From: Harmothoe impar
Taxonomy: Eukaryota; Annelida; Polychaeta; Phyllodocida; Polynoidae
Length of the DNA: 64,000 nucleotides
Direction of reading: 5' to 3'
Assembly (NCBI GenBank): GCA_947462335.1
Contig: OX381704.1
Span: 21,158,442-21,222,441 of the forward strand
A model generated the notes under the pieces. The model was not told the origin of the DNA, did no database searches, and worked only from the letters and a program-made list of their open reading frames with translations. Positions 1 to 64,000 of this stretch are shown here, one piece after another (within the stretch, counting starts at the first letter, position 1; each line of letters opens with the position of its first letter). Position numbers and translations under genes: made by a program.

Positions 1-1
1 G

Positions 2-3000
2 ACATGGTACATAGACAGCAAAGATGGCCCTATGGAGGTTCCTGGCAGTCAGTTTCCTGATGTGGCAGACTGGGGCAATGGTCCTGTTGTGGGATTTAAT
101 GACACTGGCAGCAGCTGGGTGCTCACCCCTGAGGGTGAATGGGTCCTGGTCCCTCACCAACCTCCTGAACATTTGTTTGATCCTGTACTTGGAGCATCAT
201 GGAAAAACAGACTTTGGATTTATGATGAATCTGCAAGTCGTTGGTTGGATAGCATTCCCCACAGAGGTCCTTTTCTTAGATTTAACACTGACATGCCATA
301 CCCAGGCATATTAGCAGATGGTATTTTCTGGCAGTGGAATGGCACTGATTGGGTTATACGCTTTGAAAGGAGTAACCATGGACAGGTTAGAAGGAAAAGA
401 GAACTGTCAAAGGTATTCTTACTCAATGTTTGGTGGGATCAAGAGGCCTGGACACTTTCTAATTCTGAGTGGACCCCAGCAGAAACTTCTTTATCTGAGA
501 CAGTTGATCTAGAGTCAGTTTCTCTTTCACCAGTTCTAGTGCTGTCAGTGGATGGTGCCATTTGGGTGTACAACAGCTCAGATTGGGGATTAGAAACTGA
601 TGCTGTGAAGCTGCCTGATGACAGTGCCTGGGAGAACACTTCACTAGGGTTTATATCTGGGAATGAGGCTTGGAAACTGGACAATAAAACTCTTGTGGGT
701 GAAGATGAACTAGCTGACAGACTTGGTGGTAATAGAGTAGAGGAAGGTGATGTTGGGGTTGTGAGGGAAGGAACACTTTGGGTACTTCAGAATGACACTT
801 GGTCAAATGGTCATTTGATCACTAACAACACCCCTGTCATTGAAGGTGAAACTCAGCTAGGGGTGGTAGCCAACAATACTGTGTGGTTTCTCAAAGACGA
901 TGGCTGGGAGGTAGATAACAACGCCATGGATATCCCTGAGGATGAGATGGGAGATACACCAGCTATTATTGTAAATGGTAGCCTCTGGATTCTGAGCGGT
1001 GACAACCCAACCATGTATGACTTCAGTTATGACAATAAGGACAGTGTGAGTGGTAAAATAACTGATGTGAATATTGTATGGGATGGTGAGCTATGGTCAT
1101 ATGGGGAAGATAGTGACTGGAGTAATACCTCTTTGTCAGAAAATGATTATCCTGGAAGAGGTGCTATAATATTGGGTCAGGTATGGTCCATAGAAGGGTC
1201 AACTCTATTAGAACATGAAAAGACATTGGTCTCAAATCAAAACAGCAAGTCTTCATGGGGAAGTATCTGGTTGTATTTCCAAGAAACATGTCATGAATGG
1301 GCACAAGACAGTTTCAATTTACAAGATACTTGTCTGACTGAGGAGGAAAAGACAGTAGTTGCTGATCATTTGGTTATGATACTGAATGAAACGAAATGGG
1401 TTTTCAACTTGATGAACTACTGGACAATACTTAATGTAACTTCCGGGTGGCAGAGTGTCAAGAATAGCAATTGGATAGGACTAAGTGTAGGTGGAACAGT
1501 GTGGATATGGAACGGTACACTTTGGATGAAATTTCCTAAACAATCGAACATGGTTCCAGACTTCATTCGAACGACAGATTCTGTAGCGATATTTAGAAAT
1601 GGCTATTACTGGACTTGGGATGGGACAGATTGGGTACAGCAAGGCCATACCGATAATGTGATAGCATCAGACAATTCTCCTCTGAACATTGACCATGAAG
1701 GTAGATCTTGGGTGTGGTATGGCTCTTACATTGAGCCATCTGCTACTGCTGGTGAGGATCAAAAGACAGAGCCTTCTAAAGGGACACAAATTGGAATAAG
1801 TATAAATGGTACATCATGGGTGTGCAACAGTAGCAAATGCATACATACAGTGTCACTGACATACCCCCCACCTGGCTATACTGAAGGTTACAATGGCAGT
1901 ACAAGTATCAGCGATGGTACTCAGGGAGGTGGGACAGACATCCCAGGTGTGATAGTGACAGTGAATGGCACAAAGTGGCAGTGGGATGGTGAGAAGTGGG
2001 TGTCAGAGGATGGCACTGTGTCATCAGCACCTCCACAAGGCATAAACATAACAGTGACTGTGAATGGTACTAAGTGGGTGTGGAGCGGTTCCTCCTGGGT
2101 AGCGCAAACAGACAATGGGTTAAACGAAGGTAAGACCAGTGAACCATCAACAGAAGGCAATGATGGTACCACAATTGATGGCGTTCTGACCGGACAACCA
2201 TCTGGTGGTACTTCAGACACTTCATCATCACCTGAACTTACAGACAAGACAGGAGGATTCAACACAGAACCCGATGAAGCATATCTATCGACTAAAGATC
2301 CAGCAGGTATGACCGACCTACAATGGAATTCAACAAAGGGCCCATCAACAGATGATACAGTCAGTGTTGGAGGACTTGGAAGCACATCAGATTCTGTTGA
2401 TAAAACTGGTATACAGTCCTCAGCAAAACCTATAGAGGTGGACATCACTCCCAAACCTCCCCTGGAGCCTGATTCAGCAGCAGCTACAGGGGGTGGGAAG
2501 GACAATAAGGTGGTCATTATTGTAGTTGTGGTGTTACTAATCCTCTTGTTGATCTTTCTCATCATTTTACTCTGCTGGTGTCATAAACGTAAGAAGCGGA
2601 AGGCAGCACAGCAGAAGGTCAACCCGGCTGTGACGACCATTGCAGTGCCACGACCTACATCACAGTATCAGGACCCGCCCATAGAGAGGCGGTACTCTGA
2701 TGGCAGTTTCTACGACCCTTCAAAACTCTTTTGCTCTGCACAATGGTCCTCGTCTAGTTCAAGCCTTAACACAGTAACACCAACAACCAGGAGGTACTCC
2801 TCTGGGAGGCGCTCACCCCGCGTTTCACAAGCACCACCAGTCGACCTGCCTGATTTAATCATCTCGCTCCCTCCAGGGAAACATGTACATTTAAAGTCAC
2901 CAAGACTGTCTCCAGACCCTCCCCCCTCACCCGGACAGTCCTCAATGGCTCCTGGGCAGGGCTGGTGTTCTGAAGCTAAATCCAGCAGTCTATTGCAACC

Positions 3001-3007
3001 TCCATGA
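2..3007 (+). CDS. Tryptophan-rich repeat type I membrane protein, 5'-partial
   Basis: The frame is open from the first base, so the true start lies upstream; 1,001 codons are visible, ending at TGA. I do not recognise the family. Residues about 20-690 hold roughly 17 degenerate repeats of 35-60 residues with a core like VNGTxWxWxGxxWV. Clear copies encode VNGTKWQWDGEKWV (near 1960-2001) and VNGTKWVWSGSSWV (near 2055-2100). Many N-x-S/T sequons (NGT, NGS, NNT) imply a glycosylated extracellular domain. A Ser/Thr/Pro/Gly-rich stalk follows (about 690-830), then one hydrophobic segment at about 837-860 followed by basic HKRKKRK. This gives an outside-N, inside-C topology. The roughly 140-residue tail is Ser/Pro-rich, with RRYSDG and RRYSSG repeats that could be basophilic kinase sites. 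The visible coding region is one large exon. A beta-propeller made of these repeats is possible, but that is only inference. Confidence 0.8.
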   Translation, partial: TWYIDSKDGPMEVPGSQFPDVADWGNGPVVGFNDTGSSWVLTPEGEWVLVPHQPPEHLFDPVLGASWKNRLWIYDESASRWLDSIPHRGPFLRFNTDMPYPGILADGIFWQWNGTDWVIRFERSNHGQVRRKRELSKVFLLNVWWDQEAWTLSNSEWTPAETSLSETVDLESVSLSPVLVLSVDGAIWVYNSSDWGLETDAVKLPDDSAWENTSLGFISGNEAWKLDNKTLVGEDELADRLGGNRVEEGDVGVVREGTLWVLQNDTWSNGHLITNNTPVIEGETQLGVVANNTVWFLKDDGWEVDNNAMDIPEDEMGDTPAIIVNGSLWILSGDNPTMYDFSYDNKDSVSGKITDVNIVWDGELWSYGEDSDWSNTSLSENDYPGRGAIILGQVWSIEGSTLLEHEKTLVSNQNSKSSWGSIWLYFQETCHEWAQDSFNLQDTCLTEEEKTVVADHLVMILNETKWVFNLMNYWTILNVTSGWQSVKNSNWIGLSVGGTVWIWNGTLWMKFPKQSNMVPDFIRTTDSVAIFRNGYYWTWDGTDWVQQGHTDNVIASDNSPLNIDHEGRSWVWYGSYIEPSATAGEDQKTEPSKGTQIGISINGTSWVCNSSKCIHTVSLTYPPPGYTEGYNGSTSISDGTQGGGTDIPGVIVTVNGTKWQWDGEKWVSEDGTVSSAPPQGINITVTVNGTKWVWSGSSWVAQTDNGLNEGKTSEPSTEGNDGTTIDGVLTGQPSGGTSDTSSSPELTDKTGGFNTEPDEAYLSTKDPAGMTDLQWNSTKGPSTDDTVSVGGLGSTSDSVDKTGIQSSAKPIEVDITPKPPLEPDSAAATGGGKDNKVVIIVVVVLLILLLIFLIILLCWCHKRKKRKAAQQKVNPAVTTIAVPRPTSQYQDPPIERRYSDGSFYDPSKLFCSAQWSSSSSSLNTVTPTTRRYSSGRRSPRVSQAPPVDLPDLIISLPPGKHVHLKSPRLSPDPPPSPGQSSMAPGQGWCSEAKSSSLLQPP

Positions 3008-3700
3008 ATATATTAATTAGTGCATTTGTAAGAGTGGGTAATTTGAATGCTCTTTCTATACAGTTTTATTCCCTTGACCATGTGATTGACATATTGCACA
3101 TACAAGGTAGAGCTTCTTGTCTGTAAGTTTATACATGTGTATATATAAACTTTTATCTAAAAAGTAGTTAATTTGTAACTCTTATTAGTTCAGGCTTTGT
3201 AGGCTTTTTAGCAGGTTGAAAAACATATATCTCATGGCAAGATACAAGTACTACATCTATAAATGCAAAATACTCTGTGAAATATACTCTCAATGACATA
3301 TAATGTCAAGTTGTGTTTAAATCGGAATATGAAATACAGGTAAGTATTTTCCCAATGTGTATCACGTAGTACAAGTATTGTAAAATCGTCTCACATCTAG
3401 CTGCAACAGCAAATACTCCTTAAGGCATTAGAAGTGGTACACGGTTTCCCTTTTGTCGAAGTGTGACCATATACCAGTATTTTTGTGTGATTGCAATTAT
3501 ATATCATCTTATGAGTATGATACAACAAAGTTATCAAATCTTTTCGACTACAAGAAAGTCTAGAAATCGTGGAATTGTGATATGTACATAGGTTAGATGT
3601 TTTTACATTACTGACTATGCAAATATTTTTTATTCAGGTTTGCATATGAACATTTGATTATAAGATACTACTTCGATTTAATAAAGTTTCTAATACATTA
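3008..3700 (+). other. 3' UTR and polyadenylation signal of the W-repeat gene
   Basis: This is AT-rich non-coding sequence directly after the stop codon. A canonical AATAAA lies at 3680-3685 and is the first good candidate signal. No ORF or repeat stands out. Confidence 0.5.
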
Positions 3701-4785
3701 TAAAGGAATTTAGAATCACTTATCCTATCATCTTATCTCATCTCATATTGTTCTTGTAGAAGTTCTACGACTTCGGAGTGGCCAGAGGTTTTCATACATG
3801 GGCTTGCATTTGTTGTCCCATAGATATAACCAGTTTTGGAGCTAATTAATTATGGGGGAATGATAAATAGCTTTGCTACTGGCAGAGGCTTACTTATCAT
3901 TATAGATATAGTAATACAGCATGGGAAATATACATCAATCTATACACGTATAACTGATCTTAATAGGTTGTATATCATTTCAATGTTGAAAAAAGGACTA
4001 ATGAATCAAATCACGAAATGCTGCCCTTAAGGATTCAATATATAAACTGCTTCAGAAGTGGGGAAATCTCATTGCTTTTGGGAGGAATTGTTCTCTGATG
4101 TAATTCCATATCTGACCCTTCAGCATACCTGAGGCAGCAATGTACCAGGTATCATGAGTACCCCCACTGGTTCTCCCCTCCTGCACCCTGTCTACACCCA
4201 GGTAGGGCCCCACCTGGCTGAGTGCCGTCTACTTCTACACTTCCTGATTAAAGTCTTTCAGCACCTCCTCCCCCATCCGCCTCCCCCGCAGTGAGGATCA
4301 AAGCTTTTATTAGGCTTACACTGAAAGGGTTGACTTAATTAATTTAGGGTTTCCAATCAATTGTTTGGTATCCACGATTCTATTGGATGCGATGCAATTA
4401 TCTTTATTCATATATGAATGTATCCCGAATTTCCCTACTGATATGATGATTATAGCGTTTCTCATGTTCTTACAACCATACTTTTCAGGGTAATCTCGTC
4501 ATGGCTTGCACATCATAATAATTTTATTTGTAGTGATATACCCAGTGAGTGAACTTACTATTTCAGCTGGGTAGTAACAACAACAACATATTATTGTAAG
4601 TAAGTTAATTAACACCAGCTTTCAATTGCTGAGGGAGTTGGTGAAGGCCCACAAGCTACACCATTGGGACCAATACTTCCCTCAGAACAGCTCTTTACAT
4701 TTCTATACAATGCATTCTTTGTATTACCTCATTAGCAATACACAATGGCAGTGCAGGAGGGAGTTGCCTGTTTTCTACTGTGGTA
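3701..4785. other. Intergenic stretch, nothing recognised
   Basis: AT-rich sequence with only short chance ORFs. I see no coding similarity and no tandem or inverted repeat, apart from the left edge of the element that begins at 4786. Confidence 0.5.
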
Positions 4786-5989
4786 GGGTAGGTTCACCAA
4801 TTTCAACCGGTCTGATTCATGTTTTTTCATGAGCTACCTTTCAGGTCTAACTGCTCCTAGAGTTTTTTGTGCATATGCTTCAGAATTGAACCGAACTTTA
4901 GGTATTGCTCTGGAGAGTAACTTTCATGATGTCTTACAATGCCATATATCAGTTTACAGTATTTAATTCCATGATTTGTCAGAGTATTCAGAATTGCCCC
5001 TTTTCACCCTAAGTCAGCCAAAATGCACCTTGAGTCAGCCATATTTCAACCACCAGAAATATGTGGAATAAACCAGTAATTTTCTGATTTTCATAAATGG
5101 ATGAATGCATGCATCATATATCAATATGTTACAACTAACAATAGAGAAGAAAATGATTTATTGAATATGGAATAATCAAGACAAAGTCAGCACTGTACCT
5201 TAGGTGAATACAATTGCATTATGAGCTATCAATACAAGTAAATATTACTTGTATGAGCAATGAGGACCAAATATAACATTATAAACATGCAGTATGGAGT
5301 TCTTTTGAATATATCGGGGGCTCTGACTTCTCACCCCCTTTCCCCCCCTCTTTTTGCGTTTCACCCTTGCCCTCTATACAATACACAAGTAGGCCTGCTA
5401 TCCTTAACCCTGTAGTAGAAGAGGGTATTCTGGAAGGAGGAGGTATTCACAAGGGTAGGGGGAATGTTCTTGGACAGAAATTCAAGGTGAGAGAATTCCA
5501 GGGGAGATTCCCGAGAAGAAAACCGCATGGTTGACTTAAGGTATGATGTGGCTGACTCAGGGTGAATTCATGGCTGACTTAAGGTGAAATGGGTATACCT
5601 TACAAAATCAGTCCTAAATATAATTTAGGAAATTAATTTTGCTCAATAAAGACATGATTTGTGTGATTTAGATACATTTGCAGCTCACAAAACTGATTGA
5701 CACTGTGTACGAAAGAGACAAATACTTCAAATCAACTACCAAAGAGTATGAACAGTGGGGAGATTTTCATTCTCTGTTTGCCAAAACAGGTCAAACAGGA
5801 GTACTTTTGACTGATTTTACAGTATGAAAAAGAGTGATGACGTGGATGCAATGTGCAGTATATATTTGGAAAACACTTGAATTCTTAAATCAGTGGGAGT
5901 TTGTTGTCACCAAATGCATATTGAACTTGTGATTTCATGTCAAAAGTGGTTGACTCAAGGTATGAGTTTGACTCAGGGTGAACCTACCC
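4786..5989. mobile_element. Non-autonomous TIR element flanked by TA
   Basis: The ends are perfect 13-bp inverted repeats (GGGTAGGTTCACC at the left, GGTGAACCTACCC at the right), each flanked by TA (4784-4785 and 5990-5991). A second, inner inverted pair built around (A)GTCAGCC / GGCTGAC(T) motifs occurs near 4,997-5,050 and 5,550-5,592. No transposase frame is visible. A TA duplication fits a Tc1/mariner-like or other TA-targeting transposase acting in trans; that assignment is inferred. Confidence 0.6.
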
Positions 5990-6226
5990 TATGGGATTGC
6001 AACATCACTTGTTATGAACCAGGCACTTGTAAGGAGCAGCTGCTAAAAGTACTGAGGGAGTAGGGTCCCCAGGGACTCTCCATCTGCCCCACACCTGGGG
6101 AGCAGTTAAACAAGTTACAGGTGCCAGAATCATCAACATAACAAGCTTGCAGGCAGCCAAAATACACACATGGCAGTGAGGTGAACTCGCGTAATGGAAC
6201 TGACATACAAGCGTGCGTAGACAAAG

Positions 6227-6650
6227 GTCAGATGTAAGCAGTATATGAAAATAGCCTATATGTCAGTAGGTAGTGCAAGTAGTGTATGAAAGTAGACTGT
6301 GCCAGTAAGTAGTAAAGGAAATTGTACTTCGTGTCAGTATGTAGTGTATGAAAGTAGACTTTGTCAGTAAGTAGTGTATGAAAGTAGATTTTGTGTCAGT
6401 AAGTAGTGTATGAAAGTAGACTTGGTGTTAGTAAATAGTGTATGAAAGTAGACTTTGTGTCAGTAAGCAGTGTATGAAAGTAGACTTTGTGTCAGTAAGT
6501 AGTGTATGAAAGTAGCCTTTGTGTCAGTAAGTAGTGTATGAAAGTAGACTTTGTGTCAGTAAGTAGTGTATGAACGTAGACTTTGTGTAAGTAAGTAGCG
6601 TATGAACGTAGATTTTATGCCATTAAGTAGTGCATGGATGTAGCCTTTTT
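6227..6650. repeat. 32-bp minisatellite, about 12 copies
   Basis: Units resemble GTCAGTAAGTAGTGTATGAA followed by AGTAGACTTTGT. The period is 32 bp (for example unit starts at 6459 and 6491). Outer copies are diverged and shortened, and central copies are nearly identical. Confidence 0.9.
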
Positions 6651-7589
6651 TCGTTCAGTGTCTTTGTGTTAGTAGTGTTTGACAGTAGTGCATAAAAGTA
6701 GAGGTAGAGGTTGAGCAGTTTAATGAAATGCTCAATGAAGGGGCCTAATCTGCAGGCTAATCTGCCCCAATAGAACAATAAAACACCCCCACTTTAAATT
6801 CAAATGATTAAATCGATATTTATAGTTCCCAACAATTATTTATGAGGGAATTTGTTTTTCTGCCTCGTCTGGCCACAAACCAGGCAGTCCTTGTAGACCT
6901 CTAATTAATAGATGAATATGGAATCCCAGTAGGCCTATTTCTCATTTCGTTTTTGCATAAAGCGACACCTGGTGATAAGATTTTTATAAAAATGAGAGGG
7001 AGAACAGAAAACACATTTGGAGACGCAGCTATATCTGAATAGGAGCCAGGTAGGGGGCGGTTGTTTTAAATATGGAGTAGGTTTATATTAATGGGATAAA
7101 GACGGCATAAATGACAGAGGCGGACAGACAGGGAAGAGAGCCAGAAGAGAAAGGCGCACACGGAGAGGAGAGAGGAAGAGTATGGTTGAATGGCAGGAGA
7201 TTGAAAATGGAGGAGAGGAGGAAGAGCATCCGAATTGCTCCAAATACCCCAGTGATATAACAATAGTCAACACGGCAGAGAGACATCCAATACTGGCTAC
7301 AGCTATTTAATTATGCTCCATCCGGGACTTCCTCTGCTCATAATACCCTAGGGGACGCAGACCCTGCATTAGTGCATACTGACACGCAACTCCCTTATAT
7401 ATATATAAAATATACAGCAGTCCAACATTATAGCACTCCAATGCACTATATGGATATATATCTAAAACTGGACATCGACATCCATGTAACAGAAAGCTAT
7501 ATTTATTAGAAGTAGAAATCCATGAATATCTATATGAAGGAGAACACCATGTTCATGCCTATATGTCTGTGTGTATGTTCATTTCGAAA
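6651..7589. other. Intergenic stretch, nothing recognised
   Basis: The region contains purine-rich and AT-rich segments. Overlapping antisense ORFs near 7066-7286 are low-complexity Ser/Leu/Pro frames with no family resemblance and are not called. Confidence 0.4.
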
Positions 7590-8870
7590 TTCAAGATTGC
7601 AACCATTGATTGAATGCCACCATGCTTTCAATGTAATCTCGAATTGCAGTTGCAGTAGTTTGATACTAATAAAAAAAAATCTATTCTATTTTTCTTTCAT
7701 GAACAGTTGGCATCCCATAGATTCAAGATGGCTATCACTTATTGAATGTCCCAATGCTTGAAATGCAATCTTGACTTGTAGTTGCATTAATTTGATACTA
7801 TCAAAAAAAAAAATCCTATTTGATTTTTCCTTCATTCAACCCATTCAAGATGGCTACCATTTACTAAATGCCACAATGCTTTCAGTGCAATGAAGAATTG
7901 TAGTTGCATTAATTTGATATCTATATAAGAACATTTCTATTTGATACCTTTTTCAAACACAGTTGGCACCCCATAGGTTTAGGATGGCCACCATTCATTG
8001 AATGCCACAATGCTTTAAATGCAATCTTGAAATGTAGTTGCATTAATTTTAAACTGTTAAAAACATCCAATTTAGTTGTTTTTTTCATGAAGAGTTGGCA
8101 CCCCATAGGTTCAAGATGGCCACCAATCATTGAATGCCATAATGCTTAAATGCAATCTTGAGTTGCTGTTGCATTAATTTGATTCTTAAAAAAAAAACTT
8201 TCTTTTTTTTCTTTCATGAACAGTTGGCACCCCATACATTCAAGGTGACTACCCGTCATTGCATGCCACAATGCTTTAAGTGCAATCACAAATTGTAGTT
8301 GCATTAATCTGATACTACCGTAAAACCTCGCGTATAGGCCGCGGCTAGTACGCGAGTCAGATCGGCGGTGCGGCTTATAGGATCGGCCCATGCTCAGGGT
8401 GCGGCTTATACGCGAGTTTTTGCTACTATGGTACAGTACTGAAAGTTACCAAACTCAGATTGCTATTGCGGCTTATAAGATTGGCCCAAACTCTAGGTGC
8501 GGCTTATACGCGAGTTAGGCTTATACGCGAGGTTTTACGGTAATAAAAAAACTAATTCTATTCTTTTTTTTATTTATGAACAGTTGGCACCCCATATATT
8601 TAAGATGACTACCATTCATTGAATGCCCCGATGCTTGAAATGCAATCTCGAATTGTAGTTGCATCAATTTAATGCTAATAAAAAACAAATTCTTATCAAT
8701 TTTTCTTTCATGAATATTTGGCACCCCATAAGGTGGCCACCATTCATATTAATGCAAATAGAATGCTTTAAGTGCTGTCACGACTTGTAGTTGCATTAAT
8801 CTGATACTAAAAAAAAAAAAATCTATTTGAATTTTCTTTCATGAACAGTTGGCACCCCATAAATTAAAAA
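7590..8870. repeat. About 130-bp satellite, about 9 degenerate copies
   Basis: A repeated block contains TTGGCACCCCATA, CAAGATGGCCACCA, TGAATGCCACAATGCTT, TTGTAGTTGCATTAATTTGA and an A-run. The TTGGCACCCCAT element recurs near 7707, 7963, 8095, 8223, 8583, 8717 and 8848. Spacing is 128-134 bp, except for the 360-bp gap where a MITE sits (8318-8540) and one copy near 7836 that lacks the motif. Confidence 0.85.
8318..8540. mobile_element. 223-bp palindromic MITE inserted in the satellite, TA target
   Basis: The ends are inverted (CCGTAAAACCTCGCGTATA and TATACGCGAGGTTTTACGG) with TA on both sides (8316-8317, 8541-8542). The interior repeats GCGGCTTATA(CGCGAG) modules. Neighbouring satellite copies show the empty site as GATACTAATAAAA, so the insertion point and the TA duplication can be read directly. 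No coding capacity. Confidence 0.9.
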
Positions 8871-11800
8871 TGCACCCAGCACCCAGGTCAACAGCTATAT
8901 ACAGACACGTGTACCTCCCCTGCCTGTTCTCCTTCAATGCACAGTGAAGAGGGTGGGAGGGGGTGACCCTCAACAGTGCATAAACACTTTGATTGGATGA
9001 CAATGCAGTTTTTATATTACAACCTAAATTTGTGCAACGAAAATCATCAAGAAATACTAAGTATTTTTTCCAAAGAATAGCTTTTCTAGAATGGCTCGGT
9101 ATTCAGGAATCCTACTGCGAATAAAAAAATGTCAAATTCTAATTCTAAATACCTGAAAATTGAGAAATGCTGGCGTTCACGGGTTATGTAGGAAATGTAC
9201 TAAAAACAGCAAAAAAGGGCAACAAAACCCTAATTTTCTCAAAAACTGTTCAGTAGGATTTTTTCTAACTGAGGTTCCACTGTTTTCTACCCTCATATTA
9301 CACATTGGCATAGAGAATATATTGACACCTAGTCAGGATTTTGCGCTAGGAGCAATCTGTGAGGCGAAAAACAGCCAAAATGAGCCACTGGTCTGAAGTA
9401 TAAAACTGGGCATCGATCACTATAGAGCTACAAAGAGACAGAGAATCGATGTCCAGTAACAAGGCAAAGTTCAACTCAGCAAGTTTGTTCGCGTCACAAT
9501 ATAACATTTCGTTCACAAATGGTAATCTTAAGGTATAGAAGCTTGAAAACCTAGAGATTGATTTTCATTACATTTGGGGAACCAGTGGAGAATTATCAGT
9601 CAGAAGAAGACCCCCTTTTAATTTTACAAAAATAATAAAACAATCTAAAAAGCGACACAAGATAGTAATATTGGAAGGATGACATTTATTGGGCTATTCA
9701 CTATTTTTGCAGCTATTTACAATAGGTATTTTGGTTTAATACAGGTCATTAATCTCCGACACGTGTGGGTCAAATACGTTTCTAGACATGGAGCGAGGGT
9801 TATTTCGGCTTCGGCAAAATCATACACTTCACTCTTAAAGTGCAAACGAAAAGTATATTTCCACACCATTCCTTCTGCAACCAGATGATAATATGGAAAC
9901 CAGATGATAATATTCCAAAGTTATTAATATGATGTAGATCTCAAACTTGGTATCAACACAGGAATCAGGGCAGCGGTGGCACCGGTATAGTATAAATGTA
10001 TATAGAAACTTGTTTTAAGCACCACCAAAGTGCCAAGTATCAACCACATGAAAATATTACATGGTGACCCAGGGTTGTCTCACAAGAACAGGTCAGAAGA
10101 ACAGCATAGTAATTTAATGTATTTTGTCCTTTGTCTTCACAATGCATGTATGCGCCTCTTGAGTACTCGCCAGGCCTGCATTCATGCATCATGCCTACCC
10201 TTCAGTAGTGTATCCCACCCATAGGTTATGCATACACATGTGGATTCAATTTGACGAGTCTTAAGACATAGGTGGGCTCATGACAATGTCTACAGTTGTT
10301 GGCCACAAGGTGTCCATGGCCCATATCTCTGGGTTCTTTAAAATAACAAGTTATTTAACAATTTAAACTTATAAACATCTGTACACTTTACATTTCCTCC
10401 TCTCAAAGTGAAACAACCCTAGACATTGGCATTATATATATATATGAGAAACATTAATATATCGGAGAGAAATAAATAAATAACCGGTAACAAAAGCCGT
10501 CAAGATGTGGCATATACTCCAATTCGATGAAACCCCTGTAATTATATTTTTTAATCCAGGTATTTTCTCTTATCGTTTCTCAATATTTCCACTGCCTTAC
10601 CTTACACTATCTCTCTTTTTCATGAAAATATTGAATGAACATGTTAGGTGAAAAAATTGTGTAAATAATACATGTTAAGTCCAGTATTTTCCTAGTGTGC
10701 TACATCTTAGTTTTACCTGGGAGTGAGAGACACAGCTACCCTTGTCACTGTTAAACCCTTGTTCTGAATATAAACATCCTTCCATAAACATCATATACAG
10801 TTGACTTTATTTATTAAGACTAGATGCGTTAAGAAAGACTTCCCTCCGTTCCACCCCCTGTACGCAATGTGTTGTATACAAATAGCTATAGTACACTCTA
10901 ACTAACTGGTACACGGTTCAACATCGTTCACCCCACTCGAGGTGTGCAGGATACTAGTAATAGCCTTGTGGGATACCATCAGTATAGACACGGTATTCGT
11001 ATTCTACATCAGGGCTTCTACAAAATTACACAATGTTAAATACTGCCCATTTCACCCCTCTCATCCCTACCCCATTGCATGTATTCTACCCCTGCCCCTT
11101 TCCGCGCCTATACACGCCAACGTTATATCAGAACCGCGACACATGGCTAAATCTCCACCCCCCCCCCCCCCCAACGGCGTTTAATTGTCGCCCGCTTCAC
11201 CTAACTATTTACAGAATCATTGCCCTTCATCAAATGCACGCTAACACCCTTCTAAGGCAATAAATACATTTGGATAAATCGTTTACAAAATCAATAACTT
11301 TCCTACTATATTACAGCATCTTTAACGTTGGCTGATATGGGAAAACAAAGCAAGTATTGCAAGCAATCACGGTGAAAGTTCCCTTTTACCGATTAAATTA
11401 AATAGAAAAACATCAACACGATCTCATCAAATCTAAGGTTGATACATTTTGGGGTAATGCGCGCATATTTATATACAAGAAGACAATATGGGTCAGGTTG
11501 ATATTCTTAGAAAAGCGACGAACCACCATGTGACCGAATGTGCGCTAGCAAGCGTTCCTTTAAAAAAATCATGCACAACAAAGAAATACAGGTTTTACTG
11601 TAGCAAATTTACCAACAGATTAACCCTGCCATTTAACAGTTCTCCTTTTTTCTGTAACGTTAGCAGAACCCCCCTTCTTTGTCACTGATATCAGCCAGTG
11701 GGCGCTAGTGGTAACCCGTATGATACAGAGTTTCAATGCACTGTACCGGTGGACCTAGGGAACCACTGACGCAGGCTTAACAGCCCAGTATTTGCCAACA

Positions 11801-13732
11801 AGATGTAACTACATCCTTCTTCAAAAGATTCTTGGTTATAAATAATAAAACTGCATATTTGCATTCTGCGCTACAACAAACAGCCTATTCTGTATACGGT
11901 ACAAGCATTGAGGTCGTGGACATACAAAAGTGCTTCTGTGCAGAAGTGCGCTATTATTTATTTGGTACGGGTTACTGGTAGGTAGAGAGAGGGAAGTGAC
12001 ATGATACACAAATAGAACTATGTTTCAAACAGTGTCATTGACATATCACAGTTTGTACAAGAAACACGCTACTTCGCTTGGTCTCCCTGACACTCATCCT
12101 TTGCTACACAAAGTCTTCTTCACCAATTTACTGAACTTAATAAATACGATAATATGATGTGACAACAAACTTTCTTCTATAACCTAATTGATTTATTTTC
12201 AGTAAATGCAAAACGGAAATCATTTTCCAGAGTTCCTGATAATATAGTTATGCGGCAAGATTTTACAGCCCTTTTTGTTGACCCTTTCCATCACGCCATC
12301 CATCAGACCAACGATACTAACAGGACAGTATTTCAAGTTTTAAGAAGGTCACCGAGTCATGAGGGGTAAATACACAGATTCATCAGAAAACCTTTTTCCC
12401 TTTTTGAAAAGAAACCTGTCTTATCTAAAGGTTTCCACAGAAGATCAATCCAAACTTTCAACAATGGAAAAAAAGAAGATATATACAGTAATACTATGTA
12501 CTAACTGGGTCACGCAACTAAATCGTCTTGGTTATGCTCATAAAATATGTCGCGCTGCGCAATATAGATTCAACAAAAAGAAATATTATGACCAAACCTA
12601 GTCTGAAATAGCTTAACGCAATATCTACCTACCATGTGTAAATTAAATTAAATTCATTCAAATATAAGAACATGTGTAAATTATAAATCAGAACAATTAT
12701 AGTAATTATACTTAACTCTTTCTGGTTCTGGGAAATACAACATGACAAAGAGATATGTAGCCACCTTGGCAAATGCTTTATAAATCATGACAAACATGCC
12801 ATGATAAAAAATAATTCAGCCGGTTCAAAATCTACGATAATGATTATACTATATACGTATGACCATAACAGGGCAATGTTGGAAAAGTCATATTATTAGA
12901 AATTATCCATAAAAACTAAAAAAAAAAATTCCAATTGGCCCTTTACTGTATACTTCTCGCCAAAGACCACAAGGTTTCATTACATCTCCATAACCCTCAA
13001 GCATTGCGGAGACAGAAGTTTCTGATAATATGTTATCTTAATGGGAGGTCAGAAATCACAGCATCATCTTATTTATATTCAGTTTGTGGGCATAGTACAA
13101 CATAATAAGTCAGATACGCTATGCCAGAAATGATATTCCCTAAAAGCAGGAGTCAAGGTGGCGGTTTGCACCAGTGTATGTCTTGACGAGGTATGGGCAC
13201 TACGCTCGCTTGTTTATCCCTTCAAGGACAGCATAATGCTTTGACTTAGCATGCCCTTTAGTCATCATGATGCATAAATGCAGCCACTAATGGACATGAA
13301 GCCCTGAGGCATCATGCTGGCCTTAACGGGGAAACGCAGGACAATCAAGCACAGGAGACGGGTCTCTTTAGGCCGTTCGCAGATAATGAGATGAGGTAAT
13401 ACCCCGTGCAGGCCCCGACTCACCCCCACCCTGAGGTTGTACCGCCTGGCGTCTCGTCATACAGACGGTGGGGCCAGCACGCGTAGAGAGTGGACATCAC
13501 AGTAGCATACTATACCGTACCATCGGCAATAAGCTCCCCAGCGCTTATATACTTGGAGGTCTGAGTACGCCTGGCGCTTACCGTATGCAAGATCTATATC
13601 TAGTACTCTAGAGAACTTTCAATACCCCTCTACCCCAGCGCTTCAACACGACGGTATGGTAGCTCCTCTATATGAGTGGCTCTAGATGCCTCCCTCCCTC
13701 CTCTGCCTGGTTGTACCTGTGTGTAGCGGCAT
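8871..13732. other. Gene-free 3' flank of UBR
   Basis: I find no convincing gene. The sequence is AT-rich and unique-looking, with a C-rich patch near 11,155-11,172 and a diverged copy of the dispersed ATGATGCATGAATGCAGC repeat near 13,260-13,325. Minus-strand AATAAA candidates for the UBR transcript lie near 12,190 and 11,945. None is close to the stop codon, so the UBR 3' end is unresolved. Confidence 0.4.
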
Positions 13733-14999
13733 CTAGAGGTGCTGCCAGTCGATGGTGTGCAGGTTGGTGTTGGACTCGAGTGAGTGCGCGATCTCCTCCA
13801 TGACGGAGTGTGAGAGCCACAGCCGCTGCAGCTTCCTATAGCGGTCCATGCACAGGTGTAGCGGGTTACCGCGCCTGGAATATAGACAATGTAAAACAGG
13901 ATTAGGGTATGTGACAATCTTAAGGCGTTAGAAGCCCAAATGTTGGACACCCCTAAAACAGCAGTAGCACTGCAGCCGGGATAGGTACTTAGCCCTATAT
14001 ATAGAGTAGGGGTTTAAGAGCCGCATGATGGCCAAGGAGACTACCAACACCATAAATCGTCGACGTGTACTGATCTCGTGGGGTCGGCATGATGCATGAA
14101 TATAGCAGCACTGGCAAGTTACTGGCCAGGAATGTATCAATCATATAGGATCGGCAAAATGGATTGATGCATTACTGGCGAGTTACTCGTCAGGGCTGCA
14201 TGAATGCACCATGGCGACAAAGGTATAGTTTATTAAATTTAAAGCACAATACTGTCCTTAGAGGGTTATAACTGATTCATATTCCAATGTTGTAACATAC
14301 CTGAGTCCTTGGTCGGTCTCTCCGTAGTCGTCGAGGTATGGTGGTTCGAAGAAGCAGCCCTTACCCCGGTTACTGAGTAACAGCACTTGGCACTCACGGA
14401 CCCTGGAGGTGAAAGGTACAACTCATTAGTCCCCATTGTAAGTGCAGTTAACCCTTTGAGGGCTGCATAGTTTAATACATCACAGGTGCCAAGATGACTA
14501 CTCAGGCAATGGGTACATTTGGCAGCACTAAAATCAGTTGCTGGACTGAGAGTTCAGAATCCCCTGGTCCTGGGTAGCTCTGATGCACGATGCTCTCCGT
14601 AGCTCTGATACAGAGAGCCCTGGATCATAGCGGTAGTAGGGGAGTGATCAAGTGGGGCTGGGGTGAATTTCTACACGGATTTTTCAGGCCCTCCTTACTC
14701 TAGAAAGGGTTAACAATTTAGTATCGTGCCCGATTTTTCTCTGGAAAAAGAGTGAATTATTTTCGCCCACCACCTATGCTCAATAATGGCCACGCCCTAA
14801 AATGATGTACAAACAGTAGTAAACTTACCTGAGGAACATGCCTGTGCCGGCCCCGCAGGTGATGGTGTGGGCGGTGGCGGCTCCCACCGTCTCCCCGTCT
14901 ATATCGGTCTGACAGCAGTAGCTCTGGGAACACAGCATCTTGCCGCACACTAGGCACATGGTGGGCGCCCGGCTGTCGTCTCCCTCCGACTTGGGACAC
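13733..14999 (-). CDS. UBR2: UBR exons 35-37: Cys-rich C-terminal cap
   Basis: Exon 35 encodes a CPKSEGDD then [16 protein letters not shown] cluster, followed by [14 protein letters not shown]. Exon 36 gives [20 protein letters not shown] and [13 protein letters not shown]. Exon 37 gives [20 protein letters not shown] and ends at TAG. This is the conserved zinc-binding end of UBR1-family ligases, implicated in autoinhibition in the known members. Confidence 0.92.
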
Positions 15000-17900
15000 C
15001 TGCAGGGGGATATGTATTTTAGATTATTACTCAACTCAGGAACATTGGGGAAATGAATATTCACTGTGACTACTGCAAGTAAACTGCTTCACTGTGACTA
15101 CTGCAAGTGGACTGCTAACTTATTGAAGTAACACTGAAGACTATTGGTAATACGTGTATTAATGAAGTGTATGATTAAATGGCTAACTTAGTCCATCTCG
15201 GGAGCCTGTCCCATGGCACCTGCGGTGCCACTGGACAGGCTCGCTCTACGTCGTGACTTGGTCACAGGCCACTCTATCTAGGCTCGCCGTGGTTAAACGC
15301 GTAGACCAACAGCTATTCATTCTTAGCTGTGCACCGTCATGATGCATGAATGCATGATGATGATAAAAGGCATGATACATCAAAGCACTATGCTTCTCTT
15401 AAAGGGATACGGTAGTATAGATTTTGTAGATATTTTATAATGAGTGTGGCAACTTACGTGAATGTGCAGACTTTGTTGATGAGTTGGCTGTAGTCGTGCG
15501 GCAAGGGCATGAGCTGGTTAACTTGTAGTGGGTACTTTACGAGCGAGGCTGTACCCGCCGACAGTTTATGTACCGTAGACGCTTCACTGCACCAACTGTA
15601 ACAGGCAAACGGTTAACTTATAGATGAAGAGACACAAACTTCTAAGTCTTAAAGACTATAAATATAAGACTTAAAGAGAAAAATATATCACATTGGGCAT
15701 AGAAAAAAAAAGGTCCAGGAAAAGAATAACTAGCAAAATCCCATGCATAGGAAGTGTTCATCATTTAGTAACTTACTTTTGTACAATCTGGTGCAGTAGA
15801 GGTGAGTCAGGTTCAGTGAGTAGACTGACAGGACACAGTGGGAGGGCCAGGTAATGGCACATGGCCTCCATCTCATCCTCGCAGTGCTCTGCACAATGGT
15901 AAAGGTTGTCCATCGTCATTGATCATAGAAGATGTTAAAATGTAGGGGTCCAAGCATGGACCCTTGAGGTACTCCATGCATATTATCATTGAGCTGCTCA
16001 ATAGGATTTACACAGTTCTCTTGAACTATAATACATGTGCTTTGTTCAATATATTAGTGCAAACTCTGATAGTTCTTGTGATTATATTTCATGGTTTATC
16101 TTATCAAAAGCCTTGGGAAAGTCAGGAGATTGAGAATGTAAGTGAATTTCCGTCTGCTCTATATTTTAGAAATTCAATAAAAAGGTGCTGTGCTGCATTC
16201 GTACATCACTCCGACTCAAAGAGGTCGATACACTCCTGAAGACATGAATGGTGAATAGACTGGTAAGGGCTGCACTGTGCAACTCTTAAAGGTTTAACTG
16301 GAAGGTATAACTGATAAACGAGACAAGATACTCTATATCAACCCATGCTACACTGCAAGGATTTATTCATTTTGAATGTAAGTCTGTCCTACCTGTGAGT
16401 TTTGGGGGTGGTCGTACCCCGGTGAGGTAGTGGAAGAAGAGGGTAGCAGAGCGCAGGAAGGGCAGGCAGGCTGTGCGGATGTAGACGCTGAGATGCCAGG
16501 CTGACGGCACCTTACCCACCTCCATTCTGTAAGCACAGATGATACCAGTCGTGTTAATATATATTAAACCTTTAAGGACGGCCACTTGTTATCATGATAC
16601 ACAAGTACAGTGCCCGCAAGTTACCTACTGGCACTGGGTTGGTGCACCATGCATAATTTTGCCCCTTAGGGTTGGCATGATGCATGAATGCAGCATGCGG
16701 TAGTTACATGCTCGGGCTACATTTATGCATCATGCCAGTAAAGGATAGTACATTAAAGCATTATGGTATTTTTTAAGGGTTAATCACGTTCTGACTTCAC
16801 TCACTGTGACTAAACACAGTATAGAGATCTGTATACTATATTATACCTACTCATAGCCACATTGTATGAATTGGTACTGTGGACAGGTTTTGTAACCAAG
16901 TAGGTAGTATGGATGTAATGGACAACTTACTTTGCATAATGCCGTAGTTGAGTGTATATCCGCACCAAGGCTTCTCCCTCGGCATCTGTCTCTGTCTCCA
17001 TATCCTCCTCTGGAAGTGGACATTAAATGGGTTTTATTATCTGTATTATATTTCTGACCTATCATGCTATGGCATTTTTAAGTTCAGCTAGAATCATTAC
17101 TGTAAAAAGTGGGTTCTTATTAATTTTAGATACATCTTACCCGGCCCTTATACAAGACTGGCGAATAACCAAGACTAGACAAACTCTAGTGCATTTATTT
17201 TTACCATTTTATTTCAACTGGTACTACTTTGACTGTCATTACGTTAGTTGAACTCACCAAAGTTGGAGAAGTCAGCAGACAGGAGTATCTGTATCAGGTG
17301 TGCGGTCAGCACCAGTTGTAGCACATGCTGGTCGTTCAGATCTCCTGTCGGTATACGTGACAGGGCGTTGGGCGCGCCTGACGTGGTGTCGTCCGTGTAG
17401 AGGGCGGGCAGGGAGAGACACAACATGACCAGGTAGTGGAACATCTCAATGTCCAGCACGGCCGGCGTCTCCTGCAGCTTCTGACTGCCGGCCCCCAGGA
17501 TGGTCGCTGTAGGGGTAGATTAACACAGATTATAGCTACTGACACATGGCCCTCAGATTAACACAGATTATAGCTACTGACACATGGCCCCCAGATTGAC
17601 ACACATTATAGCTACTGACTCCCGACCCCCAGATTGACACACATTATAGCTACTGACTCCCGGCCCCCAGATTAACACAGATTATAGCTGCTGACACCCG
17701 GCCCCCAGGATGGTCGCTGTGGGGATAGATTAACACAGATTATAGCTACTGACACACGGCCCCCAGATTAACATAGATTATAGCTACTGACACCCGGCCC
17801 CCAGGATGGTCGCTGTGGGGATAGATTAACACAGATTATAGCTACTGACACCCGGCCCCCAGATTAACATAGATTATAGCTTCTGACTGCCGGCTCCAAG

Positions 17901-20900
17901 GATGGTCGCTGTAGGGGTAGATTAACACAGATTATAGCTACCTCGCGTATAAGCCTAACTCGCGTATAAGCCGCACCCCGACTTTGGGCCGATCCTTTAA
18001 GCCGCACTAGCGGTCTGATTATGGTGACTTTAGCACTGTACCATAGAAGCAAAAACTTGCGTATAAGCCCCACTCCGACTGGGCCGATCCTATAAGCCGC
18101 ACTGGCGATCTGACTCGCGTTTACCGCACTGAAATCCGGCACCCAGATTAACACAAATTATAGCTACTGACACCCGCCCCCAGGATGGCCACTGTAGGAG
18201 CAGATTAAAGCTGCTATACTACTTGGCACACTCAAACCTATATTATCTTCATTTGTATCTCAGATGATTGTATAACCCTTTCCCTATTATAATCTGTCAT
18301 TTATTTTGACAAGAGATTCTTAATATATGCAAAACAAGACTCTAATTCCAGCTACTATTTATATTCTGGTGGGCTTTGATAAGTTAGTGTTAAAAAATGA
18401 CACCAGGTGGCAGCACTGAGTGGACTGCTACCTGCAAGTCTTGCATCGCTGATCTTACCAACAGAGTCTACTATTTCCTAGTGTAACACTGCAGATGGCG
18501 CCAACTTGTTGATATAATTAAGTGCTGAATAGAATGCTGGAAGCATTCTATTTTTTCTGATCTTTATCTTTGAATTTAGCACAGTTAAAAGCCACAAATT
18601 TGATTGGGATCTTACCAGTACACTGCACTAAGGAGACCCTTTATAAATATGCAGAAAGTGAACATTCTATATATCTGAGGTAGTATGGCAGCTTTAATAT
18701 ACAACGCTTGTTGCTCACAGCTCCCCTACCCCCGCCAAGAAGCATATAGGGTAGGAGGTCTCACTTAGCACCTCGCCTATGGGCATAGTGTGACAAGCCT
18801 CCCCCCTCTAGCCCCATCTACCCCCCCCATGAAAGTGGGCGACCTTGTGTGCTCACTATTGAAAACTATGGAGAATAGGGAGTTTTATGTGGTTCTTTTG
18901 AGTCTTTATTAGAGTGATATCAAATGAAAAGAAGGGGTTTTCTAGACCAAAAAATCCTGCTGAATCCAAATTTTGTGATCTTGATTCCCAAAAACTGACC
19001 AAATCCACTCAAAAATGATGTTTGATGATGTAAAGTATTAAGAAAATGTACAAAATAATGTTGAAAATGTTTGGGACATTACCTATATATCAACCTGTCA
19101 ATCAAAATCAGTACCTCAATCTACCTATTCAAAATTGGCCTATCCCTCAATCTGACAGGCTTTCTTCCTATGTATCACTCTACCTATCCTGCACACTGCC
19201 TATCCCTCAGCCTACCTATCCCTCAAGTTACCTATCCCTTGAATTAGAACCTTCTCTTGGATTAGCTCATCCCTCCAAAAGCTTAAAGGCTAAAGCCTAT
19301 CCCTCTCCTTGCTACTCCTGCCCACTTTCTGTGCCTACCTATCACTGAGTCTACCTATCCCCAATATGCCTATCACCCAACCTACCTATCCCTCTTGTGA
19401 CTATCCCTCACTCTGCCTATTTGCCATGTTTTATCAGCTTTATCCATATTTCAACTATGCCTATCTGCTAAGCATAACATTCCTCACCATGTCCACTATG
19501 ATTTGTACCTATCCTCGATTTTCCTATCACCCAGCCTACCTATCCCTCAATGTGACTATCCCTCACTCTGCCTATCCCTCATGTTTCATCTACATTCAAT
19601 TTATCTAATCCCACATGGAGCTCAACATAACATGTCTACTATTTCTATGTATAAGTTAATTTTCCTATCATCTAGTCAGCCTATCCTTCATTGAGCCTAT
19701 CCTGGCATATCCCTCATGCTTAACCTACACATCCCTCAGACTCCCTAGCCCCCATGGGATTTACATATCCCCACCTTGCAAGATACCCTCCATATCTATC
19801 TCTCACACTGCTTATTACCCACACTACCTATCCCTCTCAGACTTCATTTTGCCGAATACCTATCCCTCATGTTATGACTAGCCCTTATTCTGCCTATCCC
19901 TCATACTCCCTATAACCTTTTACCTATCTAAGGTCTCCCAGCCTTCCTTTTTCCCAATGTACCTACACTATTCCTTAGTAAACATACACCTAAGGTACCT
20001 ATCCCACAGTGTACATACACATGTACCTTCATCTACCTATCACTCATGCTTCATATAATTGAGTCTACCTATATCCTCAGAGTGCCTATCCTTCATCCCC
20101 TTCATGTTTTTATGTGAAGCCCTTAATGTATCCATCTATACTACATGTTGCATACCCCTGCCCCCGACATTTCCCCTGTCCTCCTATCACCCATGGCCAA
20201 TATCTGCTGATGGGTAAATAGAGAAATGGGTTAAATGAAGAATATACAGAATGTGTGATATGCAGCATGGGGGATAGGAAGATAGAGAGATCTAGAGTGA
20301 GCAAGTAGGATAGATAAAGAGAAAGCTAGGCATCTTCAGGGCAGGCAATGTCAGGCATAGATCTGGACAAGCACGAACATTTAAGAGGCTAAGGGCTGTG
20401 CACAGAGACATGAGAGATATGCAGGCTGAAGGATAGGCACAGAGGGGGACAGGCATAATTTATAAGAGGCAGACTGAGAAATAGAAAGAGAGAACAGAAC
20501 ACAAGGTGAGGGATATGTATACGACAGGTTAGACACACTGAGGGATATACCGCAACAGCATGAAGGATAGGCATCATGAGGGATAGGTAGGCTGAATGAT
20601 ATGAAACTTGAATGATAGCTAGATGGAGGTATATGTGCAAGTAAACTGTAGGATAGATACCTTAGGGGTATGTTGACTAAGGAATGGTCACCATAGGTAA
20701 CAGTAAAAAGTTATAGGGAGCATGAGGGAGAGGCAAAATGAGGGACAGTCATAGAGGGCATGAGGGATAGGTATTCAGGAAGATCAATTGTGAAAAGAAT
20801 AGGTAGTATGTGTCTAATAAGTAGTTTGAGAGATAGGTATGGAGAGCATGTTTCAAGGTGGGGATATTATGTAAAAGCCATGGGGCTAGGGAGTCACAGG

Positions 20901-23900
20901 GATGTGTAGGTTAAGCATGAGGGATATGACAAGATAGGCTCAATGAAGGATAGGCTGACTAGATGATAGGAAAATTAACTTATACATAGAAATAGTAGAC
21001 ATGTTATGTTGAGCTCCATGTGGGATTAGATAAATTGAATGTAGATGAAACATGAGGGATAGGCAGAGTGAGGGATAGTCACATTGAGGGATAGGTAGGC
21101 TGGGTGATAGGAAAATCGAGGATAGGTACAAATCATAGTGGACATGGTGAGGAATGTTATGCTTAGCAGATAGGCATAGTTGAAATATGGATAAAGCTGA
21201 TAAAACATGGCAAATAGGCAGAGTGAGGGATAGTCACAAGAGGGATAGGTAGGTTGGGTGATAGGCATATTGGGGATAGGTAGACTCAGTGATAGGTAGG
21301 CACAGAAAGTGGGCAGGAGTAGCAAGGAGAGGGATAGGCTTTAGCCTTTAAGCTTTTGGAGGGATGAGCTAATCCAAGAGAAGGTTCTAATTCAAGGGAT
21401 AGGTAACTTGAGGGATAGGTAGGCTGAGGGATAGGCAGTGTGCAGGATAGGTAGAGTGATACATAGGAAGAAAGCCTGTCAGATTGAGGGATAGGCCAAT
21501 TTTGAATAGGTAGATTGAGGTACTGATTTTGATTGACAGGTTGATATATAGGTAATGTCCCAAACATTTTCAACATTATTTTGTACATTTTCTTAATACT
21601 TTACATCATCAAACATCATTTTTGAGTGGATTTGGTCAGTTTTTGGGAATCAAGATCACAAAATTTGGATTCAGCAGGATTTTTTGGTCTAGAAAACCCC
21701 TTCTTTTCATTTGATATCACTCTAATAAAGACTCAAAAGAACCACATAAAACTCCCTATTCTCCATAGTTTTCAATAGTGAGCACACAAGGTCGCCCACT
21801 TTCATGGGGGGGTAGAGGGGGGGGGGGGGGCTATAACATAGGAATCTACCGAGTCGGACATCCTACCCTATATAATCCTTGCCCCCGCCCCCATTTCAAC
21901 AGCGAAAAAATTCCATGGAGTAGACATACCTGAGAGTAGTGTGACGCAGTGTTTCTTGACGATGTCTGGCTGGATGACCTGACTACACACGGCAGCAAAC
22001 CGCACCACCGCACTCAGACACTCCGCCTTCCTGGACGCCAGACCGCCAAACAGCGGCTTACCCTCGTCACGCAGACTTTGTTCTGTCAAATAGAGGTGGA
22101 ATTAACTGTTACTTTAACACTTGACTCCTCATTCATAAATGTATTAATTTTCTGCTTTGAGATGGTAAAATACTTCACGATTTAGAGATACGTATGTTGC
22201 CTTAAAGCAATATTTCTCGTCATGATGCACAAATGCAGTGCAGGCGAGAATTGCATTGCATTTATTTAGCAATGCATCAGCCCCGTAGGGTGGGCATGAT
22301 ACATCAGGTTGGATGCATCCATGCAGGAATGCATCACAACGACAAAAAGGTTAATTGTTGGAAGAGTTAGAAGTGACAAAAATGTGTTTACCTGCAGCCA
22401 TGACAGTGTAGGCACACGTGGACCACGCCATGACCGGTACCCGGATGTTCTCGTCATCTGGGTTCACTCCCAGACCAACCTGAGCGACAGAAAAAAGGAT
22501 TATAATATTTTTGTTAATACATGTACTCAAAAATTGTGTAATTTCCTCCTAGTACAGTAAATATTTATCCTGTAGAGGCAACCTTGAAATAGTCATGTAC
22601 TGCCTCTTCAGAGTTTGATGTGTAATAGTTGTCTTATACTGAGTTTAACTAAACTCGGCGACTTGCCATGGTTTCTCAAAACCTTTCTTTTTTCAATCTA
22701 ACACCCCTATATTGTAACAACATGACCACTCCATAACATCCCAATAACAGCGTCTTATTTCATGGTGAATACGGCCTATCAATGCTAAGGCAATGGGAGG
22801 GTCGTATGCAAGTAAAGCGTGAAATAACCCTCGGCCGTATTGCACGCTCTGGCCGTATTGCACGCTCAAAATTCAAAATGGCGGCCGACGGAAGTAAACA
22901 AACATCGCGGAAGTTAACAAACATCGTGGAGGTAACCAAACATAGCCTGCAAATCTATTTTAGATCAAAATACCCTGAAATAAACACAGAGCGTCACTTA
23001 AAAGTCACCTTGTCAGTGGTTATCTCACTCGAGCTGCCTGCCCCGTACTGCACTAGGCCTGCGGCCAGCGTGCAGTACGGGGCAGGCAGCTCTTGTGAGA
23101 TAACCACTGACTCGGTCACTTTAGCGTGCAGCTCTGTCTATATACTTACTGCGTATACGTCCGAGGCATATTTCTTCAGCATCTGCATAATACTGTCTGA
23201 GAAATGATCACTGCAACAGGAAAACGACAGGTGTTTTATTAGGGTTAACAAGATTCATGGTTTAAATATAATTTGCCCGGGCCTTCCTAATAGTAAGTTA
23301 CATATATAGGCAACTTGTGGTACGTTGACGTACGTCAAACACAGTGAAGCTTTTCATCGTTATTATCTGATTTACAATTTGAATTGTCATCTTCAAAGAA
23401 TACACTTATCTCTGACGGTAGCCATTATATTATTTCAAATAGAGTTCTCTTTCATTTATATTATTCATATGAAAATACATTTCAGAACCCATTAGCCATT
23501 ACCTACCTTGAGTCTAGATACACATATTCAAAGAGAAGCTGGAAGTTTTTGGCGACTGAATCGGCCATCATCTTTGTGACTCCAGACAGCGGGCACGGCA
23601 CAAAGAAAAAGGCATCTTCATCTGTAGGTGACGACAACACAAAGACATTGTTAGTAAAGAGACAAAGGTCCACCACAGAGGCATACATCGACATCGTTCT
23701 ACATGATTGGGGCCTGGGTCGTATCACATTAGGTGAATAAGATGATGAGTCGACGTGTCTTAGTCTAAAATGAAGAAAATCCCAAAATCGAGCATGGTTG
23801 CAGTCTGCATGAATACAGCCCAGGTGAGTTACTGGACTGCATTCAAATCCATCATACCGATAGTTCGATAGTCTAAACCCCGTTGGCTCGGAATGATGCA

Positions 23901-26900
23901 TGCATGATGACCACATGGGTTAAATCTTCAAAGACTGCATAGTGATTTCATGTCCTATGCTCTTTGGCGTCATGGGCCATAAATACTGCTCTGGCATGGG
24001 GGTTGATACAATCACAAAGGCCCGGCATGATGCAATATGTTGGTGCATCATGAAGAGTTGAGTTGAGACTACTCACCATCTGACTCCCTGTCCTTGTGCT
24101 CCTGGATGCTGCCTCGTACCGTCTTCTGCAGCCCGTCCAGCCAGTCGTTGAGGCTCAGCTCGATGTGCTTCCTGCCTGACGGGTTGACAAACGACACCAG
24201 GGGCGGGATGAGGGGGATCACCGTGTTACTTAACGTCTCACACAGCGGACACAGGAACTCCACCTTCTCTACGTCGTAACTGAGGCGCTGTCTGTACCGC
24301 GCGGTCCGCCGCCGCCCCCGCACAATGCCGTCATAGAACCTGGGGGGAGTTAAGGTGGTGATAAGTCCAATTCTGAACATCTTATAGCAAGGTAGGGTGG
24401 TGTGTAGTAGTGCTTATCATGATTTATAGCATTACAGTGCCATTGTTTCGTTCCAGTGTTTTTACATTCCCTCACATGTTGTCGCCCTTTAACATTCCCT
24501 CATTTTGTGGTATTTCTGCTGTCTCCGCTACCGCTATCATCTGTCCTCGCTACCGCTGATTGGCTTTCATCTTTCTGACCCACCTTTTTCAGGAGATCTA
24601 CTCTCATTTAAATCAACATAATATTTGGGTGATTGTCCCAGTCCTTGTCCCGTGTAGTACTTACCGCTGCCAGCAGGAGGAGTGCATGACGTGTGTACAG
24701 GTGGTGGTGTGGGCGCCCTCTATCAGCGTGCTGGCTACAAACAGTGGGTCGTGTGTGTCTCCGTCCGTCATCACCGTGCCCCGGTCCTTGGACAACACCG
24801 TAGACCTACAACACATACATGTAATATGAGCAGTCCATTCACATTTAGTACTGTTCATACTGGAATCTGCAATATCAGTTTTCAATTTCAACATTGCTCT
24901 TTAGTTTACTAATGGTTCTGTTGTTTTGGATAGGGGTTTTGACTTTCAGACATTTTACTGATTAATAGCAGTCAAGCGTTTACTGAGTATGTATGATAAG
25001 ACCATTCCGTCACATGAACTCCAGGCATCATGTGAGGTTTGCTCGTTCTTTGGCCTTTATAGTATAAACAGTTTGTTGAGAAGTGTTACCGTTGTGTGAA
25101 GGCTGCTATGACCATGGCTGGCGCGCTGTGTGTAATGATCTGTTCCTCCTGACACAGGATACACGTCTGTTTCATGGCGCCTGTCGGTGAGACCGTACTC
25201 CGGTTTGGTCCCAGGGCTACCGGTTGCGTGTCCTCCTCTTCCATGATGCTAAGAAAATAAGATGAAAATTCATTTACTGTACACATTTTTCTTAGTTTTT
25301 TTACAATTGTTTTCTTTTAGAATTTAATGCAGCCCTGGTGAGGAACTCATGACGACAAAGGGCACTGTGCATTTAAGTACTATCCTACCTTTAAAGGGTT
25401 AAAAGTTTATGACGTACCTTAAGTCCATATCTGAAGTTGCAGGCTGCATTCCCCCGCCGGTGTCGGTGGACTGGAAGAGATACGAGTTCTCCTTGATAAA
25501 GTCTCGCTGCATCTTGGACATCTGTGCCATGATGCGGGCGCGGCGCTGGGCGGCCATCTCGGCCTTCTTCTTGCGCTCCTCCTCCTGCTTGGTGTCTGTG
25601 TCAGACGGGGCCGAGGACGGGCCCGCCTCCTCAGAGTCCATGAAGGTAGCGTCATGCTGCCCCCGCAACTCACGGAACGACTGCCGACAGAAATGGATTT
25701 AATGCAAGAAGAGTTTTCTCGATTCATTTTTTATAATTTTGCTAAAGATCAACCATTGAAACATCCTTATAAAAGGTCATTGACACGAATTCAAATTTAT
25801 ATTTTGATGTGCAAGAGATTCTAGCTCTTGAAATTGAAGTGATGGAAGAAACCTGATTTTCTAATAGTTCCAAAGACTGAGCGCTCACCTTGATGACCCA
25901 GCTGAGCAGGGCCTTCTGCGAGTCGGAACTCAGGTTAGCGTTACCCACCAGCGTCTCCAACACAGTGAACAAACTCCGCTTTCCTGAAATATAAAGTGAT
26001 CCTACAGATTAAATTTATTCAACATTTTAGGGTTATTTATTTTTTTGATAAATGTCTGCATGACCTAACTACACACGACAGCAAAACCTCCGGGAACGGA
26101 CAAACATATCTGTCATTACCCGTTACATGCCTGATTATGCATGCGTCTGTATTATTTTTTTCATCATAATACCTTATAGATATGTCCTTTCTGTTTATAT
26201 AGCTACTACCGGTGTTAATAGTTGTAAAACTGTTTTCGTACCTGAGGTTGCCTTCTCCATGAACTTGAAGTCTTGTTTGCCTAGTTCATGACTTCTACGC
26301 TCCTCATGTAGCGCAAGGCCTATCAGATGTAGCACCTACAAGCAGATCATATTCAAGGTGAAATACATATATAATTTATTAAAGAACTAAAAACACATGG
26401 GTTTGTTTGTGTTTTTCAACATTTTTTAAAGTCAAATTCGGATTGCCAAAATGGTCCCTCCCTTTTTGTTCGAGAACTATAACACCGCTGATTGTTTACT
26501 AGTCTGATTGTTTACATGTTTTACTTCTCGTGGTCGCAATCAGCACTCCACTCTTTTTTCTATCAACAATAAACATAGAGATACAATATACAGAGATAAC
26601 ACCCCTTGGTCAATAAAAAGTAAGAAATTTTAAGATTTTTGTTAATTTTCTGGATTAATAGAATTTAACAAAAGTATAAATTCATACAATAGTAGAAAAA
26701 TGGGGTTCTCATCTGAAAAGGAAAACAGAAATCCTTTAAATTCAAAATCGAGAATTTTAGTTAAAATTTACATACCCTTTCAAACTGGTTCTCAGACCAG
26801 GAGCGTGACTTGGCGGCGGCGGTCCGCTCCAGGACGTTCCTCATCATACACAGCATGACGTCCGAGTCCAGGATGTGGGTGAGTTTAGAGAAGCCGGCCA

Positions 26901-29900
26901 CGAATGGGGGTGGGTACGGCGGGGGCAGCGCCTGGTCCTCACTAGGAGCGTTCTTCTTCCTCTTCTTTTGTGCTTCCTCAGCCTGGAATTAAGAGCATTA
27001 CAGTAAGGCCTTGCGTAGAACCCGCAGCTTGTATGCATAATCAGAGGCGCAGTGCAGATTTTAGGATTCTCCCACGGTAGGGGTGCAGCTAAAAAAAATA
27101 AAAATTTCGAAGTATACTACAGTACTGAAGTGGCCAAAATCAGACCTCATGACATTCTTGGCAAAATATCCGTTTTCCCCTCTGGATCACATTGTACATG
27201 GAGCAGCCACTCACCTTGGACTGCTCTGCCCGTATGTAGTGGTAGAAGAAGGGGTTGTAGTCCTTGTAACACTCAGGTTTCAGCTCGTATTGTCCTTTGC
27301 CGCCCTCCCCGGTGGGCTTCCAGAACTTGGCCACCTCGTGCACTGTGTCCTCGATACCGGTCTCATGGTTGGGCTGGAGGAAAGACATGAGGTAATTGAT
27401 TATATGTTAAAGGTATGAATGGTTCAAATATTTACCATGTAGCCCCTGGCGAGTAACTCTCCAATGCTGCATTCATGCAATATAGGGATATATCGCATCA
27501 GCATGATTTAGTAATGCAGCGTCCATGACCCACTCATGGGCACCGCGGTGTGCATCAGATCGTCATTAAAAATTAAGACTTACATCTTCGGGCAGTGCCT
27601 TGGTGAGCTCGCTGTGTGCCATGGGTTGGATACACAGTTGGTGGATGATCTCCCGTTTCACAGCCTCTTTCCCGTCCACCTCACCGACCCCGATCGTGAA
27701 GCGCTCGCTGACCACATGGATGAGCAGCAGCAGGAACTCCTCCGCCACCGTCACTGTCTGTCGTACCAGGTCCTCTACTGGCAGCTTGATGCTGTCGTAG
27801 TCCTCTCTGTAAGGGGAGGGAGACATTATACATCGGGACATCACTGTCTGTCATGTCCTCTACCGGCAGCTTGATGCTGTCGTAGTCCTCTCTGTAAGGG
27901 GAGGGAGACATTATACATGGGGACATCACCGTCTGTCATGTTGTCTAGTGGCAGCTTGATGCTGTCATAGTCCTCTCTGTAAGGGGAGGGAGACATTATA
28001 CATGGGGACATCACCGTCTGTCATGTCCTCTACTGGCAGCTTGATGCTGTCATAGTCCTCTCTGTAAGGGGAGGGCAGACATTATACATGGGGACATCAC
28101 CGTCTGTCATGTCCTCTACCGGCAGCTTGATGCTGTCATAGTCCTCTCTGTAAGGGGAGGCAGACATTATACATGGGGACATCACCGTCTGTCATGTCCT
28201 CTACCGGCAGCTTGATGCTGTCATAGTCCTCTCTGTAAGGGGAGGCAGACATTATACATGGGGACATCACCGTCTGTCATGTCCTCTACCGGCAGCTTAA
28301 TGCTGTCATAGTCCTCTCAGTAAGGGAGGGCAGACATTATACATGGGGACATCACCGTCTGTCATGTCCTCTACTGGCAGCTTGATGCTGTCATAGTCCT
28401 CTCTGTAAGGGGAGGGAGACATTATACATGGGGACATCACCGTCTGTCGTACCAGGTCCTCTACCGGCAGCTTGATGCTGTTGTAGTCCTCTCTGTAAGG
28501 GGAGGCAGACATTATACATGGGGACATCACCGTCTGTCATGTCCTCTACTGGCAGCTTGATGCTGTCATACTCCTCTCTGTAAGGGGAGGGGAGACATTA
28601 TACATGGGGACATCACTGTCTGTCATGTCCTCTACTGGCAGCTTGATGCTATCATAGTCCTCTCTGTAAGGGGAGGGCAGACATTATACATGGGGACATC
28701 ACTGTCTGTCATCTCCTCTACCGGCAGCTTGATGCTGTCATAGTCCTCTCTGTAAGGGGAGGGAGACATTATACATGGGGACATCACTGTCTGTCATGTC
28801 CTCTACTGGCAGCTTGATGCTGTTATAGTCCTCTCTGTAAGGGGAGGGCAGACATTATACATGGGGACATCACCGTCTGTCATGTTGTCTAGTGGCAGCT
28901 TGATGCTGTCATAGTCCTCTCTGTAAGGGGAGGTAGACATTATACATGGGGACATCACCGTCTGTCATGTCCTCTACCGGCAGCTTGATGCTGTTATAGT
29001 CCTCTCTGTAAGGGGAGGGAGACATTATACATGGGGACATCACCGTCTGTCATGTCCTCTACCGGCAGCTTGATGCTGTCATAGTCCTCTCTGTAAGGGG
29101 AGGCAGGTTGGAGACAAGGTAAACCAAATATATTTTACAGCTATAAAGGTGGTGTTCAACACACATCTACTCACGGGCACTGCATTAGTACATCATGAAG
29201 ACAAATATTGCCTTAATACAACGTGCCATCCATAACGATTTAAAGGTAGAGTGTGACAAGACGCTGACTTACTTGATCCAGTTGAGGAGGCAGTACTTGT
29301 TAAGGAGGTGAATCAGGAACTCGTTACTCTCCATCAGCGCCCCGGCCGCCTGAACACAATCAATGTATCATGAACACTTTTAGGTGTTTTTTTTTGTGCA
29401 TCAAAAAAGTTAGCATAAAGCAAAATGAATGTTCATTAGATAGATTAGCATTTAGTACTCTCTTGAATCCATGTGACACCATAGGTTATGGCTTTGATAG
29501 GGATAAGAACACATAGATGACAAGGGATGCTTACCTGCAGCATGAGGAGGTCCTTGTCGGCCATCTCCTTACGGCACCGCACATTGCTGTAGAAGTAGAT
29601 CTGGGCCACAAACACACGGACAGCAGTTAGTTTGTGTCACACTGCATCTACTAAACAGGGCACTAGATTTTCGCTACATGACAAATGCTAAGGCGATTCT
29701 AGGCAACTCAAACAAAGTCTTTGGTATCAGCGCACCTTATTTTCGTAATTAAAAAACTTTAATCAAGGAGTTTCTTCATCTAACTTTTTTTCCTTTTTTT
29801 TTGATTAAAAAAAAGAATATACCGGTGTATACCAAAATTGAATTTCTGAGCGAGCCACTCAAGAAAATGTCTACGGATTTTCTCGCACCATTTTTCTAAA

Positions 29901-32900
29901 CAAGAATTGAAAATCTACTAAAAAGGAAGAACCGCGTAAAACTGTGCTTGTTATACATACCTGGTTGAGAAGTGAGTAGCCGTTGCGCCGCCACATGCCG
30001 GCTTGGCTCTGTGCGATCATCACCTGCGTCCGTAGTGCGGGCTCCATGATCTCGACCAGACTGAGCTTGGTCTTGGCCTGCAGCTCGGGTGGTGAGAGCT
30101 TCAGTCTATGCATCAACGGGTACAGACCTGAAACACAACCACTCCACATTGTATATACTAGAGAACACAAAGAATGCATTGCAGTGCTTATTTATCCTTT
30201 AAACCCCCACCACCCTTCTAAAGGCCTAGTGTGCTGGTCCTCAGACCACTCCGACTGTTACTGGACGGGTAGCAAGGATTGGGCCTTTACGACCCGTCCA
30301 AACGACATAGTTATACCCTTTATCGTCATGATGCTTAATTGCAGCTCTGTAGCTGATGCTGCATTCAAGCATCTTGCAGACTCTTGTAATGGGGTTGATA
30401 CACTCCCGATGGGTCAGCATGCTGCCCCAACGTTGTGCCTGCAATTTTTGGGTCGTCGTCATGGTGCGTTGCCAGCACTGCCATTTAATTTGAAATACTT
30501 TAAATCGAAAACAGAAATTTGACTTTGAAATTCCAAACAAAATAAGTTGAGCAGCCACCACGTAGAAAGGCCAATCTGTGCATCCTGTATGAAGCATCTT
30601 TCCTGCATCTACATAGATACAGGTTGAGTGGATTCCTACTTACCAGCCAATAGTCGTGTGACCGGTAGGTGGATAGATACGGGTTGAGTAGACACATCGT
30701 ACTTGATACACTTGGCAGAATGACCCGCCACAGTGTGAGTCTCCATTTTGATGTTGTCGAGTCGGTCACGGCACTGGAAGAGCGCCTCGTTGGTGGCAGT
30801 GAAGGCTTCCACCAGCACAGCCTCCTGTACAAGGAAACGTGTGAATTATCAGTACTGCCACAACAATTCAGCGTCCCATGATTGAAAACATGAATAGAAC
30901 ATCTCTATCGACCATGCCCAATTTGGATCTTTTTTAAATCTGGAAATTCTCCAAATTGACAATTCTCATTATTTCTGATATCATCACAGGACTTGACTAC
31001 TTGTAAATTTGGGGTTGTACGGTCGATGTAATAGCACTGCTTCTCATCCTCTCCTAATTTACTTCTCACAATATGATCATGTACAAGAACTAAAAAACTC
31101 CTTACATCTGTGGAGCACCACTCAAGGATCTCGGCGATGTTATCGGCCAGTTTGATCTGCAGGTTGAAGGCCCCGTCCCACTCGGGCTCGTACTCGATGT
31201 GCTGCCCGGTCTGCCGCACCACAGAGTCCATGCACTGCATGCACTTCAACAGGTCCAGCATGGAGCGGAAGCCGTTCATGAAGTTGGTACGCAGCCGCTC
31301 GTTCCACTCCTCAGGCAGCGGCTTCACCGTCATAGCATACCTGGTGGTAGGGGAGGTACATGGTGTGTGTAATGTACATGTCAGTATCAATGTAAGCTCT
31401 TCAATACATATAAGGTATTTTACTTCCATGATCATATCTAGGGCGGTCAATGTGATCTAATCTAAAGGGACTGGGTATGAGAGCACAGTTTGTACTGTTT
31501 ACATTAAACCTCTCCCCCAACCGCTAAGCTTGAAAATGCTGTAACACAATATCATAATGCTTAGCAACTACTTCAGAAAGATTATACCACTCTCTCATGT
31601 TAATTCTTCAGGTACTGTGTGTATTAAGCTATATATATTCTACATTGTAAAAGAGGACTGAAGTTCCATGTAAAAGACGAGGCACTCACTTGAGGTCGTA
31701 CAGTATGTACTGGGCGCGTCGGAAGGTCTGGTTCCCTGAATGCCGCTCCAAGGAAAACTTCCCTTGGTCTGCAACACAGAAAGATGTGCACCATGTATCT
31801 ACATTTCTACAGTATGGGAAGATGTGCCACATGTAGTGACATTTCTATAGCATGAAAAGATGCAAAACATATTCATAATTTTTGCATGCAAATAAATGCA
31901 TCGTGTGCTTTCATTCCAGAACTAAACTGTTCCTTTTCTTTTCCCAAGTCATGGTCTGTCCGGAAGGTTCTTTAGTTTCCTTCTTATACCATGGTTGGGA
32001 CGATGTTACTTTATGATAACATGCCGTTAAGGGGTTGAAAAGAGTAAAAGTTTGAGAAGACTCACCATTCTTCTTGCTCTCACATTCAGTGAGGAAGGTG
32101 TCGAGGATGATTTGCAGCAAGTTGTGTTCAGATATCAACATCCGCGCCTGCAATAACACAATAATCATTATCATTGCCAATCATTAAAACTTGTCTAAGG
32201 TCTCAATTGATATCATTATAATCTAATGGCATGAAAGGGATACGATATACCGATATTTCTTATGTCTATTTCTGAAAATCAAATAGGTGTTTTTAAATTG
32301 ACTATTTCTGAAAATTAAAGAAAATCCTTGGGCCTGGTGAGGTTTTTGGGCATGAGAGTTTTAATAAACCGGCATGTTTCGAATGTTATTTTGCAAAAAA
32401 TTTCAAAGATCTTGGCTATCTGTGTGATTTGTCTACTCATGTCTATGTCCAACACAGACTAAATGACAAACATTCTCCCATGTCACAAAAACGTCTTAAA
32501 TCGAAATTAGGCAGTGCATATTACTCTGGGTGTATCCACCCTGTGTCAATAAAATCAAAGGTAATTTCCATCTAAAACGGCTTTATAGTATATTTTGATA
32601 TACATAGTCATTTATATATGTGCCATCAGTATGCTTTACATTATAATGTTAAACATGATACAATTCATTGTAATTATAATGGGGAAAAAATCAACACATG
32701 TACACAATCACAGAGTTGGCACTCGTCCCACTGTAATCTTTATATAGATCCTTCTGCGGTCGATTCTGGAGAAGCGCCAAGAACCCCCCCCCCTACCCCT
32801 GCTCACCCACTTCACCACCAGAAAAAAACACTAAAATATGGTTTGGCATGCTGCCAGAATATAGGGTTAATTATTGTAACACCAATCCGACAACATGGCT

Positions 32901-35900
32901 AGAGTACATTCTTGTCTATAAGCCTAACTCGCACATAGGCCGCATCCCCAACTTAATTATTTTAAGTCGGACAGGTGGTGTGAATATGGTCGGGTGATCC
33001 ACCAGCACTGTATTGGTGCATCATGACCGTCCCCCTAACCCACAAACCTACATCGCCCATGTTTTCTTATCTTGGGAATCCATGATTGCTAACAATAGAG
33101 CCTTTAATAGAGGTTCAAAGTATAAACATATAAGATGACAATAGACGACCCTATTTGAACGTCTAAAACTGTGATTGTTATCTAAGATAATCAATCTATG
33201 ACAGCTTGTTAAGGATCAATTCACCACCTTGGATGTCATATACAGGCTACTGCAGACAGGTACCATACCGTCGCGTTTAAGCGCCGGTTATTGAATAAGC
33301 GCCGGGGGTATGGGGGTCACGAAATAATTCTTAAGCACTAAAAATAGATCTTGAATAAGCACATGTCTTGTATAAGCGACGGGGTAACCAGTTATAAGCG
33401 CCGGGGCGCTTATACACGACGGTACAGTATTACAGATATGCCATAGACCCCGGCTTTATTCACATACATTTAAGACAGAGTGAGGAGATGGTAACAACCT
33501 ACCCCTGCACGAAGCTAACAAGTCAATGATATTACACATGTATTGGTTAGCGTCCGGCTTCATACAAACGTTTCAACATCTCAAAATAGTTTTCCCTTAT
33601 TCTAATGTATTAAAACCTTGTCTATACGACGACTTTTGGGGAAAAGAATCTTATGGGAAAGAAAACAGTCGATAAAGCTGGGGTTTGACGGTATCAATTT
33701 TCAAAGCATGAGAGCAGGGGTATATTTTTCTAAAACAAAGAGTTTCCATTGCATAACTTCAAGACGGCTTAACTCCCACTTTCAGGAGAGCTCATCCTCA
33801 GATACACTGTCTATCATTCCCGAGAATGCACAGCACACTCATCCCATGCATCTTAAACTGTTAACTTTATCACCACAAAAAGTAGTTGTCTATAAAGCCT
33901 CACATGCACCATAATCATAACTTCTCACTAACATGCAAAGATTCTACTGTGACATCCCTGCCCTCCAATTCACCATGAACTTAATTCATATTTAACCCTC
34001 TTCAAATAAACGTTAGCTTTTTAAAGTGGGTGATTATTTTATTCTTTTAAAATTCTCTCATAGTTTCCCCAACGACTTATTAAGCTCTGTTGAATAAATC
34101 GATTTCAAACAGCAGAAATAAACTCATTGTGCCAACATGCAAAGAACAAGTCTTAAAAGATCCTACCCTAGCCCACCCCGACCTTTTCCTCTTTTACCCT
34201 CTGACCCAAGTCTCCTGCTTCAACAACTGTGAGTTAAAACACAACCTACCAATGTGGGCACAGTGAACATTTGCACCGAGCTGGAGGCCATACTGACAGC
34301 TCGTGCGTGATCGTCCTGAATAAAGGCGTTTAGGAGAGCGGGGTAGTTCTACAAAAAAGACGGAGAGATCGGAGCGTCAAAATGGTGGTAGACCTACCAG
34401 GGTTGGCACGGTGAATATCTGGACTGACTCGGCCGCGGCGCACACGGTGAAATCATGGTCGTCTATTATAAAGTTCCTCATGAGCTGACTGTACATCTGT
34501 AGAGGACGAGATGGACAACACGACAACCGGTCAAGAGGATGGCTTAACCCTTTAAGGATGACATGATGCATCAAGGCTTCATGTTTGTTTGTCTTTGTGA
34601 TGCATGAATGCAGCACCAACAAGAACTCCATTCATGCATCATGACAAAATAGGGCATAGTGAATTAAACATTATGCTCCCCTTAAAGGGTTAAAAAGTGT
34701 AGAGCCACAGTGTATAACTGGCCAGCTTCCTCCTGCGATTAATCACTGCAGAATAGTTGGGCTAGCATGCAAAATTTTTCAAAATGCTGATAGATATCTG
34801 TATTTCACACTTGCCATCATATTACCGGTGGGTACCCGGTATTTCACATGTTTATATAGCAACCATAAAATTATATATACACTTTATAATAGATACTGCA
34901 AAATACAACAGAGTGAGTGGGAATACTTTTTGAACCTGTATAACATTATTCAAAGAGCGCCTTTAGTGAATAGTAACTTTAGATAATCAATGCTTTATTG
35001 TGCATCGTATACTACCACAATATCATGCAGTTCTGTCAATAAGACTCAAATTCACCTTTCAAATTCAAGAGAAGAAAGACATTAAATATTTACCTTTGTG
35101 AAGAGAATTGCAAATTGTTTCTTGCAGTCCTGGTCCATGAGAACTCTGAATAGAGAAAATTAATTAAGTTCCAGGAATAGTATATGTATGAAATCACAAT
35201 GGGGGTATCAGAACATCTGAGGAGGGTGATATTTATTTCTTGTCATAATACACCAACGCACTGTCGGTGAGGTACTCAAGTTGGTGCATTAAGGGCAGGC
35301 ATAATGCATGAATTCCGCACTCGCGAGTTAATCAATAGGGTTGCATTCATACATCATGAAAACACATGGGTGTAACGTATTAACGCACTATGCTGCCCTC
35401 TAAGGGTTAACTCACCCAGCCATGAAGAGTTGGTGACTAAGGATCCTGGCAGCCTTCCACAGCTGTGTGTCTGCTAACATGACGCGTTCTACCAGAGACG
35501 CCTCCTCCCCGTCGTGTCGAGCCATCGACAGCTGACAGAACAACTGCCGCAGCCCATCTGAAACACAAAGTAGTCATGTTTTACAAATGTACTTGTTATT
35601 TGTATGGACTAGGCACAAATGGTCGTGGCAGAGGCATGCTGCAAAATTACAAGTATCTATATTAGAAGCCTTCAGCCATTAATTATACATACCGTTTTCG
35701 GTGTAAGGCGCTTATAAAATTATTTTTATCGTATTTTTAGTGCTTAACAGTTTAATTGCCCCCAAAATCGTGAAATGTGAGCCGTTGTTCTAGTCTAAAA
35801 ATGCCCCCAAAAAAAGGGGGGGGGCGCTTATTACGTTGAATACGGTATTTCAAACATTTTCGATACACATTACCATAAAACTTATGCATGAGGTTTGAAA

Positions 35901-38900
35901 TACCGACGATGTGCCTGGTTCATTCATACTAAGAGTACAAAGGATATAGGGTATTAAAGCACTATGCTCCCCATAAAAAGGTTAAAACTAATGCAGCACA
36001 TACCAGAGTAGTTCATGGTGTGCTGCAACCAGCCGAGTATCTTCTGTGAGAAGGTTTGGTGGGAGACGACTGAGGTGTGCATGACCAGCACCTTGAGTGG
36101 CTTCCCGTTGTACCGCGATGTGTTCTTCTCCATCAGCTGACGTGTTACCTCGCACTCATTAAACGCACCGTTACGGATACAGCTCCGACCCTACAAACAA
36201 CACATTGTTTTTGAAATATAAGATTTACTATGCTCGGAGATGCCACTCGCTTGTCAACAAAAAGTAGGCAATCCTGGAAAATAGGTCATGAGAGTAGAAA
36301 ATAGGTATTGTTGCACTGCGTGCTCGAGTCTACCTGTAGTCGCCCCAAGCAGTTTTCTAAATACACGTGCTCTAAATCATATGTACTTGAATCCAACTCA
36401 CCTCACGGTCTACGGTGGTGGCGAAGTCTACAGCCTCCTTGTGAGTACAGTCTATCGCCCGTTGTAACGACGAAATCACCTGAGTAAAAGGAAACCAAGG
36501 GTAATATTCAATGTAGAGTCATTGAGAATTTCGTGTGAAGAACAATTTGAAGGACATATTAGGCCTTTATGTCAATGTTTCTTTTCTATGAATATGACAC
36601 AGACATCAAGAATAATTTATGATTCATGTGACAAAAAGTATGCTTGCAATCATTCTTGTTTTAAAACCTTCTTTTCAAAGGAAAACACATGGATATGATT
36701 GAAACTTACCTGATCATAGGTGTGTATTTCGTCATTGAATAGTATGGTGGAGTATGTGTTGTCTACATGTTCGGGTTGCACGGTGGCCGGGAGGCGGTCG
36801 GGGTGTTGCCAGGTGAGCATGTTGACAGCGTACCTGACGGTGATGAGGAACACCTGCCGGGCCCGCACCACCATGTCCTCATCCAGGCGCTGTACTGGGT
36901 CCTGCAGCAACAAGCCACACTTACACACTTAGTAAACAACAACAGGCAAATAGGGAGCCTACCCGAGAATGCAATTCATCTGCTCACTCTCCATCCTACT
37001 CTCTGCGTTCAACTGTAGAAAACAATAGACCTAACATCTGCTAGGAGAATGATGTTTCACGACACTCCTGACCCTATATGCCCTATGCTGAGCCATTCCC
37101 ACCATGCCGTGCTAGTAATGTATAACAAGGGGTCGACCTTATAAGGCCGCTTAAAAAAAAGATTGAACGTGTGATTTACATCGCAAATGACTCAGGGTTA
37201 GGGTAATTATTAAGTGATTGAATTGAGTGATTGAAAGGTTAAAGGTGTACATCAACTTGAATCAACATACACCACAACCTACAGACCCTACATCGCCACC
37301 TTGTGACTGTCTCAACCTGGTCTCACTCGTGCACTTCTCTTGAATCCTGGCTACACCATTTCGGATAGCATACCCAAATTGTGCATTGCAGGAACTGACA
37401 CAGACACTACCCATAGGCCTGCACCACACAACCTATAGGTCGCATGATGCAGGTGCCCTAAAAAGTCACACTGAGCGAGGCGAGCTGCGCAAAAAAAGGG
37501 TATACTTGGAAAAAATTTGTACATTGAAATTTTTTTAGGTTACTTGAGCCCTAATTCAACTTTTTTTTTAGCCAAAGCATCCTATATGCCTAAGACATGG
37601 CAAATTTTGTTACAGGTGAATTAGCAATTTACAGGTGAGCCAGCAACCAACTGAGCCATTTTTGTGACACTTCTGTCAACACATTAAAATAATTCAAGAT
37701 AATTTAAGATACTTGCAGAGAGATATCCAAAAAAGGTCTTTCAAAAAACGTCTCATCTAGTAATACAAGATAGTCCCCATTGACTTTGCACTGGAAATGT
37801 GTGGACTGTAATGTAGACAAATGTCCACCTTAGTAGTTAAGAGTTTAATTTTGCAGATACATGTTTTCCTGTTTTTTGGTAACATTCTTTAAATTGAATA
37901 TTTTGATGGGTTGGAACAAGGTATTTGCAATATCTTTGGGTCTTTCATGTAGGTGAAGGTCTGATTGTTCAATACCATCTATGATTATGTTTATAGGATA
38001 AGTATTTCATAGGTAAAATTCACTCTAAAGTAGAGTGACTGACTATCGTGAAATGCATGCTCCAAACCGTCGCAAAAGACTCAGGGCGGTAACCCTGAGT
38101 CAATTATCATTTTTAATATTTGTCCTTGTTTTTTCTTGAGAACTTAAATAGTTGTACTTTCTTACCTTGCACTCCTTGTCCTTTTTCGCAGCTCCCCGTT
38201 TATGAATATCACAGAAAGGTTCAGATTTCCAGGCCTCCACATCTCCGCAGTCACAGTAGCCGGCCCCTCCCGATGTACTCATCTGGTAAGTACAAAGAAA
38301 TGGGCTTTTAGCAACAAAAATATATGTAATACTACTATAGAGTATTAACCCTTGAAGTACCAAATGACGCCTTATGGTTAATGCCCATGTGACGTCATGT
38401 CAGATGCACATGGCTCAGTCATATGAGTTTGTAACATTTCAAACGTCTTTGACCGGTGCCGTCTTTGACCGGTGCCGTCTTTGACCGGTGCCGTCTTTGA
38501 CCGGTGCCGTCTTTGACCGGGTATGTGATTAAAATGAAGAAAAAAGTAGTATATAGTAAAGAAATTTAAGCTTAAACTTCTTCATGTAATAAACAGCCTA
38601 TGGTTGTTTTACCCAATTAAAAAAAAATAATTTTAATGCACATATTAAGGGTTCCTTTTGTTTTTTTTTTCTTCAGCCGGTCAAAGACGTCACCGGTCAA
38701 AGACGACGCCGGTCAAAGACGTTTCAACTGTTACAAACTCATGAGACTGAGCCAGTAACATAAATATATGAAATATATCAATTTTAAATAATGCCTCGAA
38801 ATGATGTATTATAACATATTACACAAAAAATTTACCCATTTCTTTACTATACACTACTTTTTTCATCATTTTAATCACATACCCGGTCAAAGACGGCACC

Positions 38901-41900
38901 GGTCAAAGACGGCACCGGTCAGAGACGTTTGAAATGTTACAAACTCATGAGACTGAGCCACCAATGGAGAGCAGTCATGCATCACCCTGGTCCTTTTGGG
39001 AGTCAACGTCAACGTCATAGGGTCCCCCCTTAGCCTCGGCCAGCATCTACCGTATCCTACCAGTTGGATAACATGGGAGCAAGCAGCCATCTCTGGTCTA
39101 ATACACATCTTTAAATTACCTCTTTCAAATAAAGGTGTCAATACATAGCAGCCCTAATTAGCCCCTTTGGTCTAGATAAAATCAGTCTGTAGTTGTGTGT
39201 ATTGCCCAATGCACACATTTTGCGCCACTAAACTGGCGGAAAAGCCAAAAGAAGCTCTGTCCCAGCCCATAGCATGCAGTCTCGGACTCCCATACCAACA
39301 CTGCGCCGTGTCCCTCTGCTGTGTATGGTATGGGAGCAGACATGCATTTCACTCGATACACAGTTTGGTGGCGCAAATGGGTGTGTATTGGCCAATACAC
39401 ATCCAAGTACAGAGAGATCCTAATCCATATCAAATGGGTAATAAAAGTAAATGGGGGCTACTGTACAATTAAGACATATAACTGACAGAGGTAATGTAAA
39501 GATTTGGATTGGGATGGGATGATGGCTTGCTCCCAGGCTATCCAACTGGTAGGATAGGCGCTGGCCGAGACTGCATAGCATGGCATTGGGCTGGATCCCC
39601 CTCAAAAGTAGCTCACCAGTCATGTGTTCATTCATTATCACGACAAAGAGACATAGTCCATTATTGCACTATGCGGTGCTAAAAGGGTTAACATCTTTGT
39701 GTATCTGATGGTTAATTGCATTCTGGATACAAAAGTCAGAGATTTATTGGTAGGGCCTGTGGACGATATGATTTGAGCCTTTTTAGGCAAAAAAAAAGGT
39801 TGTGTTCAGGTAACATGGCCCAAAGAAATTCGGTAGGTAGGTCGATTTTTTTTTTTGTAAACCAATTTTTTTCAAGGATTTTAAGACAAAATTCCTCTTC
39901 ATATAATTTCCGGGGGAAAAAAATTCAGTAAATAGATGTGTTTTTTTGTAGAAAAATCACAAAAATGCCTTCAAAAAAAAAAAAAAAAAAGTAATTGGGT
40001 AGGGCGAAAAAAATAGGGTCGTTAGGGATACTTGAACACAACCTTTTTTTTGGCCTTATAATAGAAACAGAACGATAGCCAATATACTCACTTTGTAGCG
40101 ATGTTTTCGATGAGCACTGTGTTGAAAGCACTCAATACACAACACACAGGTGGGATCCATGCCGCAGTCCCGACACGAGTAAGTGGGCTCTCCATTCTTA
40201 AACACCCGCCCGCACAGCTGGGGTGGGTTATCCCGGTCCTTCAGTGAACGGAGGATGGCATCCGGCTCTGGTGCTCCACCACAGAGGAAGGATTCAAGAG
40301 GGCGGAACAGAACGCGCTTGGCTTTGCGCTCCTCGCGTGCGGGGTCAGGGTCGAGGGTGGGGATGTAGACAGCGGGAACATACTGACTCCAATGTTTGTG
40401 TAGTGTGGCTTCTAGGTCTCCCTTGGCATAAGCCTCTTGGAATTCCTGTAGAGTGAAAGAATGGTTATGTGGTTATTGATATCAAAGAGGAATGGATACC
40501 GGTAGTCTATCAAAGCATGTTTACTTCTAAGTTTGTATCACAATCATTCATAGTTCCTACTTTTGGAGCAAAATGAAACAATGACTGTATGTGTAAGGGT
40601 AGATCATATCTGAAAGACTAAGCGAGACGCTTCACTCTTTTAGCTGGTGAATTCGTGGTTGAACACAATTGTGAAACTTTTACCATGATAAAATAAAAAC
40701 GTATTTGAAAAAAAAAGAGCAAAATATCAGACTTGAGAAGATATAGCTAGATACTTGCTCTCAATTGTGACCCCCTCTTGATTATCAATTATCCCTACGC
40801 TTTGTCCAAAATATGAGATCTCTTAGTCTTACTACTCTTAGTAGTCTTACCTATTGAACTATACAGCCTATTGACATTGGTTTGAGATGTGTATTTCTGT
40901 TGTGATGTAGATCTAAGGGAGTGTTCATTTATTAATTACAGCGGGGGGGTGGTGAGATTTCGCGTGGAGGGGCGAAATATTTTTTATGCCCTCCCCTTGA
41001 GAGTGAGTGGAACGTTTTGCGCCCCTCCGCCGTAGGCGCCGAAAATCCCCCCCCCCCCCCCCCCCCACTCATAATGACATATTTCAACTGTTTACGCTCT
41101 CAGTGAGAGTCTCAGCCTGCACTGAAAGTGAGATCAGAGATGTGTGAAATCCGGCTGAAAGCTGACACCTACCTTTGCCTTGGTTTCTGATATATGAAAC
41201 CTTCACTTTGCTTTCCAAGTTAGGGGGCCATAAGTTCCGACGAAACCCACTGAGCTACGCTTGTGGGTTTCGCCGGAGCTGATTGGCAAAGTGACTTTGA
41301 AAGTCTGGGGTCCTCTTTGAGCCTACCAAAAAGCGCAGATGGCACCACCGTCTACGGGCGTCCTACGCTTTGCGACTCAGCCTGGGTCGCATTCACTCCC
41401 AGCACAGAACTAAACCCACCATTATGATTAGTTCCTTGCTCCCAGCTTTTGCTATCCAGTGGCGGCCCAACCTACACGGAGTCGTAGGTTGGGTAGGCTC
41501 AACTAGGGGGCCATATGACGGAGATGTGATATGATATGTGGCCATTATATGTGATATGATCACAGGTGTGCCATGATCTAGATTCTACTCATCTATATTA
41601 TAATAGTGTCTTAGGGAGTGCTCATTTTTTAACAACAGGGGGGGGGGGCGGTGAGATTTCGCGGGGAGCGCGCAAATTTTTTTCACCCCCTAGAGGGGTC
41701 GAATTTTTTTAACCCCCCCCCGGCAGGCCGAAAATCGCGCGCGTTTGCGCCCCTTTGTAGCATAGTAACGCACGGGCTTTTCCCCTCAAAACAGGTTGAA
41801 TTTTTTTGCCCCCCCCCCAAGAGGGGTCTGAATTTTTTACCCCCCCCCCTGGTCAAGGGGTCCAAATTTTTTACCCCCCCCCCCCCCAAATCCACCACCC

Positions 41901-42399
41901 CCCCCCTGTTGTTAAAAAATGAGCACTCCCTTATATTAGTGAATTGACAAGAAGATTCATTCAAGGATCCCGAATTTGTGAATGAAATGTTGTTCCATTT
42001 AACACACGGTCTATGTTGGAAATACCCCCTACTTATTATCCGTATTGTCACCATGTCGAGTTTTCGCCATCATAGAACACACTAGAAGTACTGTTAATGT
42101 TACCTTTTGGCACTCCCTGTCAAGAGTCTGTGAGTGTGACACTCTGACCGAGTGAGTATTGTCAGAATTTGGACGTGCAAAAACAAAACAACTCCAATCC
42201 ACGCACAGACGACATCAAGTTCACCGTCTCCGTACATGTTTAAAAACGAGCGAATAACCACAAAAACATAGCATAGCAAACATCAATATAAGTTTATCGC
42301 GGAGGAATGCTTTTCAGTTATAATAATCACCTTTTGGACCTCTTCTGCGGAGAATTCGGCCACAGCCTGCATCAAACCGCTGTGCGATAACCCTGCCAT
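13733..42399 (-). CDS. UBR2: UBR1/UBR2-type N-recognin E3 ubiquitin ligase, complete
   Basis: Recognises N-degrons and transfers ubiquitin (RING E3). Exons in gene order: 42331-42399, 40092-40445, 38166-38282, 36710-36901, 36402-36479, 36004-36190, 35416-35557, 35094-35145, 34398-34496 or 34250-34348, 32066-32147, 31690-31768, 31106-31340, 30644-30824, 29961-30127, 29535-29600, 29273-29349, 27584-27806, 27215-27373, 26776-26982, 26242-26335, 25889-25983, 25418-25680, 25090-25248, 24665-24805, 24077-24339, 23507-23621, 23150-23210, 22392-22479, 21930-22082, 17258-17506, 16931-17009, 16393-16526, 15777-15888, 15458-15595, 14829-14999, 14301-14402, 13733-13874. These total 5,325 nt, in frame, giving 1,774 aa; human UBR1 and UBR2 are about 1,750. 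All introns read GT-AG. It begins [13 protein letters not shown] and ends IDWQHL, like the vertebrate FNWQLL terminus. Domains in order: UBR box, ClpS-like domain, long helical scaffold, RING-H2, Cys-rich C-terminal cap. Whether it is orthologous to UBR1, UBR2 or both is not settled; the symbol was chosen partly because of the alternative exon pair. Confidence 0.95.
14448..14713. mobile_element. TTAA-flanked MITE-like element in a UBR intron
   Basis: Bounded by TTAACCCTTTGAGG at the left and AGAAAGGGTTAA at the right. It contains part of the dispersed GCATAGT/GCAGCACT repeat. TTAA ends followed by CCC suggest piggyBac-type mobilisation. It is diverged, so the boundary is approximate. Confidence 0.45.
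17507..18205. repeat. Minisatellite spanning a UBR 3' splice site
   Basis: Units of about 38 bp (AGATTAACACAGATTATAGC then TACTGACACCCGGCCCCC) alternate with about 58-bp units that also carry AGGATGGTCGCTGT. On the minus strand this is the acceptor ACAGCGACCATCCT, which copies the junction at 17506/17507. Acceptor copies occur at 17709, 17805, 17901 and (diverged) 18184 in addition to the real one. The array is interrupted by a MITE at about 17941-18135. Confidence 0.85.
17941..18135. mobile_element. TATAAGCC-type MITE copy inside the array
   Basis: Contains CTCGCGTATAAGCC, GGGCCGATCC and TAAGCCGCACT modules, as in the copy at 8318-8540 but in a different arrangement. It lies between two array units, so it inserted after the array formed. 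The right end is eroded. Confidence 0.7.
18822..21812. repeat. 3-kb palindrome (foldback-like element) in a UBR intron
   Basis: Base i pairs with base 40634-i. The outer arms, 18822 to about 19700 and about 20934 to 21812, look identical without indels over roughly 880 bp. Inside that, homology continues but is clearly diverged. The arms are made of degenerate CTACCTATCCCTCA repeats, pyrimidine-rich on the left and purine-rich on the right, with the switch near 20205. Both ends meet poly-C/poly-G. Long inverted repeats built of subrepeats resemble Foldback-type transposons. No transposase and no clear target duplication are seen. Confidence 0.9.
23013..23110. repeat. 41-bp-arm hairpin beside a 61-nt UBR exon
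   Basis: Arms 23013-23053 and 23070-23110 are inverted copies with two or three mismatches and a 16-bp loop. They lie 39 bp into the intron after exon 27 (donor at 23149). The surrounding segment back to about 22780 (GGCCGTATTGCACGCTC repeats) looks like a transposon remnant. Confidence 0.85.
24077..25248 (-). CDS. UBR2: UBR exons 23-25: RING-H2 catalytic region
   Basis: Exon 23 carries the first RING cysteines in [11 protein letters not shown]. Exon 24 carries [12 protein letters not shown]. Exon 25 carries [19 protein letters not shown]. The spread of zinc ligands over a large insertion matches the RING-H2 of UBR1/UBR2, which recruits the RAD6/UBE2A-B E2 enzymes. It lies at about residues 1073-1261. 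All expected Cys/His pairs are present. Confidence 0.92.
27807..29104. repeat. 85-bp minisatellite spanning a UBR 3' splice site, 15 intronic copies
   Basis: On the minus strand every unit contains CCTCCCCTTACAG and then the first roughly 40 nt of exon 17 (encoding [12 protein letters not shown]), plus a linker including ATGTATAATGTC. The repeated GCAGCTTGAT starts at 27781 (real exon), 27866, 27951, 28036, 28122, 28207, 28292, 28377, 28467, 28552, 28638, 28724, 28809, 28895, 28980 and 29065. Spacing is 85-86 bp, with one unit of 90. The array fills about 90 percent of the intron. Confidence 0.95.
33268..33422. mobile_element. TA-flanked MITE in the UBR intron between exons 9 and 10
   Basis: Inverted ends CCGTCGCGTTTAAGCGCC and GGCGCTTATACACGACGG lie between TA dinucleotides (33266-33267, 33423-33424). 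The interior repeats AAGCGCCGG and ATAAGCGAC modules. No coding capacity. Confidence 0.75.
34250..34348 (-). CDS. UBR2: UBR alternative exon 9B (33 codons)
   Basis: This exon encodes a 33-residue segment starting [14 protein letters not shown] and ending QMFTVPTL, with acceptor TAG and donor GTAGGT. It has the same length and phase as exon 9A and the same C-terminal FTVPTL. The intervening intron (34349-34397) is 49 nt, probably too short to be removed, so the two are likely used one at a time. Confidence 0.85.
34398..34496 (-). CDS. UBR2: UBR alternative exon 9A (33 codons)
   Basis: This exon encodes a 33-residue segment starting [13 protein letters not shown] and ending QIFTVPTL. It is flanked by CAG and GTAGGT, phase 0 at both ends. 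It is homologous to exon 9B only 49 nt downstream. Joining exon 8 (ending FTK) or exon 10 (starting ARMLISEHN) to either copy keeps the frame. Confidence 0.85.
34544..34693. mobile_element. 150-bp TTAA-flanked palindromic MITE
   Basis: Begins TTAACCCTTTAAGG and ends CCTTAAAGGGTTAA. The interior carries the GTGATGCATGAATGCAGC / TTCATGCATCATG hairpin that is scattered through most UBR introns. The TTAA target and CCC start are the features expected of piggyBac-mobilised elements. It sits just upstream of exon 9A. Confidence 0.75.
35692..35845. mobile_element. TA-flanked MITE, same family as 59865-60032
   Basis: Starts CCGTTTTCGGTGTAAGGCGC and ends GCGCTTATTACGTTGAATACGG, flanked by TA. A G-run and TTAGTGCTTAACAGTTTAAT lie inside. 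It is in opposite orientation to the copy at 59865. Confidence 0.75.
36710..36901 (-). CDS. UBR2: UBR exon 4: start of the ClpS-like N-domain
   Basis: Residues 181-244. The exon ends in [14 protein letters not shown], the hallmark of the ClpS-homologous domain that binds bulky hydrophobic (type-2) N-termini, and continues VISSLQRAI in exon 5. The phase is 0 at both ends and it is exactly 64 codons. The donor is GTAAGT. Confidence 0.93.
38166..40445 (-). CDS. UBR2: UBR exons 2-3: UBR box zinc finger
   Basis: Exon 2 (residues 24-141) ends with [31 protein letters not shown] and an [10 protein letters not shown] segment. Exon 3 (142-180) continues [18 protein letters not shown] and then FCDIH. 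Together they supply the full Cys/His set of the UBR box (about residues 101-168), including the DPTC and GYCDCGD segments that form the type-1 (basic N-terminal residue) pocket in characterised UBR proteins. Nothing is missing, so substrate binding is probably intact. The intron between them (38283-40091) holds three inverted-repeat elements. Confidence 0.95.
38411..38960. mobile_element. Foldback element with GTCTTTGACCGGTGCC subrepeats
   Basis: Termini TGGCTCAGTC and GACTGAGCCA flank arms of about 165 bp. The left arm has five head-to-tail 16-bp units of GTCTTTGACCGGTGCC (38444-38519). The right arm has three inverted units (38885-38930). A third, inverted, diverged set lies internally at about 38676-38728. 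No ORF. Related element at 61501-61758. Confidence 0.85.
39028..39562. repeat. About 535-bp imperfect palindrome in a UBR intron
   Basis: The outer pair TCGGCCAGCATCTACCG / GCGCTGGCCGA with CCAGTTGGATAACATGGGAG, and an inner pair around GTGTGTATTGCCCAAT and TTGCGCCACTAAACTGG, are inverted about a centre near 39295. It appears to be a diverged non-autonomous element and starts about 70 bp after the element ending at 38960. Confidence 0.7.
39778..40060. mobile_element. MITE-like element upstream of UBR exon 3
   Basis: Left end TAGGCAAAAAAAAAGGTTGT with GTTCAGGTAACA. Right end is the inverted equivalent, ACTTGAACACAACC then TTTTTTTTGGCCTTA. The interior is T/A-rich. It lies 32 bp from the exon 2 donor. 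Confidence 0.6.
41613..41931. mobile_element. About 320-bp G/C-run MITE, GGGAGTGCTCATT family
   Basis: Near-perfect inverted ends: AGGGAGTGCTCATTTTTTAA then CAACAGGGGG, and CCCCCTGTTGTTAAAAAATG then AGCACTCCC. They enclose alternating C-runs and AATTTTTT blocks. Partial or diverged copies occur near 40918-41060, 42840-43110, 43970-44160 and 47115-47200. Confidence 0.8.
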
Positions 42400-42755
42400 C
42401 TTGAAAAGTCTTCGGTGAACATGATTGTGCAGTCATGGTTTCGTATTTCCCAAAATATAGATTTCAACCAGGCATTAAACTAATTTGAATTGAAAAATTA
42501 AAGTATTAACACCATAATTTTATGCAGGACATGATCCATTGATCCTCTGTATCACTTTTTAGTTTTGAATGGTTTTAAGGCTCAACATAGTTTACGAAAT
42601 CCTCATGTACTTTGTACGCTCGCTCCGTATCTACCACTTCCGTCGTCTGTCGCAAGTTTGGGCAAATGAGAACCTTACACAAGAGCAGCATTACACTGTT
42701 TTTAAACATTTCTAAGAACAGGATCACTTCCAGAAGTATCTGTGCAACTAGCAGG
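42400..42755. promoter_or_regulatory. Putative bidirectional promoter between UBR and NUDT14
   Basis: The two start codons point away from each other across 356 bp. The segment contains CACTTCCG (about 42635-42642), an ETS-type core. On the UBR side, AAGATGGC overlaps the start codon, a YY1-like motif often found at housekeeping starts. No TATA box is obvious. Shared promoter use is inferred from spacing. Confidence 0.55.
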
Positions 42756-45700
42756 ATGGATAAGATATCTGATATATCGTTGACGCCCATCTCAGAGTCC
42801 AAATACATCCGTCCACAGAGAATATTTTACGTTCAAGTAAGACTCTCTCAATATCCCTAACCCCCCCCCCCCCCCCCCACGAGGGTTAATAAATTTTGAC
42901 CACTCTTGAAAGTGGGGATGAAGGCTCTTTTGCCAAAAAGAGGCATAATTCTTCAAGAGGGATCAGAATGTTTGCCCCTCCCCCCTCCCCTCAAAAGTTC
43001 TGACCACTCATGAGGGGGGGGGGGATGGTAAAAAATTATCCCTCCTTTTAACAAAAAAAAAGCAGAAATCTCGCAACCCCCTGTAATTAATAAAGGAACA
43101 CACTCGTTTAGGTCCATTATTATTCCTAGTATGTGATGTATAAAACCATTTAACAAGTGTATTTTTTAATCACAGAAGGGGGCCATATTGTAAATCTCAC
43201 ATCAGACTGGTAGACCTACCCTGCCAAATCTTAAATCTCACAGTAAGACTCGTAGACACACTCGGCCATAGAAAATCAATTTTCGACCCATAAGGGGGGG
43301 TAACAACATTTTACTGTTGACCCCCTCTCTTTAAAAAAAAAAGATCACTTCCTAATGTCCGAACATAAGGGAGCGTTCATTATTTATGGCAGGGGGGGTG
43401 GGCATTTGGAAAAACGAATACGTAAAAAAAAAGACCCCCCTGGCATAAATAATGAACGCTCCCTAAGTGATACTAATGTTCGAACATATGCGGTACTAAC
43501 GTCCGAACACTAACGTCCGGACACTAACATCCCGACTCTAGCGTCCCAACACTAATGTCCGAACACTAACGTCCGAACACAAGAGATATGGACGTTAGTA
43601 TGGCATGTGTTCAGACATTAGTATCACTTATGTTCGGACATTAGTGTCACTTATGCTTGGACATTAGTGTCACTTATGCTTGGACATTAGGGGCATGGCC
43701 TATTACACTTTGGGACACATTAACTTCTTTAATGGCGCTTTAAAAAGAGGGGGGGTCAATGGGTCAAATTTTTTTAACCCCCCCTTACGGGTCGAAAATC
43801 GATTTTTGATATGGCCGAGTGGGTCTATGAGTCTGATGTAAGATTTACAATATGACCAAGTGGGTCTAAGAGTCTGACGTAAGATTTACGATATGGCCCA
43901 CTTCTGTGATTAAAAAATACACTTGTTAAATGGTTTTACACATCACGTCCTAGGAATAATAATGGACCTATACGAGAGTGTTCATTTATTAGTTGCAGCG
44001 GGTGGTGCGATTTCGGCTTTTTTTTTTGTGAAAAGGGGTGAAAAATGGAGCCCTCGGCAAAATCATAATCAAATATCATCTTACCCTGGTAAGTCTCACT
44101 TAATTCTATAATTTTCACTTCCCCCCACCCGTTGTTAAAAAATGTTCACTCCTTTACTCACTCACAGGCATGATTCATTCATAAACTGCCCCCCCCGCCT
44201 GACTATTAAAGTTCTACCATTGCAAATCTCCCCCCCCCCCCCCCCAAAAAAAAAAGTAACCAACAAAAAAAAACAATTTAACAAACTGCACAAACCAAAG
44301 GGATAACAAGTGCTCACGAATATCTAAATGGACCGACTTGAATTTTTTACTCCCCAGCACGGAGGCTGGGGGAGCCCTATGCCTATGCCATAGGCTATGG
44401 AGCCCTATGTTCATTACATGAGATGTCATGTGTATGAAAAGTATCATGGTTTTAATGAATTCATTTCAGGATGGAAAGAAAAAGGCATGGGATGCTATGA
44501 AAGTACATGACAGGTAACTGAATTAATCTTAATGAACTCTTGTCATTATTACTCATTTACTGTCAAGTAGGCCGGTAGTATTTGTCTATAAACTGTAATA
44601 CTTTTCTTTGCATACTACGCAGTTCTTTATCTTGACCATGATTTTACTCATAATTAACATAAGTGGAATTAACGTAAAGTGGAGTCGGTTTAGTACATGT
44701 TTTATTTCCCGCTGCAGCGTTGCCATCCTCATCCACAACACAGACCGGGACGTGTTCGTCTTTGTCAAACAGTTCAGACCAGGTAGGCCACCTCTTCTCT
44801 AAGAGAGTGATTACTCTTACTTGTATAAGCTAGCAAAGACATTTAGATCAAATGATTCCTAGAGTTTTAAGTCTCTTCCCCTCCATGCCATTATTTATCA
44901 AGACAGTGCCGGTGAGTGCAGCCTTATGGATTGTGATGACAAAAGATTATATTTAATTAAAGCACTATGCTGCCATTTAAAATTGTTAACATCGGGGTGT
45001 TAATTTTTTGTTGATTTTTGTGATTTTTTTCTTCCCGGAACCATTGGCAATATTAGCGTTAGATTTGTGACAGTTACTTAACTCTTAATTCCCAGCTGTC
45101 TACATCAGTAAAGCCACAATCACAGAGGACAGTGCAGGTCGGTCGGTGATAGATCACGACAAGTTCCCGGGTTCTATCGGGATAACGTACGAGCTTTGTG
45201 CAGGCATCACTGATAAAGACGCGCCTGTTATACAGATCGCTAAGGAGGAGGTGCTGGAGGAGACCGGCTACGACGTGCCCATAGAACGATTTGAACAAAT
45301 TTGTGCACAGAGGTAAAAGTTCGACACACTTTATAATTCGCAATGGTCATCCTGTTTGCATGCTTACCGTATTAGACGAGTATCATTGCCTCAAAGAATT
45401 GTAATAATTTGGGGTATAATTGTCTGCAGATAACACCCACAGTGGGAGGTACTTATTAGGGGCTCATTACGCTATCATCAGTGGGCTGTAGGGGCTAGTA
45501 TTAGGGGTTGTAGGCCTCAGATCAAACAGTGTCATTTTCGAGATGAAAGTTTTCAAGTTTTTTTGGTCGCTTAGACCTATACTTAATAATAGAAAACCTT
45601 TATTCAGAGGCCTCAATTTGAACATTTAAGTTTTTTTTGAGGTTGGTCATTTTCATCCTTGCATTTTTATAGGAAAAGACAGAACAAGAACTGAAAAGCT

Positions 45701-46059
45701 CTTTTTCATTTGCTGTTGCCTTCCTGCACTTGTAAACCCCCATTCTCTTCATCACTTTATGATCTGTCCTATTCTTCGAAACTGTTTTGGACCACTACCT
45801 TCAATAAAACATAATGCTTGTTTCTCTGTGTAGATCGGGTGTTGGCGTGTCGGGTGCAAACCAGACGCTGTATTACGTCACAGTGACGGACGCCATGAAG
45901 ACGGCAGCGGGAGGCGGCTGTGTCAATGAGGGCGAGTTTATAGAAACTGCAGAAATTCCTGTAAAGGACTCGCTGACTTTCACCATGAATGATGAGATCA
46001 CCAAACCTATAGGCATGATGTTTGTACTGATGTGGTATCATCAATTTAAGGCTAAATAG
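42756..46059 (+). CDS. NUDT14: NUDT14-type UDP-sugar pyrophosphatase, complete
   Basis: Nudix hydrolase that cleaves UDP-glucose and related nucleotide sugars. Exons 42756-42836, 44470-44513, 44718-44782, 45096-45312 and 45834-46059 total 633 nt in frame, giving 210 aa (human NUDT14 has 222). It shows the family signatures SKYIRPQRIFY, KKAWDAMKVHDSVAILI, FVFVKQFRPAVY and the Nudix helix ELCAGITDKDAP...EEVLEETGYDV. SGVGVSGANQTLYYVTVTDA and EGEFIETAEIPV follow, and it ends MWYHQFKAK. The Nudix box keeps the EExxEExG metal ligands but departs from the generic GX5E start, as NUDT14 proteins do. An in-frame ATG at 42666 could add 30 basic residues. Introns hold C-run MITEs and a nested palindromic element. 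Confidence 0.93.
43085..43990. mobile_element. About 900-bp inverted-repeat element in NUDT14 intron 1
   Basis: Arms of roughly 230 bp (43085 to about 43320, and about 43760 to 43990) carry inverted copies of GTCCATTATTATTCCTAG, CACTTGTTAAATGGTTTTA, GGCCATATTGTAAATC and TCGAAAATCGATTTT. The core holds tandem GTCCGAACACTAAC / CACTTATG-type repeats. A smaller palindrome (43378-43464, AGGGAGCGTTCATTATTTAT ends) is nested inside. Confidence 0.75.
43378..43464. mobile_element. 87-bp palindromic MITE nested in the larger element
   Basis: Ends AGGGAGCGTTCATTATTTAT and ATAAATAATGAACGCTCCCT are perfect inverted copies around G-run, A-run and C-run sequence. Related to the GGGAGTGCTCATT family. Confidence 0.75.
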
Positions 46060-47985
46060 AGAATACACTGATACCCAATAGTTACCGGTATGTGATATTG
46101 ATATAAGCTGACTGTCTTAATGTTCCTTTGAGATTTTTCCTAGATTTTTTTTTTTTTTTTGGGGGGGGGGGGTGAATGGGGTGTATGAGGGGGGAGGGTA
46201 TTTCAAACCAAGTTTGAAATACTAGCTTTAAGCCTTCTTCCATTACGGTAGTAGATAAGTACGTTGAGAGTGTATGTTCTGTAATATATTAAACATTCAA
46301 TCAACCTGATGGGCTTGGTACATGTACATGAAAGTAGCATGCCGTCCTTAAAGTGTTAGATTAGAATCTGAATGAATCAACTTAAACCAGGGTACCCGTA
46401 TCATGTAAATGTAGAAAATTAATGTGAGAAAATGAGATTAGTCAAATCTACAGCCAAATGAACACTAGGCATGTTATGTCCATACCTAAAATTTGGCCTA
46501 ATTATTTGTGTGAGTATAAGTTAAGGCATACCATTTATTCAGGGATGAAAGGTTTCAAGTTTTTCCCTGATTTCAAGTTGTTTCATGTTGCAAAGACCTT
46601 GAATCTATAGAGGACCTTTTTTCCGTGGCCTCAATTTGAACTTTTCAAATTTTCATGAGATTGGTCATTTTCATCTCTGATTATTATGTATTACCCCTGC
46701 GTTGGCATAGCCTATAAACGGCATTGTGTACCTGCCTACCTCTAGGTTTGGTTTTAAAATGTATCATCATATATATGTAAAAAAGAATGTGTGAACTAAT
46801 GCTGATACGTGTACACTAATCTCACCCAGCTGAATGAGACAGGCTCCGTGTTTCCCTACTGCTACTCCCACTGCTGTCTACATGGTAAAATAGCAACATC
46901 CGAAACAGATGTGTCAAGAAATTCTCATTTGTTAATTTCTCTATTTTCATCCCCACATCAAACAAACGCATGCTTGAGGAATCTGCGTGTATTGCCTTTC
47001 GACAGTTTCCTCGAAATGTATCTCTCTCGCGATACCACCGGTTTTTAATACCTCAGGGAAATACCATACTGTCAGGTTTATTTAAACATTGTGGTTTAAA
47101 TAAGTGCATGTGCTATATAAGGGAGTGTTTTTTAACAGGGGTGGGATTTCGCGCATGCCCTTTTAAGCATGGTAACGTGTAGGCGGCATCCCCCCCCCTC
47201 CCCAAGTGCCAGTGGTATGGGGTATTGAAATTTCTCTCAAGGACGGACCGCTTATATTGAATATGTGCCTGTCCTCTATAAGCGCCGGACGCTTTTAAAC
47301 GACAATATGTTGATAAATTGATAAATACGAAATGTATGAGTAAATACGAAATGTATGAGTAACTATTCAAAGTGCATTTTATGCTCTGAATAATAGCACT
47401 GTCTACCACAATATGCACAAACTGGTAATATAGAAAGGAGGACTCGTCTCAGTACTGCGGCTATGGTGTTGAAAATGATGAAAACTTGACTCTTGTAGAA
47501 AATAAATGAATATCAACGTATTATTCTGTTGTCAAGTTACTACTGAAAAGTATAATTTACGTATTTCTTTTTAATTATTTCATCATATCACTGTGAATGG
47601 CCGATATATAATTATGGGAATCTACAGATACTATAGATATAAGTTATATTTATACAATAGAGTATAGACAACTAGGACGACAAAAATTAGTTTTGAAATA
47701 TAACGATCACAACGTTTCGGCAAATCTGCCTTTATTAGGTGATCATAAATATAAGTACCGGTATGATGGCCAAGGAGAGTCATGTTTTAAAAAACTTCAA
47801 GTGCAAAAAGACAAAAAATTAAAAAAATTGAAAAGATTTTTTGACCATTGTCATTATGAAATGCATAAGGCAATTTATAGGTCCTGTGTGACACTCTTTT
47901 CTTTCCATTTTTCTTTAGTCTTCATACCGTACAACGTATATATATATATACGGTCTTCCAGATACAATTCGAAATTGGCCCCTGT
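46060..47985 (+). other. NUDT14 3' flank and gene-free stretch
   Basis: The immediate 3' flank has a T-run/G-run (46148-46172). No clear AATAAA is close to the stop; ATTAAA at about 46290 is a weaker candidate. A MITE remnant lies near 47115-47310. No coding sequence recognised. Confidence 0.4.
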
Positions 47986-48694
47986 TAAGGCCACTCAAAA
48001 AAAAGATTGTTCCTCAAAACAGCGCGTATCATAAGGCCGTTTTATTCTGATAACTTGGATTACGGATCCGCCGATAGAAATTTTGGCATTTTGTAAAAAA
48101 AAAAAGAAATATATACATATTTTTTTAACCCCCCTCCGCTGGGATTTTTTTTGAGAATTTTAGCAAAAAAATAAAAAATACATGTTGACTGGCAGACACC
48201 CAGAATAAGGCTTTCAAAATTGGGAATATTTCACAATTTACCTTCATTATTTCTCAATATACCCACATTTAATGGCCAAAACAAGACTTTTTGAATGCCT
48301 TCTTTTTTTCCTCCCGCCCCTGGAAAATTTTAGTACAGAATGGCAGTTTTTTTGTTTTTTTTCCTCTAGCCCCCCCCCCAAAATATATGCTCTGAGTGCC
48401 CGTAATCCAAGTTATCAAAAAAAGGTGGCCTAATGTTAAAACTGGAAAAATATTGGCAAATTTGGTATCAAGTTAAAGCTTATGCTGTCAGTAATGCAGT
48501 CAGCTAGGAATATCTTGCAATAAGCTAATGTTTGGGTGTCAATAGACACTGAATTACTAAAATGTAAAATTTGATCGTGGAAATTGAGTAAAAAAAGCCC
48601 TAAGTAAAAAAAGAAATAAAAATTAAATAAAAAACGCCCTCGTTATATTTTTCACTGCTTGGTGATGAGAAACAACTTGTTTTGAGTGGCCTAA
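47986..48694. mobile_element. Nested inverted-repeat element, TTAAGGCCACTCAAAA ends
   Basis: The outer ends are TTAAGGCCACTCAAAA and TTTTGAGTGGCCTAA. A second inverted pair lies within: ATAAGGCCGTTTTATTCTGA then ACTTGGATTACGG near 48030, and CCGTAATCCAAGT then AGGTGGCCTAATG near 48400-48435. This suggests one copy inserted in another or a tandem capture. No ORF. Confidence 0.6.
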
Positions 48695-48839
48695 AATTAA
48701 GTTTTCTGAAGCATACAATTGACAGCAACAGCAAGTTTAGTTTTAACACCGGAATCTACATGGCTTAGTGACGTGGGACAGGAGGAATAAACAGATAGTG
48801 TGGCACTAAAAGTACTGAAGCCATACTCAAATGTTGGCA

Positions 48840-49510
48840 TCTCTACCTCCCCCCTCCCGCCATACATATTGTCAGACCTTTGCCCCCTCCCCTCTCCCAC
48901 TTTTAATGGTTCCGCCGCCCCTTCATCCTCTCCTACCTGCCATCCCCACACCCGTCTTGCCTCTAACCTGATCTTCTCTCCCTTACCTCTATTCTCCTAC
49001 CTCTCCTCTCCTGTAACCCCTCCTACTCTACTGTTCCTCTTCTGTCCTACCTTTAACCTGTCCTACCTCTCTTGTCCTACCTCTACTCTCCTACCTCTCA
49101 TCTCCTACATCTCTATGTCTCTCCTCTCCTGCCTCACCGCTCCCCTCCAGTGTATTATCTCCTATGTTTCCTCTCATATCCCTCCTCTCTTACATTTCCT
49201 GTCTTACTCTCCTACCTTTCCTATCATACAGCTCTCCTGTACCTCTTCTCTCATCCTACCTTACCTCTCCTACCTCTTCTCCTGTCTTACATCTCCTCTC
49301 GTACCTCTCCTCTCGTACTTTTCTCCTACCACTCTTATCCTACTTCTCCTCTCCTGCCTCTCAAATCCTACATCTCCTCTCGTACCTCTCCTCTCGTAAC
49401 TCTACTCTCGTTCTTTTCCTGTCGGGGCTCCCTACTCCTATTCTCCACTCCTCTGACATTAACAGTCCTAGCCTCCCTCCCCTGGCCTTCTCTCCCATTT
49501 CTTCCATCCC
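48840..49510. repeat. 0.67-kb pyrimidine tract (CCTCTCCTAC-like)
   Basis: Almost uninterrupted C/T with scattered A on the plus strand, in degenerate TCCTACCTCTCC units. Several long overlapping frames here are products of composition. It could form triplex or slippage structures. Confidence 0.85.
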
Positions 49511-49615
49511 ATCAATAGTAGTATAGCTACATAAGCGATGGCGATTGCTTTGTCAGTGCAGCATTCATCAAGGATCGTGCCGATCCTGTCGGATTGAGAG
49601 GCCTACACTGTAAAA

Positions 49616-50407
49616 GAAAATGTCGTCAAAATAACGGTGAATCACCGGCAACTTTTGGGACATACCTTTCACCGTGTTTTAACGGTGACAGTCACCATCA
49701 ATTTTACGTAGAATCACTGTTCATTTTACGTAGAACCACCGTTCATTTTACGTTGAATCACCGTTAATTTTATGTAGAATCACCATTAATAGATTCAGAG
49801 TATTCAAATATTCAGAGATTCAGCGTTATTGCCAGTGCTATTACAGACTTTGAGAATATAAGCTTCACAGGGAGTCTGATTATGGTGACTTTAGTTACTG
49901 TAGTATACCTCTAAAAACTTATGGATAAGCCATACTTTGACTTTGTCCTGATCCTATACGCCACACTGGCGATCTGACTCGCATACTAGCCATGGCCTAT
50001 ACAAGAGGTTTTACTCCATAGGATTGATACAAGGCAGAGTTTCCACAGGTGGGGATATATGCATAGTTTGTTACCACAAAATAGGTGTATAGTTCCATAC
50101 AGCTATTTTCTTCTGGATATTATCAAGTGATCATGGTATTTTGTCAAACCCAGGGCTCACACTCTCCAGAAAATTCTTCTTACAAACCAGGCCACCTATC
50201 TATGGCAGGATCCACTATATGTGGCTCCCTCTGGGATTTGACATTAGAAGATGAATTTACGTTGAATCATTGTAATCCAAACCAAGTTAGCACTTAACAA
50301 AGATCCACTGTGAAATGGCTGATATTTACGATGCTTCATTGTATCAAAATAACGGTGAATCAACATTAACAGCGAATCTGTAAAAAGTACATCTATTTTT
50401 TACAGTG
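49616..50407. mobile_element. 792-bp element with CACTGTAAAA ends, TA-flanked
   Basis: Left end CACTGTAAAAGAAAATG, right end TTTTTTACAGTG, each bordered by TA (49614-49615, 50408-50409). The interior has four to five 24-26-bp repeats of AATCACCGTTCATTTTACGT (49690-49790) and a TATAAGCC-type MITE fragment (about 49870-50010). A related fragment lies near 53680-53775. Confidence 0.65.
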
Positions 50408-50859
50408 TACTCTCACGGAAGGTTAACATGCATAATTTACTGTATCAGTGCATCATGTGGCATGTCAGTTTTAAATAGTCTATGGCTGCATAAACATTAA
50501 AATCTGATACAACTCTCTGGCACAGGACCAAAAGTCTGTTGTATTAAAGTTCCAGGGATACCATCAGGTCTGTGTCTATCAGTGCGGAACTATTCAAACA
50601 TACACAAACAACATCGCCATAAGCTATCTGCCTCCAGTCAGACAACAACCCTATTCTGCACTAGGATGATGGTAAGTAAGTATTACCATACTAAGATTAA
50701 TCTGAGGATTCAGGCTGTCCCTCACATACATTCTTGTACGTGTCTATAAGCCGTACCCCTCCCCTCCCCCTCTATTCCGCATTAGCTAGATGATCACTGT
50801 ACAGCGCCATCTTGTCTGGTACCAGTGCTCTTTCCTCTGCTAACTATAGAAGCCTGCTG

Positions 50860-51602
50860 ATTAGCTGAAGCTGGTTCCTGTCATAACAGAAATTTGGTGT
50901 TTTAGGGGTCATAAACCTTTCAAATATAGGCCTCTATTGTGGGTCCTTAGGTCACCTGTTCAGATTGGGGGAGTGGTTAGGACTCTGACCTACCAATCCA
51001 TGCATCATGGGTTCAAATCCATGTCAAGGCTATTTTGTTCACTCACAATTTTAAGATGTATTTTGGTAGGTCAAAAATTGTGATAGTATACAACTCTGTT
51101 GTAAAGATCCTTAACACCTGAAATCTAAGATCTAAGATGGTTTTGTATTGTTGCATTGGGGTTTCTTTGTAAATAGTATTACTATTTCTTACCAACCATA
51201 AAAAAGATATGTTGCCTTGGCATGGATTTGAGCTTAATACCCCTGGATTGATTGGCCAGTGTCCTAACCACTCCCCCAATGCAACGAGGTGGCATGAGAA
51301 ATATTCAAATACAACTGATTCAAAACCATTTTAGATTACACTAAAAATATTGATCTTGTGTAAAGGATACTATCACAATTTTTGACATACCAAAAATACA
51401 TGTTAAAATTATGTGTGAACAAAAAAGCCTAGACATGGATTTGAACTCATGACCCATTGATTGGTAGGCCAGAGTCCTAACCACTCCCCCAATCTGAACA
51501 GATGACCTAAGGACCCATAACAGAGGGCTATAAGTGAAAGGTTTATGACCCCTAAAACTCCGATTTTGGACAGGACAGGAACCAGCTTCAGCTAAAGGTC
51601 TC
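50860..51602. repeat. Inverted pair of tRNA-like SINE copies
   Basis: Segments 50860-51115 and 51345-51602 are inverted copies at high identity. Each contains a tRNA-like head with A-box-like GAGTGGTTAGGAC and B-box-like GGTTCAAATCC. A third minus-strand tRNA-like head lies in the spacer at about 51217-51281. None has a complete cloverleaf, so these are SINE sequences, not tRNA genes. Confidence 0.75.
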
Positions 51603-51831
51603 ACAAGGTAGAATTATTGCATCCTGCTAGTGCCCTATTCTATGCTGGTCCATGAGATCCCAATCAGCATATGCGAAAAAGTTTTAAAAATAGTTTTCTC
51701 TATATTCTATCAAAACTGTATATAATGGGAGATGGAATCACACAAAAGTAAACAAGTTGTGTACAGTTGAGTTGGCAAAATTTATTGTGGGGTAATCTTA
51801 CATTGAAGTAGTGGAGGGTAAGTATCGGTGT

Positions 51832-51875
51832 TGCGATGTTTCGATCCAATTTATGGATCTTCATCAGGCAATCAA
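51832..51875 (-). mobile_element. Retroelement 3'-end fragment (GATGAAG...CGAAAC motif)
   Basis: The minus strand reads CCTGATGAAGATCC, ATAAATT, GGATCGAAACATCG. The GATGAAG-stem-CGAAAC arrangement is a common relic at ends of certain animal retroelements. No reverse transcriptase frame is left nearby. C-rich minisatellite sequence follows at about 52005-52130. Confidence 0.35.
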
Positions 51876-52139
51876 AACTCTAATAATATGACTAATGACC
51901 CCCTACTTCGGCTTATAAGAAAAGAAGCAGGAAGAACAGGGTCCCCGAGCCACCCAAACCCAGCCCTTTTCCAGGGTGTCCCAATCTCTTCTATGTTTGC
52001 TTACCCTGCTTCCAAGATCCTTCACCCCTCTTTCAGGGTCCCTTGCCCCTCCTCCAGGGACCTCCTGCCCCTCCCCCATCGTCTCCTGCCTCTCCTCCAT
52101 TGTTGCCTGCCCCTCCTCCAGGTTCCCGAACCCTCAGGA

Positions 52140-52873
52140 TTCCAGTACCCCCCATATGCATCTCCTTTTGGGCAAAGGAGTGAGGGTAGGATGATAGATG
52201 CCGATAGTTACATTAGCATCACTGGATAGATACATAGAGTAACTGTAACAGCATTCCTAGTCAGATCTATATCTTTGAATTCAGCACAGGTAAAAGCCAC
52301 AAATTAGATGGAGATCTTATGAGTACACTGCACCAAGGAGACCCTTTATAATTATAAATATGCAGGATAGCTTGGTTGAGGGGCAGGTTAGGTGTGTCAC
52401 TGCCTACAGGAATATTTAAATCTGGCTGGGCTACAGGGCCTTTCAGGTACTTACAACAGGATTATAGGGGGACATTACCTTATAGGCTCTATCTCCTTAA
52501 TTCCAATATCCCAATAATAGGGTTTGAGCTCTTGAGGTTTGTCTTGTTTATAGAATACCAATTATTCTTATTGGTCTTATCAGAGTTTGTTTTGTACTAA
52601 TCCTTAGCCTTGAACATTTCTCTACGTTTCATAATACAACCACCACCACCCTAAAGCTTCTACCTGCAGTAGAGCATTAACTTTTTCAATTTCATTCATA
52701 TCGAATGCCGCAATGAAGGCCCGTCTTTTGTCCACTTTCCTTTTTGTGACTCATGCTGAGTCAGTGGATGCACATATTATCCACCAATTATTATGGTGTA
52801 CGTAGCATTTGTAGTTCAACTAATTGCCAAATAGGGCCAACATTTATACCTTTAGATTACACTGTTGTTGCAG
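52140..52873. other. Gene-free stretch with one dispersed repeat
   Basis: Sequence at about 52266-52350 closely matches 18558-18645 (TTTGAATTCAGCACAGGTAA region through AAGGAGACCCTTTATA). This is a dispersed repeat shared with the UBR intron. Otherwise nothing is recognised. Confidence 0.45.
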
Positions 52874-52885
52874 AAAGCTTTGACT

Positions 52886-55800
52886 ATGAGGGGGAGGATG
52901 TACTGTGGGATGCCAGCGGCAGTAGTGGTGGTGGCGGCGACGACCATGATCAATGTCATCTACGGAGGGAGTTACTACTGCTCCGGTCTCCTCTTCTACC
53001 ACTGGATGAACAGGTTATTTTACTGTCCTTTGGGCAGAGCAAGGCACAAACTGTGTCACTCATGAACGGCGTTATGTATGTCACAGGTAGATTCAATCAA
53101 TTTTCTTTTTTCTCATTGCCTTTATTATGATTATTTCATTTGACCATAGTTTGACCCACATTTATTTTTGGTGTAACAATGGTATAAACACCTATGTGGT
53201 GTTAATTAGAAATGTACACATTTTCACTGTCAAGAGTTGCTTTGTAACTATCCTAGGGTACCTTTAGCTTAGGCCATGCAGGTAAACTTCTGTTATTTGG
53301 CCAATTCTTTTAAATAAAAAACATCATAAAAATAGACAAATTGGGCATATTTGGTATCAAATCAAAGCTAATAATGCCAGCAAAGTAGTAGTATATAAAT
53401 AAGATACATTTTCTCCACTCTTAAAGATCAATTAATTCTTAACTAATAAAATGTGAATTTTGGTCATAAAAAATACATTATTCTATATATTTTGGCCCGT
53501 GGGTAAAAACAGGCCTGGAATTAAGTTGATATGAAATGTACATAATATTAGACATTGTATACCAATGAATGAAGAAACAAGGATAATCATCACCAAATGG
53601 CAATGAATTACAGAGAATCATCATACAACAATGATGAATCGCTATTAAAAAACGACAGGAAAGGCCCATTACAGGGAAAAGCAAAATATGGTGACCGTAA
53701 AAATAACAGTGAAAGTGTGGGATTTACTGATGCCAGTTATTTACCGTTATTTTAAGGGGCAATCTTTTACAGAGTACTAATATTATATATAACCAGGCCT
53801 GCTGTCGGGACCTCTCACGATGCAGTATGGACCAAGACCTGTGGCCGCGGCCGGTGCCTTTCTTTTTGGGCTTGGCCTCTTCATATCTGCATTTGCACAG
53901 AAGTTGTGGCTGTTGTATTTCTCCTTTGGAATTCTAACAGGTTAGTCAAGAACAGGATTTTTTCTATTTACCATAGGAGTTTGACTTTTGATGTTACAGA
54001 GTTGATCCTCACTATAATAGAGGTACACGGTTAGACATCATGTATAACACAGTGTTTGCTTCTATGGTAAGTATTATAAGTACTCCAGTATGATACAGGA
54101 GGTAACAAAAGAATGTGTAATAATGTGGTAGATAAATAGTCCAGTCGTTTTACGGCATATAGGGGGTGTACCCATCACAAATTGCAACAGAATTCATTTT
54201 GCCACCAAATGTCTCAAACAGGTCTATAGACTCCTCCCCCCCCCCCAAAAAAAGTGCCCTAGTTTCCGAGGTGTGGAACACTGTCAAATAGGCACAAATC
54301 CAAAATGGCTACCAAAAATTAGAAATTCATCTGACATAACAATAAAATTCAGAATTGTGGGAGAACTGACCTGGTTCTCACACAGCAGCCAATGAAATGC
54401 TTAGAATTGGATCACATGATCTGGTTCTACCTAAGGAGGGAAATTCGAACCTACCTTTGGTCATTAGGAATGTAGTGTTGGGATTAACACACCGCCACGT
54501 CCACCGCACCAGTGCTACACACCTCAGAAACTAGGGCACTTTTTTGGGGGGACTCTATAGACCTTTCTGAGACATTTGGTAGCAGAATGAATTCTGTTGC
54601 AATTTGTGATGGGTCTATTTGTATATCGACTGGGCTAAACTTCCCCCAAGTAGTTGTTTATAACAACTATTTACACACTCTTCACTCCATCCAATGTACC
54701 CAACTGAAGAATCTGCTGAAGAGTGATTGAGGACAGAATGGGAGTTTGGGTTTGAGCAGAGTAGGAAATATTGCTTTAATTCTCTCCAAACCATCCTCCA
54801 GATTGTTCTTTTCTCATCATATATGTGTGTGAAATACACAGGATATAGGTTATCTTTTTATTATCAAACAGGAGGTAACTTTGACAGATGGTAAAGTAGG
54901 CATACAAGGATTTCACTCCACTTTCTACCATTGAGCGACCTCAGTCCCAGTACGCCAGTCAAGGGCTTTCCCTCATACAATCTTGTAGAATCAATCAATC
55001 AGGTGTTAGCCTCGTACCAAGTATGATAAGGGGATGTGGTAAATAATGTAACTAGATCTATCATTTATATTTTTCTCTTTGTTCCTATCTATTTTCACTT
55101 TATTGTCTTTCCCTTAATCATCCCTCATAGTAAGTAAATAATAATTCGCCCTACATATTGTAGCATTAACACTTACTGCATATCAATGTACTCACCATGT
55201 ATTACCCCTGCCACCTGTAGTGATTTAGAAATACTATTTTATCAAGCCCCTCAGAAGATATAGGCATCTCGATGTCTTGTATGACTAGACCATAGATCAA
55301 TGTTTGCACTCAAACCATTGAGCCATCAACCTTAAGGTTGATAATGTTATGTTAGCATTAACCTGGATCCCCTTCCAGGGTTTGGATGGGGCTGCCTGAT
55401 GACTACTGGAGCAGTGAGTGTACAGCAGCACACCAACAAACGGCGGGCACTCGCGGCCGGCATTTCCTTCACAGGAACTGGCCTTGGTAACCTAATGTAT
55501 CCGTTACTGTTCAGGTAATCAAATTTTGATGATACTGTTGTATATGTAGACTTTAGGACCCAAACTCACCATGTTAAAAAAAGGTGACCCCCTATAAACT
55601 CCCAAAAAACCTTGGCACTTAAGCATGGTTTTATGGTAGCCTTGGTTGCAGCATCTTAAAGTAAATACACTCTAAGAACAGTGTGTTGTGGGAACATGCT
55701 TAAAGAGTAACACACACAAATTTGCAACACACTTTGAGATTTTACACACTTATGAATTGTAACACACTTTTTGTCAACTCACTTACCTGCTTACACACTT

Positions 55801-58800
55801 GTGGTCAGAGAGGTGTGTATCATATACAAAAGCGGGCAGCAGCAGTAAAGGTCTATCATGCACCTATGCTACATTCTTACAGCCATATAGTAGCTGTCGG
55901 AGTGGCTCAGTGGGCAAGTCTTTGGACTGAGAACTTAAAGATCCCCGGCTCGATTCCCAATGGGGCTGACTGTCAAATGATAATGTCTATTTTCTAAGAA
56001 GGACCATAATATTTTAGCCCCCCCCCTCCCTCAAGAAGGGTCAAATTGCTTTTCCCCCTCAGGAGGGGTTGAACTGTTTTACAACCCCCTCCCCAACCAA
56101 TCCCCTCTACTACAATGAAAGATATAACACCTATTTAATAGAGGTTAATTTGCAATGAGATACATATAAAAACTGTATTATTTGAATCTCATTGAATGAG
56201 CAAACTCGCTCAATCCATGTTAGAAATAGATGAGAAGTTTTTTCTCTTCAACTATACACACATGTGCTTTGCATAAACTAAACAACCATCCCATGTACGA
56301 CCTTATTAGAGCTTCTGCAAGGCTGTAAAGGCAGGGTGTATTAATAGCTGATTAACTATAGATATCAAGCCCTGCAAATTATGTTATTATTAGTCAGTGC
56401 ATTGGCATCCCTCAATAAGGGCGGTCTTTGTATTGTCTAAGAACCACTTCATGTCATAACATATTGATACCCAAGGGTAAGTTATATAGCTTACTGGTAA
56501 TTGGTAAGAAGTTGTGTGATCTTTGAGAATACTTTGTGTCTCCTCACTGTTGTGTGTTCTGGGGCCTATTTGAGGGGGGAATACACCATGATTGTACAAG
56601 GAGATTTGGTGGCCTAGTGAGCAAGTCGCTGGACAAGTGTGTGAGAGGTCCTGGGTTCGATCCCCACAGAAGACCTGGCACCAAATCTTCCCAAGTGAAA
56701 CAAGTTGTCCTGACAGGAGTCGCGTCTGTAAGTGTCGGTAGACAGCACAGGCGTCCTCTGAGTACTAAGCCTATGGGGGGAGAGGTGTGTTGTTCTAAAT
56801 ATAGAAAGGCCCGTCACTCAAATGGTTCGATCATCTAGACACTTGGGTGTGGGTGTTCATATGCAGAACTGGAGTAAGATACAATAATATGCATTGCCAC
56901 ATTTTGATATATATGCAAATACAAAATATATGCAGACCCTATAAATGTATATTTTACATGACATTGTGCATAATAGCACATGTTATGTTAGTCCCCCTTC
57001 ATCTGGGTGTCAACATAGCTGCAGAGCACTTTCCAAGTAGGCAGTCTGCAGTACACTGTGTGATAAGCTTCAGGCTTATAGGAAAAATATCAATCTAACT
57101 AATATAAATACAGGCAATTTAAATAAGGTAAATGAAAATATATTCATCTGTTTACCTATGCTTGAGTATTTATTATATGTGGAAGAAGTAAAGTCGGGCC
57201 CCTTACACCATATGCAACACCACAAACAACAACAATAAAAAAGAAAATGGCCGAAATCCAGGTGGCAGGCCTTCATGTATATACTACATATCACAGCTCT
57301 CCCCCCATAGGTTTAGGACTTAGTGAATGCCTGTGGTAGACAGACTGCAGTGAACCTTCAGTGTCCTGGTCTCCCATGAGACTTGCACCGATCCGCTTCA
57401 ACCCGTAGAAGCATAATACACTTGCGACTGGTAAAGAGATAGCAGATATCAGTGTTGACGAAGGTGGTCCTAGCCGGGAGGGGAAAAGGCTACAATGGAC
57501 CACTGGAGACTCTGAGAAAAGGTTGTGAGAGCAGCCATCCCACGCTATCTGACGGTGGTAGGGTCATGGCACATTGCGCTACAGTCACAAGTCGGTTATC
57601 AGGTGTGTCAATTTCGCCAGGGTTAGGAGCTAGGATGTGTTCACAGTGGTTGACTATGATTTGTTCACTGTCAATACAAACTCAGTTTTGATATAATACT
57701 TCTATTCCCACTTTTCTGTATATTATGAGAAGTTCAATAAACACTTTTTCTAGATATATAAGAAGCCTTTAAAAGTGATACACACAGTATATGCACAGTA
57801 TGAACATGAATAGCCCTGACAAGAAATTGAATAAATCTTTACTAATTTAACTCTTAACCCATATAGAAAGTAATCATACTAAATATTGAAAAAACAATAA
57901 TTGTCAAGGGATTTGAACCTGCATGGATAGGACTCATGTGCCAGCACCTAAATCACTCAGCCACGGCACCTACACATACTCTGTGAGGTGTAGAACAGCT
58001 ATTTTAACTCCCACCTCCTCAATACCATGGCTTTGTACACCAACACACTTTTTAGATTCAATACACTTTTGCCAAAAGTGTGTAGTGTGTTACCCAAAAA
58101 AAGTGTGTTAAAAGTGGCTTCAGAAAAGTGTGTTGAAAAGTGTGTAAACGTAACACACTGTTTTTAGAGTGTAGTGTCCTGATTTCTGAAGAAAACCGAG
58201 GAACAATTTATATCTGCCCCTTAGATTCTAATCTAAAGCTGTTAGATAAAACTGCGCTCATTCTAGACTCTCACCCAGATTTGGTTAACTATGATAATCA
58301 TGTTTATAAGTCAGTCGATATAGAATCTCCTGTACCAAAAATGTTGAACTCTTAGCTCTTGTAATGTATTTATAATCACTATGGATTTCCTTGATACTTT
58401 GTAGACTTTATAACCACCATTCACAGTTACAGTTCATAGTGCATGCCCGCACATACACACATACTCCAAGGATTGAATACTGTTTACATATAATGAACAT
58501 ATTTAAGCCTCTCTTTATTTATTTCTACCTGCGACACTGGTATAATCAGTTATGACAAACCTGTGGATTGTATCTAATCTATTCCTGTTTTCATATTCTA
58601 AGTTGCTTGAGTCTACATTTGGCTGGAGAGGGACCCTGATGATCATATCAGGACTGCAGCTCAACTGTATACCTGCTGCCTTACTGCTATTGCCTCCTCC
58701 ACCATCCTCCACAGATAAGTCATCTCCAGATGCTACATCACCAGATGCCTTGGATACCTATAAGCAGCAAGCCCTGACCAGTGCAGAAAGGTCACCAGAA

Positions 58801-60551
58801 CAGGGACCTGATACTACATGCATGCCGAATGGGCAGATTAAAAACCATGAAAAGCCTCAGGATGAAAAGGTTTTAAATAAGAAAGCATCCCCACCAAATA
58901 CCTTAGATGCCAGTGCAGTAGAGGAGCAAGCATTGACAAATGCAGTAAATCCAACAGAAGAAGGACAACTTGATGTTGTACTAATAGATGGCAAATTCTC
59001 AAGAAAGGAAGAGCTTCACATAAAACCAGTTCATAAGAATGGTGAGGCCTCTTATCAAGAGAAGCTGCACACAAGACCTGATAAGAAATGTACCCTGAAA
59101 GACCAGAATCTAAAGGAGAAGCTCTCTGTAGATTTTGGTACAGAATCCTTTGCTGACCTCCAACCTGATAGCAATATTGAGCATCAGCAGAATCTGAATA
59201 CTCATTTTACAAACAAAAACCTTTCAAATGGTAAGGCTACCTTTACCCACCCTACAGCCAATACACCCTCCTCAGAGAAACATTTTAGATATAAGCAACA
59301 GAATGTAAATTGTTGCACTCGGCTGCACACGAAACTCCGTAAAACTGCTAAAGATGGCAAACACAGGCTCCATAGCTGTGGGATGGCAAGCCTGGCTTGC
59401 ATCATTGCCTACATCTGCAGATACTCAGGAATGTCAGTTCTCTACTCGTTTCTACCGATGAAGGTGGTGTCGGTGGGACTGTCGCCTGACACAGCAGCCT
59501 ACCTGATGTGTGTTCCGTTCTCAGTATGGGAGAGCTGGCGGGCAGGATCGGGGTGACGGTGACTGCCTGGCTTCACAACCGGCTGCCGTTAATATATTTT
59601 GTTGTGGCTGCTGTGTTGGCAGGTATTCTGGAGGTGGTGATGGGCTTTACTCAGTCGCTGGTATCGATGGTGGTTATAGTGTCTATACTAGGACTCAATG
59701 CAGGTAGGTTATCACGCATTACTGGAGCAACTCGTATGCATGTAACTAAAAATTAAGTAATACATGATCCTCTTATACTATATAGGGCTATACTTTAGAT
59801 AATTGGAAGCATTGTGCAAGGAGATTTACTATCACAACGCTGGTTATGTATCTCTATTGGTATACCGTATTCGACATAATAAGCGCCCGCCCCCTAATAA
59901 GTACCCCCCCCCCTTTTTTGGGGGGAATTTTTAGACTAGGCTCAAATTTCACAATTTTGGAGACAATTAAACTCTTAAGTACTTAAACGCCATAAAATAA
60001 TTTTATAAGCATGCTTATTACGTCGAATATGGTACATTATATTGCCATAATTACCCTTCCCTGGCACTATCTCCAATGGTTTTAGTTTTTATAACCTTGA
60101 ATTAAATATGTGTGTACACCTGAATAAACAACACTCACTATTTCAGGAGTTTTAAGCTGCATAGCTTCCACTGTAGTTCGCGATACAGTTGGCATCACTA
60201 ACCTACCTTGGGTGCTGGGACTAGTATACGGAGCAGCTGGTATTGGCAATCTCACCTCTATCCAACTCTTAGGTAAAACACATACTTATAAGAGAATTGT
60301 AGCAGTAAACTTATATATTATTTAGTATATGGTAGCTGGAATTGTCATGAAATCTAAAACCCTTTCTCCTTTAAACTTGTATTATCTCGTTTGTAATGTG
60401 TGCTTTCTTATATATTTCTACTGCAGCCTGGATTTGGCAGGAGACGGACAGTATTTCTATACTATTCCTCATAGCTGGAGCTTCTTTAGTTTGTGCCGGT
60501 TTGTCATTCATCGTTTACCATGGCTGTCGGAGAGTACACAAAGCCCACTAA
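52886..60551 (+). CDS. SLC16-like MFS (monocarboxylate transporter family) gene with frame breaks
   Basis: Six or more exons: about 52874-53086 (ATG at 52886), 53797-53940, 55379-55514, about 58613-59703, 60147-60272, 60427-60551 (TAA). TM1 reads AVVVVAATTMINVIYGGSYY. It is followed by SFGQSKAQTVSLMNGVMYVT, GLLSGPLTMQYGPRPVAAAG, KRRALAAGISFTGTGLGNLM, ESTFGWRGTLMIISGLQLN, a hydrophilic loop of about 230 residues, then the second half ending YHGCRRVHKAH. The order and motifs fit SLC16; the substrate cannot be assigned. One base appears missing near 53005-53020 and near 59523-59530, where the family reading changes frame, and the splice phase into exon 4 does not fit the AG at 58611-58612. It is either a decaying gene or sequence error. 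The N-terminal start is uncertain. AATAAA lies at 60991-60996. Confidence 0.7.
55668..58171. mobile_element. 2.5-kb TA-flanked element with ACACACTT subrepeats, in an MFS intron
   Basis: The 20-bp ends CACTCTAAGAACAGTGTGTT and AACACACTGTTTTTAGAGTG differ at one position and are bordered by TA (55666-55667, 58172-58173). About 130 bp inside each end is rich in inverted AACACACTTTT / AAAGTGTGTT subrepeats. The interior contains tRNA-like heads (about 55896, about 56606, and minus strand about 57905-57975) and a C-run. No transposase frame is seen. Confidence 0.8.
56601..56830 (+). mobile_element. tRNA-derived SINE copy
   Basis: The head has A-box-like GGTGGCCTAGTGAGC and B-box GGGTTCGATCCCC (56652-56664). 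The body includes CCTGACAGGAGTCGCG and GTCGGTAGACAGCACAG. The tail near CTAAGCCTATGGGGGGAGAG recurs inverted at about 57296-57345. There is no paired acceptor stem, so it is not a tRNA gene. Confidence 0.65.
59865..60032. mobile_element. TA-flanked MITE, CCGTATTCGACATAATAAGC ends
   Basis: The right end is GCTTATTACGTCGAATATGG, inverted to the left end. TA borders both sides. The interior includes a C-run/G-run and GACAATTAAACTCTTAAGTA. Same family as 35692-35845. It lies in an intron of the MFS gene. Confidence 0.8.
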
Positions 60552-61500
60552 TCCTTGCTGAATCATGGATAGAGATATGACAGACAAATATATATATAGC
60601 TTGCCCTCGTGTAAGAAGCTATGGAATAGAGTAGTTTACATATTATCATGACACAATAGAGTGGGTATCCCCTTTTGTATTTTGTTTGTTGTGTGTCTTC
60701 ATTGTGAATGGTGCCATCCTCTTGATATTTGTTCTTAATTTCTAGGTGTTATGATATAGCCTAAATGTACTATTTCTATATTTATTATGTTTAAATAGGT
60801 CGGATAGAGCAATACATCTATTCTCATATACAGATGGGTAAAGACCAAGTAGGCTGTTCGTAAGGACTGTCTAAGGAGCAAAGCCTTTACAGATTTACTT
60901 TATGTGGTGGTATATATTACATGTACACCCTACAATGGGCACCACCCCTTGCCTCAATAGTGTAGTTTGTGTTATGACCGCCTTACAAGTAATAAAACAG
61001 ATACAGTAACACAGTATTGACAGTGTTTGTAAAATATTATTCATTAAATGGTTTACAAGCATGTAGTCTCTGAATACCAACCATATCCATTGTAATGAGT
61101 TTAGACAATGTTATATGATGACCCCAATCGATCTGGGTCAATTTCTAGAAGCATATTTTATATCCCACCACCATCCATAGCCTTGGCCAAGGTGAATCAT
61201 ATACATTGATGGCAAACCAATATTAGCAATAATATATTTACTCAGTATAATTGAAACAACCGCTATCGTCAAACACGTAGAAATAATAAACCACATGTCA
61301 ACTTAGTTGTGAAAAGGAGAAAACCATGATTTGATGTTCTTTATTACAATGGAATCAAAATCAGGTACACAATCATGTCATCTGGCATAGCCCTACCTCC
61401 TATAAAGAAGAAAACCTGTACAGCTTATCAAAGGTTTGGTGTCCAAGACTTGGCAAAATGAGAAAAAACGTGGCAATTGCCAGGATTCTTCGACTAGTCT
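60552..61500 (+). other. MFS gene 3' flank, no gene
   Basis: A canonical AATAAA at 60991-60996 would give a 3' UTR of about 450 nt. The remainder is AT-rich with no recognised feature. Confidence 0.45.
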
Positions 61501-61758
61501 GGCTGTGTCTCATGGGATCAGGCCAATGTGAACGTCTTTGACCGGGTGCAATCTTTGACTGACTTGATAGAAAGCAGAATATTTAGGGCAGGTAGATATT
61601 TAGTTCAAATAAAATTACTATTACTATATAACATCCATTAACTTTTTCAGCCCATTTATATCTTTATCTGCCCTAGATAAAGAGTTTTCTATCAAGCCGG
61701 TCAAAGATTGCACTTGGTCAAAGACTTTCACATTGGCCTGATCTTGTGAGACACAGCC
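61501..61758. mobile_element. 258-bp foldback element, GTCTTTGACCGG family
   Basis: Inverted arms of about 80-100 bp: GGCTGTGTCTCATGGGATCA and GTGAACGTCTTTGACCGG at the left, with CCGGTCAAAGATTGC and TGTGAGACACAGCC at the right. The arms hold one or two diverged GTCTTTGACC units, linking it to 38411-38960. Confidence 0.75.
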
Positions 61759-61808
61759 TCATATCAGTATCGCAAACCAGCATTGAGCTATTTGGTTTGT
61801 ATTACAGC

Positions 61809-63138
61809 TTAATACCTTTCAAGACGAACTTGGGCACCGAGACGTTTTCTTGGGAGTGCATTTTCCAAAAGCCTCCAGAACTTCACATCCTCACAATCTA
61901 AATATGTGTGTGTCTGGAAGTAATGAACCTCAGCAACATCAAGCTTACCCATATCTAAACCTGTGTCTTTGATGGTGATCAGACGTCTTGTGTTGTTCCG
62001 AATATCCAAGTCATAGGCTGAATGGAACTCAAACATACGGTATCCACTCTGTTTGAACTTATTGGAGAAGAACACCAAGGTTCTTTTGCTTTTCTCAAAA
62101 GCCTCACTCATATTAACATGGATGGGTTTTCCAGGATGAAAGTGCTCACAATGGTAGAGATGTTAACGATTGTTATCAAGGTTGAGAACTTTCACGTTTT
62201 GGAATATGCTGGTAGAATTGATGTTGATAGCATTAATAGAATTATTACTCAACCAAATTTCAGTGGTTCGGTCCAAATATTGCCTCAAGGTAACTTCCTG
62301 TAGATTTTGATGACGAATGTCCAGTCGATATTCATAGTCTGGCTTGGGGAGATCTGGCACAAATTCTGGAATATCTGTCTGATTATAATTTCGACAAGTG
62401 ACATTCACAGTCTGAGAGTATTGGACTTGGGTACACGTACAACCTATTGGACAATTTGCAGTGATGTCACACATAAAGTTCCAAAGAGCAATCTTGTAGG
62501 GATTCTGTCTCCTCAGAAACAGTGGTTCTTGACATATAAGGTTATCATACTGCTCAGTTCTCAATGACTGAATAAATCTGTAAACCTCATAGTCAATACA
62601 GTCACATATCAGCGGGTTATTGCCAAGGTCAAAAAAATGAATTCTTCAACAAGGCATTCAGATCTTCAGTGGTATTGACAATGACATTCCAGCCATCAAA
62701 TACATCCATGAAATGTTTGATCTGGTTCTCCTGCATTCTGAAAACACTTCCATATTTACATGCTTGAAAGGATCTTTCAACAGAATTATTGAATTTTGAC
62801 AGGTTATTGAAACGGACATCAAGTTCTATACTTCGGTCTTGAGACAACAGTATGGGCCAAGAGTCCAGAGCAGATATCATGTTACCTTGTAGCTCTATGA
62901 GTACACCTTGTTGGAAACATTTGTCTAGTGGTGATTGACTAATATTGATAGTATGTATTCTGTTCTCTGTGAAACCAATATTTCTGAGTGTGCCCTTGGA
63001 TTGCTTTGTGCAGAAACTGCTAAAATATAGAACTTCTATTTTATTATAGTGAAGATATATTTCCTCCAAATTAACACCAGTAAATAAATCAAACCTTTTA
63101 GGAAGATCTGAAATGTTATTGTAGGTTAGCCAGATGTA
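61809..63138 (-). pseudogene. Toll-like receptor pseudogene (LRR - LRRCT/LRRNT - LRR - truncated TIR)
   Basis: From 63138 downward the frame encodes leucine-rich repeats (LTYNNISDLPKRF, LEEIYLHYNKIEVLYF). It then runs into a 7-T tract at about 62632 where one extra base breaks the frame. Past the break, DLGNNPLICDCIDYEVYRF and CQEPLFLR form an LRRCT, and CPIGCTC then VNVTC form an LRRNT. This is the double cysteine cluster of P-type (Toll-like) TLRs. More LRR sequence ends LNLDNNR, then an in-frame TAA (62163-62165), and directly HLYHCEHFHPGKPI, the box-2 region of a TIR domain, continuing to FWRLLENALP. The expected remaining LRRs, second LRRCT, membrane segment and TIR box 1 are absent, so an internal deletion is likely. 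Only the 3' half of the gene is visible. Confidence 0.85.
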
Positions 63139-63237
63139 TACTCCGCCTGGGTGTTTGGTCTATTGTTCTTACTGTAGGTTATATGGCATATTCTCCTCTC
63201 TCAGACCACCAGCTGACCTGGAACAGCCTGGGTGGAG

Positions 63238-63309
63238 TGACCTAGTTCACATAACCTCCTCAGGAGGTTATGTGTATAACCTCCTCAGGAGGTTATATGA
63301 ACTAGGTCA
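63238..63309. repeat. 35-bp-arm hairpin made of nested palindromes
   Basis: TGACCTAGTTCA...TGAACTAGGTCA encloses two copies of the self-complementary ATAACCTCCTCAGGAGGTTA (T). The arms mismatch at about two positions. A further partial copy follows at 63319-63331. Confidence 0.8.
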
Positions 63310-63354
63310 AGTCTGACAGGAGGTTATGAGAAGCGTTTCTCATTTAAAACCATG

Positions 63355-63905
63355 CTTGTATTGGGATTTGAACCGAGGAGCACAAACCCTCCAGCCTGCA
63401 GTCCTCTGTTCTAACAGGTAAGCCATTGGGGCAGACCTATGTAAAGGACATGACATGAACTACTGGTTTGTTAACTAATGTTTTATCCATGAAGAAATCA
63501 AATCTAAAAATGTTAACAGCCTTTTGGTGAATTGAACTCACCACCTTCTGACCCACAGGCTGAGCTGGTAACCACTACACTACCAAGGCCTGCCTGTCAG
63601 GTGCATGAGAAGACGTCTTATTCATGTTCCAAAAAGCAGGCCAGCACCGAGATTCCTGCATTGTAATATAACATTTTCTTATACTACAATGGATAGAGGA
63701 TGGAGTTAGCAAAACGTTTTGTTAAAAAGGGTAGCTCAGTAAAAGTGTGCCTCTGTCGGGATCGGAACCCACAATGTTCAGCCTACAAGTCGGCAGTGTT
63801 ACCAACTAAGCTAGCAAGCCAGTTAATAGACTGTATAACGTATTATGCCTATGAATGAGATCAGTGTTAAATGTGGACCAGTGTGGGTTCGAACCCCACA
63901 ATATC
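63355..63905 (-). repeat. Cluster of tRNA-like SINE heads
   Basis: Minus-strand tRNA-like segments lie at about 63362-63438 (B-box GGTTCAAATCC), 63527-63597 (A-box TAGTGTAGTGGTTACC, B-box-like GAGTTCAATTC) and 63752-63822 (A-box TAGCTTAGTTGGTAAC, B-box GGGTTCCGATCCC). A plus-strand B-box GGGTTCGAACCCC is at 63887-63899. Acceptor stems do not pair, so functional tRNAs are not called. Each segment derives from a different tRNA-like source. Confidence 0.6.
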
Positions 63906-64000
63906 TCATAGAATGGAATTTCGAAAATCATGTAAATTTCTTATTTAGAGATTGATATATAACATTTTCTTGCTCTACTATGGATGGTGGGTGGAGTATA

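What the first reader, a model, noticed from the sequence alone, without database searches (positions are those of the whole stretch)
27774..29104. Fifteen extra copies of a 3' splice site plus exon start in one UBR intron
Seen directly: an 85-bp unit containing the polypyrimidine-AG acceptor and the first roughly 40 nt of exon 17 is repeated head-to-tail 15 times upstream of the real exon. The array therefore offers 16 near-identical acceptors to the spliceosome. Because 85 is not a multiple of 3, choosing the next acceptor upstream shifts the frame and meets a stop at 27681-27683 inside exon 17, while three extra units would restore the frame. Copy number could thus act as a rheostat on the amount of functional UBR. 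One unit (28467, 90 bp) carries extra exon sequence, so the unit boundary has varied. I recall 'mirage' minisatellites overlapping exon-intron boundaries in an amphioxus alcohol dehydrogenase gene; this may be the same class.
Basis: partly seen in the sequence, partly recalled or inferred. Interest (0 to 1): 0.88.

Follow-up and report, generated by a model that had tools for sequence, protein, structure and literature searches.

The report
Worm gene with sixteen splice acceptors
In a UBR2-type ubiquitin-ligase gene of an animal that is most likely an annelid worm, one exon's start and its splice signal occur 15 extra times in a row in the intron before it; the cell would probably splice over all 15, which makes the gene a natural test of how splicing picks one of many near-identical signals.

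Summary
Confirmed: 15 extra copies (10 of 85 bp, 4 of 86, 1 of 90) of an intron end plus exon start precede exon E16 (27806-27584, minus strand) of a UBR2/UBR1-type gene. Fourteen of 15 upstream acceptors score level with or above the real one on a matrix from the gene's own introns; one lost its AG. Corrected: the duplicated exon part is 58 nt; the 90-bp unit is the likely ancestral form, the other 14 lack 5 nt. Refuted: three units do not restore a protein. All 15 upstream acceptors give a premature stop, as shuffled DNA also does. The window is not amphioxus: UBR2 trees place it with annelids. A smaller array of the same kind, with 4 extra acceptor copies, precedes exon E29. Boundary duplications are not enriched (2 of 72 boundaries; 236 of 1895 intron positions), and AGs decay at the array's average rate. 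So this is a 'mirage'-type minisatellite, known from amphioxus genes, in a likely annelid, probably spliced over as intron. The decoy form of the rheostat is not excluded but unsupported. No RNA, population or whole-genome data were available.

The parts
13733..40421 (-). UBR2/UBR1-type E3 ubiquitin ligase gene, 36 exon positions modelled from the first matched residue; the N-terminal end is not modelled
   Evidence: matches to UBR2 chain 9wbv_A from residue 32 to 1755; spliced model of 1753 residues without internal stop
29273..29349 (-). exon E15, donor CAA|GTAAGT
27770..29103 (-). mirage-type tandem array as delimited by TRF: 15 units of 85 (10), 86 (4) or 90 (1) bp, each an exon start of E16 plus an intron end with acceptor; includes the start of the real exon
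28403..28492 (-). unit 8, 90 bp, keeps CTGGT and the only fair donor-like site in the array (CTG|GTACGA)
28318..28324 (-). broken acceptor of unit 10, CTTACTG
   Evidence: score 1.32
17507..18230 (-). second array of the same kind before exon E29: acceptor and exon start repeated at 18191, 17908, 17812, 17716, within 38- and 96-bp repeats
17258..17506 (-). exon E29

Best explanation
This is a mirage-type minisatellite: the last ~30 nt of an intron and the first 58 nt of exon E16 of a UBR2-type gene stand 15 extra times in tandem in the intron, and the array is likely spliced over as ordinary intron. Shown: the array, the gene, the intact decoy acceptors (14 of 15) and the premature stops (15 of 15). 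Inferred: the founder was a 90-bp tandem duplication across the 3' splice site, of the form kept in unit 8; one copy lost 5 nt (CTGGT), and that form spread by unequal exchange or slippage to 14 of 15 units. Inferred: the spliceosome takes the exon-attached acceptor because only that one lies within a normal exon length of a strong donor, so exon definition favours it. Predicted: leaky use of a decoy gives a stop 99 or more nt before the next junction, hence nonsense-mediated decay.
For: Array and unit anatomy. Only acceptor 16 gives a UBR2 register: 185 of 188 homologs have 15-23 residues between two anchors across the junction (window 19), 3 Branchiostoma models have 35, none 40 or more. 15 of 15 upstream acceptors give stops. 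Every decoy would make an exon of 308-1507 nt against 52-263 nt for the gene's 35 internal exons. No GT inside the array scores better than 4 of 36 true donors; the best is in unit 8 and the others beat at most 2. No sign of selection: AG kept at 14 of 15 unit ends with 14.00 the mean of 84 column pairs; exon- and intron-derived parts diverge 0.034 and 0.042 per site. Boundary copies not enriched: 2 of 72 against 236 of 1895 intron and 148 of 1500 random positions. A second array of the kind in the same gene. Regular splicing past mirages is reported in amphioxus (PMC3087553, PMC3902484, passages).
Against: No RNA evidence. Fourteen decoys are as strong as the real site or stronger; before the second array's exon one decoy (18191) scores 8.48 against 1.62 for the real site, so silence needs something beyond local strength. 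The passage on human F7 explains the choice by oriented scanning; scanning from the 5' side would here favour the first decoy. The founder junction is unresolved: the intron-derived core occurs nowhere else in the window.
Confidence: 0.78

Rival explanations
1. Copy-number rheostat: the decoy acceptors compete with the real one, each use would lead to a stop and decay, and array length sets the amount of functional UBR2.
For: 14 of 15 decoys score level with or above the real acceptor; 15 of 15 give stops at least 99 nt before the next junction; human F7 intron 7 has a variable number of 37-bp repeats beside a donor (PMC6627357, passage).
Against: No junction or population data. Stops arise in shuffled arrays as well (all 15 in 984 of 1000), and AGs decay at the average rate. 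Amphioxus mirages are reported not to disturb splicing. The frame-restoring form is refuted.
Confidence: 0.09
2. Assembly artefact: one or two real units were multiplied in the assembly.
For: No reads could be seen; tandem arrays are often mis-sized in assemblies (general knowledge).
Against: All 15 units differ from one another, with 5.9 differences per pair on average, which copies of one unit would not. Exact copy number stays open.
Confidence: 0.05
3. Pseudo-exon: unit 8, with acceptor and donor-like CTG|GTACGA, is sometimes included as a 40-nt exon.
For: Donor-like score 6.4, above 4 of 36 true donors.
Against: The same donor-like site stands in real exon E16 at 27766, where its use would cut the exon; 40 nt is shorter than the 35 internal exons modelled (52-263 nt) and shifts the frame to a stop.
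Confidence: 0.04
4. Coding variable repeat: upstream acceptors add in-frame blocks to a tolerant linker.
For: Each unit is open on entry in the exon's frame, the 90-bp form is 30 codons, and the linker is poorly conserved (28% against 60% identity).
Against: 15 of 15 upstream acceptors meet a stop.
Confidence: 0.01

Closest known systems
Amphioxus mirages (Adh3, troponin C, globins BflGb6 and BflGb9, PGBD5; PMC3087553 and PMC3902484, passages)
   Same: Tandem duplication of an intron end with acceptor plus exon start; splice signals kept in many units; last unit attached to the real exon.
   Different: Here in a likely annelid, 85-90 bp and 15 extra units (BflGb6: 150-160 bp, 6 and 3 units in two haplotypes); length variation and RNA not testable here.
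Human factor VII (F7) intron 7 37-bp repeats (PMC6627357, passage)
   Same: Near-identical splice sites in a tandem array beside an exon; the exon-attached one is normally used.
   Different: Donor sites instead of acceptors; the passage names oriented scanning as the mechanism; copy-number variation is stated there and untested here.
Earthworm metallothionein intron 1 repeats (PMC12783039, passages)
   Same: Annelid genes with long tandem arrays in an intron, classed by length as minisatellites, and extra exon-4 copies absent from the transcript.
   Different: In the passages seen the arrays are not said to repeat an acceptor with exon start.

Membership tests
[quoted passage not shown]
   15 units with intron end and exon nt 1-58
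Mirage minisatellite | Splice signals kept in many but not all units | tested here: met
   AG kept in 14 of 15 upstream acceptors
Mirage minisatellite | Regular splicing not disturbed | not testable with these tools
   no RNA data
Mirage minisatellite | Length instability between haplotypes or in soma | not testable with these tools
   one assembled sequence only
Mirage minisatellite | Found in cephalochordates (all cases seen in print) | tested here: not met
   UBR2 trees place the window with annelids, Branchiostoma with chordates; a taxon, not a defining trait of the structure
Copy-number splice rheostat | Decoy sites used, with output depending on copy number | not testable with these tools
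   no RNA or genotype data; the frame-restoring step fails
UBR2/UBR1 E3 ubiquitin ligase | Similarity along the whole protein | tested here: met
   UBR2 9wbv_A residues 32 to 1755 matched in order; 1753-residue model

The most novel reading that the evidence does not exclude
The array is a tunable splice decoy: homogenisation has spread a 5-nt deletion that strips the units of their donor-like site while leaving 14 strong acceptors, so the units act as acceptor-only sinks whose number sets the yield of functional UBR2 mRNA, and hence the strength of the N-degron pathway, and can vary between individuals or cells as the array changes length.
Probability: 0.09. Interest if true: 0.86.

Novelty: new member of a known kind. 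Interest (0 to 1): 0.5.

Why it matters
Choice among duplicated splice sites is usually studied with built constructs. Here a natural gene offers one real acceptor and five decoys identical to it over 25 nt, at known distances and without strong donors of their own; counting junction reads would separate exon definition from first-acceptor scanning. It also likely extends boundary-spanning minisatellites from amphioxus to annelids, and two such arrays in one gene suggest that they may be common where minisatellites are. They bear on intron gain and on length-variable splicing.

Tried and rejected
Amphioxus origin: suggested by the mirage analogy, rejected by homology and trees. Rescue of the frame by three units: rejected. 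Selection on the decoys: sought in AG survival, in exon- against intron-derived divergence and in stop content; none found. The 5-nt deletion as a selected loss of a donor: not supported beyond its spread, since real exon E16 keeps the same site and one event can spread by homogenisation. Higher-order repeat: mean differences by lag run from 3.75 to 7.10 without a clear period, and adjacent units (6.1) are no closer than all pairs (5.9). A source for the intron-derived core elsewhere in the window: none (15 matches with up to 3 mismatches, all in the array). A mechanism aimed at boundaries: not supported, 2 of 72. The binomial value 0.004 for depletion against intron positions is only a guide, since positions within an array are not independent; exons E1 and E36 were not in the exon mask and so counted outside it, and copies were sought on the same strand only, at 27 of 36 matches or more.

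Papers: 10 of 10 searches used. Passages seen of PMC3087553, PMC3902484, PMC6627357, PMC12783039, PMC3778950 (nothing on F7 repeats) and PMC11285346 (no exon pair for UBR2). A paper asked for by a DOI from memory was not held, so Adh3 and troponin C facts come from citing passages. The two homolog searches list the best 120 of 1282 and of 942; homolog counts use the 189 distinct proteins listed.

Full report
Observation. Tandem Repeats Finder reports an array at 27770-29103, period 85, 15.6 copies, with the highest score of the 49 rows for the window. On the minus strand 16 acceptors follow one another, the last at 27806. Between them lie 15 units: 10 of 85 bp, 4 of 86 and 1 of 90, unit 8. Acceptor 10 (28317) reads CTTACTG and has lost its AG. 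All 15 units are distinct; pairs differ at 5.9 positions on average, adjacent units at 6.1.

The gene. Comparing frames of the minus strand with solved structures gives UBR2 (9wbv_A) and UBR1 (9wbw_A), in order, from about 40.4 kb to 13.7 kb. tblastn with homologs and a junction search with phase and stop checks give 36 exon positions. The spliced model reads 1753 residues without internal stop, with either of two versions of exon 8. The intron is 182 nt to the first acceptor and 1466 nt to the real one; the median of the 35 introns modelled is 349 nt.

The source organism. A homolog search with the window's UBR2 listed spiralian animals first and Branchiostoma UBR2 at 46-48% identity. In a 35-row tree the window pairs with the tubeworm Lamellibrachia (SH-aLRT 99). 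In a 30-row tree it falls with Lamellibrachia, Capitella and an unnamed JGI protein (98), then Owenia (87), then two nemerteans (96), while Branchiostoma sits with the vertebrates. That Lamellibrachia, Capitella and Owenia are annelids is general knowledge. These are quick trees of one gene: an annelid is likely, the species unknown.

Anatomy of the unit. The exon-derived part covers exon positions 1-58. Unit 8 matches 54 of 58; the other 14 units lack CTGGT at positions 38-42. Since the coding exon has CTGGT, the 90-bp unit is the likely ancestral form (inference). The intron-derived part is about 30 nt ending in a pyrimidine run and TTACAG. The flank upstream of the array shares about 16 nt next to the acceptor with the units (read), and the core of the intron-derived part occurs nowhere else in the window, so the founder junction is not resolved.

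Acceptor strength. A matrix from the gene's 35 other acceptors scores the real site 7.37. Fourteen of 15 upstream acceptors score 7.36-9.15; acceptor 10 scores 1.32. Units 2, 5, 9, 14 and 15 carry the same 25 nt before the exon as the real site. Local strength thus cannot tell real from decoy. Donor-like sites are poor: CTG|GTACGA in unit 8 reaches 6.4, above 4 of 36 true donors, and the next best beat 2 of 36 or fewer. The shared 5-nt deletion removes that site from the other 14 units; the real exon keeps it, at 27766.

Consequences of choice. Each of the 15 upstream acceptors leads to a stop, in the next unit or the one after, or for acceptor 15 at 27683 in E16, always 99 nt or more before the E16/E17 junction. 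The claim that three units restore the frame is right in arithmetic (255 nt) but fails, since acceptor 13 meets TGA at 27967. Shuffled arrays give all 15 stops in 984 of 1000 cases, so the stops are no sign of design. Only the last acceptor gives a UBR2 protein: 19 residues separate two anchors in the window; of 188 homologs with both anchors (189 examined), 185 have 15-23, three Branchiostoma models 35, none 40 or more. The stretch is poorly conserved (28% identity against 60%), which may be why a duplication there was tolerated.

Why the last acceptor (inference). Every decoy would define an exon of 308-1507 nt, beyond the 35 internal exons modelled (52-263 nt), and none but unit 8 has a fair donor of its own. 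Exon definition then favours the exon-attached site. Human F7 intron 7 shows the mirror image with donors: of several near-identical repeats only the most upstream site, the one at the exon, is normally used; the authors name oriented scanning (PMC6627357, passage). Scanning from the 5' side would here pick the first decoy instead, so that explanation, if general, speaks against mine. From memory, classic constructs with duplicated splice sites showed that exon content matters; no call supports this.

Is it selected? AG is intact at 14 of 15 unit ends; the mean over the 84 adjacent column pairs is 14.00. Exon- and intron-derived parts diverge alike (0.034 and 0.042 per site). Boundary duplications are not enriched: 2 of 36 acceptors and 0 of 36 donors have another copy in the gene, against 148 of 1500 random positions, 236 of 1895 intron positions and 7 of 525 exon positions. 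Random tandem duplication, tolerated on the intron side, suffices.

A second array in the same gene. Exon E29 (17506-17258) is preceded by copies of its acceptor and exon start at 18191, 17908, 17812 and 17716, three of them within 38- and 96-bp repeats. The 38-bp subunits lack the acceptor stretch (read). The 4 decoys all lead to stops, three of them although the added length is a multiple of 3. The real acceptor is weak on the matrix (1.62); the decoys score 8.48, 1.62, 0.05 and 0.05. The start of E29 aligns without a gap with Lamellibrachia.

What is known. [quoted passage not shown] splicing is reported as undisturbed, and somatic instability is reported for Adh3 (PMC3087553 and PMC3902484, passages only). 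Searches for 'mirages' with minisatellite (5 papers, three of them not opened and off the subject by title), for minisatellite with splice acceptor and related terms (19 papers, one of them opened) and for annelid, minisatellite and splice (2 papers, one opened) showed me no such array outside amphioxus other than the F7 donor repeats. Most subscription papers are not in that library.

Verdict. It is a mirage-type minisatellite in a likely annelid UBR2 gene, probably inert intron. The rheostat is not excluded in its decoy form but has no support; its frame-restoring form is refuted. It deserves attention as a ready natural experiment on acceptor choice.

Noticed in passing
window 34250-34496, minus strand: Two adjacent homologous exons of 99 nt each (8A 34496-34398, 8B 34348-34250; 53 of 99 bases alike), both matching UBR2 residues ~391-434, with only 49 nt between them: a likely mutually exclusive pair, too close to be spliced together. 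Of 184 homologs scored, 87 are nearer A, 90 nearer B, 7 tie, which suggests an old pair.
   Followed up: partly
window 17507-18230, minus strand: Second mirage-type array in the same gene, before exon E29, with 4 extra acceptor copies.
   Followed up: yes
window 18822-21812: Inverted repeat with 931-nt arms that are 100% complementary, 1129 nt apart, inside the 4423-nt intron between E28 and E29: a very young palindrome, foldback element or assembly effect.
   Followed up: no
P0032, P0033, P0083 (Branchiostoma UBR2 models): Three amphioxus UBR2 models carry 16 more residues than model P0029 at the protein position of the E15/E16 junction: the linker varies in length there too.
   Followed up: no
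window 6277-6648, 38444-38927, 43495-43895, 48984-49411: Other minisatellite arrays (periods 14-41 bp); the window is rich in them (49 TRF rows, many overlapping).
   Followed up: no
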